From Sphingopyxis sp. YR583 (GTDB lineage: Bacteria; Pseudomonadota; Alphaproteobacteria; Sphingomonadales; Sphingomonadaceae): 64,000 nt of DNA. The notes beneath the pieces are model-generated. The model was not told where the DNA came from. It was given only the letters and a program-made list of their open reading frames with translations, and ran no database searches. Location: positions 186,001 to 250,000 of the forward strand of contig NZ_FNWK01000005.1 in the NCBI RefSeq assembly GCF_900108295.1, read 5' to 3'. Of the stretch, positions 1-64,000 are shown piece by piece. A program made the translations under genes and the position numbers. Every line of letters begins with the position of its first letter. The first letter of the stretch is position 1.

Positions 1-512
1 GTGCGCGCATAAGCCGCGCCCATCACCGCGAACTGGACGAGATTGTTGGCGTCGCAATCGGTATTGGCGCCAAGGTCGAGCATCACGACGTCATTGTCGC
101 CGAGCGACGGCAACAGTGCCGCAAGCGCCGGGCGATCGATGCCCGGCATCGTGCGCAGCGCGAGCTTGGCCATCGCCATCAGTGCGCCGGTGTTGCCTGC
201 GGACACGGCGCCGCCGGCATCGCCGCGTTTTACCGCATCGATCGCCAGCCCCATCGAGGTGCTTTTCGCCTTGCGCAGCGCCTGGCTCGGCTTGTCCTCG
301 CCCGAGACAACGCCGTCGGTGTGGAGGATATCCGACGCCGCGCGCAGGTTCGGGTGATTTTCGAGCGCAGCCTTGATCTGCACCTCGTCGCCGACGAGGA
401 TGAAGCGGAGGCCATCATGCTTATGGCGCGCCATTGCGGCGCCGGCGAGCATCATGCGCACGCCGACGTCACCGCCCATCGCATCGATTGCGATTCGCGG
501 TGTCAGTACCAT
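1..512 (-). CDS. plsX: Phosphate acyltransferase PlsX (partial, N-terminal half)
   Basis: PlsX makes acyl-phosphate from acyl-ACP as the first step of membrane phospholipid synthesis at the inner face of the membrane. About 170 N-terminal residues are visible of the roughly 340 usual for the family; the rest lies beyond the window edge. The start MVLTPRIAIDAMGGD and the motif SAGNTGALMA near residues 100-110 are typical of PlsX. A GGAGGGC ribosome binding site precedes the ATG at 512. It follows rpmF by 22 nt, the classic bacterial rpmF-plsX arrangement, so the two are probably co-transcribed. Confidence 0.93.
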   Translation of the reverse strand, partial: MVLTPRIAIDAMGGDVGVRMMLAGAAMARHKHDGLRFILVGDEVQIKAALENHPNLRAASDILHTDGVVSGEDKPSQALRKAKSTSMGLAIDAVKRGDAGGAVSAGNTGALMAMAKLALRTMPGIDRPALAALLPSLGDNDVVMLDLGANTDCDANNLVQFAVMGAAYAR

Positions 513-534
513 TTAATGCCCTCCGGCTTGATTA

Positions 535-714
535 TTATGCGCCGACCGACACCACTTCACGGCCATTATAATGGCCGCAGGCGTTGCAGAGATTGTGCGG
601 GCGCTTCAGCTCGCCGCAGTTCGGGCATTCCTGAAAGGCTTCAACCTTCAGGCTGTCGTGGCTGCGACGCATGCCGCGCTTCGAGGGCGAGGTTTTTCGC
701 TTGGGAACGGCCAT
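535..714 (-). CDS. rpmF: 50S ribosomal protein L32
   Basis: This 59-residue protein starts [20 protein letters not shown], the L32 signature. A CPNCGELK / CNACGH pair supplies the four cysteines of the zinc-ribbon form of L32. It is a structural protein of the large ribosomal subunit near the peptidyl-transferase centre. An AGGA stretch a few bases upstream serves as ribosome binding site. plsX follows after 22 nt in the same direction. It is short enough to be missed by length-filtered gene finders. Confidence 0.96.
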
Positions 715-895
715 GATATTTCCTGCATTCTAAATAAAGTGTCACGAATCGGCTACCCGGATTTGTCACTTCCGTTGCCGGAAATAACTGGCCCGCCCGC
801 CAAGCCGAAGGCTGTTCCCGGCCAAAAAGGTCAGGAAAATCTTCCGCCGGAGGGTGCCTCAACGCCAGATGGTGTCGGGTGCCGGATCGGGCGCG

Positions 896-923
896 GCTAT
901 AGCGTTTTTGCCCGCAAAGGCAA
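896..923 (-). promoter_or_regulatory. Possible sigma70-type promoter for rpmF-plsX
   Basis: Read on the minus strand this gives TTGCCT, a 16-bp spacer, then TATAGC, 4/6 matches to each consensus hexamer. It lies about 180 bp upstream of rpmF within the 316-bp gap 715-1030, in which I see no gene. Experimental mapping is absent, and a promoter nearer to rpmF is possible. Confidence 0.35.
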
Positions 924-1030
924 GCCCATTGCGTCCATCATCTCGAAGGCTTGCCGCCTTGGTTCGGGGATGTCACAGCTGTGTTGCTCGATCACGACAA
1001 TGTGGCAGCTGACAATGTGGGGGAAGCAAC

Positions 1031-1468
1031 ATGATAATATTGCCGATCAGCCTGACGATCGCCGCGGGGGCGGCGCTGCTGAACCTGTGGCTCTCGATCC
1101 GGGTCGGCCGCGTCCGCACAAAGGAAAAGGTCTTTATCGGCGACGGTGGCAACGACCTGCTGACGCGGCGCATGCGCGCGCACAGCAACTTCGTCGAAAA
1201 TACCGCGTTCGTGCTGATCCTGCTCGCCTTGGCCGAACTCGGCCTCGGCTCGTCGATGTGGCTGTGGGGCGTCGGCGCACTCTATCTGATCGGGCGCATC
1301 CTGCACGCGATGGGAATGGACGGGATGATGTGGGGCCGGATGGTCGGCACGATCATCACCATGCTAACGCAGCTCGGCCTCGCGATCGGCGCGCTTGCGA
1401 TCGTCTATCTGACGCCGACGAGCATCACCACCGACATCGTCGAAACCGAAGCCGCAGCGCCGAAATAA
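1031..1468 (+). CDS. MAPEG family membrane protein
   Basis: This 145-residue integral membrane protein has four hydrophobic segments, the MAPEG layout (membrane-associated proteins in eicosanoid and glutathione metabolism). The segment RMRAHSNFVENTAFVLILLA around residues 48-67 carries the family hallmark R-x-H-x-N-x-x-E-N. Bacterial members of this subgroup are mostly uncharacterised; glutathione-dependent activity is plausible but not shown. A GGGGGAA ribosome binding site precedes the ATG. It converges on the metallo-hydrolase gene, whose stop lies only 6 nt downstream. Confidence 0.85.
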   Translation: MIILPISLTIAAGAALLNLWLSIRVGRVRTKEKVFIGDGGNDLLTRRMRAHSNFVENTAFVLILLALAELGLGSSMWLWGVGALYLIGRILHAMGMDGMMWGRMVGTIITMLTQLGLAIGALAIVYLTPTSITTDIVETEAAAPK

Positions 1469-1473
1469 CCAGC

Positions 1474-2139
1474 CTAATTGCCGAGGGCCATATCGCTCAC
1501 GAACGGATTGGTACGCCGTTCGTGAGCGAAATTGCTGTGCGCACCGTGCCCCGGCAGAAAGGTCGTATCACCGCCGAGCGGCCACAATTTCTGTGTGATG
1601 GAATCGAGCAATTGCTGGTGATTGCCGCGCGGAAAGTCGGTGCGCCCGATCGATCCCTGAAAGATCACGTCGCCGACGATCGCCAGTTTCGACGGTGCAT
1701 GATGGAAGACGACATGCCCCGGCGTGTGCCCCGGGCAGTGGATGACGTCGATGGTGAGGTTGCCGACGGTCACCGTGTCGCCGTCGACGAGCCAGCGATC
1801 GGGCTCGAACGCTTCGCCCACCATGCCGAACCGCGCGCCATCCTCGGCAAAGGCCTCGATCCAGAAACGGTCGTCCTCGTGCGGCCCCTCGATCGGCACG
1901 CCGAGTTCCTTCGCGAGCATTCCCGCCTGCCCGCAATGGTCCATATGGCCATGGGTCACGAGGATCTTCTCGACCTCGACGCCGGTCTGCTTCACCGCTT
2001 CCTTGAGCTTGGGCAGGTCGCCGCCGGGATCGACGAAAGCCGCCTTGTTGGTTTCGGTGCACCACAGCAAGGTGCAATTCTGCTGGAAGGCGGTCACGGG
2101 CACGATCGCCGCGCGCATCGGAGGATTTGGTGCGTTCAT
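1474..2139 (-). CDS. MBL-fold metallo-hydrolase (glyoxalase II-like)
   Basis: The metallo-beta-lactamase zinc motif THGHMDHCG is present, with the further ligands in CPGHTPGH, the aspartate in VGDVIFQGSIGRTDFP, and the last histidine in LPGHG. Length (221 aa from the chosen ATG) and spacing fit the YcbL/GloB-like branch, which hydrolyses thioesters such as S-lactoylglutathione. The ATG at 2139 is preferred over one 12 codons upstream because family homology begins at MNAPNPPMRAAIVPV. Substrate is not predictable from sequence. It converges with the MAPEG gene. Confidence 0.88.
   Translation of the reverse strand: MNAPNPPMRAAIVPVTAFQQNCTLLWCTETNKAAFVDPGGDLPKLKEAVKQTGVEVEKILVTHGHMDHCGQAGMLAKELGVPIEGPHEDDRFWIEAFAEDGARFGMVGEAFEPDRWLVDGDTVTVGNLTIDVIHCPGHTPGHVVFHHAPSKLAIVGDVIFQGSIGRTDFPRGNHQQLLDSITQKLWPLGGDTTFLPGHGAHSNFAHERRTNPFVSDMALGN
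1493..1529. terminator. Hairpin inside the 3' end of the metallo-hydrolase gene
   Basis: A perfect inverted repeat: 14-bp arms TCGCTCACGAACGG (1493-1506) and CCGTTCGTGAGCGA (1516-1529), with a 9-nt loop. It starts 25 nt after the MAPEG stop codon and lies wholly in the last codons of the convergent metallo-hydrolase gene. No clear T-tract follows, so terminator function is inference from position. Confidence 0.45.
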
Positions 2140-2244
2140 GGCGCCCGATGTGGGGAAATGTGCCGCTGAAGGCAAGAGCGCGGCTCATTAGGTACTGCTG
2201 ATGGCTGGCTTCGACCAATTGCGGGCATTCATCTCTATTTGTAG

Positions 2245-2496
2245 ATGTTGGCAATGACGCTTTTGGCCAAAACAATGGAAGTCGTGTTCATCCTCGCTGT
2301 AGGCACAGGTGTGTTGGCGCACATTTATGGATCTTTGTACTGGTTTCCAATGTGGCGAGCCGGATTCCGCAAGCTGGAGAAACATAAAGGATATCGCAGA
2401 AAAGCGGCAATTGGATATACAATATTCGGCATTGCTCTCGCGGTTGCATTTGCAGCTCGCGCCATCGCCGAACGCTGGGGTGGCGGCTGGCAATAA
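2245..2496 (+). CDS. Small membrane protein of unknown function
   Basis: An 83-residue ORF with two hydrophobic segments (roughly residues 10-32 and 55-72) and a basic loop (RKLEKHKGYRRK) between them. I do not recognise a family. An alternative ATG lies 9 nt downstream, and no strong ribosome binding site is visible. The coding sequence is clearly AT-richer than its neighbours, which may point to transferred or weakly expressed DNA. Confidence 0.5.
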   Translation: MLAMTLLAKTMEVVFILAVGTGVLAHIYGSLYWFPMWRAGFRKLEKHKGYRRKAAIGYTIFGIALAVAFAARAIAERWGGGWQ

Positions 2497-2578
2497 CGAC
2501 CGCTCCCCGTTCCATGGCCGACATTCGATGCCGATGCGGGGCGTATAGCCGCAAACGACCGTTAGTTGCCGCTAATCT

Positions 2579-2711
2579 CCTCCCTGTGGCGCAGCCATGG
2601 GGAGGTGGCAGCCCGAAGGGCTGACGGAGGGGCGTTTGACGCGACGTCGCAGCCCCTCCACCATCGCCTGCGGCGACGGTCCCCCTCCCCACGGCTCCGC
2701 CGCAGGGAGGA
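2579..2711. repeat. Intergenic inverted-repeat element, 133 bp
   Basis: Imperfect terminal inverted repeats of 27 bp, CCTCCCTGTGGCGCAGCC... at 2579-2605 and its near complement at 2685-2711, flank an inner stem made of GGGGCG...CAGCCCC and similar pieces. The arms differ at only a few positions. The pattern matches dispersed non-coding palindromic elements of alpha-proteobacteria. Together with the adjacent palindrome it fills the 348-bp gap 2497-2844, in which I see no gene. Confidence 0.7.
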
Positions 2712-2721
2712 TACGGCGCTC

Positions 2722-2796
2722 TCGTCACCCCGGACTTGATCCGGGGTCCACGACGACGGCGCAGCTATGGATGCCGGATCAAGTCCGGCATGACGA
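2722..2796. repeat. REP-like palindrome (GTCA...CCGGAC type)
   Basis: TCGTCACCCCGGACTTGATC at the left and its near complement GATCAAGTCCGGCATGACGA at the right form a long imperfect palindrome. Each half also holds a smaller palindrome around CCGGA-TCAAGTCCGG. Related GTCAT-type palindromes occur at 46035-46108 and 55222-55247. It sits directly downstream of the 133-bp element. Confidence 0.7.
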
Positions 2797-2844
2797 AAGA
2801 GGCTGAGGAAACGTCGGCTCTCCACCCCGAAACAGCCGAGGCCG

Positions 2845-3411
2845 TCAGCGCAGCGTCATCGTGTCACCTTCGACGTTGACCGCGGCGAGCTTTGCCAGAA
2901 AGCTCTGGCCGAGCAACGATACGCCCATATCGGCGTCGATCACCGCGGCTTCGACCTGCCGGACTTCGATCCCCTCGATTTCGACGCTGTCGAGCATGAC
3001 GGTACGCATCGGGACGTCACCGCCCGCCGTACGCGCGGTGCCCGTGATGGGAAGGCGGTCGACGTCGATGCCAAGCGACCGGGCGTCGCTCCGCGTCAGA
3101 GCGACGATCGATGCGCCGCTGTCGACCATGACCCGAATATTCGTGCCGTCGATGTCCGCATCGGCATAGAAATGCGAATCGCCCGATCGCGCAAGCAACA
3201 CCTCGCGCGGCCGACCCGTTTCCCCCCGGGCTTCAGCCGCGGCCATCGACAGGTCTTTGCGAACCTTGTGCGTCGTCCAATTGTCGTGATTGCCCGAAAC
3301 GCCATTCGACGTTTCGACGGCATCATCGGACGAAGACCGGCTGGCGACGCTCGCCATACCGACCGAAACCACCGCGATTACCGCAGTCAACCCGAGAAAG
3401 CGCCCCAACAT
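2845..3411 (-). CDS. Retropepsin-like aspartic protease, clan AA (TIGR02281-like)
   Basis: A 188-residue protein with an N-terminal hydrophobic anchor (residues 1-24) followed by a retroviral-type aspartyl protease domain. The active-site motif VMVDSGASIVALT (about residues 95-107) and the C-terminal motif DMGVSLLGQSFLAKL match the clan AA family common in alpha-proteobacteria. It should face the periplasm. Its substrates are unknown. It stands alone, preceded by the gene at 3447-4070 in the same direction. Confidence 0.87.
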   Translation of the reverse strand: MLGRFLGLTAVIAVVSVGMASVASRSSSDDAVETSNGVSGNHDNWTTHKVRKDLSMAAAEARGETGRPREVLLARSGDSHFYADADIDGTNIRVMVDSGASIVALTRSDARSLGIDVDRLPITGTARTAGGDVPMRTVMLDSVEIEGIEVRQVEAAVIDADMGVSLLGQSFLAKLAAVNVEGDTMTLR

Positions 3412-3446
3412 GAGGCGCTTTTTCGCAAAAGAGAGTTGGAGATTGG

Positions 3447-4070
3447 TTAAGCGGGCTCGCCCCGTTCGATGAATGCGCGCCAGGTCGGCGTCTCGCCGCG
3501 AATGCTGTAAGCGATCCGCGCGCAGGCATAGTGCCGGCCCGGCCTATTGTCAGCCTCGGCGGCGGTCGTCGGCCATGGTCCGGTGCCGTCACCGCCCGCC
3601 GCCCAACAGACGAGCGCCTCTGCCTCCTGCCCATTTTCGATTGCGGCGCGTTCGGCGGCGCCGAGCGACGCCGGCGCACTCCAGCCGAGGATCGCGCGAT
3701 GAGCAAAACCCTTTGAGAAAAGCGCGGGCAGAAAAGGACTGTCGCGATCGACCAGCAAACCCCGGACGCCCGCACGGTCGGCTGCGGACAGCCACTGCCC
3801 GCCAAGCAAAGGCGCCCATTGCGCCTCGTCACGCGAGGCGAGCGCCCTCGCCAACTCGTCCGCCGCAGCCGCGAAGCGCGGCGTCCAAGCCGAACCGGCG
3901 TCGAGTGGTGCGAGTTTCGAAGCGGGCTGCGCCACCTCGGGCTCGGTGGGCAGCAACGATGCCGGCGCCGCATATAGGGGGACCGGCAAGGCGAAGACGG
4001 CGACAAGCGCCGACGAAATCAGCAAAGCGCGCATGTCGGGAAGTCTAGCAGCAAAGGCTGCATCTGTCAT
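3447..4070 (-). CDS. Exported protein of unknown function
   Basis: About 207 residues. A signal peptide runs from MRALLISSALVAVFALP to a cleavage-like PLYAAPA. The ATG at 4070 overlaps the ygfZ stop as ATGA, which suggests translational coupling; an internal ATG at 4034 would start exactly at the signal peptide and is a good alternative. The mature part is rich in Ala, Trp and Glu and ends with RHYACARIAYSIRGETPTWRA. I do not recognise a domain. It probably shares a transcript with ygfZ. Confidence 0.72.
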   Translation of the reverse strand: MTDAAFAARLPDMRALLISSALVAVFALPVPLYAAPASLLPTEPEVAQPASKLAPLDAGSAWTPRFAAAADELARALASRDEAQWAPLLGGQWLSAADRAGVRGLLVDRDSPFLPALFSKGFAHRAILGWSAPASLGAAERAAIENGQEAEALVCWAAGGDGTGPWPTTAAEADNRPGRHYACARIAYSIRGETPTWRAFIERGEPA

Positions 4071-4804
4071 GAACCGGCGGCGAGCCCCTCGCGCAGCCAA
4101 CCGGGTGCGGCAGCAGCGTCGATATTCTCGGCCCGCCGGTGCTCGACCGACCAGCCAAGTTCGGGCCAGGCGATCACCTGTCGCTTTTCGTCGGCCTCGG
4201 CGATCGGCACGACGACGAGCCGCCGGTTGACCTTTTGCCGCCAGTTCATCCGGGCGGTATTTTCCTGCCCGACGTAACAGCCCTTGGTGAAGCTGACGCC
4301 GTTCAGTTCCGCCGCGTTGCATTCGAGCCAAAGCGTCGTTCCGTCGCCGAGTTCGGCGCGCCCCTCGGTCACGCCGAGCGCGAGCCGGTGCGCCTGCCAC
4401 CGCGCGTCGGCCCCCTCCCCCTCATCCGCCGGGGCCAGCCAGCGTTGCCCGAGTCCGGAAAGTCGCGGATCGACAACGCCGAGGTCGCCTTCCGGCGCCC
4501 AATGAACGCAAAGCGTCTCTTCGCGCGTGATCGTGATCGCGCGGCGCAGGCGATAGAGCGTCAGCCTTTTGGCGAGATCGCCCGCCGCGTCGCGCTCGCA
4601 GTCGATGAGAATATCGTCGCCGTCGCCCCAGATCAGGAAGTCGAACAGCGCCTTGCCCTGCGCGGTGAGCAGCGCCGCCCACACCGGCAGATTACCCGAC
4701 GTGTCGTTGGTGACGAGCCCCTGCAGAAAGCCGCGGACGTCCTCCCCCGACAGACGGATGAGGGCGCGGTTGGTCAGCGTTGTCGAGAGGGTGGTATTGG
4801 ACAT
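4067..4804 (-). CDS. ygfZ: Folate-binding protein YgfZ (GcvT-like)
   Basis: The hallmark KGCYVGQENTARM (canonical KGCYxGQE) lies near residue 175, and the N-terminal RALIRLSGEDVRGFLQGLVTND is typical of the YgfZ/CAF17 family. These tetrahydrofolate-binding proteins help maintain iron-sulfur enzymes such as MiaB. The length of 245 residues is at the short end of the family. It is transcribed divergently from pyrC, with a 58-bp gap, and its stop overlaps the start of the next gene by 4 nt. Confidence 0.9.
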   Translation of the reverse strand: MSNTTLSTTLTNRALIRLSGEDVRGFLQGLVTNDTSGNLPVWAALLTAQGKALFDFLIWGDGDDILIDCERDAAGDLAKRLTLYRLRRAITITREETLCVHWAPEGDLGVVDPRLSGLGQRWLAPADEGEGADARWQAHRLALGVTEGRAELGDGTTLWLECNAAELNGVSFTKGCYVGQENTARMNWRQKVNRRLVVVPIAEADEKRQVIAWPELGWSVEHRRAENIDAAAAPGWLREGLAAGS

Positions 4805-4862
4805 GGCGATAATCTAGGGACGCGGCAGCCAAAGCCAAGCCCACTTACGACGAGTCTTTTCG

Positions 4863-5888
4863 ATGACCGACCGCCTGACGATCCGCCGCCCCGACGACTG
4901 GCATGTCCATTTGCGCGACGGCGCGATGCTCGATCATGTCGCGCAATATACCGCGCGCCAATTCGCGCGCGCGATCATCATGCCGAACCTGTCGCCGCCG
5001 GTCACGACCGCCGAAGAGGGCGCGGCGTATCGCGACCGCATCAACGCGGCGGTGCCCGCGGGGATCGATTTCACCCCGCTGATCGTCGCGTACCTCACCG
5101 ATCAAAGCGACCCGGACGAGATGGCACGCGGCCACGCGGAAGGCGTGTTCACCGCCGCTAAGCTCTATCCCGCGCACGCGACCACCGGCAGCGCGCACGG
5201 CGTCACCGACATCGCAAAGATCATGCCCGTGCTCAAGCGCATGGCCGAAATCGGTATGCCGCTGCTGATCCACGGCGAGGTCACCGACCATGAGGTCGAT
5301 ATCTTCGACCGCGAGGCGGTGTTTATAGAACGCACGCTGAAGGGGCTTGTCCGCGACCTGCCGGACCTGAAGATCGTCTTCGAACATATTACGACGTCCG
5401 AAGCGGTCGATTTCGTGATGGCCGCCCCCGCCAATATCGCTGCGACGATCACGCCGCAGCACCTCCACATCAACCGCAACGCGATGCTGGTCGGCGGCAT
5501 CCGGCCGCACGCCTATTGCCTGCCGGTAGCAAAGCGCGAGCAGCACCGGCTTGCCGTCCGCGCCGCCGCGGTGTCGGGGTCGCCCAAATTCTTCCTTGGC
5601 ACCGACAGCGCACCGCACGCGGTCCACACGAAAGAAGCCGCCTGCGGCTGCGCCGGCATCTTCAACGCGCCCTATGCGCTCGAATCCTATATCCAGGTGT
5701 TCGACGAGGAAGGCGCGCTGGACAGGTTCGAGGGTTTTGCCAGCGAGCATGGCCCGAATTTTTATGACCTGCCGCTAAATGACGCGACGATCACGCTGGA
5801 ACGTGGCGAAACCGTCGTTCCCGACAAGATCGGCGAAGTCGTCCCCTTCCACGCCGGCGAAACGCTCGGCTGGCGGCTGGTTTCCTAA
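4863..5888 (+). CDS. pyrC: Dihydroorotase (class II)
   Basis: A 341-residue cytosolic amidohydrolase that converts carbamoyl-aspartate to dihydroorotate in pyrimidine synthesis. Visible are the zinc motif DWHVHLRDG near residue 13, the carboxylated-lysine region [11 protein letters not shown], histidines in LLIHGEVTD and FEHITT, and the catalytic aspartate in LGTDSAPH. Length is standard for PyrC of the E. coli type. The stop overlaps the end of the convergent rarD gene by 4 nt. Confidence 0.97.
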
Positions 5889-6799
5889 GCGGCGACCACC
5901 CGATCGGCGCGTATCTTGCGCAGCATGTCGAAACTGAACACCGCGATGCTGACCCATATCAGCAGGAAACAGGCGAGCTGCACGGGTTTGAGCGGCTCGC
6001 CGAAGACGAACAGCCCGAGCAGGAACTGCACCGTCGGCGCGAGATACTGGACGAAGCCGAGCGCCGCATAGCTCATCCGCCGCGCCGCGGTGGCAAAGAG
6101 CAAAAGCGGCACGGCGGTCACGATCCCGCCCGCCATCAACAAGAGACTGATCGACCCGTCCGATCCGAAACCGCGCCCGTCGCCCGCCCAGAGGTAAAAG
6201 GCCGAGACCGCCAGCGACGGGATGAGCAGCACCGTCGTTTCGACCGCAAGCCCCGGCAGCGAGCCCACCGGGACGACCTTGCGAATGAGGCCATAGATGC
6301 CGAAGGAAAAGGCCAGCGTCAGGCTGATCCACAGCGTATCGAGCGCGCCGGCGAGCAGGATCGCGACGCCGACCCCCGCGATCACGACCGCCACGAGTTG
6401 CAACCGCGACAGCCGCTCGCCGAGGAAGATCATGCCGAGCATCACATTGACGAGCGGGTTGAGATAATAGCCGAGGCTCGCCGCGAGCACATGATCGGTG
6501 AAGATGGAGAAGATATAGACGAGCCAGTTGACCGCGATCAGCAGCGCGCTGGCTATCAGCAGCCGCAGCGTGCGCCAATCTTTCAGCGCGGTCAGATAGT
6601 CGCCGATCTGTTTGCGGAACAGCATGATCACGAAACAGAGCGGCAGCGACCAGATGATCCGCTGGGCAAGCACCTCGACCGGCGGGACGCTGCTGAGCAA
6701 TTTGAAGAAGAGCGGGACGAAACCCCAGATGCCATAGGCCGCGAGCGCATAGGGCAAGCCGCCCTGATTGCTCCCCGAGGGGGCCGGTGTCTGTGCCAT
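5885..6799 (-). CDS. rarD: RarD-type EamA family permease
   Basis: A 304-residue protein with about ten hydrophobic segments. The opening [33 protein letters not shown] (first 20: [20 protein letters not shown]) is a strong match to RarD, which begins with the same Y-x-x-W-G-x-x-P-x-x-F-K pattern. RarD proteins belong to the drug/metabolite transporter superfamily, and their substrate is not established. It converges with pyrC, and the two coding regions overlap slightly. Confidence 0.9.
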
Positions 6800-6822
6800 G
6801 GCTCTCTGAACTGTCTAAATGA

Positions 6823-7044
6823 TCAGATGATGCCGCCGCCGAGCATCAGGCGGATGACGCCGATGACGATGACGACGATATTGAGGTTCCGCCCGCTCGT
6901 CTTGTCCGACATCGCACCGAGCGCGAGGCCGACGACGGCGAAAGGAACGATCACCCAATTCGCCCAGCCAAGCAGCGGGATGAACGCAAAAACGGCCAGA
7001 ACCAAGGCGATAGCGCCAATGACGAGCGATCCGATATTGAGCAT
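6823..7044 (-). CDS. Small two-helix membrane protein
   Basis: A 73-residue protein starting MLNIGSLVIGAIALVLAVFA, with hydrophobic stretches over residues 3-22, 24-42 and the C-terminus, separated by a short polar piece MSDKTSGRN. It ends with a GGGII tail. An upstream ATG in frame would add 21 residues without family-like character. Function unknown; likely an inner-membrane protein. Confidence 0.6.
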   Translation of the reverse strand: MLNIGSLVIGAIALVLAVFAFIPLLGWANWVIVPFAVVGLALGAMSDKTSGRNLNIVVIVIGVIRLMLGGGII

Positions 7045-7225
7045 GGCGGAGTTGTCGCATGCCGCTGCCGATGCGGCAAGAGCCTTTCGGTTCATCGACA
7101 GGAACACTCAATTCGTCTTGTTGCCTAGGGTTAATGCAACGGGTTCGGCACCCGGCTCGTTTTCCCCTCGAAGCGCCCGGTCCCGTCAAGCGGGATGAGG
7201 CGTCGAAACCAGGAAAGGATTTGAC

Positions 7226-7621
7226 ATGCGTAATTTCTCGAAGGGTCTGATGGGCGCGTTTGCCGCCGCCAGCGTCGCCCTGACCGCCCCTGCCTATGCG
7301 GGTATCGCGGCCCCGGCCAAGGCCGATGGTTTCCATCAGCTCGACCAGTCGTCGAACTTCTATCGCAAGAAGGATCGTCGCTATTACGCCCGTGACGAGC
7401 GGATCGGCCGCAACACCCGCGTGTGGCGTGGCGAGGACGGCCGTTATCGCTGCAAGAAGGATAATGGCACGACCGGCCTTCTGATCGGCGGCGCGGTGGG
7501 CGGCCTGGCCGGCCACGAAATCGCCGGCGGCGGTGACAAGCTGCTGGGTACGATCATCGGTGCCGGTGCCGGCGCACTGATCGGCCGCGAGGTCGACCGC
7601 GACAAATATCGCTGCCGCTAA
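7226..7621 (+). CDS. Glycine-zipper 2TM domain surface protein
   Basis: A 131-residue secreted protein. The signal peptide ends near APAYAG (residues 21-26). The C-terminal half carries the glycine-zipper repeats GLLIGGAVGGLAGHEIAG and GTIIGAGAGALIGREVD, the layout of the Rickettsia 17-kDa antigen / Glycine zipper 2TM family found in outer membranes. Two cysteines (YRCKK and the YRCR end) might form a disulfide. A GGAAAGGA ribosome binding site precedes the ATG. It appears monocistronic, with a strong hairpin downstream. Confidence 0.85.
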   Translation: MRNFSKGLMGAFAAASVALTAPAYAGIAAPAKADGFHQLDQSSNFYRKKDRRYYARDERIGRNTRVWRGEDGRYRCKKDNGTTGLLIGGAVGGLAGHEIAGGGDKLLGTIIGAGAGALIGREVDRDKYRCR

Positions 7622-7684
7622 GGGTTTACCGCAACCGTCTCGAGTACGGGTTCGAGACCCCTCCAGCCCGTACACGCTGATGGC

Positions 7685-7712
7685 GAGGGCACCGGTTAAC
7701 GCCGGTGCCCTC
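7685..7712 (+). terminator. Strong hairpin downstream of the glycine-zipper gene
   Basis: Perfect 11-bp arms GAGGGCACCGG and CCGGTGCCCTC enclose a 6-nt loop. There is no T-tract after it, so it may act as a terminator or as a 3'-end stabiliser. A weaker hairpin, GTCTCGA / TCGAGAC, lies about 50 nt upstream. Confidence 0.55.
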
Positions 7713-7780
7713 AAGCGTATCCGCTTGCCGAATACGCCCTCTTGTCGCAGAAGCGTCGGCCATCTGCGGGAGATTATATA

Positions 7781-8332
7781 ATGTTGAATGGCCCCCTGCT
7801 CGTCACCGAGCGGCTGATCCTGCGCCCACCGTCGGCCGAGGATTTCGACGGCTTTGCCGAAATGTGCACCGAGGAAGACACGATGCGCTTTATCGGCGGC
7901 ACCAGCCCACGGTCGGCCGCCTGGCGCCAATGGTGCACGCTGGCGGGTGCCTGGCATATTCGGGGTTTTTCGATGTTCTCGGTGATCGAGCGCGCGACCG
8001 GCGAATGGGTCGGACGACTTGGCCCGTGGGAACCCGACGGCTGGCCCGCCCCCGAAGTCGGCTATGGCGTGCGCGCCAAATTTGCCGGCAAGGGCTATGC
8101 GTTCGAGGGCAGCGTCGCGGCCTGCGATTTCGCGGTCGAATTCCTGAAATGGCCCGAGCTGATGCACAGCATCGACCCCGCCAACACGCGATCGCAAGCG
8201 CTCGCGAAACGGCTCGGCGCAACGAACAGCGGCCCGACCCGCCTCCCCGCACCGTTCGAGGACGCGCCGGTCGACGCATGGACGCAGAGCGCCGACGCGT
8301 GGCGGGTCAAGCGCAAGGAATTCCTGCCTTGA
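7781..8332 (+). CDS. GNAT family N-acetyltransferase (RimJ/RimL-like)
   Basis: A 183-residue acyltransferase starting with the RimJ/RimL opening LVTERLILRPPSAEDFDGFA. The acetyl-CoA-binding segment is GYGVRAKFAGKGYAFEGSVA, and a PANTRSQALAKRLGA motif follows as expected for this branch. The ATG at 7781 has a GGGAG ribosome binding site and matches the family start; an upstream ATG adds 13 unrelated residues. Its stop overlaps the next gene by 4 nt (TTGA). The acetylated substrate is unknown. Confidence 0.87.
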   Translation: MLNGPLLVTERLILRPPSAEDFDGFAEMCTEEDTMRFIGGTSPRSAAWRQWCTLAGAWHIRGFSMFSVIERATGEWVGRLGPWEPDGWPAPEVGYGVRAKFAGKGYAFEGSVAACDFAVEFLKWPELMHSIDPANTRSQALAKRLGATNSGPTRLPAPFEDAPVDAWTQSADAWRVKRKEFLP

Positions 8333-8769
8333 GCGATCGGTATATCGACCCTGAACGCGCGCAGTTCGACGCCTTCAAGGCGCTGCCGCGCGACACCGTT
8401 ATCCAGATGCTTAACCTCGTTCGCTTCAAGGCTGCGGCGACCTACCCCGACGGGCACCCGCTCGAGGGAAAGGGACTGACGGGCGCCGAAGCCTATGCCA
8501 ACTATGGCAAGGACAGCGGCCCGGTGTTCCAGCGCGTCGGCGGCAGCGTGGTTTGGAGCGGCACGATGGAAGCGATGGTGATCGGACCGGAGGACGAGCT
8601 TTGGGATGCGGCCTTTATCGCCCGATATCCAAACAGCGGCGCCTTCATGGAAATGGTCACCGACCCGGTCTATCGTGAGGCCGTGATTCACCGTCAGGCC
8701 GCCGTCGAAACGTCGCGACTGATCCGCTGCGCGCCAAAAGCGTCTCGCTCCGAGACAGTTTTCGGATAA
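8329..8769 (+). CDS. DUF1330 family protein
   Basis: A 146-residue protein read from a TTG start that overlaps the stop of the acetyltransferase gene. The body PRDTVIQMLNLVRFKAAATY, then EAYANYGKDSGPVFQRVGG and FIARYPNSGAFMEMVTDPVY match the ferredoxin-like DUF1330 fold, related to dimeric alpha/beta-barrel enzymes. The catalytic role is unknown. The TTG is chosen because the frame opens with the family motif SDRYIDPERAQF directly after it. Confidence 0.8.
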   Translation: MSDRYIDPERAQFDAFKALPRDTVIQMLNLVRFKAAATYPDGHPLEGKGLTGAEAYANYGKDSGPVFQRVGGSVVWSGTMEAMVIGPEDELWDAAFIARYPNSGAFMEMVTDPVYREAVIHRQAAVETSRLIRCAPKASRSETVFG

Positions 8770-8854
8770 CAAAGCCCGGCCCATTAACTCATTTTATTTG
8801 GGCCTTTTAGAGCGAAATCGGGCATTCCCCCTCAAGGATAAGGGAGTGTTAGCG

Positions 8855-9604
8855 ATGATGTTGCGCGGAAAATGGCTGGTTGCCGGCCTGTTGATGGCGG
8901 CGGCTCCGCTCGCCGGGTGCCGGGACAATCCCGATGCCAAGGCCGAGCTCGCGCCGCTGGACGACGGACTGACCAGCTCCGATCCCGCGATCAAGGGCGC
9001 GCTCGAAGACAAGATCATGGTCGACCCCAAGCTCGCGGGTCAGGCGAACAAGAATGCCGTGGGGCCGGGTAACCGACCCGTCGATGGCGGCGTTCCCGGC
9101 GTCGCGGGCGGCAAGGCCGCGACCGCCGCCGAAGCCGCGGCAGCGCTGTCGGCCGGGAAATTGCTGACCGCGCCGAAAGCCCTGCCGTTCGAGGCCGGCT
9201 GTGACGGCTGCGAAGCGAAGCAGCGCCCCGTTACGATCGGCGCATTGGCCCGCGACCAGAACAAAGGCGCGTGCGACGCCAAGCTGACCTATGGCAACGC
9301 ATGGGCCGACCGACTGCCCGCCGCGTTCAAAGTCTATCCGCGCGCGACGCTGCGCGAAGCGGCGGGCATCGCCGGCGGCAAATGCAACATCCGCGTCGTC
9401 AATTTCCAGACCGCGGCATCGATGCAGGCGGTGCTCGATTATTATCACACGATGGCGATCCGTGCGGGTTATTCCAGCGACCACCGCGTCAACGGCAACG
9501 AGCATATGCTCGGCGGCACCAAGGGCGACCTTGCCTATGTGCTGATGATGCGCCGCGACGGCGGCATGACCGACGTCGATCTGGTCGCGTCCGGCGGCAA
9601 ATAA
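8855..9604 (+). CDS. Lipoprotein of unknown function
   Basis: A 249-residue protein with a lipoprotein signal peptide: MMLRGKWLVAGLLMAAAPLA followed by the lipobox cysteine in LAGC. GGGAG upstream of the ATG at 8855 supports this start. An Ala/Pro-rich linker precedes a C-terminal domain with two cysteines close together (GCDGCEAK) and further ones in GACDAKL and GGKCNIR, perhaps disulfide-bonded. I do not recognise the domain. A strong terminator follows. Confidence 0.75.
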   Translation: MMLRGKWLVAGLLMAAAPLAGCRDNPDAKAELAPLDDGLTSSDPAIKGALEDKIMVDPKLAGQANKNAVGPGNRPVDGGVPGVAGGKAATAAEAAAALSAGKLLTAPKALPFEAGCDGCEAKQRPVTIGALARDQNKGACDAKLTYGNAWADRLPAAFKVYPRATLREAAGIAGGKCNIRVVNFQTAASMQAVLDYYHTMAIRAGYSSDHRVNGNEHMLGGTKGDLAYVLMMRRDGGMTDVDLVASGGK

Positions 9605-9626
9605 GCCGACTTACATGACGCAATGA

Positions 9627-9661
9627 AAAGGCCCCGGGGAGAGGGATACCCCGGGGCCTTT
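9627..9661. terminator. Bidirectional intrinsic terminator
   Basis: Perfect 13-bp arms AAAGGCCCCGGGG and CCCCGGGGCCTTT surround a 9-nt loop, with A-rich and T-rich flanks on the two sides. It separates the convergent lipoprotein and CsbD-like genes and can serve both. Confidence 0.9.
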
Positions 9662-9687
9662 ATCATGCTTGCGTGACGAGCAAGCGG

Positions 9688-9870
9688 TCAGATCTTGTCG
9701 CCGAGCGCGCCCTGGATCTTGCCCTTCAGATTCTGGGCTTCGCCCTTGCGCTCCTGCGCCTCGCCTTCGGCACGCAGGCGCTCGTTGTCGGTCGCCTTGC
9801 CGGCCGCCTGCTTCACATTGCCGGCAGCTTCATTGGCGAGGCCTTTTGCCTTTTCGGTCAGTTCACCCAC
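9688..9870 (-). CDS. CsbD-family stress protein
   Basis: A 60-residue hydrophilic protein read from a GTG start with an AGGAG ribosome binding site 7 nt upstream. The repeats ELTEKAKGLANEAAGNVKQA and AQNLKGKIQGALGDKI are typical of the CsbD/YjbJ family, small proteins induced by general stress in many bacteria; the molecular role is unresolved. Longer frames upstream of the GTG are basic and not family-like. Confidence 0.88.
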   Translation of the reverse strand: MGELTEKAKGLANEAAGNVKQAAGKATDNERLRAEGEAQERKGEAQNLKGKIQGALGDKI

Positions 9871-10034
9871 GGGGTTTCTCCTTGGCTTTTTAGAGGCGGG
9901 AGGGGCTCGCCTCTTGCAGGAGAAACGGGCGGCGCCGTCCGACGTTGCACCGCGTGGGATAAGGCGTTGCAAAGGAAGGATGTAAGGGGCGGCTTGGGTG
10001 GGGAGCTGCCATCCCCAGGCCCGAACCCGCCGCC

Positions 10035-10808
10035 TTAAATCAGCCCCGCCAGCGGGCTCGACGGGTCGGCATATTTGCGCAGGCCCATCCGGCCCGCGAG
10101 ATAGGCGTCGCGCCCGGCCTCGACAGCGCGCTTCATCGCGCGCGCCATCAGGATGGGATCTTTTGCCTCGGCAATCGCGGTGTTCATCAGCACGCCGTCG
10201 CAGCCAAGCTCCATCGCCACCGCCGCGTCGCTCGCCGTGCCGACGCCGGCATCGACGAGCACCGGCACCGACGCGCCCTCGACGATCAGGCGGATCGTCA
10301 CGCGATTCTGGATGCCGAGGCCCGAGCCGATCGGCGCGCCGAGCGGCATGATCGCGACCGCGCCCGCATCCTCGAGCTGCTTTGCGGCGATCGGATCGTC
10401 GACGCAGTAAACCATCGGCAGGAAGCCCTCTTTCGCGAGCACCTCGGTTGCCTCCAGCGTCTCGCGCATATTGGGATAAAGCGTCTTCGCCTCGCCCAGC
10501 ACTTCGAGCTTCACCAGATCCCAGCCTCCCGCTTCGCGCGCGAGGCGCAGCGTGCGGATCGCGTCGTCGGCGTTGAAGCAGCCCGCGGTGTTCGGCAGAT
10601 AGGTAATCTTTTTCGGATCGATATAGTCGGTCAGCATCGGCGCGGCCGGATCCGACACATTGACGCGGCGCACCGCGACGGTGACAATTTCCGCCCCCGA
10701 CGCCTCGACCGCCGCGGCGTTCTGTTCGAAATCCTTATATTTGCCGGTGCCGACGATCAGCCGCGACGTGAACGTCCGGCCGGCGACACTCCACTGATCC
10801 GCTGACAA
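10035..10808 (-). CDS. thiG: Thiazole synthase
   Basis: A 257-residue TIM-barrel enzyme that forms the thiazole phosphate of thiamine from deoxyxylulose phosphate, dehydroglycine and ThiS thiocarboxylate. Characteristic pieces are [18 protein letters not shown], the motif TVAVRRVN, the catalytic-lysine region [15 protein letters not shown], and [20 protein letters not shown] near the phosphate site. The start is TTG at 10808, supported by GGAGG inside the end of thiS and by the 1-nt gap to that gene. Confidence 0.96.
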
Positions 10809-10809
10809 C

Positions 10810-11010
10810 TCAACCGCCTCCTACGAAATGAACGATTTCCAATGCGTCACCCTCGGCGAGCATGACGTCGGCGAGCGTCGAGCGCGGCACGATCTCGCGA
10901 TTGCGTTCGACCGCGACCTTCTTGACGTCGAGGCCGAGCGACGCGACGAGATCGGCGATGCTGCCTTCGCGCACCTGCCGGGGTTCGCCATTGAGAATGA
11001 CCGCGATCAC
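10810..11010 (-). CDS. thiS: Sulfur carrier protein ThiS
   Basis: A 66-residue ubiquitin-like protein ending in VGGG, so the diglycine tail needed for thiocarboxylate formation is present. The fold motifs [13 protein letters not shown] and [15 protein letters not shown] are standard. It delivers sulfur to ThiG, whose gene follows after 1 nt, so the two are translationally coupled. No thiO, thiE or thiF is visible nearby. Confidence 0.95.
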
Positions 11011-11090
11011 CTGAAATCCGCCTCGCTTTGCCTTTTGCCGAGCAGCCCATATAGGGGGAGCATCCTCCGCCGCAACCGAAAGCCCGCGCC

Positions 11091-11531
11091 TTGCCCGATC
11101 CGCAAACCGTTTATGTCCTCAGCGGCCCGAACCTCAACCTGCTCGGTACGCGCGAGCCCGAAATCTATGGCCATGACACGCTGAACGACATCCATGCGCG
11201 GCTGGAGGCGCAGGCCGCCGGGCTGGGACTGCGGGTCGAATGCCGCCAGACGAACCATGAAGGGGTGCTGATCGACTGGCTGCACGAGGCCTATGTCGCC
11301 GGCGCCAAGGCGGTGCTGCTCAACGCCGGCGGCTATACGCACACCTCGATCGCGATTCACGATGCGATCAAATCGATCAAGGTGCCGGTGATCGAGGTCC
11401 ATTTGTCGGACCCGATGAAACGCGAAGAATTCCGGCATTTAAGCTATGTCGGCATGGCCGCGGCCGCGCATTTTGCAGGTCATGGCGCGAACAGCTATAC
11501 GCTGGCGCTGGACGCCGCCGCCCGTCTCTGA
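11091..11531 (+). CDS. aroQ: 3-dehydroquinate dehydratase, type II
   Basis: A 146-residue dodecameric-type enzyme of the shikimate pathway. The signatures [19 protein letters not shown] (with the active-site tyrosine), [10 protein letters not shown] and [17 protein letters not shown] are all present. The start is taken as the TTG at 11091, because homology begins a few residues later and no ATG or GTG fits better; the ribosome binding site is weak. It precedes accB by 69 nt, the common alpha-proteobacterial aroQ-accB-accC order. Confidence 0.95.
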
Positions 11532-11600
11532 CAATAGGGCGCATCAAAAACGGGGTCTGAGCGTCCTGATAATGGACGCCGCAACAACAGGAAAATTCTC

Positions 11601-12086
11601 ATGGGTGACCATAAAGACAATGGCATCAACATCGATCCGGCATTCGTCCGCGCACTGGCCGAATTGCTCGACGATACGCAGCTTTCGGAAATCGAGGTCG
11701 AGGACGGCGAGCGCAAGGTTCGCGTCGCCCGCACGCTGACCGCCGCCGCCGCACCTGTCGCTTATGCGCCTGCGCCGATCGCAGCGCCCGCCGCCGCCGC
11801 GCCCGCTGCTGCGGCACCTGCCGCGGCCGCCGCGCCTGCCACCGATAATTTCGCCGACGCGGTGAAATCGCCGATGGTCGGCACCGTCTATCTCGCGCCC
11901 GAACCCAGCGCCCCGAACTTTGCCGCCGTCGGTTCGGCGGTAAAGGCCGGCGACACGATCCTGATCATCGAGGCGATGAAGGTGATGAACCCGATCACCG
12001 CGCCCGCTTCGGGTACGCTGAAGGCCGTGCATGTCGAGAACAGCCAGCCGGTCGAGTTCGACCAGCCGCTGTTCACCATCGGCTGA
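11601..12086 (+). CDS. accB: Biotin carboxyl carrier protein of acetyl-CoA carboxylase
   Basis: A 161-residue protein: an N-terminal helical region binding the carboxylase partners, an Ala/Pro-rich flexible linker (about residues 47-80), and a biotinyl domain. The biotinylated lysine is Lys-127 in the motif EAMKVMN. The domain is complete through [11 protein letters not shown]. An AACAGGAAA ribosome binding site precedes the ATG. accC follows after 10 nt. Confidence 0.97.
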
Positions 12087-12096
12087 GGCCCCACAT

Positions 12097-13458
12097 ATGG
12101 GCATTGAAAAGCTTCTGATCGCCAACCGCGGCGAGATCGCGCTGCGCATCCATCGCGCGTGCCACGAAATGGGCATCAAGACCGTCGCGGTGCATTCGAC
12201 CGCCGATACCGACGCGATGCATGTCCGGCTGGCCGATCAGGCCGTTTGCATCGGCCCGCCGGCCGCGAAGGACAGCTACCTCAACATCCCCGCGATCATC
12301 GCCGCCGCTGAGATTACCGGCGCCGACGCGATTCACCCGGGCTATGGCTTCCTGTCCGAAAACGAGCGTTTCGCCGAGATCATCGAAGCGCATAATATGA
12401 TCTTCGTCGGGCCCAAGCCCGAGCATATCCGCACGATGGGCGACAAGGTCGAGGCGAAGCGCACCGCGGTCGCGCTCGGCCTGCCGGTCGTTCCGGGTTC
12501 GCCGGGCGCCGTCACCTTCAACGAGGAAACGAAGACGCTCGCGAAGGAAATCGGCTACCCCGTCCTGATCAAGGCCGCCTCGGGCGGCGGTGGGCGCGGC
12601 ATGAAGGTCGTTCCCGACGAGGACAGCCTCGAAAGCCTGATGGGTCAGGCTTCATCCGAAGCGGCGGCCGCCTTTGGCGACCCGACCGTCTATATGGAAA
12701 AATATCTCGGCAATCCGCGTCATATCGAATTTCAGGTCTTCGGCGACGGCAAGGGCACCGCGATCCACCTCGGCGAACGCGACTGTTCGCTCCAGCGCCG
12801 CCACCAGAAGGTGCTCGAAGAAGCCCCCTCGCCGATCATCTCGGCCGAGGAACGCGCGCGCATGGGCGGCATCTGCGCCGATGCGATGGCGAAAATGGGC
12901 TATCGCGGCGCAGGCACGATCGAGTTCCTGTGGGAAAATGGCGAGTTCTTCTTCATCGAGATGAACACGCGCATCCAGGTCGAACATCCGGTGACCGAAA
13001 TGATCACCGGTTTCGACCTCGTCCGCGAGCAGATCCGCATCGCGGGCGGCGCCGGGCTTTCGGTCAAACAGGAAGACCTGGAATTCCGCGGCCATTCGAT
13101 GGAATGCCGCATTAATGCCGAGGATCCGCGCAGTTTCCTGCCCTCGCCGGGCAAGGTGACCAACTATCACGCCGCGGGCGGCATGCACGTCCGCGTCGAT
13201 AGCGGGCTCTATGCCGGCTATTCGATCCCGCCCTATTACGACAGCATGATCGGCAAGCTGATCGTCTATGGCCGCACGCGCGAAAGCTGCATGATGCGGA
13301 TGCGCCGCGCGCTCGAGGAAATGGTGATCGGCGGCGTCAAGACGAACATCCCGCTTCATCAGGCGCTGCTAGCCGATCCCGACGTCATCCACGGCGACTA
13401 TACGATCAAGTGGCTCGAGGAATGGCTGGCCAGACAGGACGAAGCGGCGAAAGACTAG
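12097..13458 (+). CDS. accC: Biotin carboxylase subunit of acetyl-CoA carboxylase
   Basis: A 453-residue ATP-grasp enzyme that carboxylates the biotin of AccB, the first step of fatty-acid synthesis. Visible are the start [20 protein letters not shown], the ATP-binding loop [14 protein letters not shown], the metal and catalytic region [17 protein letters not shown], and [17 protein letters not shown]. Length is normal. The ATG at 12097 is preferred over an in-frame upstream start that lies inside accB. Confidence 0.97.
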
Positions 13459-13555
13459 TCGCACCGGCCATCCCGGCATTGGAGCTTTGGAACTGCGACG
13501 GACTGTGCCGCAGCTCACTTTAACTGTGGATGTTTTTTGGCTATGGCCTTTAACC

Positions 13556-14908
13556 ATGGCCAAAAACACTCCCATTTCCGCGCGTCACACTGCGGCGCTT
13601 CTCCTCCCGCTGAGCCTGCTCGCGGCCCCTGCCCTCGGGCAGCAGGTCAAGGAGGATTCGGTCATCCTGCAACCCGACAAGGTCAAGGATGACGCCCCCG
13701 TGGTTGCGGCGCAGATCGACATGCCGAGCTGGTCGGAAGACAATGCGACCGCACTGTTGAGCTTCATCGAAAAGGTCGGCGACGAAGGCCTGTTTGCGAA
13801 GGATTACAACCCCGACGGCCTTGCCGCCGCGATCCTTGGCGGCGACCAGGCGAAACTCGACAAGACCGCGACCGACAGCTTTCTGCTGCTCGCGACGCAT
13901 TTGCGCGACGGGCGCACGCCCAATGCGGCGCGCAAACAATGGTTCATGGTCGACAGCGACGGCGACAGCGAGCCCCTTATCTCGCTTCTCACCGCGGCGC
14001 TCGGTGCCGGCACGGTGAAGGAAACGCTCGCCACGCTCGACCCGGTGCATCCCGATTTCGCGGTGCTCAAGGCGTCGCTCAAAAAGGCGAAGACCCCTGC
14101 CGACGCCAATGCCATCCGCGTCAACATGGAACGCTGGCGCTGGATGCCGCGCGCGCTCGGCGAACGCTATGTCGTCAGCAATGTTCCCGAATATGTGACG
14201 CGCGTCGTCCATGGCGGTACGATCATCGCGACCCACAAGGCCGTGGTCGGCAAGAATTCGACCCCGACGCCGCAGCTCAACCCGATGGCGACGGGCATCA
14301 TCGTCAACCCGACGTGGACGCTGCCGCGCAGCATCATCAACGAGGGCATCGGCGCGACGATCGCACGCAATCCCGCCTCGGCGCGCGCGCAGGGCTATAC
14401 CTGGACAGGTAGCGGCAAAACGCTCTCGGTCGTCCAGCAGCCCGGCGCGAACAATGCGCTGGGCGTGATGAAGATGGAGATGCTCAACCCGCACGCCATC
14501 TACCTCCACGACACGCCCTCGAAGGGCGCCTTCGCCGCCGCCGCGCGCGCGTTCAGCCACGGCTGCATCCGCACCGAGCGGGCGCTGCACTTTTCGGGCC
14601 TGATGGCGGTGATGTTCGCCGGAAAAAGCCCCGAGGAATTCGGCGAAGCGATCGCAAGCGGCAAGACGACGCGCTTCGGCTTCGACAGCCCCTTCCCGGT
14701 CTATGTCGCCTATTGGACCGTCATCCCCGACGGCAAGGGCAACGTGAAGAAGCTCTCTGACATCTATGGCCGCGATGCGCCCGTAGTCGCGAGCTTCGCC
14801 AAGCCAGGCCGTCCGACCGCGACGATCATCGCGCCGAAGCCGCCCGAAGTCGTGCCGACGGTGACGACGGCGCGCGCGACGACGCCGGGAACCAGCGGAA
14901 TTTATTGA
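13556..14908 (+). CDS. L,D-transpeptidase, YcbB/LdtD-like
   Basis: A 450-residue periplasmic enzyme expected to form 3-3 cross-links in peptidoglycan. A signal peptide (residues 1-23, ending PALGQQ) leads into an N-terminal scaffold region found in YcbB-type enzymes (NMERWRWMPRALGERYVVSN). The catalytic motif H-x(n)-SHGCIRTER has its nucleophile at Cys-337. The ATG at 13556 fits the signal peptide; in-frame codons upstream do not. The C-terminal 40 residues are Ala/Thr/Pro-rich. Confidence 0.9.
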   Translation: MAKNTPISARHTAALLLPLSLLAAPALGQQVKEDSVILQPDKVKDDAPVVAAQIDMPSWSEDNATALLSFIEKVGDEGLFAKDYNPDGLAAAILGGDQAKLDKTATDSFLLLATHLRDGRTPNAARKQWFMVDSDGDSEPLISLLTAALGAGTVKETLATLDPVHPDFAVLKASLKKAKTPADANAIRVNMERWRWMPRALGERYVVSNVPEYVTRVVHGGTIIATHKAVVGKNSTPTPQLNPMATGIIVNPTWTLPRSIINEGIGATIARNPASARAQGYTWTGSGKTLSVVQQPGANNALGVMKMEMLNPHAIYLHDTPSKGAFAAAARAFSHGCIRTERALHFSGLMAVMFAGKSPEEFGEAIASGKTTRFGFDSPFPVYVAYWTVIPDGKGNVKKLSDIYGRDAPVVASFAKPGRPTATIIAPKPPEVVPTVTTARATTPGTSGIY

Positions 14909-14946
14909 ACAGCACCCCGGCTTGCCCGGGGCGCCCTTCTGCGGAT

Positions 14947-15672
14947 TTAATCCTTCTCGCCGGTTTCGACCAGCCCGTGGCCCACGCTCACGCGCTCGTC
15001 GAAGACGAAGCAGCTGCCGTGCCAGCGGCTTTCGGCCTCGGGCACCTGTTCCAGATAGGCGAGAATGCCGCCTTTCAGGTGGACGACATCCTCGACGCCC
15101 TCATGGCGGAGAAAGGCGGTCGATTTTTCGCAGCGGATGCCGCCGGTGCAGAACATCGCGACGCGCTTGCCCGCAAAGCGGTCGGCATTGGCGCGCCACC
15201 AGTCGGGGAAGTCTCCGAAGCTTTTCGTCTCGGGATCGATCGCACCCGCGAAGCTGCCGTAACCGACCTCGAAACCGTTGCGCGTGTCGATGAGCACCGT
15301 GTCGGGATCGTCGACGAGCGCGTTCCAGTCGGCGGGATCGACATAGGGCGCGGCTTCGCGCGCCGGGTCCAGCCCCGGCACCTTCATCGTGACGATCTCT
15401 TTCTTGAGCCGCACCTTCATCCGCCCGAACGGCATGTCGGCGGCGGTCGAATATTTGACATCGAGCGCGGCGCAATCGGGCAGCGCACGGATATGACCCA
15501 GAACCGCCGCGATCCCCGCCTCGGTTCCGGCGATCGTGCCGTTGATCCCCTCGCGCGCCAGAAGCAGCGTGCCCTTTACTCCTTCGGCCGCGCACAGCTC
15601 GAAAAGCGGCTGGCGCAGGGCGGCGGGATCGTCGAAGGACGCGAAGCGATAGAGGGCGGCAACCTGGAACAT
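14947..15672 (-). CDS. trhO: tRNA uridine(34) hydroxylase TrhO (rhodanese family)
   Basis: A 241-residue protein that, by family, makes 5-hydroxyuridine at tRNA position 34 using oxygen. The N-terminal acylphosphatase-like region [17 protein letters not shown] and the rhodanese active site [10 protein letters not shown] (Cys near residue 175) identify the YceA/TrhO family. The ATG at 15672 fits the family start; the open frame continues upstream only over unrelated sequence. It converges with the YcbB-like gene. Confidence 0.92.
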
Positions 15673-15700
15673 GCGCGCGCCATGTAGGCGCGATTGGGCT

Positions 15701-17713
15701 CTAGCGAAAGGGATCGTGCCGCCCGGTCGCATATTGCGCCATCGCCATAGTCGTCCATTGCGCGTTGACGCGGATGCAGCTGGGGAAAACGCTGGCGTCG
15801 GTGACGAACACATTCGTCGTGCCATGGACGCGGCATTCGGGGTCGACGACGCCATATTGCGGATTTTCGTTGATCGCATTGCCGCCGTGCGGGTGGCTGC
15901 TCGATAACGTCACATCGTCCTGTTCGCGGATCGCCGCCTTGAAGAAGGCATCGATATCCATGTCGGGCGTGACCTTTTGCCCCTTTGCGAGCGCCGGATA
16001 GCATTCGAGCGCGCCGGCCGCGAAATGCACCTTGGTCAGCGTCGCCATCGCGCGGCGCAGCATCGGCAGGTCGTCGTCGACGTCGAGACGGAATTTGAGC
16101 TTTCCGTCGACGATCTGCCCGCGCCGGTCGGCGGGAAAGAGGATGCCCGCCGAATGGACGCGGCCGAAATTCTTCATCCGCTGCGAATGGTCGGCGAACC
16201 AGCCGGGCATCAGCGACGCCATCGACATCGGCGGCTGAAAATGGCTTTCGAGCAGGAAATCGCCGCAGTCGACATAGCTCGACATCTGATCCTCGTCCCA
16301 CGCATCGCCGCCCGCACCCTCCGGCATCAGCGCGACGACCGGCGAAGCGACGTTGAGCGAAACCTGATAGCCGGTGCCGTCGATGTCGCTGCGGTCGAGT
16401 AGCTTCGACGAGGCGATCGTGCCCGCCGCGACGACGACGCCAACGCGCGCGCGGACGAGGCGGCTCGATCCGTCGGGCAGGATCAGCTTCACCGCCTCCG
16501 CCTCGCGCCGGCCGTCGGCGGCGGTCTGCCACAATATCTGCTGCGCCTTGGTATCGGGCAGGATGCGTGCGCCGCGATCGCGGCACGCCTGCGGCAGATA
16601 GGTCTGCGCGACCCCCATGCGGCGGCCATAGGCGCAGCCCGAATTGCAATAGCCGCAATAGGCGCAGGCGGTCGGCGTATTCGGCGGGCCGAAATTCTTG
16701 TCGAACCAGTCGGTGATCGCGCGCTTGTCCATCGGGTTGTCCGAGGTGTCGGCATAGGCGTGCCAGCCGTTGATCAGGTGCGGACCGTTGTGGCGTCCGC
16801 TGCGCGGCTCGATCCGCGCGATGCCGAGCATGTCCTTCACCGCATCATAGCTGTCGTGAAAGGCCGCCGCGTCGACCGGCGCACCGATGATGGCCCATTT
16901 GGCGAGCACATCCTTCGCATCGGGGTGTGTCCGGCCGGGTTCGTTGACGCGCAAACATATCCCGTTGTTGATCGTCGACGATCCGCCGACGCAGCGCCCT
17001 TGGAACACGACGAAATCGCGGTTCGTCGTCGTCTGGACCGCGCCATGTTTGTAGAGCCTCGCGATCATGTCGAGTTCGTGATGGGTGATCGCATGGCTGG
17101 GGTAGAAGGGCCCCGCCTCGACGATCAGCACCTTATAGTCCCAACCCGCAATATTATAGGCCGCGACCGCCCCACCCGCGCCCGAACCGATGACGATCAC
17201 GTCATATTCGTCCTCGAGGCTGTTGGCATCGAGGATATGTGCGGGGTCGATTTCTCGCCCGCGGACGGGGGCGAGCGGCATGTCGTAGCTGCCGCGCTGA
17301 CGGAATTTGGGCAGCGTGAAGCCGATCTGGCGGTGGACGGGGTTGGCCGCATTCGCGTCCTGATCGCCGGGTTCGAGCCCAGGCTGCCAGTGGCCATAAT
17401 AGCAGGCGTAGATGATCCCGCGCAGCCGGCCCATATCTTGAAACAGGTCGATGCTGCTGTCGCGCATCCGATCCTCGATCCGCTCGACGCGCGTCGCGAC
17501 ATCGACCTCGGCAAACATCGGCCCGAGAACGATTTCGGTCGCGGTCAGCGAGAGCTGGATTTCCTTGAGCTTGGTGCCGCCGATCTTGCCGAACAGCTCT
17601 GTCACATTGGCGACGACCTGATCGGGCGTGATCGCCATCTCGGCGCCGTCGAACAGCGCCTCGGTCAATGCCTTCAAAAATTTGAGCTGCCCGAAATTAA
17701 ACGGTGCCGTCAT
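15701..17713 (-). CDS. GMC-family FAD-dependent oxidoreductase
   Basis: A 670-residue flavoenzyme. Residues 1-165 form an N-terminal extension, then the FAD-binding motif [20 protein letters not shown] lies at 171-190. A cysteine-rich stretch [14 protein letters not shown] sits mid-protein, as in long-chain alcohol oxidases of this superfamily. The C-terminal GMC signature includes [12 protein letters not shown] and [18 protein letters not shown], with the conserved His and Asn. No secretion signal is seen. It probably oxidises an alcohol or sterol-like substrate; the identity is not predictable. Confidence 0.88.
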
Positions 17714-17794
17714 CGCCCTGCCCCCAGATTACCGCACACTGCAAATGCCGCGTTATACCGGGCGCGGGCAAGCTGTATTGTACGGGATCGCCAG

Positions 17795-18418
17795 TTATGC
17801 GGTGCGGGCGAGCGTTTCGGCGGGCAAGAACGGCTCCACGGCGGCCATTGCGCGCGTCACATAATCCGCTTTCTCACCGACGGGCGCGACATAGTGGAGC
17901 GCCTCTTCCGCGGCCGCCGTCCCGGCGAGCCGAGCGATGATCCATGCCGCAAGATATTGCGACGCAAGGCATCCGCCCGCGGTTGCGACATTGCCGTGCG
18001 CGACGAAGGGCGCGTCGAGCACCTCGACTCCCGCCTCGATCACCCACGGCTTGGTCGTGAGGTCGGTGCAGGCGGGGAGATCGCCGATCAGTCCGAGCTT
18101 CGCGAGCAGCAATGTTCCCGAGCATTGCGCCCCGATCAACTGACGCGCCGGATCGAGCCGGATGCGGCCGAGCATCAGCGGGTCGGCCGCGATCTCGCGG
18201 GTCCTGATGCCGCTGCCGATAATCACCGCGTCGGCCTTGGCTGCGAAGTCGAGCGGCTGCTGGCGCTCGATCGTTACCCCGTTCATCGAGGTCACGCGCG
18301 GCGTCGGCGCGGTGATATGCGCTTCCCAACCCTGCCCGCGCAGGCGGTTCAGGATGGCGGCGGCGACGAACGAGTCGAGTTCGTTGAAGCCGTCGAAGGT
18401 CAGCACCGCAATCTGCAC
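17795..18418 (-). CDS. DJ-1/PfpI family protein
   Basis: A 207-residue flavodoxin-like protein opening with MQIAVLTFDGFNELDSFVAA. The nucleophile-elbow cysteine is in GAQCSGTLLLAKLG (about residue 98), and the acidic residue of the family sits in the N-terminal GFNELD. Members act as glyoxalases, chaperones, hydratases or isonitrile hydratases; the role here cannot be fixed. The gene at 18446-18940 precedes it in the same direction with a 27-nt gap. Confidence 0.85.
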   Translation of the reverse strand: MQIAVLTFDGFNELDSFVAAAILNRLRGQGWEAHITAPTPRVTSMNGVTIERQQPLDFAAKADAVIIGSGIRTREIAADPLMLGRIRLDPARQLIGAQCSGTLLLAKLGLIGDLPACTDLTTKPWVIEAGVEVLDAPFVAHGNVATAGGCLASQYLAAWIIARLAGTAAAEEALHYVAPVGEKADYVTRAMAAVEPFLPAETLARTA

Positions 18419-18445
18419 GTCAAAACTCCTTGTACAAAAGCCGGC

Positions 18446-18940
18446 TTATATCGCGCCTTCGAAGATATCCTCAAGCCAGCGCACGCGCGCCGCATCGTCG
18501 CGGGGCGACGCGAGATAGCGGCCCCATGCGCCGCTTTCGTGCGCGACGATGCCGAGTTCCCAGACGCAGAAGGTCGGACGAACGACGCCCGCAGCAGGGG
18601 GACAGGCGGGATCAAAGGGCGCGAAGGCCTGCATGTCGCCTTGGCGATACCACACTGCCTCCCACAATTCGTTCGATCCACGCCACACCGACAAAAGCAG
18701 GAAATAAAAATCGGCGCCGCAGCGGTGGAGGATGACGAAACCGCAATCGCCGGCCGCCAATGTCGTCGAAGCGTGCCGGTCGAACCAGTCCGCGCAATAT
18801 TTTGCCACGTCATCCGGAACCGGGGCATCGACCGCGGTCAGATGATAGAGTTTCAGCGCCGCGCCGCCCATTTCGGCGACGCCGCGAAAGACAGCGTGCT
18901 TGGGATAGTGACGATAGGCAGGATCGACGGTGACGGACAT
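18446..18940 (-). CDS. Conserved-looking protein of unknown function
   Basis: A soluble 164-residue protein starting MSVTVDPAYRHYPKHAVFRG. It has many tryptophans and aromatic residues (VWRGSNELWEAVWYRQGDMQ) and ends with a WLEDIFEGAI helix. No signal peptide or membrane segment. I do not recognise a family. The ATG at 18940 is taken over one 4 codons upstream. It probably shares a transcript with the DJ-1 gene. Confidence 0.65.
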   Translation of the reverse strand: MSVTVDPAYRHYPKHAVFRGVAEMGGAALKLYHLTAVDAPVPDDVAKYCADWFDRHASTTLAAGDCGFVILHRCGADFYFLLLSVWRGSNELWEAVWYRQGDMQAFAPFDPACPPAAGVVRPTFCVWELGIVAHESGAWGRYLASPRDDAARVRWLEDIFEGAI

Positions 18941-19008
18941 GGCGGACCTCATCTCTGTTCCGCTTATGTTCTAATCGTCGCCGATCCTCCCGGCAATCGT
19001 CTTTTGGC

Positions 19009-21102
19009 TCAGGCCGCCTTTTTTGCCTGCCGATATTTGTGGAGCAGCGGTTCTGTGTAGCCCGATGGCTGCGTTACGCCTTCGAAAATCAGGGCGCGCG
19101 CCGCTTGATATGCGATGCCGTCGGGCGTCAGCTTTTCGTAAAGCGCGTCGCCAGCGTTCTGCGCATCGACCTTCGCCGCCATGCGCGCCAAGGCGGCATC
19201 GACCTGCTCGGCGGTGCAGACACCGTGGAGCAACCAGTTGGCGAGCGCCTGACTGGCGATGCGCAGCGTTGCACGGTCTTCCATCAGGCCGACATCGTCG
19301 ATGTCGGGCACCTTCGAACAGCCGACGCCCTGATCGATCCAGCGCACGACATAGCCGAGGATGCCCTGGCAATTATTGTCGAGCTCGCGGGTGATTTCGG
19401 CGTCGCTCCAGTTGCGGCCGGTCGCGACGGGGATGTTGAGCAGGCGGTCGAGCGAGGGCACTGCCTCGCCGGCGATCTCGCGCTGGCGGGCGAACACATC
19501 GACCTGATGATAGTGCAGCGCGTGGAGCGTCGCCGCGGTCGGCGACGGCACCCATGCGGTGTTCGCGCCCGATTTCGGGTGGCCGATCTTGGCGTCGAGC
19601 ATCGCACGCATCAGGTCGGGCATCGCCCACATGCCCTTGCCGATCTGCGCCTTGCCCGAAAGCCCGCAGGCAAGGCCGATGCGGACGTTGCGGTCCTCGT
19701 AGGATGCGATCCAGTCGCTCGCCTTCATCTCACCCTTCGGGATCATCGGGCCCGCGCGCATCGAGGTGTGGATCTCGTCGCCGGTGCGGTCGAGGAAGCC
19801 GGTGTTGATGAAGACGATGCGGTCCTTCACCGCTTCGATGCAGGCGGCGAGATTGGCGCTCGTGCGGCGCTCCTCGTCCATCACGCCGACCTTCATTGTG
19901 TGGCGCGCGAGGCCGAGCATATCCTCGACCGCGTCGAACAGGCGATTGGTGAAGCCGCACTCCTCCGGCCCGTGCTGCTTGGGCTTCACGATATAGATGC
20001 TGCCCGCGCGGCTGTTGGTCAGCGTGCCGAGGCCCTTCAAATCGTGGAGCGAACAGAGGCTGGTGATGACCGCATCGCAGAGCCCCTCGGGCGCTTCGGA
20101 GCCGTCGGCGAGCCGGATCATCGGCGTCGTCATCAGGTGGCCGACGTTGCGGACGAACATCACGCTGCGACCGTGGAGCAGGAAGGGCTCGCCCGACGGC
20201 GAAGTCCATTCGCGGTCGGCCTCCATCGCGCGCGTCACGGTTTGACCGCCCTTGGCGAAGCTTTCGACGAGGTCGCCGCGCATCAGGCCGAGCCAGTTGG
20301 TGTAGCCGAGCGCCTTGTCCTCGCCATCGACCGCGGCGACGCTGTCTTCGAGGTCGATGATCGTCGTCAGTGCGGCTTCGAGGATGACGTCGGCGATGCC
20401 GGCAGGGTCGGTCTGACCGATCGCACTCGCCGAATCGATCACCAGTTCGATGTGGAGGCCATTGTGCCGGAGCAGGATGCCGCCGGGCTTCGTGCCGACG
20501 CGTTGCGCGGGATCGGCGAGGATGAGATCGCCGCCCTGCCAGTCGGCCCAGCTTCCCGAGGCGAGCGGGGCCGCTTCGTCGAGGAACGCCTTGGCGCGCG
20601 CGATCACCGCAGCGCCGCGCGTCGCATCATAGCCGCCGGGCCGTGCCGGCGGCGCGTCGAGTGCGTCGGTTCCGTAGAGCGCATCGTAAAGGCTGCCCCA
20701 GCGCGCATTGGCGGCGTTGAGCGCGAAACGCGCGTTCAACGCGGGGACGACGAGCTGCGGACCGGCCATCGTCGCAATCTCGGGATCGACATTCTGCGTG
20801 CCGACCTGAAACGGTGCGGGTTCGGGGACGAGATAGCCGATGTCGGCGAGGAAAGCCCGATAGGCAGCAGGATCATGCGCCTGTCCGGCGCGCGCTTCAT
20901 GCCAGGCGTCGATCTGCGCCTGCAGATCCTCGCGCTTTGCCAGCAAGGCGGCATTCTCCGGCGCAAATTTGCCGAGCAGGCCCGCGAAATCGCTCCAGAA
21001 TTTACCGACATCGAGCCCCGTTCCCGGCAGCGCACGCTGCTCGATGAAATCGGCAAGACGCGAATCGACGGACAATCCGGAACGATCGAGATATTCAGTC
21101 AT
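19009..21102 (-). CDS. glcB: Malate synthase G
   Basis: A 697-residue glyoxylate-cycle enzyme that condenses glyoxylate with acetyl-CoA. Signature pieces include [20 protein letters not shown] (catalytic acidic residues), [36 protein letters not shown] and the acetyl-CoA-site region around [20 protein letters not shown]. Length is near the family norm of about 720. It is divergent from the small WYL-like gene across a 171-bp AT-richer gap. Confidence 0.96.
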
Positions 21103-21273
21103 GTAAGCACCCTCTGGTCGGCGCGGCTGCGCCAGTGAATCCGGGGAGGAAAGGGCCGCCGGGCTATGCCGCGATTGGTTTCAATTGGCAATGGAGCTTT
21201 CCAAACCCGTTCGTATATATTATGCTGCAACGCACAACATAATAAACTCTCCCCAAGAACGATCCTGGAAATC

Positions 21274-21573
21274 ATGGACGACACACGACTGAAACTGATG
21301 GAAGCCATCGCCCGCAAACGGCTGGTGACGGCGCAATATAATGGCCAGGTGCTGACGCTGGCTCCCCACCTGCTGTTCGAACGCCGCGGCGACCTGTTCG
21401 TCAGCGCGCTCAACCTCAACAAGAGCTGGCGGTCGGACGAAGATCCACGCCTCGGCCATTTCAAGCTCGGCGGCCTCGCATCGATCGAACTTAGCGAAGA
21501 CGAGTTCGATCCCCTTCCCGGCTTTGAACCCGCGCCGCCGCGCGAAGAAGACACCCCCCTCCTCGCGGTCTGA
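21274..21573 (+). CDS. Small WYL-like domain protein
   Basis: A 99-residue protein. Residues 5-60 (AIARKRLVTAQYNGQVLTLA, then PHLLFERRGDLFVSALNLN) follow the pattern of WYL domains, which bind ligands in transcription factors, but no DNA-binding domain is attached. The tail is acidic and proline-rich. The ATG at 21274 is preferred to an in-frame upstream start in the glcB promoter gap. The WYL assignment is by eye and tentative. Confidence 0.55.
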   Translation: MDDTRLKLMEAIARKRLVTAQYNGQVLTLAPHLLFERRGDLFVSALNLNKSWRSDEDPRLGHFKLGGLASIELSEDEFDPLPGFEPAPPREEDTPLLAV

Positions 21574-21591
21574 AATCAGGGCGGTCTGAAA

Positions 21592-22782
21592 TCAGGCAAC
21601 CCCGAGTGCTGGCGCCGGCGCCAGTTCGGCGATTGCGACGCGCACCTGATTCCGCCCGCTGGTCTTGGCACGGTAAAGCGCGGTGTCGGCGCGATGCAGC
21701 AGGTCGGGCAGATTTTCGTGCCGCATCGCCTGGGCCACGCCAAAAGAGGCGGTGAAGCGGCGATCGACGCCGAGTACCGGCAATTGCGCCGCCGCGAAGT
21801 CCGTGCGAACCGCCTCGGCATATAGGCGCCCGTCGGACAGCAGCGCCGCCGGCAACAGGACCGCAAATTCTTCGCCGCCGACGCGGCCGACGATGGCGTC
21901 GGACGGCGCGGCTTTGGACAGCATTGCCGCAAAATGCGCGATAACCCCGTCGCCCGCTGCGTGACCGAAGCTGTCGTTGATCTGCTTGAAATGGTCGAGG
22001 TCCGCCGCGATCATCACCATATCTTCGTCGCCGCGCTGAAGCGCCTCCTCGGCATGGCGTTCGAACCCGCGACGGTTCAGGACGCCCGATAGCGGATCGG
22101 TCTCCGATCGGGCGATCATCTCGGCCGTCGTGTCGCGCATCGTCACCAGCAGCATCACAAGGCCGGTCGCCATCAGCACGACAACGCTGCCGCTTTGCGA
22201 GATTGCCGCATAAGTCGTCGACATATAATCCTGCGGCGAGCGCCCCGTCCCCACCATCATCGCGAACAGCGGCTTCAGAAGATAGATCAGCGCCGAGACC
22301 GCCTGAAGCACGACCAGCAGCAGGTCGAGCGGCTGCCTACGTCCCGAGCGCCAGATCATGACGCCGAACAGCGCCTGCATGGCGAAATAGGGCAATTGAT
22401 AGAGCGTCAGACGCAATATCGAGCCATAGGCCATGCTGAAGATGACGGGCACCAAAAGAACAGTTGCGATCCAGATCGCCGTCATCGCGGTCCAAGGCGG
22501 CTCGACGCGATAATGGCGCGCGACCCCGATGAGCGCGAAACTGAGTGCCGAGAGAAAGACGAGGAAGATGCCGACGCTCGCAGGCACAGGGTCCGTCTGT
22601 TGCCGAAGCAGGAATTCCAGGCTGACGTTGACGATCCCCATGCCGCATCCGAGCGCAAGCCACCCGGCGCCGCGCGCCAGCCGGTTGGTTACGGCGACCA
22701 CGGCAAAGGCCACGGCAAAAATGCCGGCCACAGAGATATTGATGCCAAGAACAAAGGCAGCAGTCATCGACCCACTCATCAT
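21592..22782 (-). CDS. Membrane-bound diguanylate cyclase (GGDEF)
   Basis: A 396-residue protein: seven or so membrane segments over residues 1-220, then a GGDEF domain that makes cyclic di-GMP from GTP. The active-site motif RVGGEEFAVLLP is intact, as are the N-x-x-D metal region ADLDHFKQINDSFGHAAGD. The position of the inhibitory I-site (RxxD) reads APSD, so product inhibition through that site is unlikely. The input signal is unknown. Confidence 0.9.
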   Translation of the reverse strand: MMSGSMTAAFVLGINISVAGIFAVAFAVVAVTNRLARGAGWLALGCGMGIVNVSLEFLLRQQTDPVPASVGIFLVFLSALSFALIGVARHYRVEPPWTAMTAIWIATVLLVPVIFSMAYGSILRLTLYQLPYFAMQALFGVMIWRSGRRQPLDLLLVVLQAVSALIYLLKPLFAMMVGTGRSPQDYMSTTYAAISQSGSVVVLMATGLVMLLVTMRDTTAEMIARSETDPLSGVLNRRGFERHAEEALQRGDEDMVMIAADLDHFKQINDSFGHAAGDGVIAHFAAMLSKAAPSDAIVGRVGGEEFAVLLPAALLSDGRLYAEAVRTDFAAAQLPVLGVDRRFTASFGVAQAMRHENLPDLLHRADTALYRAKTSGRNQVRVAIAELAPAPALGVA

Positions 22783-22958
22783 CAGTCCGGGCAGCGTAGC
22801 GACGCTGTTCCGAACTTTCGGTTAATGCATTGCGATTCGGTGCAAATCACCCGCTCCTTACCCAAAGACGCGGCGCACGGCAGTGACTTGCTGCACAGCG
22901 AAGACAAAATAGCCGGCCGGGGGTGCAAAAGCCGCTCGCCGCTCGCTATAGCCCAAGC

Positions 22959-24170
22959 ATGGCCAATCTTACCGCAACCGAAAATGCCGCACTCGAACGC
23001 GCTGCCGACGCGCCGATGCTGGCGCAGGTCGAGACATGGGCAGCGATCAACAGCGGCACCGGCAATCTGGCGGGATTGAAGACCGTCGCGGGCAAATTGG
23101 CCGATGCTTTTGCGGTGCTACCGGGCGATGTCCGGCTCGTCGCCGCCGATCCGGTCGAAAGCGTCGACAGCGCGGGCACCGTCAACATAATCCAGCGCGG
23201 CGACCATCTGCATGTGCGCGTGCGGCCCGAGGCGCCGGTCCAGTTGCTGCTGACCGGACATATGGACACGGTGTTCGCCGCCGATCATCCGTTCCAGACG
23301 CTGAGATGGCTGGAGGACGGCGTCCTCAACGGCCCCGGCACCGCCGATATGAAGGCGGGTATTTCGGTGATCCTAGCGGCGCTCACCGCGCTCGAAACCT
23401 CGCCGCTCGCCAGCCGCGTCGGTTATGACGTGATGATCAACAGCGACGAGGAAACGGGAAGCCAGGCATCGGCGCGGCTGATCGCCGAGCTGGCGAAGGG
23501 CAAGACCGCCGCGCTGACCTATGAACCCGCGCTGCCCGATGGCACGCTCGCCGGGGCGCGGCCGGGCAGCGGCAATTTCTCGGTCGTTGTTCATGGCCGC
23601 GCCGCACATGCCGGGCGCAATCCGCAGGACGGGCGCAACGCGCTGCTCGCCGCCGCCGATCTTGCGCTGCGCCTCGGCGCGCTCAAATCCGATACGCTGA
23701 AGGTCAACCCCGCGAAGATCGACGGCGGCGGACCGAATAATATCGTCCCCGATCAGGCGATCCTGCGCGTCAACATGCGCCCCATGACCCCCGATGCGAT
23801 GGCGGCGGCCGAAGCGGCATTGCGCGATACGATCGCCGCGATCTCACGCGAGCATGATGTGCATTGCCACGTCCATGGCGGCTTCAACCGTCCGCCCAAG
23901 CCGGTCGATGCCGCCGCGACGCGCCTGTTCGAGCTGGTGCGCGACTGCGGCGCGGCGCTCGGCCTGCCGCCGATCAGCTGGAGCGCGACCGGCGGCGTGT
24001 GCGACGGCAACAATATCGCGGCGTGCGGCGTTCCCGTGGTCGACACCATGGGCCCGCGCGGCGGCGCAATCCATTCGTCGGACGAATTTCTGATCGTCGA
24101 CAGCCTCGCCGAACGGGCCAAGCTGTCGGCCCTAACCATGACAAGAATAGCGGAACGGGGGACTGTGTGA
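22959..24170 (+). CDS. M20 family metallo-hydrolase in the ast operon
   Basis: A 403-residue zinc peptidase/deacylase. Metal ligands are visible in LTGHMDTVFA, GPGTADMKAG, NSDEETGS and GAIHSSDEF, and the dimerisation region is intact. It resembles carboxypeptidase G2 / ArgE / DapE. Its stop overlaps the astA start by 4 nt, so it belongs to the arginine-succinylation operon, where it might remove succinyl groups. An in-frame GTG 36 nt upstream is an alternative start. Confidence 0.87.
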   Translation: MANLTATENAALERAADAPMLAQVETWAAINSGTGNLAGLKTVAGKLADAFAVLPGDVRLVAADPVESVDSAGTVNIIQRGDHLHVRVRPEAPVQLLLTGHMDTVFAADHPFQTLRWLEDGVLNGPGTADMKAGISVILAALTALETSPLASRVGYDVMINSDEETGSQASARLIAELAKGKTAALTYEPALPDGTLAGARPGSGNFSVVVHGRAAHAGRNPQDGRNALLAAADLALRLGALKSDTLKVNPAKIDGGGPNNIVPDQAILRVNMRPMTPDAMAAAEAALRDTIAAISREHDVHCHVHGGFNRPPKPVDAAATRLFELVRDCGAALGLPPISWSATGGVCDGNNIAACGVPVVDTMGPRGGAIHSSDEFLIVDSLAERAKLSALTMTRIAERGTV

Positions 24171-25168
24171 ATTATGTGATCCGGGCGGCCAAGCCGGGCG
24201 ACCTGCAAAGCATTTACGAGATGGCGAAGCTGACCGGTGGCGGCTTTACCAATCTGCCCCCCGACAAGAAGGCGCTGTCGGCGAAGCTCGAACGCACCGA
24301 GGCGTCGTTCGCGAGCGACAAGGATTATCCGTCGGACGAGCTGTACCTGCTGGTACTCGAAGATATGGATAGCGGCGAAGTGCGCGGCACCTGCCAGATT
24401 TTCGGTCAGGTCGGCCAGCGCTGGCCCTTTTATTCCTATCGCATCGGCACCGACAGCAAGCATAGCGAGCAGCTCGACCGCACGTTCCACGCACAGGTGC
24501 TGATGCTGAGCAACGACCTCAACGGCGCGTCCGAAGTCGGGGGCCTGTTCCTGCACCCCGCGGCGCGCGCCGGCGGGCTGGGGCTGTTGCTCGCGCGATC
24601 GCGCTACCTGTTCATCGCGCGGCACCGCGCACGCTTCGGCGACCGCATCCTCGCCGAACTGCGCGGGGTGATCGACGAGGCGGGCGGGTCGCCTTTCTGG
24701 GACGGCGTCGCGGGCAAATTCTTTGGCATGAATTTCCAGGAAGCCGACCAGTTCAACGCGGTCCACGGCAACCAGTTCATCGCCGACCTGATGCCCAAGC
24801 ACCCCGTCTATATCGCGATGCTGGGCGATCATGCGCGCAGCGTCATCGGTGTGCCCCACCCGACCGGCCGCGCCGCGATGCGCATGCTGGAGAATGAGGG
24901 CTTCGCATTCGAAAATTATGTCGACATCTTCGACGGCGGCCCGACGATGACCGCACGCACCGATCAGGTCGCGAGCGTTCGCAACGCCAAGCATATCGAA
25001 ATTTCGGCGATCGCCGAGACGGGCGACGATGCGCTGGTCGCGACGGGGCAGCTTGCCGATTTCCGCTGCTGTTTCGGCAAGGTCGGCGCGGGTTCGACGA
25101 TCGACAGCGAGGCCGCGAAATTGCTGGGCGTCGGCAAGGGCGCCGAGGTCAGCTGGATCGGCCGCTGA
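24167..25168 (+). CDS. astA: Arginine N-succinyltransferase
   Basis: A 333-residue enzyme that transfers succinate from succinyl-CoA to arginine, the first step of the AST pathway. The start is the GTG at 24167, overlapping the upstream stop as GTGA, and reads MNYVIRAAKPGDLQSIYEMA. Family pieces include SEVGGLFLHPAARAGGLGLL, FWDGVAGKFFGMNFQEAD and LMPKHPVYIAML. astB follows after 1 nt. Confidence 0.95.
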   Translation: MNYVIRAAKPGDLQSIYEMAKLTGGGFTNLPPDKKALSAKLERTEASFASDKDYPSDELYLLVLEDMDSGEVRGTCQIFGQVGQRWPFYSYRIGTDSKHSEQLDRTFHAQVLMLSNDLNGASEVGGLFLHPAARAGGLGLLLARSRYLFIARHRARFGDRILAELRGVIDEAGGSPFWDGVAGKFFGMNFQEADQFNAVHGNQFIADLMPKHPVYIAMLGDHARSVIGVPHPTGRAAMRMLENEGFAFENYVDIFDGGPTMTARTDQVASVRNAKHIEISAIAETGDDALVATGQLADFRCCFGKVGAGSTIDSEAAKLLGVGKGAEVSWIGR

Positions 25169-25169
25169 C

Positions 25170-26420
25170 ATGCTCACCGAAATCAATTTCGACGGGATCA
25201 TCGGCCCGAGCCACAATTATGCGGGGCTGAGCCGCGGCAATATCGCGTCGGCGAACAATGCGGGCGATGTCTCGCAGCCGCGCGCCGCGGCGTTGCAGGG
25301 CATCGAGAAGATGCGCCACAATCTGGCGCTTGGCTTGCCCCAGGGCTTCTTCATGCCGCTCGATCGCCCCGATGCGCCATGGCTGAAAACGCTCGGTACG
25401 ACGCCCGAGGATGCCGAGGGACATTTACGCGCGCAGGCCTGGTCGGCATCGTCGATGTGGGCCGCCAACGCCGCGACGGTTTCCCCAGCCCCCGACAGCG
25501 CCGACGGCAAATGCCATCTGACGGTCGCGAACCTCGTCACCATGCCGCACCGCAGCCACGAATGGCCGGGCACGCTCGCGCAGCTTCGCCTTGCCTTCGC
25601 GCACCCTGCCTTTGCGGTTCACGCCCCCGTCCCGGCGCCGTTCGGCGACGAGGGCGCGGCGAACCATATGCGGCTGTGCAGCGGGCATGATGGGCAAGGC
25701 GTCGAAATCTTCGTCTATGGGTTAAGTGGCGGACGTTTTCCGGCGCGCCAGCATCTCGACGCGTCGAAGGCGATCGCCCGCAACCACGGGCTCGATCCTG
25801 CGCGCACGCTCTTCATCCGGCAGTCGGACACCGCGATCCAGGGCGGCGCGTTCCACAATGATGTCGTCGCGGTCGCGAACGAGCATGTGCTGTTCACCCA
25901 CGAAACCGCGTTCGAGGATCGCGACGCGGCGCACGCCGAAATCCGGGCCGCCTTCCCTGCCGTCGAGATCGTCGAGGTTCCCGCCAGCGCGGTGAGCCTG
26001 CCCGACGCGATCAAATCCTATCTGTTCAACGCGCAGCTCGTCAGCCTGCCCGATGGCGGCGGCATGGGACTGGTGCTGCCGACCGAGGCGCAGGATACGT
26101 CGACGGTGTGGAACTGGCTGGAGGCGCATGTAGCGGGCAACGGCCCGATCCGCCGGCTGTTGCCGGTCAACGTGCGCCAGTCGATGGCGAACGGCGGCGG
26201 GCCGGCGTGCCTGCGGCTGCGCGTCGTGGCCGATCCGGCAACCGTCGATCCGCGCTTCATGGCCGACGAAGCGAAGCTCGACCGGATTGCGGAGGTGGTG
26301 GCGAAGCACTGGCCGGAGGGGATCGCACCCGGCGACCTTGCCTCGACCGCGCTGGCGAACGAGGTGCGCGCGGCGCGCGCGGCGCTACTGCAGGCGCTCG
26401 ACCTCGGCGAGTTGGGCTGA
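25170..26420 (+). CDS. astB: N-succinylarginine dihydrolase
   Basis: A 416-residue enzyme that hydrolyses succinylarginine to succinylornithine, CO2 and ammonia. The start EINFDGIIGPSHNYAGLSRG and motifs NLVTMPHRSHEWPGTLAQLR, GAFHNDVVAVANEHVLFTHE and MANGGGPACLRLRVV are typical; the catalytic histidines and cysteine are in these segments. It follows astA by 1 nt. astC, astD and astE are not in the window. Confidence 0.96.
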   Translation: MLTEINFDGIIGPSHNYAGLSRGNIASANNAGDVSQPRAAALQGIEKMRHNLALGLPQGFFMPLDRPDAPWLKTLGTTPEDAEGHLRAQAWSASSMWAANAATVSPAPDSADGKCHLTVANLVTMPHRSHEWPGTLAQLRLAFAHPAFAVHAPVPAPFGDEGAANHMRLCSGHDGQGVEIFVYGLSGGRFPARQHLDASKAIARNHGLDPARTLFIRQSDTAIQGGAFHNDVVAVANEHVLFTHETAFEDRDAAHAEIRAAFPAVEIVEVPASAVSLPDAIKSYLFNAQLVSLPDGGGMGLVLPTEAQDTSTVWNWLEAHVAGNGPIRRLLPVNVRQSMANGGGPACLRLRVVADPATVDPRFMADEAKLDRIAEVVAKHWPEGIAPGDLASTALANEVRAARAALLQALDLGELG

Positions 26421-26426
26421 AGCCGC

Positions 26427-27092
26427 TTGCAGGTTCGCGAACTGATCGACACGGCGCGGATTCCGGGAGGCGACGAGCTGCGCCTGTACCGGCGCGGCAG
26501 CGATTTCATCATCGTGATCGGCGGCAACGAGCTGATGAACAGCCGGATGAGCGGATCGGAGGAGGCGCTCGCGGTGATGAGCTGCGATCGCCTGCGAAAT
26601 CCGGACGAGGCGCATCTGCTGATCGGCGGCTATGGCATGGGCTTCACCCTGCGCGCGGCGCTGCTGGCACTCGGCCCGAAGGCACGGGTCACGGTGGCCG
26701 AGCTGGTTCCCGCGATCATCGACTGGGCACGCAGACCGATGGCGGAGCTGGCCGCCGGATGCCTCGACGATCCGCGTGTCGAACTGGTCATCGACGATGT
26801 GGCAGCGGCGATCCGCGCCGGACGTGGCCGCTACGACGCGATCCTGCTGGACGTCGACAACGGCCCCGACGGACTGGTCCGTCAGGCGAACGATGGCATC
26901 TATTCGGCCGCAGGGCTCGCCTCGGCCAAGGCGGCGCTGCGCCCTGGCGGCGTCCTCGCCATATGGTCTGCGGCGCCCGATCCACGCTTCACGCGGCGGC
27001 TGATAACAGCGGGATTCCGCGTCGACGAGGTCACGGTACGCGCGCGAAGCAATGGCAAGGGCCCGCGGCACACGATCTGGTTTGCGAGATGA
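26427..27092 (+). CDS. Spermidine-synthase-like methyltransferase-fold protein
   Basis: A 221-residue protein read from a TTG start 6 nt after astB. The Rossmann-like region LLIGGYGMGFTLRAALLALG, the acidic strand end VTVAELVPAIIDWAR and ILLDVDNGPDGLV follow the spermidine-synthase pattern. The usual tetramerisation domain is absent. Polyamine synthesis is therefore uncertain. Position at the end of the ast operon hints at nitrogen or polyamine metabolism, by inference only. Confidence 0.78.
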   Translation: MQVRELIDTARIPGGDELRLYRRGSDFIIVIGGNELMNSRMSGSEEALAVMSCDRLRNPDEAHLLIGGYGMGFTLRAALLALGPKARVTVAELVPAIIDWARRPMAELAAGCLDDPRVELVIDDVAAAIRAGRGRYDAILLDVDNGPDGLVRQANDGIYSAAGLASAKAALRPGGVLAIWSAAPDPRFTRRLITAGFRVDEVTVRARSNGKGPRHTIWFAR

Positions 27093-27099
27093 TGGAGGC

Positions 27100-27121
27100 G
27101 GGAAGCAGACGGCCGCTTCCC
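27100..27121. terminator. Hairpin between convergent genes
   Basis: Arms GGGAAGC (27100-27106) and GCTTCCC (27115-27121) with an 8-nt loop lie between two convergent stop codons, in a position fit for a shared terminator. The stem is only 7 bp and no long T-tract follows. Confidence 0.45.
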
Positions 27122-27140
27122 ACCCAATATAAGCCGCGCC

Positions 27141-27887
27141 TTAATCCGCCGTTTTCGGCAACGGCCCGTTGATCGACGTCGCGCGGCGTAAATTCTCCAT
27201 GCCCGGAAGCGGATCGGCCGGCGGCAGTTCGAATGGCTTCGGCATCGGCGGCGGTTCGCTGAGCCGGTCGGCGAACAGCAGCCTGCCCGGCCCGAGCTTG
27301 TACAGGATCATCGGCAGCAGCTCTTCGCCGAAGACGAAACAGCCTTCGCTGCGCCCGAGCTTGCCCTGCGTCGCGATCAGCGCCGGATCGGCATACCAGG
27401 CGCCATGCACGACGATCGCGCGCTGGTCGGCGGTATAATTATCGGGCTCCAGCCCCGCGAGCCGCATCGACGACCCGTTGGCGCCCCAATAATAATCGCT
27501 GGTGCGATAGGCGCCGCGCGAGGTCGCAAGGCTGCCCATACGGTTGGAGAAATTCTTGAGCCAGCCGTCGTGCTGCGGATCCGACCCGCGCCCGTGCGTG
27601 ACGGGGAACATCTCGACCTTGCCCGCGACCATATCGACCAGCGCAAAGCGCGGCCGCGACGACGGCAGGCCGAAATCGACGACCCCGACGCGATCCGATT
27701 GCGGGATATTCCGCCCCTGCATCGCAAGCTGTTTTTTCGCGATGGCGATATAATCGACCGGCGGCGGCAAAGGCGCCACCGGCTGCTGAATCCAGTTCGG
27801 GAGTTGCGCGCGCGCCGAGGTGGCGGCCAAGGCCCCCGCTCCAGCGATCCCGGCCAGCAACGCCCTTCGATCGATCAATTCATTCAC
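27141..27887 (-). CDS. Murein L,D-transpeptidase catalytic domain protein (YkuD_2-like)
   Basis: A 248-residue exported protein. The N-terminus IDRRALLAGIAGAGALAATS has a twin-arginine-like signal ending SARAQ. The catalytic domain includes VVDFGLPSSRPRFALVDM, HGRGSDP and the Cys motif GRSEGCFVF, matching the YkuD_2 group. It may act on peptidoglycan in the periplasm. It converges with the methyltransferase-like gene and stands alone. Confidence 0.85.
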   Translation of the reverse strand: MNELIDRRALLAGIAGAGALAATSARAQLPNWIQQPVAPLPPPVDYIAIAKKQLAMQGRNIPQSDRVGVVDFGLPSSRPRFALVDMVAGKVEMFPVTHGRGSDPQHDGWLKNFSNRMGSLATSRGAYRTSDYYWGANGSSMRLAGLEPDNYTADQRAIVVHGAWYADPALIATQGKLGRSEGCFVFGEELLPMILYKLGPGRLLFADRLSEPPPMPKPFELPPADPLPGMENLRRATSINGPLPKTAD

Positions 27888-28055
27888 TTGAACAACAACC
27901 CCGCATCGGCCGCCTATTGGCGGTCCCTACGATCCTGCATGTCGTATTCGGGCCGCGAAAGGCAAGCTGGTAGTTCCCCTTCATGCGGGAAGATGTGCCA
28001 TATATGCCATGAATAGCGGGTTTACGCTGCTGTAAGCTCCCGTTAGGGCGGAGCC

Positions 28056-28400
28056 ATGAACGCGACCATCTGGCATAATCCCGCTTGCGGCACCTCGCGC
28101 AAGACGCTGGCGATCCTTCAGGAAACCCCGGGCGTCGAACTGACCGTCATCGAATATCTCAAAAACCCGTACAGCGCCGACAAGCTGCGCCAGCTGTTCA
28201 AGGACGCGGGTATCACCGCGCGCGACGCGCTCCGCCTGCGCGGTACCGATGCCGAAGAGCGCGGCCTCAAAGAGGCGAGCGACGATGAAATCATCGCCGC
28301 GATGGCGGCGAACCCCGCCTATGTCGAACGTCCGATCGTCGAGACCGATAAGGGCATAAGGCTGTGCCGCCCGCAGGACCGGGTACACGAAATTCTCTGA
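28056..28400 (+). CDS. arsC: ArsC-family reductase (glutaredoxin-dependent type)
   Basis: A 114-residue thioredoxin-fold protein with the catalytic cysteine in IWHNPACGTSRKTLA and the conserved region VIEYLKNPYSADKLRQLF. VERPIVETDKGIRLCRPQDR supplies the typical C-terminal motif. Family members reduce arsenate with glutathione and glutaredoxin. No ars operon genes are adjacent, so a housekeeping role of the YfgD/Spx-like kind is also possible. Confidence 0.88.
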   Translation: MNATIWHNPACGTSRKTLAILQETPGVELTVIEYLKNPYSADKLRQLFKDAGITARDALRLRGTDAEERGLKEASDDEIIAAMAANPAYVERPIVETDKGIRLCRPQDRVHEIL

Positions 28401-28402
28401 CC

Positions 28403-28924
28403 TCAGCCCGGAGGTATAGCGAGCGTGCTGCCCGCCTTGACGCGGTCGAGCGCGACCAATGTGCGGAAGTTGCCGACGAGGTCGCTTTCGGAAAATATCC
28501 GGCGCGTCAGCGCTTCATATTCGCGCATGTCGCGGCAGATGATGACGAGAACGAAGCTCACGCCGCCGGTGGCATAATAGACCTGCTGCACCGCGGGCTC
28601 CCCGGCGAATAGCGCCTTGGCCTTGTCGACCGTCGCGGCGCGCTCGTCGCACAGATGCACTTCGACGATGGCGGTGATCGCGAGCGACAGCGCTTCGGGC
28701 GAAATCACCGCAACATTGCGCTCGATCACCCCGGCGGCCTCCATCGCCGCGATCCGGCGCTGAACCGCCGCGGCCGACAGATTGACGGCCTCGGCAATCC
28801 GGCGCTGCGGTGTCTTGTTGTCGTGCTGGACGATGCGAAGAATCGCGCGATCGAAATCATCGAGTCCCCGGCCCGCGCGAGTGGATGATCCGGACACTGC
28901 CATTCCTCCGAGCCATTGTTGCAT
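28403..28924 (-). CDS. Lrp/AsnC family transcriptional regulator
   Basis: A 173-residue regulator. An AsnC-type helix-turn-helix (RRIAEAVNLSAAAVQRRIAA) at about residues 40-60 is followed by a RAM ligand-binding domain (AIVEVHLCDERAATVDKAKA). It converges closely with arsC and is divergent from the EamA exporter across a 56-bp gap, so the exporter promoter is its likely target. An alternative ATG lies 7 codons downstream. Confidence 0.9.
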   Translation of the reverse strand: MQQWLGGMAVSGSSTRAGRGLDDFDRAILRIVQHDNKTPQRRIAEAVNLSAAAVQRRIAAMEAAGVIERNVAVISPEALSLAITAIVEVHLCDERAATVDKAKALFAGEPAVQQVYYATGGVSFVLVIICRDMREYEALTRRIFSESDLVGNFRTLVALDRVKAGSTLAIPPG

Positions 28925-28980
28925 CTTTGCGCCCCAGATTGCGCGCTCAACCCGGATAAACGAGATTATTCCCCGTCGTC

Positions 28981-29865
28981 ATGATGGATATGCGATCACC
29001 CTCGACCCAGCAAGCCGCCGCGATCGGCGTTTCGGCGGCGCTCCTGTCCCAGATCTCGATGAATGTCGGGGCCGGTTTCGCCAAGCAATTGTTCCCGCTG
29101 ATCGGCGCCTATGGCGTGACGTCGCTTCGCATCACCCTCGCCGCGACGATGCTCCTCCTCCTGTATCGCCCCTGGCGCCGGCCCATCGCGCGCGCCGCCA
29201 TTCCCGCGCTGATCGTCTATGGTTCGATGCTGGGGCTGATGAACCTGTCCTATTATCAGGCGCTGGCGCGGATCCCGATCGGGATCGCCACGGGAATCGA
29301 AGTGATGGGGCCGCTCGCGGTCGTGCTTCTCGCCTCGCGCCGTCCGCAGGATTTCCTGTGGCTTGCGCTCGCCGTTCTGGGGCTGATCCTGCTCCTGCCG
29401 CTTCAGCACAATGACGGGCTGGACCCCGTCGGGATCGCGTTCGCCTTTGGCGCTGCGGCCTGCTGGGCCTTCTATATCGTCTTTGGAAAGCGCGTATCGG
29501 GCACATTCGGCAGCAACGCCGCGCCGTGGGGCATGCTCGTCGCGGCCACGCTGAGCCTTCCGATCGGGCTCGCAACGACAGGTGCGGCGTTATTCTCGCC
29601 AACCTTCCTGCTGATCGGCGCGGGTATCGCCCTGTTGTCGAGCGCCATACCCTATTCGCTGGAGATGGAATCGATGCGCCGGCTGCCCGCGCATGTGTTC
29701 GGCATGCTGCTTGGCGCGTCCCCGGCGGTTGCCGCGCTCGTCGGCTATGTCATCCTCGACGAGCTGCTGACGCCGGTCCAGTGGCTCGCCATCAGCTGTA
29801 TCATCGTGTCGGCGGTCGGCAGCTCGCTTGCGGCATCGCGGCAACCCGCGGCCACCGATGCCTGA
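28981..29865 (+). CDS. EamA family exporter (RhtA-like)
   Basis: A 294-residue protein with ten hydrophobic segments and two EamA repeats (first around LLSQISMNVGAGFAKQLFPL, second around FAFGAAACWAFYIVFGKRVS). The sequence resembles RhtA, an exporter of threonine and homoserine. Divergence from an Lrp-type regulator, a common arrangement for amino-acid exporters, supports that role. Confidence 0.85.
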   Translation: MMDMRSPSTQQAAAIGVSAALLSQISMNVGAGFAKQLFPLIGAYGVTSLRITLAATMLLLLYRPWRRPIARAAIPALIVYGSMLGLMNLSYYQALARIPIGIATGIEVMGPLAVVLLASRRPQDFLWLALAVLGLILLLPLQHNDGLDPVGIAFAFGAAACWAFYIVFGKRVSGTFGSNAAPWGMLVAATLSLPIGLATTGAALFSPTFLLIGAGIALLSSAIPYSLEMESMRRLPAHVFGMLLGASPAVAALVGYVILDELLTPVQWLAISCIIVSAVGSSLAASRQPAATDA

Positions 29866-29877
29866 ACATAACGGCGA

Positions 29878-30987
29878 TCAGCCGGCGACGATCCGCCCGC
29901 CCGCGATCCGGAAACGCGTCACGGGCCCCGGCATGTCGTCGAACAAGGCCGCCTCGGTTCCGGTCAGCCACGCCTGCCCCCCCTGTCCCGCCAGCCGCGC
30001 ATAGAGCGCCCCACGCCGCAGCGGATCGAGGTGCGCTGCCACTTCGTCGAGCAGCAGCACCGGACGCTGTCCGCGCAGCCGCGCGACGCAGTCGCTGTGC
30101 GCGAGGACAAGCGAGAGCAGCATCGCCTTTTGCTCGCCGGTCGAGCAGCGCGCCGCCACGCGGCCCGTTGCGGCGTGAATCGCCGACAGATCGTCGCGGT
30201 GCGGCCCCGCCGTCGCGCGTCCCGCCGCGGCATCGATCCGCCGCCGCGATGCGAACAGCGCCTTCAGCGCCTCGACGTCGTGCGGTGCCTCGCGCACCGC
30301 CCCGTCGCTGTCGACGAGCGTCAACAGCGGCCGGGCGAACGGCGCGTCGGGCTGTTCCGCCAGCTCGGCCGCCAGCGAGGCCAGCATATACTGCCGCGCC
30401 GCATCCATCGCTGCGCCATGCTCGGCAAGCTGCGCCTCCAGACTGGTGAGCCATTGCTGGTCGGCGGTGCCAAGATCGGCAAGCAGCTTGCCGCGCGCGC
30501 GCAGCGCCGCATCGTAACGATTGCTGTGCTGCGCATGCCGCGGATCAAGCGCGAGCACGAGGCGGTCGAGGAAGCGCCGCCGGTTACCCGCGGTTTCGAC
30601 ATACAGGCGGTCCATCGCGGGCGTCAGCCAGAGGACCGCCAGCCAGTCGCCAAGCGCGGTCGCTGCGGTCGTCGCGCCGTTGATGCGCACGATCCGCCGA
30701 CCGGGCTGCGCGGCCTCGATCCCCGTTCCCAGCGCCACCGGCGCAAGGTCGCCCCCCGCCTGGACTTCGGCGAAAACCGCAAAGCCCCCGCTCGCCCCGT
30801 CGCGCACCATGTCGGACAGCGCCGCACGGCGCAGCCCGCGCCCGGGAGCGAGCAGCGAAATCGCCTCCAATATATTGGTCTTGCCCGCCCCATTGTCGCC
30901 GTGCAGCGCGACGAGCCCCGGCGCCGCTGCGACGTCCGCGCCGGCATGATTGCGAAAATCGGTCAGCGAAAGGCGGGTGAGCGTCAT
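29878..30987 (-). CDS. recF: DNA replication and repair protein RecF
   Basis: A 369-residue ABC-type ATPase acting at gapped DNA in the RecFOR pathway. It opens with the family start [14 protein letters not shown], then Walker [10 protein letters not shown] near residue 31, the signature [17 protein letters not shown], and Walker [13 protein letters not shown] near the C-terminus. Length is standard. dnaA, dnaN and gyrB do not flank it here. Confidence 0.95.
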
Positions 30988-31155
30988 CTGCCTGTCCGCC
31001 TACCCCAGCCCTTCGCGTGATTCCAGCCCAACGCCGAATTCGGTTGCATTGAGTATTTTCCGACTATCGGCATTTTTCACCATCTTAGCGTATTTTTCGC
31101 GGAGAAATAATCTGTCGTCGATCGAAAAACGCCGGTTAACCGCCAATGAATGCAA

Positions 31156-31173
31156 TTGGCACGGTCCCTGCAA
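31156..31173 (+). promoter_or_regulatory. Probable sigma54 (RpoN) promoter
   Basis: TTGGCACGGTCCCTGCAA matches the -24/-12 consensus (TGGCACG-N4-TTGC) with GG and GC exactly 10 bp apart. It lies 56 nt upstream of the 42-aa ORF and, beyond it, the PspC gene. In other bacteria psp genes are classic sigma54/PspF targets. No activator gene is seen next to it. Confidence 0.75.
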
Positions 31174-31228
31174 TAGTGTCGGCATCCACCGGACAGTCCG
31201 GATGGAAGGTTCAAGGAAGGATAAAATC

Positions 31229-31357
31229 ATGGCCCATTTCAATGTCGAATCGTTCAAGAGCTACGCCGTTGCCGCCGTTGCATCGCTTTACTGCTCGATG
31301 ATGTTCCTCGCCGCTGTCGGCCCGAACGCTGCACACTTCGGTGGGCTGGTCGCCTGA
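31229..31357 (+). CDS. Small single-helix protein (42 aa) upstream of the PspC gene
   Basis: Starts MAHFNVESFKSYAVAAVASL after a strong AAGGAAGG ribosome binding site at 31213-31220, and contains one hydrophobic segment over about residues 12-31. It is the first gene after the sigma54-like promoter and precedes the PspC-domain gene by 58 nt. Function unknown; a role as a PspB-like membrane partner is inference from position only. Confidence 0.65.
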   Translation: MAHFNVESFKSYAVAAVASLYCSMMFLAAVGPNAAHFGGLVA

Positions 31358-31415
31358 CCAGCCCCTGTAACCCGCCAATAACGCCGGCCTGATCGCCGGG
31401 ATGGAAAGGAAAGAA

Positions 31416-31595
31416 ATGAAACAGGGTTTTCGCAAGAATCGTCGCGACGGGATGATCTTCGGCGTGTGCGCCGGAATGTCGGACCAGTTCGGTATCGACG
31501 TCTTGTGGACGCGCGTCGGCTTTGTCGCCCTGACGCTTCTGGGCTTCGGCCTGCCTCTTCTGCTGTACCTCGCCGTCGCGATCCTCGCGCCTTAA
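31416..31595 (+). CDS. PspC-domain membrane protein
   Basis: A 59-residue protein made almost only of a PspC domain: KNRRDGMIFGVCAGMSDQFG then a hydrophobic helix VGFVALTLLGFGLPLLLYLA. PspC proteins sense or transmit envelope stress. GGAAAGGAAAG upstream favours the ATG at 31416 over one five codons earlier. It ends before an intrinsic terminator and forms a two-gene unit with the 42-aa ORF. pspA, pspB and pspF are not in the window. Confidence 0.87.
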   Translation: MKQGFRKNRRDGMIFGVCAGMSDQFGIDVLWTRVGFVALTLLGFGLPLLLYLAVAILAP

Positions 31596-31658
31596 GGACA
31601 GCCCGGGCCGGCCGCTTTCGAAGCGCAGTCGCACCGGCCCGCATATTCCCAAGACCAA

Positions 31659-31690
31659 GGGCTCACCGGCACCCCCGGTGGGCCCTTTTC
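31659..31690 (+). terminator. Intrinsic terminator after the PspC gene
   Basis: Arms GGGCTCACCGG and CCGGTGGGCCC (one mismatch) enclose a 5-nt loop and are followed by TTTT. It lies 63 nt after the PspC stop codon. Confidence 0.85.
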
Positions 31691-31764
31691 TATTTGGCCG
31701 GTAACTACCGATTGCAGGACAGATCGATATTGTCCGCATTCCCGAAACCGGCCATGCGGGGACT

Positions 31765-32274
31765 ATGCCTACAACAGCCGGCAATCATGACGTAATCGCC
31801 CGTGCCTACACCCCCTTGGACGAGGGTGCCTGCCTCGCGCTGTTTGATGGCAATGTCCCCGAATTTTTCTCCCCGGCAGAACGTCACGACTTTGAACGTT
31901 TCCTGATTCAGCGGACTTCGGAATGGCCCTATCAGGTTCTCGAGCGACGCGGACGGATCGTCGGCTGCGGCGGATTGGCTATTGAGAAGGATAGCCATAC
32001 TGCAGACCTGTGCTGGGGCATGATCGTAAAAAGTCTTCACGGAACAGGCCTTGGCCGTATGCTTGCCGAATTGCGATTACGCTTAGCTGCCACCACGCCC
32101 GGCATCGCGCAGATCAGACTCGACACCAGCCAGCACACCCAAGGATTTTACGCCGCTTTTGGCTTCGAAGTGCTGAAAATCACGCGGCACGGATACGGAC
32201 CGGGGTTAGACCGATGGGACATGCTGCTGCGATTTGACGACGATCAACGGCGGATATGGACAGCGAGCGACTGA
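31765..32274 (+). CDS. GNAT family N-acetyltransferase
   Basis: A 169-residue GNAT enzyme. The acetyl-CoA loop is SLHGTGLGRMLAELRLRL, preceded by strand residues IVGCGGLAIEKDSHTADLCW and followed by the C-terminal FYAAFGFEVLKITRHGYGPG. Substrate unknown. It stands alone between two terminators. Its base composition is somewhat less GC-rich than its neighbours. Confidence 0.85.
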   Translation: MPTTAGNHDVIARAYTPLDEGACLALFDGNVPEFFSPAERHDFERFLIQRTSEWPYQVLERRGRIVGCGGLAIEKDSHTADLCWGMIVKSLHGTGLGRMLAELRLRLAATTPGIAQIRLDTSQHTQGFYAAFGFEVLKITRHGYGPGLDRWDMLLRFDDDQRRIWTASD

Positions 32275-32316
32275 CAACGGGCAGTCGGAAACCTGCCCCG
32301 CAACGCACAAAGAAAA

Positions 32317-32351
32317 AGCCCCGCCGGATCGCTCCGGCGGGGCCATTTTTT
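32317..32351. terminator. Bidirectional terminator between the GNAT gene and rpoC
   Basis: Arms GCCCCGCCGGA and TCCGGCGGGGC with a 4-nt loop; a T-run follows on the plus strand and an A-run precedes it, giving a U-tract for the rpoBC transcript. It lies 25 nt beyond the rpoC stop codon. Confidence 0.92.
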
Positions 32352-32375
32352 CAGGCTGTGACCCGAAAGAGAGGC

Positions 32376-36659
<4,284 letters not shown>

Positions 36660-36713
36660 ATTCTAGCTCCATCTTCCCCCCTCGCCGCGGGCGAGAGAGG
36701 TGAGGACAAATCT

Positions 36714-39700
36714 TTATTCGGCGGCTTCGGGAAGGGCTTCCGGACCTTCGTCGGGGTCTTCTTCCGAATAGGAAGAAAGTTCGACGTTGAGGCCCAGCGA
36801 GCGCATTTCCTTGACGAGCACGTTGAAGCTTTCGGGAATGCCGGCCTCGAAGGTGTCGTCGCCCTTGACGATCGCTTCGTAAACCTTGGTGCGGCCGATC
36901 ACGTCATCGGACTTCACCGTCAGCATTTCCTGCAGCGTGTATGCCGCGCCATAGGCCTGGAGCGCCCAGACCTCCATTTCACCGAAGCGCTGACCACCGA
37001 ACTGCGCCTTACCGCCCAGCGGCTGCTGAGTGACAAGCGAGTACGGCCCGATCGAACGCGCGTGGATCTTGTCGTCGACAAGGTGATGCAGCTTCAGGAT
37101 ATACATATATCCCACCGTCACCTTGCGGTCGAACCGATCGCCAGTGCGGCCGTCGTAGAGATCGACCTGACCCGAGCGGTCGAGACCGGCGCGTTCCAGC
37201 ATCGCCGATACGTCGCCTTCGCGCGCACCGTCGAACACCGGGGTCGCGAAGGGTACGCCCACCGACAGGTTTCCGGCGAGTTCGACGACTTCATCGACGC
37301 TGCGCGCCTTGATTTCGTCGGCATATTCATCGCCATAGGCCTGCAGCAGCGCCTCACGAACCGCCTCGGGCGGGGCGCCCGCTTCGGGGTCGGGGTTCGC
37401 CATGCGCCAATCCTCGAGCGCCGCGGTGATCTGACGGCCGAAACCGCGCGATGCCCAGCCGAGGTGCGTTTCGAGAATCTGCCCGACGTTCATGCGCGAC
37501 GGCACGCCAAGCGGGTTGAGCACGAAGTCGACATGCGTCCCGTCTTCGAGGAACGGCATGTCCTCGATCGGCAGGATGCGGCTGATAATGCCCTTGTTGC
37601 CGTGACGGCCCGCCATCTTGTCGCCCGACTGGAGCTTGCGCTTCACGGCAACGAAGACCTTGACCATCTTGAGCACGCCCGGGGCGAGTTCGTCGCCGCG
37701 CTGCAGCTTTTCGACGCGATCTTCATACTTCGCGCTGATCCGCTTGATCGCTTCGTCATACTGCGCCTTGATCGCTTCGAGGGCGGCCTGGGCATTGTCT
37801 TCGACAACGGCCAGCTTCCACCAGTCGGCGCGGTCGAGTTCGACGAGCATCTCTTCGGTGACTACATCGCCCTTCTTCAGGCCCTTCGGCACTGCGCTGG
37901 TCGCCTGACCGATGAGCAGTTCCTTGAGGCTCGAGAAAGTCGCACGATTGAGGATCGCGCGTTCGTCGTCGGCGTCCTGCTTCAGACGTTCGATTTCTTC
38001 GCGTTCGATCGCGATCGCGCGTTCGTCCTTGTCGATACCGTGACGGTTGAAGACGCGGACTTCGACGACCGTGCCCGACACGCCCGGCGGCAGACGCAGC
38101 GAGGTGTCGCGCACGTCGCTGGCCTTTTCACCGAAGATCGCGCGCAGCAGCTTTTCTTCCGGCGTCATCGGCGATTCACCCTTGGGGGTGATCTTGCCGG
38201 CCAGAATGTCGCCCGGGCCGACTTCGGCACCGATGTAGACGATGCCCGCTTCGTCGAGGTTGCGCAGCGCTTCCTCGCCGACGTTCGGGATGTCGCGCGT
38301 GATGTCTTCCGGCCCGAGGCGCGTGTCGCGTGCGGTGACTTCGAATTCCTCGATGTGGATCGAGGTGAAGACGTCGTCCTTCACGATGCGTTCGGAAATG
38401 AGGATCGAGTCCTCATAGTTGTAGCCGTTCCACGGCATGAACGCGACGAGCACATTCTTGCCGAGCGCCAGTTCGCCAAGTTCGGTCGACGGACCGTCGG
38501 CGATGATGTCGCCCGCGCGGACGATCTCACCCACCTTCACCAGCGGACGCTGGTTGATGCAGGTGTTCTGGTTCGAACGCTGGAACTTTTGTAGACGATA
38601 GATGTCGACGCCCGACTTGCCGGGTTCGACCATATCGGTCGCACGGATAACGATACGCGTCGCATCGACCTGGTCGATCACGCCGCCGCGGCGCGCCGCG
38701 ATGGCCGCGCCCGAGTCGCGCGCAACGGTTTCTTCCATGCCGGTGCCGACGACCGGAGCTTCGGCCCGGATCAGCGGCACAGCCTGACGCTGCATGTTCG
38801 AGCCCATGAGCGCGCGGTTGGCGTCATCGTTTTCGAGGAACGGGATCAGCGATGCCGCGACCGAAACAAGCTGCTTCGGCGACACGTCCATCAGGGTGAT
38901 CTGATCGCGCGGGGCCATCAGGAATTCGCCCGCTTCACGCGCCGAGATCAGCTCGTCGATGAAGCTGCCATCGGGGTTGAGGTCGGCGTTCGCCTGCGCA
39001 ACCGTGTGCTTCTGCTCTTCCATTGCCGACAGATAGACGACCTCGTTGGTCACCTTGCCGTCGATGATGCGGCGGTACGGGGTTTCGATGAAGCCGTACT
39101 TGTTCACGCGCGCAAAGGTCGCGAGCGAGTTGATCAGACCGATGTTCGGGCCTTCCGGCGTTTCGATCGGGCAGATACGGCCATAGTGCGTCGGGTGAAC
39201 GTCGCGGACTTCGAAGCCTGCGCGTTCGCGCGTCAGACCGCCCGGCCCGAGAGCCGAGACCCGGCGCTTGTGGGTAACTTCCGACAGCGGATTGGTCTGG
39301 TCCATGAACTGCGAGAGCTGCGACGAGCCGAAGAATTCGCGCACCGCGGCCACGGCCGGCTTCGCGTTGATCAGGTCGTTCGGCATCACGGTCGACACGT
39401 CGACCGAGCTCATGCGCTCCTTCACGGCGCGCTCCATACGGAGCAGACCGACGCGATACTGGTTTTCGAGCAGCTCGCCGACCGAACGGACACGACGGTT
39501 ACCGAGGTTGTCGATATCGTCGATTTCGCCCTTGCCGTCCTTCAGGTTCACCAGTTCCTTGACGACGGCGAGGATGTCCTCGCTGCGCAGCGTGGTAACC
39601 GTGTCCTCGGCGTCGAGGCCAAGGCGCATGTTGAGCTTGACGCGGCCCACGGCCGACAGGTCGTAACGCTCGGGGTCGAAGAACAGGCCACCGAACAGCG

Positions 39701-40892
39701 CTTCCGCGGTTTCGCGCGTCGGCGGTTCGCCGGGGCGCATGACGCGGTAGATGTCCGACAGCGCCTGATCGCGATCCTCGGCCTTGTCGGCCTTCAGCGT
39801 GTTGCGGATCCAGGGACCGGTGTTGTTGTGGTCGATGTCGAGAAGCACGAGCTTGTCGAGACCGGCACCGTCGATCTTTTCGAGGTTGTCGGCGCTCACT
39901 TCGTCGCCGGCTTCGATATAGATCTCGCCGGTTGCTTCGTTGATCAGGTCATAGGCGCTGTAACGGCCGAAGATTTCCTCGGTCGGGATCAGCAGCGTGT
40001 CGAGACCGTCCTTTGCGGCCTTGTTCGCAAGGCGCGGGCTGATCTTGTGACCGGCGGCAAAGACGACTTCGCCGGTCTTGGCGTCGACGACGTCGAACGC
40101 GGGCTTCGCACCGCGCCAGTTTTCGACGACGAAAGGAACCTTCCAGCCGTTTTCGGCGCGCTCGAAGACGAGACGGTCATAGAAATCGTTGAGGATTTCT
40201 TCGCCCGACATGCCCAGAGCGTACAGCAGGCTGGTGACCGGCAGCTTGCGCTTGCGGTCGATACGGACGTTGACGATGTCCTTGGCGTCGAATTCGAAGT
40301 CGAGCCACGAACCGCGATACGGAATGACGCGCGCGGCGAACAGGAACTTGCCCGACGAGTGGGTCTTGCCGCGGTCATGGTCGAAGAGCACACCCGGCGA
40401 ACGGTGCATCTGCGACACGATAACGCGCTCGGTGCCATTGACGAAGAAGGTGCCGTTCTCGGTCATGAGCGGCATGTCGCCCATGTAAACGTCCTGCTCC
40501 TTGATATCGAGGACCGAACGCGTGTCGGTTTCGCTGTCGACTTCAAAGACGATCAGGCGCAGCGTGACCTTCATCGGCGCCGCATAAGTGATGCCGCGCT
40601 GACGGCATTCCTCGACGTCATATTTCGGCGCTTCAAGTTCGTAGTGAACGAAGTCGAGTTCGGCGGTGCCGGCGAAATCGCGGATCGGAAAAACGCTGCG
40701 CAGCGTCTTTTCGAGACCCGAAACATAGCCGACCGAGGGGTCGGACCGCAGGAATTGTTCGTAGGATTCGCGCTGCACCTCGATGAGGTTGGGCATGTCC
40801 ACCGCTTCGTGGATATTGCCGAACAGCTTACGGATTCGCTTGCTTGCGGTTGCTTCGAGGGCCTTGCCCACCGACTTCGCCTTGGTCGCCAT
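36714..40892 (-). CDS. rpoB: RNA polymerase subunit beta
   Basis: A 1392-residue subunit with complete family structure. The rifampicin region contains [20 protein letters not shown], then [20 protein letters not shown]; later landmarks are [20 protein letters not shown] and [20 protein letters not shown]. In that rifampicin cluster the residues are the usual sensitive type. It begins about 170 nt after a strong promoter and is followed by rpoC. Confidence 0.98.
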
Positions 40893-41070
40893 AAGTGATT
40901 GTCTCGCCTTGATAAATTAGATCGCGAACGCGATAGAGACGCAAAAAGGCCGCAAGCAACCGTTGCCGGCTTACCGCAGCTTCTTGACGCATCCCGAAAT
41001 CCCCGCCGACCTATCCGTACAGCCTGCCGCGCAAAGTCAGGCTCTATCTCGGACGATGGGGTGTGACGGC

Positions 41071-41099
41071 GATATAGGATTTGGGTTGCACGGTGTCAA
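41071..41099 (-). promoter_or_regulatory. Strong sigma70-type promoter for rpoBC
   Basis: On the minus strand: TTGACA (41099-41094), a 17-bp spacer, TATATC (41076-41071). This is a perfect -35 with a good -10. Transcription should begin near 41064, giving a leader of about 170 nt before rpoB. The 283-bp gap 40893-41175 holds no gene. Confidence 0.75.
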
Positions 41100-41175
41100 C
41101 GGCACCGCGGCGAAGCGATGGGCCGGGCGGCGGCTCGACCGGCCCGGAATCCCACCGCCCGCCGAACCGGCGGTC

Positions 41176-41901
41176 TCAATCGCCCTTCACCGCCGCATGG
41201 TTCGCGTCGCCGAACATGTTCGACCACTCCTTGTCGTCGAGCGCCTGGTGCCGACCTATATATTTGGCTGGCGCTTTCAGATCGTCGCGCGTCATGGCGC
41301 GCTCCACCGCCGGTCGCTCGCGAATGCGTTCGAACCAGCGATGCATCGCGGGCCATTCGTCGAGCCCCATCCCCATTACGAAGGCCGAGGCGCGGCCGGG
41401 CCAGATCGCCATGTCGGCAATGCTATAATCGTCGCCCGCGACATAGGCGCTCTTCTCCAGCCGCTTTTCGAGCACCGTAAGAAGGCGGGTCAGCTCCTTC
41501 GTATAACGTGCGATCGCATAGTCCTGCCCGGCGGGGGCATAGCGCAGGAAATGGCTCGCCTGCCCGCCCATCGGCCCAAGCCCCGCGACCTGCCAGGTCA
41601 GCCATGACAAGGTTGCGGCACGTGCCCCGCCCGACGCAGGCAGGAAGCGCCCGCTCTTTTCGGCGAGATATTGCAGGATCGCACCCGATTCAAAGACCGT
41701 CACCGGATCGCCCCCACCCGCCGGATAGAGATCGACGATCGCGGGGAGCTTGTGGTTCGGATTGATCCGCCCAAAATCGACCGAGAGCTGGTCGCCATCG
41801 AAGATGTCGTAGGGAATGACGCGATAGGGCTCGCCGATTTCCTCCAGCATGATCGCAATCTTCTGCCCGTTCGGCGTCGCCGAATAATGAAGGTCGATCA
41901 T
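41176..41901 (-). CDS. Glutathione S-transferase, Nu-like (YfcG/YghU type)
   Basis: A 241-residue protein with a thioredoxin-like N-terminal domain (YSATPNGQKIAIMLEEIGEP) and an all-helical C-terminal domain. The TPNGxK motif and the glutathione-binding VFESGAILQYLAEKSG are Nu-class features; such enzymes often show disulfide reductase activity. It is a paralogue of the gene at 45311-46021. It follows the DUF3237 gene by 1 nt, so both share the promoter at 42441-42469. Confidence 0.88.
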   Translation of the reverse strand: MIDLHYSATPNGQKIAIMLEEIGEPYRVIPYDIFDGDQLSVDFGRINPNHKLPAIVDLYPAGGGDPVTVFESGAILQYLAEKSGRFLPASGGARAATLSWLTWQVAGLGPMGGQASHFLRYAPAGQDYAIARYTKELTRLLTVLEKRLEKSAYVAGDDYSIADMAIWPGRASAFVMGMGLDEWPAMHRWFERIRERPAVERAMTRDDLKAPAKYIGRHQALDDKEWSNMFGDANHAAVKGD

Positions 41902-41902
41902 C

Positions 41903-42409
41903 TCAGAGCACCTCGTGGATCACATGCCGCACCCCGAAATCGGTGCGCTCGCCGACGCCGACGGCGAGCACGCCATTCAGCCAGCCATATTTGGCACTCG
42001 CCGTTTCGAACACCGGTGCGATTCGCAGATAATAGCGCGACGGGTCGGCGTCAGGGACGGCCGGATCGGCGAAGGTCGCACGCACATCGTCGGGAATGAT
42101 GTTGCGGCCCGTGTAGCTTAAATAGACGAGGTCGCCGTCGTCGGTCTGCCACACCGCGCGCGCATCGAAGGTGCCGACCGAGGCGCTGTCGCCGAGCCGC
42201 CCGCTGCGCGACCAATTGCCTCCGCCCGGAAGGACTATACCGTTGATCCGCGGCCCGAAAAATCGCCCGCCGCTGATATAGCCGAGCCGCTGGTCACCGA
42301 ATGGCGACGCGCCGATGCCGATGATCCCGCCGCCCACCTCGAACTCCACCGTACACAGGTGACGGGTCGCCAGTCCGGCAGGTGCGCTCTGCAAATTTTC
42401 TTCGTCCAT
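41903..42409 (-). CDS. DUF3237 family protein
   Basis: A 168-residue protein with family motifs RHLCTVEFEVGGGIIGIGAS, GGNWSRSGRLGDSASVGTFD, ARAVWQTDDGDLVYLSYTGR and the closing YGWLNGVLAVGVG. DUF3237 is a small beta-barrel family often found in aromatic-degradation clusters; no activity is established. The ATG at 42409 is chosen because the frame upstream overlaps the promoter. It is the first gene of a unit divergent from the TonB-dependent receptor. Confidence 0.85.
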   Translation of the reverse strand: MDEENLQSAPAGLATRHLCTVEFEVGGGIIGIGASPFGDQRLGYISGGRFFGPRINGIVLPGGGNWSRSGRLGDSASVGTFDARAVWQTDDGDLVYLSYTGRNIIPDDVRATFADPAVPDADPSRYYLRIAPVFETASAKYGWLNGVLAVGVGERTDFGVRHVIHEVL

Positions 42410-42448
42410 GATGCGAATCCTCTTCCAGCCTATGGACAAGCATAAAAC

Positions 42449-42464
42449 CATTAGTATACTAAGG
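42449..42464. promoter_or_regulatory. Operator copy 1 (MarR-type dyad), receptor/DUF3237 gap
   Basis: CATTAG-TATA-CTAAGG, a copy of the recurring dyad. It lies in the 17-bp spacer of a minus-strand promoter (TTGACC at 42469-42464, TTTATG at 42446-42441), and overlaps the -10 of a plus-strand promoter (TGGACA 42433-42438, TATACT 42455-42460). A bound protein would repress both directions. Confidence 0.7.
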
Positions 42465-42532
42465 GTCAATCAGATTGACGGATCGGAAGGCTTTCCGGGA
42501 CCGGCGACAAGAAGCTCTATGGGAGGGTGATA

Positions 42533-44803
42533 ATGAAGGCGCATAACCAGTTCCTGCTGTCCGGTGTGGCGGCAATCGCGATGCTTGCCAATGCCGCACC
42601 GGCAATGGCGCAGGCGGCCCCTGCCGACGCGGCAGAGATCGACGACAGCAATGCCAATGAAATCATCGTCACCGCGCAAAAGCGCGAGCAGAATTTGCAG
42701 AATGTGCCGATTTCGATGGAAGTCGTCAGTGGCGCGAAGCTCGCCGAGTTCAACACCAGCGATATCAAGGCGGTGATGAACTACACGCCGAACGTCTTCG
42801 TTCAGTCGACCGCCGGCAACGACGTGATCTATATCCGCGGCTTCGGGTCGCCGCCGGCGAACTTCGCGTTCGACCAGTCGGTGTCGCTCTATGTCGACGG
42901 CATTTATGCCGGCCGCAACCGTCAGGCGCAGGCGCCCTTCTTCGATCTCGCGCGCGTCGAAGTGCTGCGCGGTCCGCAGGGCGCGCTGTTCGGTAAGAAC
43001 ACGGCGGCGGGCGCGGTCAGCGTCGTCTCGGCGGGTCCGACGAAGGAGTTCGAGGGCGCGATCACCGGCCTTTACAATTTCGATCACAAGGGCACCGATT
43101 TCTCGGGCTATCTGTCGGGCCCGATCACCGACACGCTCGGCGCGCGCTTCGCATATAAGATCGTCAATCAGGACGGCTATATCTATAACCGCGCGACCGA
43201 TCACGACGATCCCGAAATCAAGTCGCAGCTGCTGCGCCTGACGCTGAAGTGGGAACCGTCGGCGAACTTCGACTACACGGCGAAGGTCGAATACGGAAAC
43301 CGCGAAGTCATCGGCGGCATCACGGTGTCGAGCCCGCTGACCAGTGGGCAGGATCCGCAGACGTCGCGCTATCTCGAGCGCTCGGCGCTCGGCGATGAGG
43401 GCAATGACAACAAGTCGGTGATGATCTCGGGCGTCGGCAACCTCGCGCTCGGCGACTTCACGCTGACCTCGGTCACCGGTTACAGCTGGTTCAAGTCGAA
43501 GATCGTCAACGGGTTCGACCAGACGATCCCGAACAGCGGCGGCGCCTTCACGTCGAACTCGGTCTACAATGCGTTCCCCGAACGCTTCGACCAGATTTCG
43601 CAGGAAATCCGCATCCTGTCGCCAACGGGCAAGACCTTCGAATTCATCGTCGGCGCCTATTATGACAAGTCGAACTATACGCTGGAGCAATATCAAGGCT
43701 TCAACATCCCGAGCCTCAATATTCCCGGCGTGATCGTCGGCCCCTATTTCGGCCGCATTGACAGCGTCTTCAATCAGGAAGCCGAAAGCTGGTCGGTGTT
43801 CGGACAGGGCACGTTCAACATTACCGAAGCCTTCCGCGCGATCGGCAGCCTGCGGTACAGCCACACCAAGAAGGACGGCGATTTCGCTGCCCGCCTTGTC
43901 TATGGCTCGAACGGCGTCAACGGCCAGCCCTTTGCCCTGCGCCCGATTTCGAGCGCGGCCGGCAAGATCAGCGAAGGCAATGTCGATCCCTCGATCACGC
44001 TGCAATATGACATCGCACCGCGTATCATGGTCTATGGCACCTGGGGCCGCGGTTCGAAGTCGGGCGGCTTCGTGTCGAACACGCTCGGTACGACGAACGC
44101 GACCTTCACCTTCGAACCCGAACAGTCGGAGAATTTCGAGGCCGGCATCAAGTCGACATTGTTCGACGGCAAGGTCGTCGCGAACGTCTCCGCCTATCAC
44201 ACCAAGTTCAAGGATTTGCAGGTTTCGGTCTATCAGCCCGCGACGTCGAGCTATCTGACCGGCAACGCCGCAGCCGCGACGTCGAAGGGCATCGAAGGCT
44301 CGCTCAGCATCTATCCGATCGAGAATTTCGACATCAGCGCGTCGGCCGCCTATTCGGATATCAAATATGACGATTATCCGGGCGCAGCCTGCCTTGCCTC
44401 GCAGGTCGGCTGTACTCCGGCGACGAACAACCTCGCCGGCTACCCCGTCGCTTATGCCTCGAAATGGACCGGCAGCGTCACGGCGCACGCGCGCTTCGAT
44501 ATGTCGGAAGACCTGAAGCTCGACATCACCGGCGTCGCGGCGGGGCGTTCGAAATATTTCAATTCGGACAACCAGAGCCCGATCTTCGGTGTGCAGGACG
44601 GCTATGTGAAGCTCGACCTGCGCGTGCAACTCGCCGATCGGGACAATAGCTGGCACCTCGCGCTGGTCGGCAAGAATCTGACGAACCAGAAAACGATCGG
44701 CAGCGCATTCAACCTGCCCGCCCCGATCACGCCGGTTCCGCGCGCGATCCTGTATCTCGAACCCACGCGCAACATTTCGGTCGAGGCCGGGATCAAGTTC
44801 TAG
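42533..44803 (+). CDS. TonB-dependent outer-membrane receptor
   Basis: A 756-residue receptor for energised uptake across the outer membrane. The signal peptide ends APAMAQA; the TonB box region NEIIVTAQKREQNLQNVPIS is followed by a plug domain (VEVLRGPQGALFGKNTAAGA) and a 22-strand barrel ending in VEAGIKF with the expected terminal phenylalanine. This class in sphingomonads often imports aromatics, terpenoids or sugars rather than iron. GGGAGGG precedes the ATG at 42533. It heads the receptor-SnoaL-GST unit. Confidence 0.95.
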   Translation: MKAHNQFLLSGVAAIAMLANAAPAMAQAAPADAAEIDDSNANEIIVTAQKREQNLQNVPISMEVVSGAKLAEFNTSDIKAVMNYTPNVFVQSTAGNDVIYIRGFGSPPANFAFDQSVSLYVDGIYAGRNRQAQAPFFDLARVEVLRGPQGALFGKNTAAGAVSVVSAGPTKEFEGAITGLYNFDHKGTDFSGYLSGPITDTLGARFAYKIVNQDGYIYNRATDHDDPEIKSQLLRLTLKWEPSANFDYTAKVEYGNREVIGGITVSSPLTSGQDPQTSRYLERSALGDEGNDNKSVMISGVGNLALGDFTLTSVTGYSWFKSKIVNGFDQTIPNSGGAFTSNSVYNAFPERFDQISQEIRILSPTGKTFEFIVGAYYDKSNYTLEQYQGFNIPSLNIPGVIVGPYFGRIDSVFNQEAESWSVFGQGTFNITEAFRAIGSLRYSHTKKDGDFAARLVYGSNGVNGQPFALRPISSAAGKISEGNVDPSITLQYDIAPRIMVYGTWGRGSKSGGFVSNTLGTTNATFTFEPEQSENFEAGIKSTLFDGKVVANVSAYHTKFKDLQVSVYQPATSSYLTGNAAAATSKGIEGSLSIYPIENFDISASAAYSDIKYDDYPGAACLASQVGCTPATNNLAGYPVAYASKWTGSVTAHARFDMSEDLKLDITGVAAGRSKYFNSDNQSPIFGVQDGYVKLDLRVQLADRDNSWHLALVGKNLTNQKTIGSAFNLPAPITPVPRAILYLEPTRNISVEAGIKF

Positions 44804-44816
44804 GTTCGAATTTTCG

Positions 44817-45314
44817 ATGTCCCAGGGATCGGCCGCCATCGATGCTTTCCTCGACAGGGAAGCAGCGGTGGCGGCCGTGACCCGTTATGCGAGCGCGCTC
44901 GATGCGCGCGACTGGGGCGCTTACCGCGCGCTTTTTACGGACGAGATCGCGATCGACTATGCCTCGATCGGCTCGCTCGTCGCGACGGTGCCCGCCGATG
45001 AATGGACGAACCGCTGCCGGACGCTCGAGGGCTTCGACGCGACGGCGCACCAATTGCACAATATCGTCGCCGCGATCGACGGCGACGAGGCGACGGTGAC
45101 GAGCATCGTCGATGCCGTGCACGTCGTCGGGGTCGAGGACCGCGCGCTGCTCGGCGACCTGATCGGCCGCTACACGCACCGGCTGGTGCGGCAGGGCGAG
45201 TGGAAGATTGCGGGCGTGACGCTGTCCGTTGTTGCCTACCCCGCTGGGAAGGAAGCGTTCGAAGCCGCCTTCGCCGCCGCGCGCGCCATTTTCGCCGAAG
45301 GAAATTCCGCATGA
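44817..45314 (+). CDS. SnoaL-like / NTF2-fold protein
   Basis: A 165-residue protein of the NTF2-like superfamily. It opens with the usual helix IDAFLDREAAVAAVTRYASA and continues DARDWGAYRALFTDEIAIDY, then the C-terminal strand RYTHRLVRQGEWKIAGVTLS. Members act as hydratases, isomerases or cyclases, or as small-molecule binders; the reaction here is unknown. Its stop overlaps the next gene's ATG by 4 nt. A second such gene lies at 49181-49576. Confidence 0.8.
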   Translation: MSQGSAAIDAFLDREAAVAAVTRYASALDARDWGAYRALFTDEIAIDYASIGSLVATVPADEWTNRCRTLEGFDATAHQLHNIVAAIDGDEATVTSIVDAVHVVGVEDRALLGDLIGRYTHRLVRQGEWKIAGVTLSVVAYPAGKEAFEAAFAAARAIFAEGNSA

Positions 45315-46021
45315 TCGACGTCTATTTCACGCCCACGCCGAACGGCCACAAGGTCTCGATCATGCTCGAAGAGGTCGGACTGGACCATAATCTGATCGGC
45401 ATGAACATGCTGGAGGGCGACCATCTGACGCCCGAATACAGGCGGATCAATCCGAACGGACGCCTGCCCGCGATCGTCGACCATGATCCGATCGGCGGCG
45501 GCGCGCCGCTGCCGGTGTTCGAGAGCGGCGCGATCCTGCTTTATCTGGCCGAGAAGAGCGGCAAGCTGCTCCCCGAAAGCCCGCGCCGCCGATCACAAGC
45601 GCAGCAATGGCTGATGTGGCAGATGGCGAGCTTCGGTCCGATGCAGGGACAGGCGCATCATTTCATCCGCTATGCGCCCGAGGGGCAGACCTATCCGGTC
45701 GAACGTTATCGCAACGAGACGCTGCGGCTGCTTCATGTGCTTAACGGCCGGCTTGGTGAAGCCGAGTATCTGGCCGAAGAATATTCGATCGCCGATATTG
45801 CGGCGTGGCCGTGGACGCGCGCGATCCGTGCGATCGGGCTGACGCTCGACGATTATCCGGCGGTTGCCGACTGGTTCGCGCGGATCAGCGAGCGCCCTGC
45901 GGTGATCGCGGGGACCGACGTCAAAAATGCAGCAAACCTGTCGAGCGCGCGCCCGGTGCTGACCGAGGCACAATGGTCGAACCTGTTCGGCAAGAATATG
46001 CTGGAAGCGCCGACGCGCTAA
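45311..46021 (+). CDS. Glutathione S-transferase, Nu-like
   Basis: A 236-residue paralogue of the GST at 41176-41901: YFTPTPNGHKVSIMLEEVGL and VFESGAILLYLAEKSGKLLP match it closely, as does the C-terminal tail EAQWSNLFGKNMLEA. The start overlaps the SnoaL gene as ATGA. The two Nu-like enzymes bracket the receptor gene and may have distinct substrates. Activity on ethers, disulfides or epoxides cannot be told apart from sequence. Confidence 0.88.
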   Translation: MIDVYFTPTPNGHKVSIMLEEVGLDHNLIGMNMLEGDHLTPEYRRINPNGRLPAIVDHDPIGGGAPLPVFESGAILLYLAEKSGKLLPESPRRRSQAQQWLMWQMASFGPMQGQAHHFIRYAPEGQTYPVERYRNETLRLLHVLNGRLGEAEYLAEEYSIADIAAWPWTRAIRAIGLTLDDYPAVADWFARISERPAVIAGTDVKNAANLSSARPVLTEAQWSNLFGKNMLEAPTR

Positions 46022-46034
46022 ACCAACCTATATC

Positions 46035-46108
46035 TCGTCATTCCCGCGGAAGCGGGAACCCAGCGAGCTGCCGTTGCAGCTAGGTTCCCGCTTTCGCGGG
46101 AATGACGA
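46035..46108. repeat. REP-like palindrome (GTCATTCCCGC type)
   Basis: TCGTCATTCCCGCGGAAGCG at the left and CGCTTTCGCGGGAATGACGA at the right are near complements, with a small inner palindrome around GAGCTGCCGTTGCAGCT. It sits between the convergent GST and SDR genes and may also act as a terminator. Confidence 0.75.
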
Positions 46109-46116
46109 ATTGTGGG

Positions 46117-46884
46117 TCATACCGTGTCGGCGTGGCCCCACTGATATTCGACCTGGCCGTTCACACGCCGCACCGCTACCCAGTCGCCACCCGCAAGGCC
46201 GTCATCCTCGATCAGCGCCATGACGCCGCCCGCGATATCCTCTGGCGCGCACGCCTCGTTGTTCGCGAGCACGGTCTTCATCCATTCGGACTTGCCGCCC
46301 GCGCCCGTCGTGTCGAGGATGGGCGTGTCGACCAGCCCCGGCAGCATGCCCGCGACGCGGACGTTGCATTCCTCCTTCAGCGGCGCGCAGCAGCGCGTGA
46401 ACATCATCACCGCCGCCTTGGTCGTCGCATACATGGCGTCGTAGAAGCCGGTGCCGAGCGCGACGGTCGAGACGGTGTTGACGATCACCCCGCCGCCGCG
46501 TGCCTTCATCTTCTGCACCGCGATCTGCGTCGCGGCGACGAGCGAGGTGATGTTGACGTCGATAATCCAGCGGATGCGCGCCGCATCGACGTCGGGGAAT
46601 TGCGGCAGGCCCGACACGACGCCGGCATTGTTGTGCAATATATCGACGTCGCCATGCGCCTCGAACCAGGCTTCGACCACGGGGATGTCGGAAAGGTCGA
46701 GGATATGCGTCGTTACCCGCGCCCCCGCCGCCGCGACGCGCCGCGCGGTTTCGGCGAGCGCGTCTTCCTTCACATCGACGAGCCTGATTTCCGAGGCACC
46801 GCGCTCCGCCAGCATCACCGCGGTCGCACGACCGATGCCGCCCGCCGAGCCGGTGACGATCGCCGTCTTGCCGTTGATTTCCAT
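46117..46884 (-). CDS. Short-chain dehydrogenase/reductase (SDR)
   Basis: A 255-residue NAD(P)-dependent oxidoreductase. Cofactor motif TAIVTGSAGGIGRATAVMLA, NNAGVV, the catalytic serine in NTVSTVALGTG and the Y-x3-K motif YATTK are intact. An acidic residue after the second strand (RLVDVKED) favours NAD. The ATG at 46884 has a GGGAGAG ribosome binding site; an upstream start adds 13 residues. It is divergent from the MFS gene with operator copy 2 between. Confidence 0.9.
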   Translation of the reverse strand: MEINGKTAIVTGSAGGIGRATAVMLAERGASEIRLVDVKEDALAETARRVAAAGARVTTHILDLSDIPVVEAWFEAHGDVDILHNNAGVVSGLPQFPDVDAARIRWIIDVNITSLVAATQIAVQKMKARGGGVIVNTVSTVALGTGFYDAMYATTKAAVMMFTRCCAPLKEECNVRVAGMLPGLVDTPILDTTGAGGKSEWMKTVLANNEACAPEDIAGGVMALIEDDGLAGGDWVAVRRVNGQVEYQWGHADTV

Positions 46885-46935
46885 CTCTTCTCTCCCGTCC
46901 ATCTTGTCGCTACCGTAAAGCACGTTGACAGATAA

Positions 46936-46951
46936 ACTTAAATACCTAAGT
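46936..46951. promoter_or_regulatory. Operator copy 2, SDR/MFS gap
   Basis: ACTTAA-ATAC-CTAAGT, one mismatch between the arms. It lies just after a TTGACA box (46925-46930) and covers the spacer and -10 region (about 46947-46953) of the likely MFS promoter, 40 nt before that gene's start. Confidence 0.7.
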
Positions 46952-46991
46952 ATTTTTCGACCGAGAAGACTCGTGCGTTTTGGGGAGAGTT

Positions 46992-48287
46992 ATGTCGCAA
47001 GCTACCACCCTCGATGGGGGCGCTCCGGCGCCGGACAGCGGGCTCGCGCTGCGCCGCAATGTCGCGCTCGTCATGCTGTTCATCGTCGGCACGATCAACT
47101 TCGTCGACCGCCAGCTCCTGTCGGTGCTCGTCGAACCGATCCGCGCCGACATGGATTTCAGCGATACGCAGTTCGGCCTGCTTACCGGCCTCGCCTTCGC
47201 ACTTTTCTATGCGGCGATGGGCGTGCCCGTCGCGATGATCGCCGACCGCTGGAACCGCGTGAAGCTGATCGGTATCGCCTGCGTCGTGTGGAGCGGTTTC
47301 ACTGCGGCATGCGGCATGGCGTCGAACTTCTGGCAACTCGCGCTGATGCGTTTCGGCGTCGGTGCTGGCGAAGCGGGCGGCACCGCGCCGTCGCTGTCGG
47401 TGATCGCCGACTATTATCCGCCCGCGCAGCGCCCGCTGGCGATCGGGCTGTTCACGTTAAACGGCCCGTTCGGGGTTTTCGTCGGTGCGACGTTCGGCGC
47501 ATGGGCCGCCGCGAACATCGGCTGGCGCAACGCCTTCCTGTTGATCGGCATTGTCGGCATCGTCGTCGCGCCGATCCTGATCTGGCTCGTCCGCGAGCCT
47601 GCGCGCGGGCAAATGGACACGCAGAAAACCGCCGACGAAGCCCTGCCCTTTTCGCAGAGCCTCGCGATGTTCTGGCGCCGCCCGTCGCTGCGTATGGTGA
47701 TGATCGGCAGCGGTCTTGCGGCCTTTACCAGCTATGGCATGCTCAACTGGATTCCGGCGTTCCTGATGCGGACGCAGAAGATGCCGCTGGAAGCAATGGC
47801 GACATATTTCGGGCCGGCTGCGGGCATCACGTTCGGTATCGGCATCCTCGGCGGCGGCTGGCTGGTCAGCCACCGCGCCAAGGTGTCGGCGCGCGCCTAT
47901 GGCTCGATCCCGGCACTGGCAACGCTGGTGCTGATCCCGACCTTTATCGCCGCGCTGCTGGTCGATAGCTGGCAGCTCTCGCTCGCGCTGCTGCTGGTCC
48001 CGATGGCGGCGTGCACCGCCTATGTCGCCCCTGCCCTCGCACTCGTGCAGAATTTGACCCCGCCGCGCAGCCGCGCGACCGCCGCCGCGGTGCTGATGCT
48101 GATGTTCAACATCATCGGGCTTGGGCTCGGGCCGCTGTTCGCCGGGATCGTCAGCGACAGCCTGAAGCCCGAATATGGCGACGAGAGCCTGCGATGGGCG
48201 TTGATGGCGCTGATGCCCTTCGCCGCTGCGGCTGGCATCGCGCAGTATCGCATGACGCGCTATCTGGAGAAGGACTTCGCCGAATGA
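46992..48287 (+). CDS. MFS transporter (spinster/aromatic acid type)
   Basis: A 431-residue permease with twelve membrane segments. The N-terminal segment INFVDRQLLSVLVEPIRADM and the loop DRWNRVKLIGIACVVWSGFT are typical of the MFS family close to Spns and aromatic acid transporters. GGGGAGAG before the ATG at 46992 fixes the start. It probably moves the substrate or an intermediate of this cluster across the inner membrane, paired with the TonB receptor. Its stop overlaps the next SDR gene by 4 nt. Confidence 0.9.
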   Translation: MSQATTLDGGAPAPDSGLALRRNVALVMLFIVGTINFVDRQLLSVLVEPIRADMDFSDTQFGLLTGLAFALFYAAMGVPVAMIADRWNRVKLIGIACVVWSGFTAACGMASNFWQLALMRFGVGAGEAGGTAPSLSVIADYYPPAQRPLAIGLFTLNGPFGVFVGATFGAWAAANIGWRNAFLLIGIVGIVVAPILIWLVREPARGQMDTQKTADEALPFSQSLAMFWRRPSLRMVMIGSGLAAFTSYGMLNWIPAFLMRTQKMPLEAMATYFGPAAGITFGIGILGGGWLVSHRAKVSARAYGSIPALATLVLIPTFIAALLVDSWQLSLALLLVPMAACTAYVAPALALVQNLTPPRSRATAAAVLMLMFNIIGLGLGPLFAGIVSDSLKPEYGDESLRWALMALMPFAAAAGIAQYRMTRYLEKDFAE

Positions 48288-49171
48288 CCGACGTCGCGGG
48301 CAAGACCGCCTTCATCACCGGCGGTGCAAGCGGGCTCGGGCTCGCGACCGCCCGGGCACTCGCCGCAAAGGGGGCATCAGTGATCCTCGCCGATATCGAC
48401 GCGGCGGGTGCCGAAAATGCGGCCGCCACGCTGCGCAACGAGGGCACAAGCGCGCTGGGTCTTCAACTCGACGTGACGAGCGAGGAAAGCTGGGCCGAGG
48501 CGGGCGCCAAAGCACGCGAATTCGGCCCGGTGCGCATATTGTTCAGCAACGCCGGGGTCGGCGGCGGATCGGGACCGTTCGAGCAATATGACACCGACGT
48601 CTGGCGCTGGAATTATGCGGTCAACGCACATGCGCATCTTTATGCCTGCCGGACCTTCCTCGGCGACATGAAGGCGAGCGGCGAGCCGAGCCATCTCGTC
48701 ATCACCTCTTCCATGGTCGCGATCGTGCCCCCGCCGATCTCGGTCGCCTATATCAGTTCCAAATATGCGACGCTGGGCATCGCGATGGCGCTGCGCAACG
48801 AACTCGCTGAAAGCTGCGTCGATATTTCGGTGCTGATGCCCGGCATGTCGGCGACGCGGATCGTCGAGACGACGCGCGACCTGCGTCCCGTCGAGGTCGA
48901 GGTCGGTAAGGCCGCGGCGACGAGCCAGGCGATGCAGGGCGTGCTCGCCGGCGGCATGTCCCCCGACAAGATCGGCGCGCGCGTCGTGCAGGCGATCGAA
49001 AATGGCGAATACTGGATCTTCACCCACCCCGAATGGAAGGCGATGGCCGAACTGGTGACGCAGGATATGCTGTCGTCCTTCGGTCCATCGGCCGATCCCG
49101 GTTACCGGGGCGACGATATCGACGGGCTGATCGCCGCGAACGGCGGCCGCATGTTCGGCGCGAAAAAATAG
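48284..49171 (+). CDS. Short-chain dehydrogenase/reductase (SDR)
   Basis: A 295-residue SDR. Cofactor motif TAFITGGASGLGLATARALA, acidic LADIDAAG (NAD preference), SNAGVGGGSGP, catalytic serine in ITSSMVAIVP and the Y-x3-K motif YISSK are all seen. The C-terminus is longer than in classical SDRs. The start overlaps the MFS stop as ATGA. It is the second gene of a six-gene plus-strand run to 52425. Confidence 0.9.
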   Translation: MTDVAGKTAFITGGASGLGLATARALAAKGASVILADIDAAGAENAAATLRNEGTSALGLQLDVTSEESWAEAGAKAREFGPVRILFSNAGVGGGSGPFEQYDTDVWRWNYAVNAHAHLYACRTFLGDMKASGEPSHLVITSSMVAIVPPPISVAYISSKYATLGIAMALRNELAESCVDISVLMPGMSATRIVETTRDLRPVEVEVGKAAATSQAMQGVLAGGMSPDKIGARVVQAIENGEYWIFTHPEWKAMAELVTQDMLSSFGPSADPGYRGDDIDGLIAANGGRMFGAKK

Positions 49172-49180
49172 GAGAGACAC

Positions 49181-49576
49181 ATGGCAGAGCAGGACGACAT
49201 TCGCGCAATGGCGCAGCGCTTCTTCGACGCGATCGAAGCTGGCGATATCGAGACGATGCGCGGCAGCTTCACCGACGATGCCGAGATCTGGCACAATACC
49301 GACGAGCTGATCGTCACCCCCGCGCAGACCGCGCAGACGCTGACCGGCATGGTTACGCGGATCAAGGACCGCGAATATGCCGACCGCCGGCTGACAACCT
49401 TCCCCGGCGGTTTCGTCCAGCAGCATGTCCTGAAGGGTGTGCGCGTCCACGACGACGGCCCGGTCCGCCTGCCCTGCGCGATCGTGTGCAAGGTCGAGAA
49501 TGGCAAGATCACGCGGCTCGACGAATATTTCGACAGCGCGCACGTCGCCGAATTCCGCAAATTTGCAAACGCTTGA
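49181..49576 (+). CDS. SnoaL-like / NTF2-fold protein
   Basis: A 131-residue protein of the SnoaL-like type: AQRFFDAIEAGDIETMRGSF, TDDAEIWHNTDELIVTPAQT, then KGVRVHDDGPVRLPCAIVCK and the end ITRLDEYFDSAHVAEF. A GGAGAG ribosome binding site precedes the ATG. The reaction is unknown; an isomerase or hydratase step is possible. It is not closely similar to the SnoaL-like gene at 44817. Confidence 0.83.
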   Translation: MAEQDDIRAMAQRFFDAIEAGDIETMRGSFTDDAEIWHNTDELIVTPAQTAQTLTGMVTRIKDREYADRRLTTFPGGFVQQHVLKGVRVHDDGPVRLPCAIVCKVENGKITRLDEYFDSAHVAEFRKFANA

Positions 49577-49586
49577 GGAGTTAGTC

Positions 49587-50234
49587 ATGCCCGTCCTGCG
49601 CCAGGTTCCCCGGTCCGAAGTCACCGACGAGACCGTCCTCGCTTATTACAACCGCCTGTTCGGCGAGCGCGATCCCGTTGCCGAGCCCGGGACCGCGACC
49701 GGAACCCCGGGCGACTGGTGGACGGTATTCGCGCTGTCGCCCGACATCTTCGAACATGCGGTCAAGGGTTTCGCCGTCTATCGCAATCCCGCGCGGACGA
49801 TCGATCCGGTGCTGCGCGAGCTCGGCCAGACGCGCGCCGGCTGGGTCAAGGGCAGCCAGTTCGTCTTTTCGCAGCATTGCAAGTCGCTCCGCGGGCTTGG
49901 CGTCAGTGAAGAGAAGATCGCGTCGATCGCGCATTGGCAGGTCGCCGATTGCTATGACGAGCAGGAACGCACCGTGCTCGCCTATGCCGACTGCCTTGCG
50001 CAGGCGAGCGGGCGCGTCCCGCTCGAGGTTTTCGACAAGCTCAAGACCTTCTGGAATGACGAGCAAATTTTCGAATTCACCTACATCACCTGCCTCTATG
50101 ACATGCATGCGGTGATCACCCGCGCGCTGCGCATGGAATATGACGCGCGCGAGGATCCGATCGTCGAGGTCGCCGCGCCCGAAGGCTTCAGCGCGGCCGA
50201 CTTCCTCAGCGCCCCGCGACCCGCGAACGGATAA
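49587..50234 (+). CDS. Carboxymuconolactone decarboxylase family protein
   Basis: A 215-residue helical protein of the AhpD/CMD superfamily. The active-site-like helix GSQFVFSQHCKSLRGLGVSE and the later QERTVLAYADCLAQASGRVP match the family. A GAGGAG site precedes the ATG. Such proteins act as decarboxylases, peroxidase partners or hydrolases. No other beta-ketoadipate genes are near, so true 4-carboxymuconolactone activity is unlikely. Confidence 0.82.
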   Translation: MPVLRQVPRSEVTDETVLAYYNRLFGERDPVAEPGTATGTPGDWWTVFALSPDIFEHAVKGFAVYRNPARTIDPVLRELGQTRAGWVKGSQFVFSQHCKSLRGLGVSEEKIASIAHWQVADCYDEQERTVLAYADCLAQASGRVPLEVFDKLKTFWNDEQIFEFTYITCLYDMHAVITRALRMEYDAREDPIVEVAAPEGFSAADFLSAPRPANG

Positions 50235-51148
50235 TGAGCGACTACGGCACCCCCGTGGTTGTCGCGACGGGCCTTCGTTTTCCTGAAGGCCCGGTGCCGA
50301 TGGCGGACGGGTCGGTGCTGCTGGTCGAGATCGCGCGCGGCACGCTGACGCGCGTCCTGCCCGGCGGCAGCCTGTCGGTCGTTGCGGAGCTTGGCGGCGG
50401 GCCCAACGGGCTCGCTGTCGGGCCCGATGGTGCCGCCTATGTCTGCAACAATGGCGGTTTCGAATGGGTCGAGGCGGGCGACCTGCTCTTTCCCGGCCAT
50501 GCTGCGCATGCCGAGCCCTGCGGATCGATCCAGCGCGTCGACCTGACCACCGGCACCGTGACGACGGTCTACGACAGTTTCGACGGGGAGCGCCTGAAGG
50601 GACCGAACGATATCGTCTTCGATGCGGACGGCGGCTTCTGGTTCACCGATCATGGGCAGGTCCGGGGCACCGGCCGCGATCATGGCGCAATCTATCATGC
50701 GGCCGCCGACGGGTCGAAGATCAGCCGCCAGCGCGCCGACATGATGGGGCCGAACGGCATCGGCCTCTCGCCCGACGGCAAGACGCTCTACGTCAGCGAG
50801 ACGATGACCGCGCGCGTCTGGGCGATGGAGATCGTTGCCCCCGGCGAACTCGCCGCACCGCCGCCCTGGGCGCCCGGCCGCTTTGTCGGCACACCGCCCG
50901 CCTTTCGCCTCCTCGACAGCATGGCGATCGAGGAAAATGGGTGCATCTGCGTCGGCACAATGGTCGAGGGCGGGATTACGATCTTCGACCCCGATGGCAG
51001 TGGCTCGGAGTTCGTGCCGCTGCCTGACATCGGCATCACCAACATCGCCTTTGGCGGCACCGATCGGCGCGATGCCTACATCACCGCATCGACGACAGGC
51101 ACGCTTTACCGCGTCCGTTGGCCGCGCCCCGGATTAACCGTCAACTAA
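50234..51148 (+). CDS. SMP-30/gluconolactonase family hydrolase
   Basis: A 304-residue six-bladed propeller. Metal ligands are predicted in RFPEGP (Glu), KGPNDIVFDADGGFWFTDHG (Asn) and MGPNGIGLSPDGKTLYVSET (Asn), with the Asp in FRLLDSMAIEENG. The family hydrolyses lactones, so it may open a lactone intermediate. Start and the upstream stop overlap as TAATG. Its own stop codon lies inside the 37-nt palindrome. Confidence 0.88.
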   Translation: MSDYGTPVVVATGLRFPEGPVPMADGSVLLVEIARGTLTRVLPGGSLSVVAELGGGPNGLAVGPDGAAYVCNNGGFEWVEAGDLLFPGHAAHAEPCGSIQRVDLTTGTVTTVYDSFDGERLKGPNDIVFDADGGFWFTDHGQVRGTGRDHGAIYHAAADGSKISRQRADMMGPNGIGLSPDGKTLYVSETMTARVWAMEIVAPGELAAPPPWAPGRFVGTPPAFRLLDSMAIEENGCICVGTMVEGGITIFDPDGSGSEFVPLPDIGITNIAFGGTDRRDAYITASTTGTLYRVRWPRPGLTVN

Positions 51149-51165
51149 GTTGACGGTTAATCCGG
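51129..51165. promoter_or_regulatory. Perfect 37-nt palindrome at the SMP-30 stop codon
   Basis: Arms CCGGATTAACCGTCAACT (51129-51146) and AGTTGACGGTTAATCCGG (51148-51165) flank one central A. It covers the SMP-30 stop codon and ends 30 nt before the next start. The right arm holds TTGACG, a possible -35. It could be an operator or a 3'-end hairpin; no T-tract follows. Confidence 0.6.
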
Positions 51166-51195
51166 ATAATGATAAAAGAAGCGGGAGAGGACAGA

Positions 51196-51813
51196 ATGAG
51201 ATTCTATACCAGCGTCGGCCCGAACCCGCGCGTCGTGAAGCTTTTCATGGCCGAAAAGGGTATCGAAATTCCCGAGGTCGCAATCGACCTGCGCGGCGGA
51301 GAGAACCGGCGCGCGCCCTATAATATCGATGTAAATCCCGCCGGACAGACGCCTGCGCTCGAACTCGACGACGGCAGCTTTCTCTGCGAAGTCACCGCGA
51401 TCTGCGAATATCTGGACGAACGTTTCCCCGATCGCACGCTGATCGGCTCGACCGCCGAAGAACGCGCAAAGACGCGTATGTGGACGCGGCGCGTCGACCT
51501 CAAGATTTGCGAGCCGCTGACCAACGGCTTCCGCTTTGCCGAGGGCCTGCCCTTGTTCGAGCCGCGCCTGCGCTGTCTGCCCGAAGCGGCGGATGGATTG
51601 AAGGCGACCGCGCAGGACGGGATCAAATGGCTCGATGCGCAGATCGCCGGGCGCGAGTTCATTGGCGGTGACGCCCTCAGCCTCGCGGACATCATGCTGT
51701 TCGCGTTCCTCGATTTCGGTGCATCGGTCGGCCAGCCGATCGACCCCGCCTGTACGAATATCCAGAGCTGGTACGAGCGGATGAAAAGCCGCCCCAGCGC
51801 CACCGCAAACTGA
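51196..51813 (+). CDS. Glutathione S-transferase family protein
   Basis: A 205-residue GST of a different subgroup from the two Nu-like ones. N-terminal domain: FYTSVGPNPRVVKLFMAEKG, the cis-proline region NPAGQTPALELDDGSFLCEV and the E-[ST]-like glutathione site shifted to CEVTAICEYLDERF. The C-terminal helices include GGDALSLADIMLFAFLDFGA. A GGGAGAGGA ribosome binding site favours the ATG at 51196. It is followed by the VOC gene after 18 nt. Confidence 0.88.
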   Translation: MRFYTSVGPNPRVVKLFMAEKGIEIPEVAIDLRGGENRRAPYNIDVNPAGQTPALELDDGSFLCEVTAICEYLDERFPDRTLIGSTAEERAKTRMWTRRVDLKICEPLTNGFRFAEGLPLFEPRLRCLPEAADGLKATAQDGIKWLDAQIAGREFIGGDALSLADIMLFAFLDFGASVGQPIDPACTNIQSWYERMKSRPSATAN

Positions 51814-51831
51814 ACCACAAGGAGACGGATC

Positions 51832-52425
51832 ATGGCTGCAGCAAATAGCGAATTCGAATTCTGCGGGGTCAATCACCTCGCGCTCGTGTGCAAGGACATG
51901 GCGAAGACGGTCGAATTCTATCGCGACACGCTCGGCATGCCGCTGACCAAGACGATCGATCTGCCCGGCGGGCGCGGCCAGCATTTCTTCTTCGACATCG
52001 GCAATGGCGACAGCCTCGCCTTTTTCTGGTTCCCCAATGCGCCCGAGGCCGTTCCGGGCATATCGGCGCCCGCCGCGCTGCCGACGCAGGGCAGCTTCGT
52101 GTCGGCGCACGGATCGATGAACCATATCGCGATCAACGTCCGCGCCGACAAGTTCGACGATTATTACAACCGCCTGATCGAAAAGGGCATCGAGGTAACC
52201 CCGGTGCTGAACCACGACGACAGCCCGATGCAGGCTTCGGCCGAAATGCACCCCGGCGTCTTCGTCCGCTCGGTCTATTTCTTCGATCCCGACGGTGTCT
52301 GCCTCGAGTTCGCGGCGTGGACCAAGGAATTCGACGAGAGCGACGTCGCGCACGATCCGGTGCAGGCCGACGGCACGAAGCGCGAGGGCTTTATCGTAGG
52401 CCGCACGCCGGTGCCCGCCGAATAG
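51832..52425 (+). CDS. VOC superfamily protein (glyoxalase/dioxygenase-like)
   Basis: A 197-residue protein with two beta-alpha-beta-beta-beta modules. Likely metal ligands: His in CGVNHLALVCKD, His in GSMNHIAINVRA, Glu in DPDGVCLEFAAW. The family includes glyoxalase I, extradiol dioxygenases and isomerases. With a GST just upstream, a glutathione-dependent step is plausible but not shown. It ends the plus-strand run before a terminator. Confidence 0.86.
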   Translation: MAAANSEFEFCGVNHLALVCKDMAKTVEFYRDTLGMPLTKTIDLPGGRGQHFFFDIGNGDSLAFFWFPNAPEAVPGISAPAALPTQGSFVSAHGSMNHIAINVRADKFDDYYNRLIEKGIEVTPVLNHDDSPMQASAEMHPGVFVRSVYFFDPDGVCLEFAAWTKEFDESDVAHDPVQADGTKREGFIVGRTPVPAE

Positions 52426-52461
52426 ACATTCCCAATAAATTACCCATTGGGAACTCCTCCT

Positions 52462-52489
52462 GAACCCGGCCATTGGCCGGGTTCTTTTT
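52462..52489 (+). terminator. Intrinsic terminator after the VOC gene
   Basis: Perfect 10-bp arms GAACCCGGCC and GGCCGGGTTC with loop ATT, followed by TTTTT. It closes the MFS-to-VOC transcription unit; the convergent ligase gene ends 24 nt further on. Confidence 0.92.
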
Positions 52490-52512
52490 GGAGAAGACGG
52501 CAGAGGGACCGC

Positions 52513-54078
52513 CTACCCGACGGCCCGATCGCGCCCTTCCCAATAGGGCGCGCGAAGTTCACGGCGCAGCACCTTGCCCGACGGGTTGCGCGGCAGCGCG
52601 TCGATGAACTCGATGCTCTTCGGCACCTTGTATGCCGCAATCCGTTCACGCGCCCACGCGATGACGTCCGCAGGGTCGAGCGTCGCCCCCGTTGCGGGCA
52701 CGATCAGCGCCTTAACCCCCTCGCCCCATTTATCGTCGGGCACGCCGATCACGGCAACGTCGGCGACGCCGGGGCAGCCCATGATCGCGCTTTCGACCTC
52801 CGCCGGATAGACATTTTCGCCGCCCGACACGATCATGTCCTTGATGCGGTCGTGGACGTAATAGAAGCCGTCGGCATCGCGATAGCCAACGTCGCCGGTG
52901 TGGAGCCAGCCGCCCGCGAGCGTTTCTTCGGTCGCTTTCGCGCGGTTCCAATATTCCTTCATCACGATACCGCCACGGATCGCGATTTCGCCGATCTCGC
53001 CCTCACCGAGTTCGCGGCCCTCGCCGTCGAGGATCGCCATTGCGGCGCCGGGCCAGGGCTTGCCGCAAGAGGTTAGCTTGCCCGGCAGGTCGTGCGCGCT
53101 TGGCGACAGGTAGGAACCGCCGCCGGCGGATTCGGTCATGCCGTAGAATTGCACGAAATCGCAGCCGAAGGTCGCACGCGCACGCCGGAGCACATCCTCG
53201 GCGATCGGCGAGGCGCCATAGGCAATCGATTTGAGCGCGGGATAGGTGCCCGCATTCGCATCGGGCTGAAGCAGCATCATCTGGATCATCGCAGGCGCGA
53301 GGAAAGCGTGCGCGACATCCTCCTCGCGCATCATGCGCACCGCGTCGGCGGCGGTGAAATCCTTGACGAGTACGAGGCGCCCGCCCTGCGCCAATCCCGA
53401 GAAGCTGACGTTCGTGCCCGCAACATGGAACAAAGGCATGACGATCATCACCGTCTCGTCCTCGCCATAGGCGAAGCCGTCGACCTCGGTCGCCGCTTCG
53501 AGGAAGGTGCGATAATTGGCGTTGGTCAGCACGACGCCCTTGGGCAGCCCGGTGGTGCCGCTGGTATAGAGCTGGAGCACATCGTCGCCGAGTTGTGGCG
53601 GATCGGCTAGCGGCGCGTCGGACGCGTCACCGAGCCATGCGTCGAACGGCTCGAACGCCGGATGTTCGCCATAAAGCGCGATCAGGCGCGGCGGCGCCGT
53701 GAGGTCGGCGACCGCCGCCAACGCGCAATCGAAGAAATCCTCGCCCACGAAGAGCAGCTTCGGCCCGGCGTCGCCGAGAATGAAGCCGATCTCTGCGGGC
53801 GCGAGGCGGCAGTTGATCGGCGCGAAACAGGCGCGTGCGCGCGCCGTGCCGAAGAAAAGCGGATACCAGCTATCATGGTTCTTCGTCAGCGCCGACACGC
53901 GACCACCGGGGACGACGCCCGACGCGATCAGCGCGTGGGCGACGCGATTCGACCGCGCATCGAGCTCGGTGAAACTCGTCTCACGCTCCCCGAATTTCAC
54001 CGCGGTCGCAGCGCCCCGCACTCGCGCCTGCGCCGCCGGAATGTCCGCCAGCGTCCGGATGGCCTCCAGATCGATCAT
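52513..54078 (-). CDS. Acyl-CoA ligase (AMP-binding, ANL superfamily)
   Basis: A 521-residue ligase that should activate a carboxylic acid with ATP and CoA. The P-loop is YTSGTTGLPKGV, the A5 motif FYGMTESAGGG, the A8 hinge DRIKDMIVSGGENVYPAEVE and the catalytic lysine region PRNPSGKVLRREL. GGGAGAG before the ATG at 54078 fixes the start; the open frame runs further upstream only over the operator. It is divergent from the MetE-like gene. Confidence 0.92.
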   Translation of the reverse strand: MIDLEAIRTLADIPAAQARVRGAATAVKFGERETSFTELDARSNRVAHALIASGVVPGGRVSALTKNHDSWYPLFFGTARARACFAPINCRLAPAEIGFILGDAGPKLLFVGEDFFDCALAAVADLTAPPRLIALYGEHPAFEPFDAWLGDASDAPLADPPQLGDDVLQLYTSGTTGLPKGVVLTNANYRTFLEAATEVDGFAYGEDETVMIVMPLFHVAGTNVSFSGLAQGGRLVLVKDFTAADAVRMMREEDVAHAFLAPAMIQMMLLQPDANAGTYPALKSIAYGASPIAEDVLRRARATFGCDFVQFYGMTESAGGGSYLSPSAHDLPGKLTSCGKPWPGAAMAILDGEGRELGEGEIGEIAIRGGIVMKEYWNRAKATEETLAGGWLHTGDVGYRDADGFYYVHDRIKDMIVSGGENVYPAEVESAIMGCPGVADVAVIGVPDDKWGEGVKALIVPATGATLDPADVIAWARERIAAYKVPKSIEFIDALPRNPSGKVLRRELRAPYWEGRDRAVG

Positions 54079-54111
54079 TTTGCTCTCCCAATCGTCGTTT
54101 CGACTTGAATT

Positions 54112-54127
54112 AGATAGAATACTAAGC
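54112..54127. promoter_or_regulatory. Operator copy 3, ligase/MetE-like gap
   Basis: AGATAG-AATA-CTAAGC: the right half is strong, the left half partly degenerate. It lies mid-way in the 86-bp gap between two divergent genes, 38 nt from the plus-strand start codon. Confidence 0.6.
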
Positions 54128-54164
54128 AAATGCTTGGCCAGATAAAAATTCGAGAGGACCGGCC

Positions 54165-55217
54165 TTGTTCGACCACCCCATCCTGCCGACAACCATCGTC
54201 GGAAGCTACCCCCAGCCTGACTGGCTGATCGACCGCGAAAGGCTGAAGGCCAGCCTGCCGCCGCGCGTGCGGGCAGAGACGCTGTGGCGCATTCCCGAAC
54301 CTTGGCTCGCCGACGCGCAGGAAGCCGCAACATTGATGGCGATCCGCGATCAGGAAGAGCTGGGCATCGACATCGTCGGCGACGGCGAGATGCGCCGCGA
54401 AAGCTATTCGAACCGCCTCGCGACGGCGCTGTCGGGGATCGACCGCGAGAAGCACGGCACGGCGATCGACCGTACGGGCAACGCCAATCCGGTCCCGCTC
54501 GTTTCGGGGCCGATCCGCCGCGTTGCACCGATCGAGGCACAGGACGCGGCGTTCCTGCGCCGCCATTCAACGAAGCCGGTGAAACTCACCCTGCCCGGCC
54601 CCTTTACGATGACGCAGCAGGCCGAGAACGGTTTTTATCCCGATCTGCGATCGCTCGCGATGGACTATGCCGATGCGGTCAATGCCGAGGTGAAGGATCT
54701 TTTCGCGGCGGGCGTCGATGTCGTCCAGCTCGACGAACCCTATCTGCAGGCGCGGGCCGCCGAGGCGAACAGCTATGCGATCGAGGCGATCAATCGCGCG
54801 CTCGACGGCGTCGACGGGACGACCGCGCTGCATATCTGTTTCGGCTATGCGATGGTCCACCATGGCGCGGGCGCGACGGGACCGAAGCCCAAGGCCTATG
54901 ACTTCCTGGCGGAACTCGAAGCGTCGAATATCGACGTAATCTCGATCGAAGCGGCGCAGCCGGGGCTCGACCCCGCGATTCTTGCCGAACTGCCGACCAA
55001 GACGATCATGTATGGCGTGCTCGACCTGTCGATCCCCGAGGTCGAAACACCCGAAGTCGTCGCGGGGCGCATCCGCGAGGCGCTGCGCTATGTCGACGCC
55101 GAACGACTGTGGATCGCGCCCGATTGCGGGATGAAATATCACAGCCGCGAGCATAGCCAGGCGAAGCTGAAGGCGATGGTCGACGGCACCGCGATGGTAC
55201 GGGCGGAGCTCACCTGA
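54165..55217 (+). CDS. MetE-like zinc methyltransferase, C-terminal domain only
   Basis: A 350-residue barrel of the cobalamin-independent methionine synthase family, without the N-terminal half of MetE. Zinc ligands appear as HIC in TALHICFGYAM, Glu in ISIEAAQPG and Cys in IAPDCGMKYH. The start is TTG at 54165 with GAGAGGA upstream. Such short forms may move a methyl group to or from substrates other than homocysteine. In this cluster an O-demethylation role is conceivable, by inference only. Confidence 0.85.
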   Translation: MFDHPILPTTIVGSYPQPDWLIDRERLKASLPPRVRAETLWRIPEPWLADAQEAATLMAIRDQEELGIDIVGDGEMRRESYSNRLATALSGIDREKHGTAIDRTGNANPVPLVSGPIRRVAPIEAQDAAFLRRHSTKPVKLTLPGPFTMTQQAENGFYPDLRSLAMDYADAVNAEVKDLFAAGVDVVQLDEPYLQARAAEANSYAIEAINRALDGVDGTTALHICFGYAMVHHGAGATGPKPKAYDFLAELEASNIDVISIEAAQPGLDPAILAELPTKTIMYGVLDLSIPEVETPEVVAGRIREALRYVDAERLWIAPDCGMKYHSREHSQAKLKAMVDGTAMVRAELT

Positions 55218-55221
55218 TCTG

Positions 55222-55247
55222 GTCATCCCGGCGAAGGCCGGGATGAC
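55222..55247. repeat. Short GTCAT-type palindrome
   Basis: Perfect arms GTCATCCCGGC and GCCGGGATGAC around GAAG, immediately after the MetE-like stop and before the convergent hydrolase-fold gene. It belongs to the same repeat type as those at 2722 and 46035, and may double as a terminator. Confidence 0.8.
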
Positions 55248-55254
55248 GAATTGA

Positions 55255-55947
55255 TCAAGCGTCGATGAACTCGGTCAGCAGTGGCACCACCACTTCGGGC
55301 GCCTCGACCGTTGGCAGATGTCCGGCCCCGGCAATCACCTCCAGCCGCGCGCCCGGGATCGCGTCCAGTATCTCGTCATGGTGTGCGCGGCTGGTGATGC
55401 CGTCCTTTTCGCCCCAGATGAGCAAGGTCGGCACAGCGATCTCGCCGAGGCGCGGACGGCTGTCGATCCGCGCCATGATCGCACGCTGCTGTGCGAGGAA
55501 GGTGTCGGCACCGGTATCCGCCGCCATCTGCCGTGCGATGCCGAGCAGGCGGGTGTCGCCGCGTTTGTCCTCGGGGAAGAGGATCGGGATGCGTTCCTCG
55601 ACGACCTGATCGAAATTGCCACTTTCGACGAGGTCGATATAGCCCTGCCGCCGCGCGGTCTGCGCCGGGCCATCGGCCGAGGCCAGTGTCGAGATCAGCG
55701 CGAGCTTCGCGACGCGTTCGGGCGCGCGGCGCAATACCTCGAAGGCGATAAAGCCGCCCATTGCATGCGCAATGAGGATGAATTTCGGCGGAGCGTTGTC
55801 GAGCAGGCGCTGTGCGAAATCCTCGATCCTGTCGTCGCTGCGATTGTCGGCGACGATGACCTCGCGGTCGCCCCACGCGTCGAGCAGAGGTTGCCATATG
55901 GCGTCGGTCAGAAGCTGGCCGGTGATGAGAACGATGGGGAGCGACAT
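55255..55947 (-). CDS. Alpha/beta-hydrolase fold protein lacking the nucleophile serine
   Basis: A 230-residue protein with the complete fold: oxyanion region LITGQLLTDAIWQPLL, nucleophile elbow, acid in IWGEKDGITSRA, and histidine in GAGHLPTVEAPE. At the elbow, where G-H-S-M-G-G is expected, it reads AHAMGG: the serine codon is GCA (Ala). Hydrolysis by the usual mechanism is therefore unlikely; a lyase, decarboxylase or binding role is possible. It overlaps the dehydrogenase stop as TAATG and is the last gene of the operon. Confidence 0.85.
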   Translation of the reverse strand: MSLPIVLITGQLLTDAIWQPLLDAWGDREVIVADNRSDDRIEDFAQRLLDNAPPKFILIAHAMGGFIAFEVLRRAPERVAKLALISTLASADGPAQTARRQGYIDLVESGNFDQVVEERIPILFPEDKRGDTRLLGIARQMAADTGADTFLAQQRAIMARIDSRPRLGEIAVPTLLIWGEKDGITSRAHHDEILDAIPGARLEVIAGAGHLPTVEAPEVVVPLLTEFIDA

Positions 55948-56867
55948 TAGATCACCTGATGAAGAAGAGGTTCGCCGGCGACGAGGCGGCGGCAATTTTC
56001 GTGCGCCACGGTGAGGCTGCGTATGAGTGTTTCGGGGGTGAGCCAGGCGATATGCGGCGCGAGCACCGCATTCGGCAGGCCGAGCAGCGGATTGCCGCGC
56101 GGTAGCGGCTCGTCGGCGAAGACATCGAGTCCGGCGCCGCGCAGATGCCCCGAGGTGAGCGCCTCGACCAGCGGCGCCTGATCGACGAGTTCGCCGCGCG
56201 CGGTGTTCACGAGCACCGCGCCGCGCTTCATCGCGAAGGGGTCGATGCTGGCGCGCGTCTCGTCGGTCAGCGGGATGTGCAGCGACACGATGTCGCTCTC
56301 CGCCAGCAAGCGATCCAGCGGTAGAAATTCGTAGGGCACATCGCGCGGGCTGCGCGCGGTATAGACGACCTTTGCCCCCAGCGCCGCGAGGACCGGAGCG
56401 AGCAGCCCGGCCGAATGACCGAAGCCGACGAGACCGACCGTGCGCCCGCCGATTTCACCGACGCTGTCGAGCTCGGATGGGTCGGCGGTCCATCCCTCGC
56501 CTGCGCGCGTTCGCGCATCGAAGAAGCAGGTGCGGCGGAGCACCGCCATCATCAGCGACAGCGCCATTTCGGCGACCGCCTGGCTGTTGGTGCCGGGCAT
56601 GTTGCACACCGCGGCGCCGTGATCGCGGGCCGCATCGAGCGCAATCGTGTTCACCCCGACGCCGAGCTTCTGGATCAGTTTCAGTTTCGGTGCCGAGGCA
56701 ATGAACTCGGGGGTGACCGGCGTCAGGACATGCAGCAACGCGGTGATCTCGTCCGCCACACCGTCGAGCGGCTCGGCCTCGTCGACATGCGTCACAACGC
56801 CGGCGCCGAAGATCGCATCGACCGCTTCGCGAAAACCGGGGCTCGGCCGGGCGTGGAGGACGATCAT
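55947..56867 (-). CDS. D-2-hydroxyacid dehydrogenase family protein
   Basis: A 306-residue dehydrogenase. Catalytic Arg (NTARGELVD), Glu (DVFADEPLP) and His (LAPHIAWLT) are all present. The cofactor motif is VGLVGFGHSAG, where the third glycine is Ala, and the second strand ends VVYTARSPRD with Arg instead of Asp, which suggests NADP. It should interconvert a 2-keto and 2-hydroxy acid. The start at 56867 overlaps the enolase stop as ATGA. Confidence 0.92.
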   Translation of the reverse strand: MIVLHARPSPGFREAVDAIFGAGVVTHVDEAEPLDGVADEITALLHVLTPVTPEFIASAPKLKLIQKLGVGVNTIALDAARDHGAAVCNMPGTNSQAVAEMALSLMMAVLRRTCFFDARTRAGEGWTADPSELDSVGEIGGRTVGLVGFGHSAGLLAPVLAALGAKVVYTARSPRDVPYEFLPLDRLLAESDIVSLHIPLTDETRASIDPFAMKRGAVLVNTARGELVDQAPLVEALTSGHLRGAGLDVFADEPLPRGNPLLGLPNAVLAPHIAWLTPETLIRSLTVAHENCRRLVAGEPLLHQVI

Positions 56868-58162
56868 GCGTGAACCGCCCCGATCGATCCCGCAAAGGCC
56901 GAGAAGCCAGCGAACACCGCGTCGGCGCCCATCGCTTCCTCGATCCGCAGCATCTCGTTCCACTTCGCCATGCGCTCGGACCGCGTGAAGCTGCCGACCT
57001 TCAATTGCCCGGCGTTCCAGCCGGTCGCGAGATGCGCGATGGTGACATCCTCGCTCTCTCCCGAGCGCGCCGACACGATCGCGCCCCAGCCGCGCGCGAC
57101 GGCTGCGTCGAGCGCGGCCTTGGCCTCGGTCACGGTGCCGACCTGATTGACCTTGATCAGCGCCGCGTTGCAGACCCCCGCATCGCCAGCGCGTTCGACG
57201 CGCGCGGCATTGGTAACAAGCACGTCGTCGCCGATGATTTGCACCCGATCACCGATCGCGGCGGTCACCGCCGTCATGGTGGTCCAGTCATCCTGCCCCG
57301 CCGGATCTTCGATCGACAGGATCGGATAGCGCTTCGCCCATTCGACGATCCGCGCCGCCATCTCCTCGCCCGACAGCCGCCCGTGGTCGAGCGCCAGATC
57401 ATAGCCATCGGCATCGCCGAGTTCGTTCGCGGCGATGTCGAGCGAAATGAACACCTCTTCGCCCGCACGGTGGCCGCTCGCTTCGATGGCCTTGGTGAGC
57501 GTATCGAGCGCATCCTCGTTCGACGCGAAATTGGGCCACCAGCCGCCTTCGTCGGCGACCCCCGACAAAGGCCCCTTCGCTTCCATCAATTTGCCAGCGG
57601 CGCGATAGACATCGTCGGTAATTTCAAGCGCGCGGCGGAAGCTGCCCGCTTTCGGGCACATGACCATGAAGTCCTGCACATCGGTGCGCCGTCCCGCGTG
57701 CGCGCCGCCCCCGAAAATCTGGATTTCGGGAAGCGGGGTGCGCACCTTGCGGCCCTCGGCAAGATAGCGCCACAGCGGCTCGCGCACGTCGGCCGCGGCC
57801 GCGTGCAGAACCGCCATCGACACCGCAACGACCGCGTTCGCGCCCAATCGCGCCTTGTTCGTGGTGTTGTCGAGCGCACAGAGCGCGGCGTCCACGTCCG
57901 CCTGATCGCGCGCGTCCATGCCGCCGATCGCGCTTGCAATTTCCGACCCGATCCCCGCGACCGCGCGGTTGACGCCGAAGCCGCCAAACGCGCGTCCGCC
58001 GTCGCGCAGGTCGATCGCCTCATGCGCCCCGCGCGAGGCGCCCGCCGGGGCGATGGCGCGCCCGACCGCCCCCGATTCCAGCGTGACTTCAGCCTCGACG
58101 GTGGGCCGGCCGCGCGAATCCCATATCTGGCGGCCGGTGACGGAGGCGATACGCGAAGTCAT
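56864..58162 (-). CDS. Enolase paralogue with altered active site
   Basis: A 432-residue protein along the full length of enolase. Metal ligands are kept (Asp in ISLDIAANE, Glu in LSIEDPAGQDDW, Asp in IIGDDVLVTN), as are Glu in ADEGGWWPN, the catalytic Lys in ALIKVNQVGT, Arg-Ser of the phosphate site and Lys in NAGQLKVG. Changed are the loop GAST-G to GASRG, QEFM to QDFM, and the strictly conserved His of SHRSGETED, which is Ala (SARSGESED). It should abstract a proton from a 2-phospho acid, but not necessarily 2-phosphoglycerate. It overlaps genes on both sides. Confidence 0.9.
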   Translation of the reverse strand: MTSRIASVTGRQIWDSRGRPTVEAEVTLESGAVGRAIAPAGASRGAHEAIDLRDGGRAFGGFGVNRAVAGIGSEIASAIGGMDARDQADVDAALCALDNTTNKARLGANAVVAVSMAVLHAAAADVREPLWRYLAEGRKVRTPLPEIQIFGGGAHAGRRTDVQDFMVMCPKAGSFRRALEITDDVYRAAGKLMEAKGPLSGVADEGGWWPNFASNEDALDTLTKAIEASGHRAGEEVFISLDIAANELGDADGYDLALDHGRLSGEEMAARIVEWAKRYPILSIEDPAGQDDWTTMTAVTAAIGDRVQIIGDDVLVTNAARVERAGDAGVCNAALIKVNQVGTVTEAKAALDAAVARGWGAIVSARSGESEDVTIAHLATGWNAGQLKVGSFTRSERMAKWNEMLRIEEAMGADAVFAGFSAFAGSIGAVHA

Positions 58163-59139
58163 GCAAGGTTCCTTTTCCAATGGGTCACAAGGGTGTCGAG
58201 CGGCTCCGTCGCAAGGATCAGCGCACGCGCCTGATCGCGCACGATACGCTGGTGTTCGGGATCGGTCAGATAGGGTGCGGGCGACTTGCCCTCGACCCGC
58301 GCGAGGAGCAGCGCCGCCGTCAATTCGCCCGCGCGCAGCAGCAGGCCATCGACATCTTCCCAGTCGACACCCTCCCGATACGCCGCAACGAGCGCCGCAG
58401 CGGCCTCGGTCAGCCGCGCATCGCCCGACCACACCGATTTCAGGAGCAGATGCGTGGCGCAAAAAGCCAGATCGAAGGCCGGATCGCCATAGACCGCGCA
58501 TTCGGCATCGAGAAAGACCGGGCCGTCGGCGCTGACGAGAATATTCTTCGGGCTGACATCGCCATGGACGAGCGCGATCTTACGTACCGACAGGTCGTCG
58601 GCGAACCGGCGCAGGACAGGCGCGAGTTCGGCGTCGCGTTCGGCGACGTAGAGCAGGAAGGGATCGACGCGCAGCGCACGGAACATCGCGTCGTTGGGAA
58701 AATCGTCGCGGTCGTCGTCGCTGTGCGCGGTGGCCGCGTGAACCGCGGCAATCCGCTGCCCCACCGCAGCAGCAAAAGCGGCGTCCACCCGCCCGGCCAT
58801 CAGCTCGTCCTTCCACACGGGTGAGCCGGGCAGGAAGCGCATGGCAAAGGCGTGACCCGTGGGCAGTTCGGCGAGCACTTCGGGCGCGATACGCGCATCG
58901 ACACCGCGCGCGCGCCGAAGCCAGCGAACCTCGCTCTGGCCGCGTTCGACCGGTGCATGCCATTCGGCGGCGACGCGAAGCTGGGGCAGAGGCCGCTTGA
59001 CGACGATCGGGCCCGATGGCGTTTCAACCTTCCACACATCGCACGACACGCCGCCGGTCAGCGGTTCGAGAACGACATCGCCCTCGCCCGCCAAGCCGGC
59101 CGCGCGCAATTCGCGAACAATGTCGGCGTCCGCCGTCAC
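58159..59139 (-). CDS. APH-type small-molecule kinase
   Basis: A 326-residue phosphotransferase of the aminoglycoside/choline kinase fold. The nucleotide-binding region includes VVKRPLPQ; the catalytic loop LVHGDVSPKNILVSADGPVF and the metal site FLDAECAVYGDPAFDLAF are intact. GTG at 59139 is the start, 1 nt after the upstream stop. Its stop overlaps the enolase start as ATGA. Context suggests it phosphorylates a hydroxy-acid for the enolase paralogue rather than an antibiotic. Confidence 0.9.
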   Translation of the reverse strand: MTADADIVRELRAAGLAGEGDVVLEPLTGGVSCDVWKVETPSGPIVVKRPLPQLRVAAEWHAPVERGQSEVRWLRRARGVDARIAPEVLAELPTGHAFAMRFLPGSPVWKDELMAGRVDAAFAAAVGQRIAAVHAATAHSDDDRDDFPNDAMFRALRVDPFLLYVAERDAELAPVLRRFADDLSVRKIALVHGDVSPKNILVSADGPVFLDAECAVYGDPAFDLAFCATHLLLKSVWSGDARLTEAAAALVAAYREGVDWEDVDGLLLRAGELTAALLLARVEGKSPAPYLTDPEHQRIVRDQARALILATEPLDTLVTHWKRNLA

Positions 59140-59140
59140 G

Positions 59141-60268
59141 TCAGAGCTTCTCCCGGATCCACGCGCCGACAAGGTCGGCCGCATTCTGGCGTTCGGCAAT
59201 CGAATCCTCGAAATAATGCGCACCGGTGATCAGTTCGAGCTTCTTGTCGGTCGAACCGAGGAAGTCGAAGATCTTGCGCGCGTCGCTGGGAAACACGCCC
59301 GTATCGGCGGTTCCCTGCACGACAAGCGCCGGCGTGTCGTGCTTGGCGAGGTGCGGCTGCCCCTGGCATGGCGAGGTTTCGAGGCTCCACATGTTGAGCC
59401 AGGTCCTGAGCGTATTCGCGCGGCCGATGCTGGGCGTGCGGTTCGCGATCGCCGGGTCGCCGCGATAGCACCAATTCGGCTTGCGGTCCGAAGGATCGAT
59501 CGCCGGATCGACGCAGCGGATGTCGCCCCAGCAGCGGAACATCGGAAAGATGCGGTCGGGAATGCCGGCATCGTTCAGCCGTTTCAGCTCGGCCTTTGCC
59601 CAGTCGGTGATCCGCTGGTTGCGGGCACGCTGCGCGGCACGATATTTGGCAATGAACGCGTCCGAATAGGGCGGACCGTTATCGGGGTTGAACGGATCGA
59701 GTTCGGGGTCGGTTGCCACGGGATCATTCTCGTCGACCACCGACGCGTCCATCCAGTCGGTCAGCACTTCCGGGCGGCCCTGATGCGCGTTGAAGCTGAT
59801 ATAGAGGTCGCCCTTGATGAGCTGCGCGAGCGCATCCTGCCCGACTGCGGGCAGCCGGTCGGTCAGCGTCGGCGCGATGGCTTCGGCCTGATAGGCGCCC
59901 ATGAGCGAACCGCCGCCCGAATTGCCGAGAATGACGATCTGTTCGACGCCCGCCTCTTCCTTCAGCCATTTCATGCCGACGCCGATATCGAGCACCGCAT
60001 GTTCGAGCAGGAACTGGTCCTCGACCCCGCGATAGCGCGTGTTCCAGCCTAGAAAGCCAAAGCCCTGCCGCGCGAAATAGGGCGCGATATAATGTTCCGA
60101 GAAATCGACATTATAGTGGGTTGCGATGATCGCGACCTTCGGTCGGGTGCCGGCCGCCGTCCAGTAAATGCCCTGGCACGGATGCCCGCCCGCCTGAATG
60201 CGCGGCGCCGTCGGCGAAACCAGCCCGATGAATTGCGCGTCCAGTCCTTCGATCCCGTTCGGGTCCAT
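59141..60268 (-). CDS. Alpha/beta hydrolase
   Basis: About 375 residues. The nucleophile elbow is ILGNSGGGSLMGAYQAEA, with Asp expected in VVQGTADTGVFPSD and His in ITGAHYFEDS. Three ATG codons in a row lie behind GGAGAG; the third gives the best spacing. A long insertion (about residues 140-265) with many Asp, Arg and Cys forms a large cap. Ester or thioester substrate unknown. It lies 29 nt after the acyl-CoA ligase gene. Confidence 0.87.
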   Translation of the reverse strand: MDPNGIEGLDAQFIGLVSPTAPRIQAGGHPCQGIYWTAAGTRPKVAIIATHYNVDFSEHYIAPYFARQGFGFLGWNTRYRGVEDQFLLEHAVLDIGVGMKWLKEEAGVEQIVILGNSGGGSLMGAYQAEAIAPTLTDRLPAVGQDALAQLIKGDLYISFNAHQGRPEVLTDWMDASVVDENDPVATDPELDPFNPDNGPPYSDAFIAKYRAAQRARNQRITDWAKAELKRLNDAGIPDRIFPMFRCWGDIRCVDPAIDPSDRKPNWCYRGDPAIANRTPSIGRANTLRTWLNMWSLETSPCQGQPHLAKHDTPALVVQGTADTGVFPSDARKIFDFLGSTDKKLELITGAHYFEDSIAERQNAADLVGAWIREKL

Positions 60269-60297
60269 CATCATCTCTCCTGATTGTCGATTATTCT

Positions 60298-61932
60298 TCA
60301 GCGGGTGACTTCGAAAGGCAGTTTGTAGCCTTCCAGCCCGGCACGGATTGCTTTCTTGTCGATCTTGCCCGTCGGCCCGAGCGGGATCTCTTCGACGAAC
60401 AGCACATCGTCGGGCATCCACCAGCGCGCGATCTTGCCGTCGAGGTAGGATTTGAGATCGTCGGCGCAGGCGTTGGCGCCATCCTTGAGCTGGCACAGCA
60501 GGATCGGCCGCTCGTCCCATTTCGGATGCGCGACCCCGACGACCGCCGCATTGGCGACCGCATCATGCCCCATCGCGATATTTTCGATCTCGATCGAACT
60601 GATCCACTCGCCGCCCGATTTCACCACATCCTTCGCACGGTCGGTGATCTGCATATAGCCTTCGCCGTCGATCGTGCTGACGTCGCCGGTGTCGAAAAAG
60701 CCTTCGACGTCGAGCACATCGCCGCCTTCGCCGCCATAATAGGCGCCCGCGATCGTCGGCCCTTTGATCATCAGGCGGCCGGGCGTCTTGCCATCGTGCG
60801 GCAGGCGCTTTCCGGCATCGTCGACGAGCTTCATTTCGAGCCCGCAGAGCAGCCGCCCCTGCTTGAGCTTATAGGCCATCTGCTCGGGTTCGGATTTCGC
60901 GGCGACCGACGCATTGGGCACCGACACCGTGCCGAGCGGCGAGGTTTCGGTCATGCCCCAGCCCTGAATGACGTCGACCCCATAATCGTCGCGGAACGTA
61001 CGGATGATCGACTCGGGGCACGCCGAACCACCGATCGTCACGCGTTCCAGCGTCGTGAAGCGCTTGCCGTTTTCCTGCATATAGGTGAGCAGCATCTGCC
61101 ACACCGTCGGCACCGCGGCCGAGTAAGTGACGCCCTCTTCCTCGATCAGATCATAAATCGATTCGCCGTCCATCCGTTGCCCCGGCAGCACCAGCTTTGC
61201 GCCGACCGCGGGCGCCGAATAGACGACGCCCCACGCATTCGCATGATACATCGGGACCACCAGCAACACCGTGTCGCGCGCCGAAAGCGCGAGTGCATCG
61301 CGCTGCAGGGTCATCAACGCATGGATATAATTGGAGCGGTGCGAATAGAGTACGCCCTTGGGATTGCCCGTCGTCCCGCTGGTGTAGCAGAGCCCGCACG
61401 CGGCATTTTCGTCGAAGTCGCCCCAGTCATATTCGGCGGCCCGGCCCGCGATCCAGTCGTCGAACGCGACGGCGGCGAAGCTGGTTTCGGGCATCGATGC
61501 GGCGTCGCAAAAGAAGATCACTTTCTCGATGCTCGGCACCTGCGGCAGCAGTTCTTCGACGAGGTCGGCGGTCGCCGGGTCGGCGATCAGCAGCCGGTCG
61601 CCGGCGTGGTTCGCGATATAGGCGATCTGTTCGAGGAAAAGCCGCGGGTTGAGCGTGTGGAGCACCGCCCCCATTCCCGCCGCGCCATACCATGCGGCGA
61701 GGTGCCGCGCGCCGTTCCAACCCATCGTCGCAACGCGGTCGCCGGGTTTGATTCCTTCGGCGGCGAGCGCGTTCGAAACACGCTTCGCATCGGCATGGAC
61801 GGCGGCATAGGTCGAGCGCGTGACGCGCCCCTCGGCATCGCGGGACACGATCTCGCGCGCGCCGTGCCAGTTCGCCGCATGATCGATGATCCGGTCGACC
61901 GTCAGCGGCACATTCTGCATCAACCCGTCCAT
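60298..61932 (-). CDS. Acyl-CoA ligase (fatty-acid/aryl type)
   Basis: A 544-residue ANL ligase. P-loop YTSGTTGNPKGVLYSH, adenylate motif IQGWGMTETSPLGTVSVP, hinge DRAKDVVKSGGEWISSIEIE and the catalytic lysine region IPLGPTGKIDKKAIR are present. The hinge GGEWISS form is typical of medium- to long-chain and aryl-acid ligases. GGGAGAG precedes the ATG. It is the first gene of the six-gene minus-strand operon that contains the kinase and the enolase paralogue. Confidence 0.93.
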   Translation of the reverse strand: MDGLMQNVPLTVDRIIDHAANWHGAREIVSRDAEGRVTRSTYAAVHADAKRVSNALAAEGIKPGDRVATMGWNGARHLAAWYGAAGMGAVLHTLNPRLFLEQIAYIANHAGDRLLIADPATADLVEELLPQVPSIEKVIFFCDAASMPETSFAAVAFDDWIAGRAAEYDWGDFDENAACGLCYTSGTTGNPKGVLYSHRSNYIHALMTLQRDALALSARDTVLLVVPMYHANAWGVVYSAPAVGAKLVLPGQRMDGESIYDLIEEEGVTYSAAVPTVWQMLLTYMQENGKRFTTLERVTIGGSACPESIIRTFRDDYGVDVIQGWGMTETSPLGTVSVPNASVAAKSEPEQMAYKLKQGRLLCGLEMKLVDDAGKRLPHDGKTPGRLMIKGPTIAGAYYGGEGGDVLDVEGFFDTGDVSTIDGEGYMQITDRAKDVVKSGGEWISSIEIENIAMGHDAVANAAVVGVAHPKWDERPILLCQLKDGANACADDLKSYLDGKIARWWMPDDVLFVEEIPLGPTGKIDKKAIRAGLEGYKLPFEVTR

Positions 61933-61960
61933 GCGAGCGTCTCTCCCTTTTTGCTTTAAT

Positions 61961-61976
61961 AGATAGTATGCTAAGT
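61961..61976. promoter_or_regulatory. Operator copy 4, upstream of the ligase-enolase operon
   Basis: AGATAG-TATG-CTAAGT. On the minus strand it overlaps the spacer and -10 of TTGCAA (61991-61986), 17 bp, TACTAT (61968-61963), about 30 nt before the ligase start codon. The divergent marR gene starts 103 nt away on the other side. Confidence 0.7.
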
Positions 61977-62079
61977 ATTTGATGATTGCAACGCCGCTCT
62001 GCCTTGCTTCGCCTGCCCCGCTCTTCTAGCGTGACGATGCCGGCACCCAGCAGGCAACAGGGATTATTCACAGCGTCAT

Positions 62080-62532
62080 ATGCGCACAAATCAGCTTATC
62101 ATTGCCCTTTTCCAACGTTTCTGCTGGCTCGACGAAGGGCTGCAGGCGCGTCTCCACGATCATGGCTGGCCCGACGTCAACCGCCCACAATCTATGGTGA
62201 TGACCAACATCGTCAGCGGCATCGTTCGCCCGTCGGACATCGCGCGCAATCTTGGCGTATCGCGGCAGGCGATCCACAGCACCATCAACCAGATGGTGAA
62301 ACTGGGCATCGTGCAACTCGACGTCGATCCCGACGACCGGCGCCATATGATCGTCTCGCTGACCGACCTTGGCACACGCATGCGCGAGGATGCCCAGCGA
62401 TCGATGGATGCGCTGACCGCACAGATCGCCGCCCGCTTGGGACAGGACCGGTTCGACGACCTGCTCGCGGCGCTCGAAGCCGACTGGGGCGACAATCTCG
62501 AGCCCGCCCCCCAGCGCCAGCGGCGGACCTAA
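62080..62532 (+). CDS. MarR family transcriptional regulator
   Basis: A 150-residue winged-helix regulator. The recognition region is RPSDIARNLGVSRQAIHSTI followed by NQMVKLGIVQLDVDPDDRRH, the wing with its conserved D-x-R-x-R-like pattern. It starts 103 nt from operator copy 4. The ribosome binding site is weak. Its stop overlaps the end of the convergent FMN reductase gene by 4 nt. Confidence 0.9.
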   Translation: MRTNQLIIALFQRFCWLDEGLQARLHDHGWPDVNRPQSMVMTNIVSGIVRPSDIARNLGVSRQAIHSTINQMVKLGIVQLDVDPDDRRHMIVSLTDLGTRMREDAQRSMDALTAQIAARLGQDRFDDLLAALEADWGDNLEPAPQRQRRT

Positions 62533-63104
62533 CCCGCGAGCGCTTTTGCCACGGCGACCAGGCGTCCGGCAGTCAGATCGACGAGCGACGCGGGAAGCGC
62601 ATCCTTCAGGCTGCCGTCCTCGGCAAAGGCGGCATGCGCATTCGGCACCACGACCTGTTCGGGAATCACGAGCATCTGGATCGTCAACAGAATCTGGCGA
62701 AGGTGCATCAATCCGCGCAGCCCCCCGAACGGGCTGATCGACGCCGACATGACCGCCGCGGCCTTGCCGCGATAGGCGGTCAGCGCCACGAGCCCCTCGT
62801 CGCCGGTCGGGCGGGACGCCCAATCGATCGCATTTTTGAGCAAAGGCGATAGCGAACCATTATATTCGGGGGAGACGAAGAGCAGCCCGTCCTGCGCCGC
62901 GAACAGCGCCTTGAGTTTCAGGGCGTCGGGCGGGAAGGCATTGGCCTCGAGCGCGGCCGAATAGAGCGGCAGATCGAATGCCGCGAGATTGACCCGCGTC
63001 ACCTTTGCGCCGTGCGCCTCGAGGCTGGTCGCGGCCAGTTCCCCCAAGGCGCGGTTGAACGATCCTTCGCGGATGCTTCCCGCGATGACGGCGATGCTGG
63101 TCAT
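62529..63104 (-). CDS. NADPH-dependent FMN reductase
   Basis: A 191-residue flavodoxin-like protein. The FMN phosphate loop AGSIREGSFNRALGELA and the motif FVSPEYNGSLSPLLKNAIDW are characteristic. It may supply reduced flavin to a monooxygenase or reduce quinones; no flavin monooxygenase lies in the window. Operator copy 5 sits 20 nt upstream of its start codon. Confidence 0.92.
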   Translation of the reverse strand: MTSIAVIAGSIREGSFNRALGELAATSLEAHGAKVTRVNLAAFDLPLYSAALEANAFPPDALKLKALFAAQDGLLFVSPEYNGSLSPLLKNAIDWASRPTGDEGLVALTAYRGKAAAVMSASISPFGGLRGLMHLRQILLTIQMLVIPEQVVVPNAHAAFAEDGSLKDALPASLVDLTAGRLVAVAKALAG

Positions 63105-63123
63105 TTTCCCTCCCGGCCAATAT

Positions 63124-63139
63124 AGTTAGAATACTAACC
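63124..63139. promoter_or_regulatory. Operator copy 5, upstream of the FMN reductase
   Basis: AGTTAG-AATA-CTAACC; five base pairs of perfect symmetry (GTTAG/CTAAC). It lies between the FMN reductase start and the end of the second marR gene. Confidence 0.65.
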
Positions 63140-63171
63140 TATTGTCGTGTCGCGAGGCAAGTTGCAAGCGG

Positions 63172-63678
63172 TCAGGCCTTGATGTCCGACAGCACCGACA
63201 GTTTCTGCGTCTCTTCGGCGAGATTGTTGATCACGCGGCGCATCAGCCCCTGCATCACCTCGACTTCCTCGTCGCTCATGCCCTTGGTCGCGATCTCGTG
63301 GATTTCGGCGTTCATCGGCGCAAGGATCAGTTCGAGCTTCTTGGCGTGCGGGGTCAGGTGGATAAAGGTCTTGCGACGATCGTCGGTCGTCTTCTTGCGC
63401 GTGATCAGTCCCGCCTTTTCGAGCCCTTTCAGCGCAACCACCGTCGTCGGTTCGCGCATGCCCACGCGCTCGCTGAGCTCGCGCTGCGTGATCCCGTCCT
63501 CGCGCCAAAGCTGGCGCAGGAAACGCCACTGCCCTGCCGAGACGTCGTGCGTCAGCGTGCGCCGTTCAAGCAGCCGCGAAAATGAACGAAAGACGACACG
63601 CGCCAGATAACCGATGCTATTTTCAGGATCGGTATAATATTCGGCCGGATGCCGGTAATCCTGTGTTTTTTTTGCCAA
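63172..63678 (-). CDS. MarR family transcriptional regulator (likely regulon repressor)
   Basis: A 168-residue regulator from a TTG start with GGGGAGCAGGA upstream; the open frame extends further but over the operator gap. The winged helix covers ITQRELSERVGMREPTTVVA, then LEKAGLITRKKTTDDRRKTF with the typical D-R-R-K wing. Many basic residues precede it. Operator copy 6, the most symmetrical, lies 163 nt upstream in the gap to leuD, which suggests autoregulation and makes it the best candidate for the protein binding all six sites. Confidence 0.88.
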   Translation of the reverse strand: MAKKTQDYRHPAEYYTDPENSIGYLARVVFRSFSRLLERRTLTHDVSAGQWRFLRQLWREDGITQRELSERVGMREPTTVVALKGLEKAGLITRKKTTDDRRKTFIHLTPHAKKLELILAPMNAEIHEIATKGMSDEEVEVMQGLMRRVINNLAEETQKLSVLSDIKA

Positions 63679-63840
63679 AATCCTGCTCCCCTGTCGCGGT
63701 TCCCGGCGCCGGGCGGCGGTCCGCACAATGGCGAACCTTAGAACGCGAAGATTCGCGCAGCAACCATCTTCATTGCCATCTTGCATCGCATCGCCCGCCC
63801 AACCGCGCGATAAGAGTGGACAGGATCGATCCATCGATTT

Positions 63841-63856
63841 ACTTAGAATACTAAGT
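63841..63856. promoter_or_regulatory. Operator copy 6, marR/leuD gap
   Basis: ACTTAG-AATA-CTAAGT, a perfect dyad with 6-bp arms. It lies only 14 nt before the leuD start and immediately before its GGAGG ribosome binding site, so a bound protein would block leuD transcription as well as act on the divergent marR. Confidence 0.72.
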
Positions 63857-63869
63857 TAATGGAGGCGAT

Positions 63870-64000
63870 GTGCAAAAATTTATCCGGATGAAGGCTGTCG
63901 CCGCGCCCTTACCGCTCGCCAATGTCGACACCGACATGATCATCCCGGCGCAATATATGAAATCGCTGAGCCGCTCCGGCCTCGGCAAACATCTGTTCCA
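63870..64000 (+). CDS. leuD: 3-isopropylmalate dehydratase small subunit (partial)
   Basis: Only 43 codons are in the window. From GTG at 63870 the protein begins [20 protein letters not shown] and continues with the LeuD motif [18 protein letters not shown] lies 4 nt before the GTG; an overlapping ATG in another frame stops at once. LeuD normally works with LeuC in leucine synthesis. Because operator copy 6 lies directly upstream, this copy may instead serve the catabolic cluster. Confidence 0.9.

Follow-up and report, generated by a model that had tools for sequence, protein, structure and literature searches.

A kinase gene coupled to an altered enolase paralogue in a conserved operon of Sphingopyxis sp. 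YR583 and its relatives: a possible glycerate-like route

Enolase is among the best-studied enzymes, and an operon of Sphingopyxis sp. YR583 raises the question of what a second, altered copy of it does next to a small-molecule kinase. The operon lies within the window, the whole 64,000 nt stretch of contig NZ_FNWK01000005.1 that was analysed, and comprises six intact minus-strand genes (55255–61932) with overlaps or gaps of at most 29 nt (Table 1). The ligase and 377-aa hydrolase genes are 23 nt apart, or 29 nt with the third ATG taken as the start, and the kinase gene has a GTG start 1 nt after the 377-aa hydrolase gene. The junctions on either side of the enolase paralogue gene are ATGA overlaps, and the dehydrogenase and 230-aa hydrolase genes meet in a TAATG overlap. 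The initial annotation had described this tight packing, with an intact APH-type kinase directly before an enolase-family gene and a dehydrogenase, and both descriptions were borne out by the sequence and by Pfam, which supports each of the six putative gene assignments. For the dehydrogenase, PF00389 and PF02826 (catalytic and NAD-binding) scored above their cut-offs. The 377-aa hydrolase had no NCBIfam match and its best match among solved structures reached only E 0.0046, while the best NCBIfam matches of the 230-aa hydrolase, PcaDC/PcaD, were far under cut-off. An inverted-repeat scan upstream of the operon found no clear operator.

Table 1. Genes of the operon and the divergent regulator gene, with the basis of each assignment
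Feature	Position	Strand	Basis
AMP-forming acyl-CoA ligase, 544 aa; first gene of the operon	60298..61932	-	Pfam AMP-binding; NCBIfam PRK06018 853.9 vs cut-off 766
Putative alpha/beta hydrolase, 377 aa	59141..60274	-	Pfam Hydrolase_4 at threshold, 27.1 vs 27
APH-superfamily small-molecule kinase, predicted methylthioribose-kinase fold; module core	58159..59139	-	Pfam APH and Fructosamin_kin
Enolase paralogue, Glu168->Asp and His373->Ala (yeast numbering); module core	56864..58162	-	Enolase_N, Enolase_C; TIGR01060 466.2 vs 300
D-2-hydroxyacid dehydrogenase; third and less constant module member	55947..56867	-	Pfam 2-Hacid_dh and 2-Hacid_dh_C
Alpha/beta hydrolase, 230 aa; last gene of the operon	55255..55947	-	Pfam Abhydrolase_1
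MarR-type regulator, divergent; candidate controller of the operon	62080..62532	+	Sequence, label by eye

The same six genes occur in the same order in 28 of 29 close loci, including one (L027) in which several gene matches are split between frames; the exception (L022) has only some 500 nt of contig left upstream of the kinase gene. The divergent MarR-type gene holds its position in 27 of the 29, the remaining two being short contigs. The acyl-CoA ligase is kept in sphingomonad clusters, in L114 and weakly (44 %) in L128, the 377-aa hydrolase mainly in sphingomonads, with one 37 % relative in L118, and the 230-aa hydrolase mainly in sphingomonads and L114. The last, a genome of another family, has a partial set of these genes, and elsewhere matches are scattered and weaker; the CoA ligase and both hydrolases are outside the conserved core. 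When the kinase–enolase–dehydrogenase neighbourhood was sought in other genomes, as the initial annotation had proposed, what was mostly kept outside the close clusters was the kinase and the enolase paralogue, often with the dehydrogenase. The pair recurs in Alpha-, Beta- and Gammaproteobacteria, Actinomycetota, Bacteroidota and one haloarchaeon, its carriers including Rhodococcus, Persicobacter, Haladaptatus, Cupriavidus, Caballeronia, Azospirillum and Rhizobium. Of the 65 examined loci that hold both, 58 have the kinase gene directly next to the paralogue gene, and the junction is ATGA in 35 of these 58; as most loci were found via the kinase, its presence is built in, and the loci are not independent of one another. 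A dehydrogenase homologue was found in 36 of the 75 loci of a context tally in which absences are weak, since its query set was limited and missed a UxuA-like gene in L211, and which counts G592 and G376 twice each and omits L199 (a degenerate enolase homologue) and L202–L204 (PEP carboxylase loci). That the six-gene order and the kinase–enolase adjacency are more than chance is confirmed.

Co-occurrence was assessed over 385 genomes of the class, 39 of which contained the kinase. A clearly high-scoring enolase paralogue (at least 584.7 bits; next score 560.3) was present in 33, by a bit-score cut that can miss divergent copies and in a genome-wide search that left out two kinase genomes of the family (G085 and G242). 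All 33 were kinase genomes (hypergeometric P=5.6e-42). In G592 kinase and paralogue are both present on different contigs, while G377 and G641 have paralogues of 44–46 % identity that adjoin the kinase and fall below the cut. Three kinase genomes (G301, G614 and G634) show only an ordinary-scoring enolase, indicating that the paralogue can be dispensable, and in three others (G392, G513 and G619) enolase is matched twice and the kinase not at all. A mirror-tree comparison of 66 pairs, uncorrected for species descent, gave a correlation of 0.64, and none of 999 permutations exceeded 0.28. A dedicated pairing of the kinase with the enolase paralogue is supported.

The paralogue matched Enolase_N (157.3 bits) and Enolase_C (287.4 bits) above their cut-offs, its predicted model has a pLDDT of 86.6 and, where database names were shown, these were enolase or phosphopyruvate hydratase. 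The initial annotation had named, as part of what would refute it, the absence of any other enolase; the genome has a separate, ordinary housekeeping enolase, 44 % identical to the paralogue. Active sites were compared in yeast numbering, after removal of duplicates and frames shorter than 390 residues, with 246, 295 and 320 taken as the positions of the magnesium ligands and the other positions fixed against solved chains. All 61 paralogues keep D246, E295, D320, K345, K396, E211, H159, R374 and S375 and have these residues, both Pfam domains and a TIGR01060 score above cut-off in common with enolase (EC 4.2.1.11). They are distinct from it in having Asp168 and Ala373 and a kinase partner, and in being present in addition to an ordinary enolase. 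The change of Glu168 to Asp is an independent count (61 of 61), whereas that of His373 to Ala (also 61 of 61) is true by definition of the group, which was delimited by the SARSGE motif. Ordinary enolases of the class had Glu168 and His373 in 21 of 21 cases, the 20 controls being a non-random, hand-picked set of the higher-scoring listed matches plus some from kinase genomes. The yeast numbering places Glu168 in the QEF motif and not in another alignment column, which varies among paralogues. Among plasmid-record loci, 15 of 16 enolase homologues had SARSGE, and those 15 had Asp at 168. In a tree whose sequences did not include archaeal and Bacteroidota ordinary enolases, the ordinary enolases formed one clade and all paralogues fell outside it; midpoint rooting did not join the paralogues into one group, so that a single origin for them is no more than possible.

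The predicted structure of the kinase matched the methylthioribose-kinase (MTRK) fold. However, identity to 5-methylthioribose kinase (MtnK) was 15–20 % in structural alignment, the score against the TIGR01767 equivalog was 47.9 bits (cut-off 275) and no methionine-salvage family was named by Pfam among the ten window proteins scanned. At E<=0.001 its Pfam matches were APH and Fructosamin_kin only, with neither PF02595 nor PF13660. We take class I glycerate kinases to be GlxK and class II to be GckA/MOFRL, the latter presumably represented by the glycerate 2-kinase domain DUF4147 (PF13660), and to our knowledge none of the three classes is of APH type. One account of glycerate kinases describes three structurally unrelated classes, of which I and II yield 2-phosphoglycerate in sugar and sugar-acid pathways (PMC2063504). 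The APH-type kinase described here is like these enzymes in its proposed reaction type.

Gene order by itself does not fix the position of the dehydrogenase in a route, and its scores were below the hydroxypyruvate/glyoxylate reductase equivalog cut-offs (glyoxylate reductase, 170.2 vs 455; GhrB, 128.8 vs 492; GhrA, 48.8 vs 403). The contexts of the module in relatives vary from sugar ABC operons to ring-cleavage-like clusters and indicate no single substrate. In L101 an aminotransferase, of serine–glyoxylate type by eye, adjoins the kinase–enolase–dehydrogenase trio; a GarL-like aldolase, below cut-off, is near the module in L209, and PfkB, a class II aldolase and ALDH are near it in L205. 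L195 and L211 have FAH proteins nearest to a diketo-acid hydrolase (342–368, under the equivalog cut-off of 500), and PEP carboxylase is present in 5 of the 75 tallied loci. The likely products of genes beside the module in relatives would be glycerate, glyceraldehyde, tartronate semialdehyde or hydroxypyruvate, and these operons favour glycerate or something closely similar as the putative substrate. One locus only (L098), with sulfate-assimilation-like neighbours by eye, hinted at sulfolactate desulfonation, which was rejected. The initial annotation had envisaged a kinase, then an enolase-type elimination, then a dehydrogenase acting on the keto acid released. Its first two steps may stand, since phosphorylation followed by dehydration is the simplest chemistry given the retained catalytic residues; its last is probably misplaced, because the C3-acid neighbours of relatives make it more likely that the dehydrogenase produces the hydroxy acid.

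We tentatively propose, rating it at somewhat less than an even chance, a specialised glycerate-like route via dehydrogenase, kinase and enolase paralogue, the substrate of which is most likely not D-2-phosphoglycerate itself. Beside the observed gene order, conservation, co-occurrence and altered site, and the predicted kinase fold, we infer the reaction steps, substrate and direction as follows. The dehydrogenase would first form a 2,3-dihydroxy acid by reducing a 2-oxo acid that resembles hydroxypyruvate. ATP-dependent phosphorylation of the 2-hydroxyl of this acid by the kinase would follow, and dehydration by the paralogue would then yield phosphoenolpyruvate or an analogue. Candidate substrates are L-glycerate, as a stereoisomer, and glycerates substituted at C3; with either, neither the housekeeping enolase nor an ordinary glycerate kinase would replace the pair. 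However, a dehydrogenase of a D-specific family would give D-glycerate rather than L-glycerate. The broader view, that a widespread, misannotated subfamily of true enolases left glycolysis and forms, with a dedicated MTRK-fold kinase, a horizontally spread route from a non-standard glycerate to PEP or a PEP analogue, we likewise rate at somewhat less than an even chance.

The operon might instead serve ordinary glycerate salvage, combining a hydroxypyruvate reductase, an APH-type D-glycerate 2-kinase of a fourth class and an enolase that still works on 2-phosphoglycerate and tolerates its substitutions. As this reading expects, the gene neighbourhoods of relatives suggest C3 acids and PEP, and PEP carboxylase can lie beside the dehydrogenase and kinase; in G710 and G768 this module-linked copy is the only match of the genome, which suggests ordinary PEP as the product. 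The genome of the window has no match to PF13660 or PF02595, so the kinase here could simply be a D-glycerate kinase. We nevertheless consider salvage rather unlikely: D-2-phosphoglycerate as the substrate of the paralogue would be redundant in most carriers tested, given that an ordinary enolase is present in this genome and PF13660 in 28 of the 33 paralogue carriers, which would duplicate both salvage steps in those carriers. The recurrence of the same two active-site changes in several phyla, with a haloarchaeon among the carriers, also suggests another substrate or chemistry.

It is improbable that kinase and paralogue form an ATP-dependent two-step dehydratase for aldonates or aryl-glycerates, which are 2,3-dihydroxy acids of larger size. 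C2-phosphorylation and enolase-type elimination would here lead to 2-keto-3-deoxy acids for an SDR/FAH pair or the dehydrogenase, and E168D and H373A would plausibly widen the pocket near C3. The gene order kinase–enolase–FAH–SDR in L112, L195, L196 and L211 fits such a scheme. These operons had been regarded as lacking an aldonate dehydratase, a view overturned, and the idea demoted to a rival, by a UxuA-like dehydratase in L211 (within 5532–6854; 147.7 vs cut-off 191) and by homologues of MR_MLE dehydratases in L119, a few kb away from its module (galactonate-dehydratase-like, 275.9 vs 311); no substitute dehydratase is needed there. The enol phosphate would require an additional dephosphorylation, for which no gene was noticed. 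Of the readings considered, this one is nearest to the scheme of the initial annotation. With SDR, SMP-30-like (labels partly by eye), dehydratase-like and FAH genes near the module, L211 and L119 resemble non-phosphorylative sugar routes of the 2,4-didehydro-3-deoxy-L-rhamnonate hydrolase type, but we know of no kinase or enolase in the described route, and the FAH proteins score under the equivalog cut-off.

Phosphorylation of the 3-hydroxyl followed by elimination of phosphate to a 2-keto-3-deoxy acid would require no separate phosphatase, and a changed leaving group could account for the substitutions at the C3 site. This reading is very doubtful, as Arg374 and Ser375, which we take to be the phosphate ligands at C2, are kept throughout the 61 paralogues and Glu211 and Asp168, presumably on the leaving-group side, remain acidic. 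Least probable of all is that the paralogue lacks catalysis or regulates its partner kinase, or that the pair has a role outside central carbon metabolism. An Enterobacter plasmid (L199) does carry a degenerate homologue, reading EKGG where DEGG is usual, next to a distant kinase. Yet every one of the 61 paralogues keeps the catalytic lysines, the metal ligands and Glu211, which argues for catalysis.

Carboxyphosphonoenolpyruvate synthase is an enolase homologue of phosphinothricin biosynthesis and, like the paralogue as proposed here, a non-glycolytic member of the enolase subgroup. The gene context differs, no phosphonate gene (PEP mutase) being found by Pfam among the ten window proteins scanned, and the open-licence literature searched returned nothing on this synthase. 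No description of the kinase–enolase set was found in the open-licence literature searched, a subset within which the initial view that no sphingomonad pathway with these genes had been described also holds.

An altered second enolase with a kinase neighbour suggests, from sequence, a dedicated route that may convert a small hydroxy acid to an energy-rich phosphate. The natural Glu168/His373 double variant, with the rest of the catalytic set kept, is useful for the study of enolase mechanism. If the specialised glycerate-like route is correct, many genes named phosphopyruvate hydratase would be something else, and carbon models of Alphaproteobacteria and other groups would count one glycolytic step twice. 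It would also bring a new specificity to a subgroup so far regarded as having essentially one function, and a fourth structural class to the glycerate-type kinases; the small-molecule pathway itself would be shared by a haloarchaeon and by bacteria of soil, plant-associated and marine habitats.

The initial annotation had described a tightly packed operon of six minus-strand genes, and gene coordinates, junctions and Pfam assignments agree with this. The consecutive genes meet at ATGA or TAATG junctions, apart from one gap of 1 nt and, behind the first gene, one of 23 nt (29 nt with the third ATG as start). The host genome (4.3 Mb, five contigs) carries the window at positions 186001–250000 of contig C5; both the kinase and the enolase paralogue point to Sphingopyxis as its nearest relatives. 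Around the operon lies an island of catabolic appearance, conserved in part among sphingomonads, that also encodes SDRs, an MFS transporter, SnoaL-like, CMD-like, SMP-30, GST and VOC proteins, a second CoA ligase, a MarR protein and an NAD(P)H reductase; several of these labels were assigned by eye. The adjoining MetE-like gene was found in 26 of the 29 close loci described below, with 94–98 % identity, and is among their most conserved genes.

Locations of the operon, its surroundings and individual features discussed in the text (window positions unless another sequence is named)
Feature	Location	Strand	Remarks
Operon	61932 to 55255	minus	In order: acyl-CoA ligase, alpha/beta hydrolase, APH kinase, enolase, D-2-hydroxyacid dehydrogenase, second alpha/beta hydrolase (Pfam)
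APH-type kinase	58159–59139	minus	
Enolase paralogue	56864–58162	minus	
D-2-hydroxyacid dehydrogenase	55947–56867	minus	
MarR-type gene	from 62080		Divergent, upstream of operon; label by eye
Catabolic-looking island	44800–63100		
MetE-like gene	54165–55217		Short, Meth_synt_2 domain only; NF006589 246.7 bits (cut-off 392)
Other enolase of the genome	C5:64843–65688		
Degenerate enolase homologue	L199:7211–8449		Enterobacter plasmid
ICL/PEP-mutase-superfamily-like protein	L161:7351–8157		By eye; several kb from paralogue or kinase
ICL/PEP-mutase-superfamily-like protein	L206:1870–2715		By eye; several kb from paralogue or kinase

The kinase–enolase module is real and conserved. Scanning genome contigs with the kinase yielded 35 loci, 29 of them close (Sphingopyxis, or MAGs labelled Sphingomonadaceae, Alphaproteobacteria or Proteobacteria) and six distant (Rhodospirillales, Gammaproteobacteria, Afifellaceae, Kiloniellales, Acetobacteraceae and unclassified Proteobacteria). 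All six genes were recovered in the same order in 28 of 29 close loci, including L027, where several matches are broken between frames; in the remaining one, L022, the contig runs out some 500 nt upstream of the kinase. All six distant loci retain kinase and enolase and two retain the dehydrogenase, while the CoA ligase and both hydrolases gave no match there at the threshold used. The kinase was present in 14 of 298 genomes of the family (own genome counted), 39 of 385 of the class and nine of 398 in a phylum-wide draw, one of the nine lying outside the class. Plasmid records extend the range to Rhizobium, Cupriavidus, Paraburkholderia, Caballeronia, Azospirillum, Roseibium, Paracoccus, Methylobacterium, Rhodococcus, Persicobacter and Haladaptatus.

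A profile made from the paralogues, run on the same 385 class genomes, gave a clear split between scores of at least 584.7 bits (33 genomes) and at most 560.3 bits. All 33 genomes with a high-scoring paralogue also carry the kinase (hypergeometric P=5.6e-42), including G592, where the two genes are on separate contigs. Among the six kinase genomes below the split, a divergent paralogue (44–46 %) adjoins the kinase in G377 and G641, G301, G614 and G634 have only an enolase of ordinary score, and G586 has a short kinase contig and one lower-scoring enolase match. Both genes occur in 65 of 75 loci, which are not independent and were mostly retrieved via the kinase; eight have the kinase alone and two the enolase alone. 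For three of the eight kinase-only loci (L094, L162 and L167), the paralogue is found on a different contig of the genome concerned. Where both genes are present, they are adjacent on one strand in 58 loci (54 kinase first, four enolase first), on the same strand but apart in two and on opposite strands in five; an ATGA junction joins them in 35. L105, L106 and L107 are kinase relatives without a nearby enolase paralogue; two of them, L105 and L107, carry close by a VOC protein 63–64 % identical to that of the window. No published description of the pair was found among open-licence PMC papers searched for the gene set, a second enolase, the residues and the nearest known enzymes.

An alignment of 61 paralogues (SARSGE) and 21 ordinary enolases (SHRSGE) left none of the 82 sequences outside both groups. 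Yeast numbering was fixed against solved chains for residues 156–219 and 336–420, and is provisional elsewhere. Neither group shows any variation at Ser39, His159, Glu211, Asp246, Glu295, Asp320, Lys345, Arg374, Ser375 or Lys396. Residue 168 is Asp in 61/61 paralogues versus Glu in 21/21 ordinary enolases, and residue 373 changes from His to Ala in 61/61, by definition of the group. Both residues presumably lie near the C3 side of the substrate. SARSGE was read independently in 15 of 16 enolase homologues of plasmid-record loci, haloarchaeal and Bacteroidota ones included, all 15 with Asp at 168. The exception, in L199, is degenerate (EKGG for DEGG, neither SARSGE nor SHRSGE) and divergent from a 36 % kinase relative, downstream of which are U32-peptidase and aminotransferase genes. 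Because residues 168 and 373 change jointly while the other catalytic residues stay, the sequences suggest that the paralogue is a working enzyme with altered specificity.

The initial annotation had regarded its scheme as refuted should the paralogue turn over 2-phosphoglycerate normally in a genome that holds no other enolase; this main objection does not apply, since another enolase lies on the same contig, scoring 427.1 bits to Enolase_C versus 288.5 for the paralogue, with 44 % identity between the two. NCBIfam nevertheless assigns the paralogue to its phosphopyruvate hydratase equivalog with 466.2 bits (cut-off 300). The module is probably misannotated. The SFLD paper (PMC5467563) illustrates the enolase subgroup by the enolase family. 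Of the scheme itself, the first two steps stand as the best inference: the kinase would phosphorylate a hydroxy acid and the paralogue would eliminate water from the product. The dehydrogenase, previously placed last, more likely acts before both. Carboxyphosphonoenolpyruvate synthase is a further member of the enolase subgroup.

Redundancy and the unvarying active-site substitutions tentatively favour an acid akin to, but distinct from, the ordinary substrate, for example L-glycerate or a glycerate substituted at C3. Most of the carriers tested already have enzymes that the pair would repeat if it acted on D-glycerate and 2-phosphoglycerate: PF13660 (GckA type) occurs in 28 of 33 and PF02595 (GlxK type) in one. 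Salvage of these ordinary substrates, against which the altered residues also argue, is the less likely reading, although the dehydrogenase belongs to a D-specific family and the single PEP carboxylase of genomes G710 and G768 adjoins the module. Neither PF13660 nor PF02595 was found in the window's own genome, so the kinase could be its sole glycerate kinase.

The main evidence on the substrate is the context in relatives. With a limited query set, the 75 loci contained a dehydrogenase homologue in 36, FAH in 14, SDR in 13, PEP carboxylase in five and MR_MLE dehydratase in four, and many had no informative neighbours. Sugar-type operons in Roseibium and Paracoccus combine LacI, kinase, enolase, FAH, SDR and a sugar ABC transporter; in Sinorhizobium (L211) the set comprises a sugar-type ABC transporter, SDR, UxuA-like dehydratase, SMP-30-like protein, kinase, enolase, FAH and SDR. 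The FAH proteins most resemble 2,4-didehydro-3-deoxy-L-rhamnonate hydrolase, with scores (342–368) below its cut-off of 500. By established chemistry, cleavage of a hexose-derived diketo acid by a hydrolase of this type would yield pyruvate and glycerate, so that kinase and enolase could salvage the latter as PEP. Elsewhere, a GarL-like aldolase (234.6, cut-off 393) is divergent from the pair in Haladaptatus; a class II aldolase, PfkB kinase, weakly matched isomerase and aldehyde dehydrogenase occur with the module in Persicobacter; an aminotransferase, read by eye as serine–glyoxylate type, lies beside kinase, enolase and dehydrogenase in L101; and PEP carboxylase, dehydrogenase and kinase are consecutive in Rhizobium. 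These sets, like the sugar-type ones, can feed glycerate or hydroxypyruvate. PEP carboxylase adjoins dehydrogenase and kinase in L194, L212, L115 and L116 and lies some 7–10 kb from them in L207, with the enolase on the opposite strand in all five. Since clusters with VOC, cupin, FAH and carboxymuconolactone-decarboxylase genes also carry the module, it appears to be used by more than one upstream pathway.
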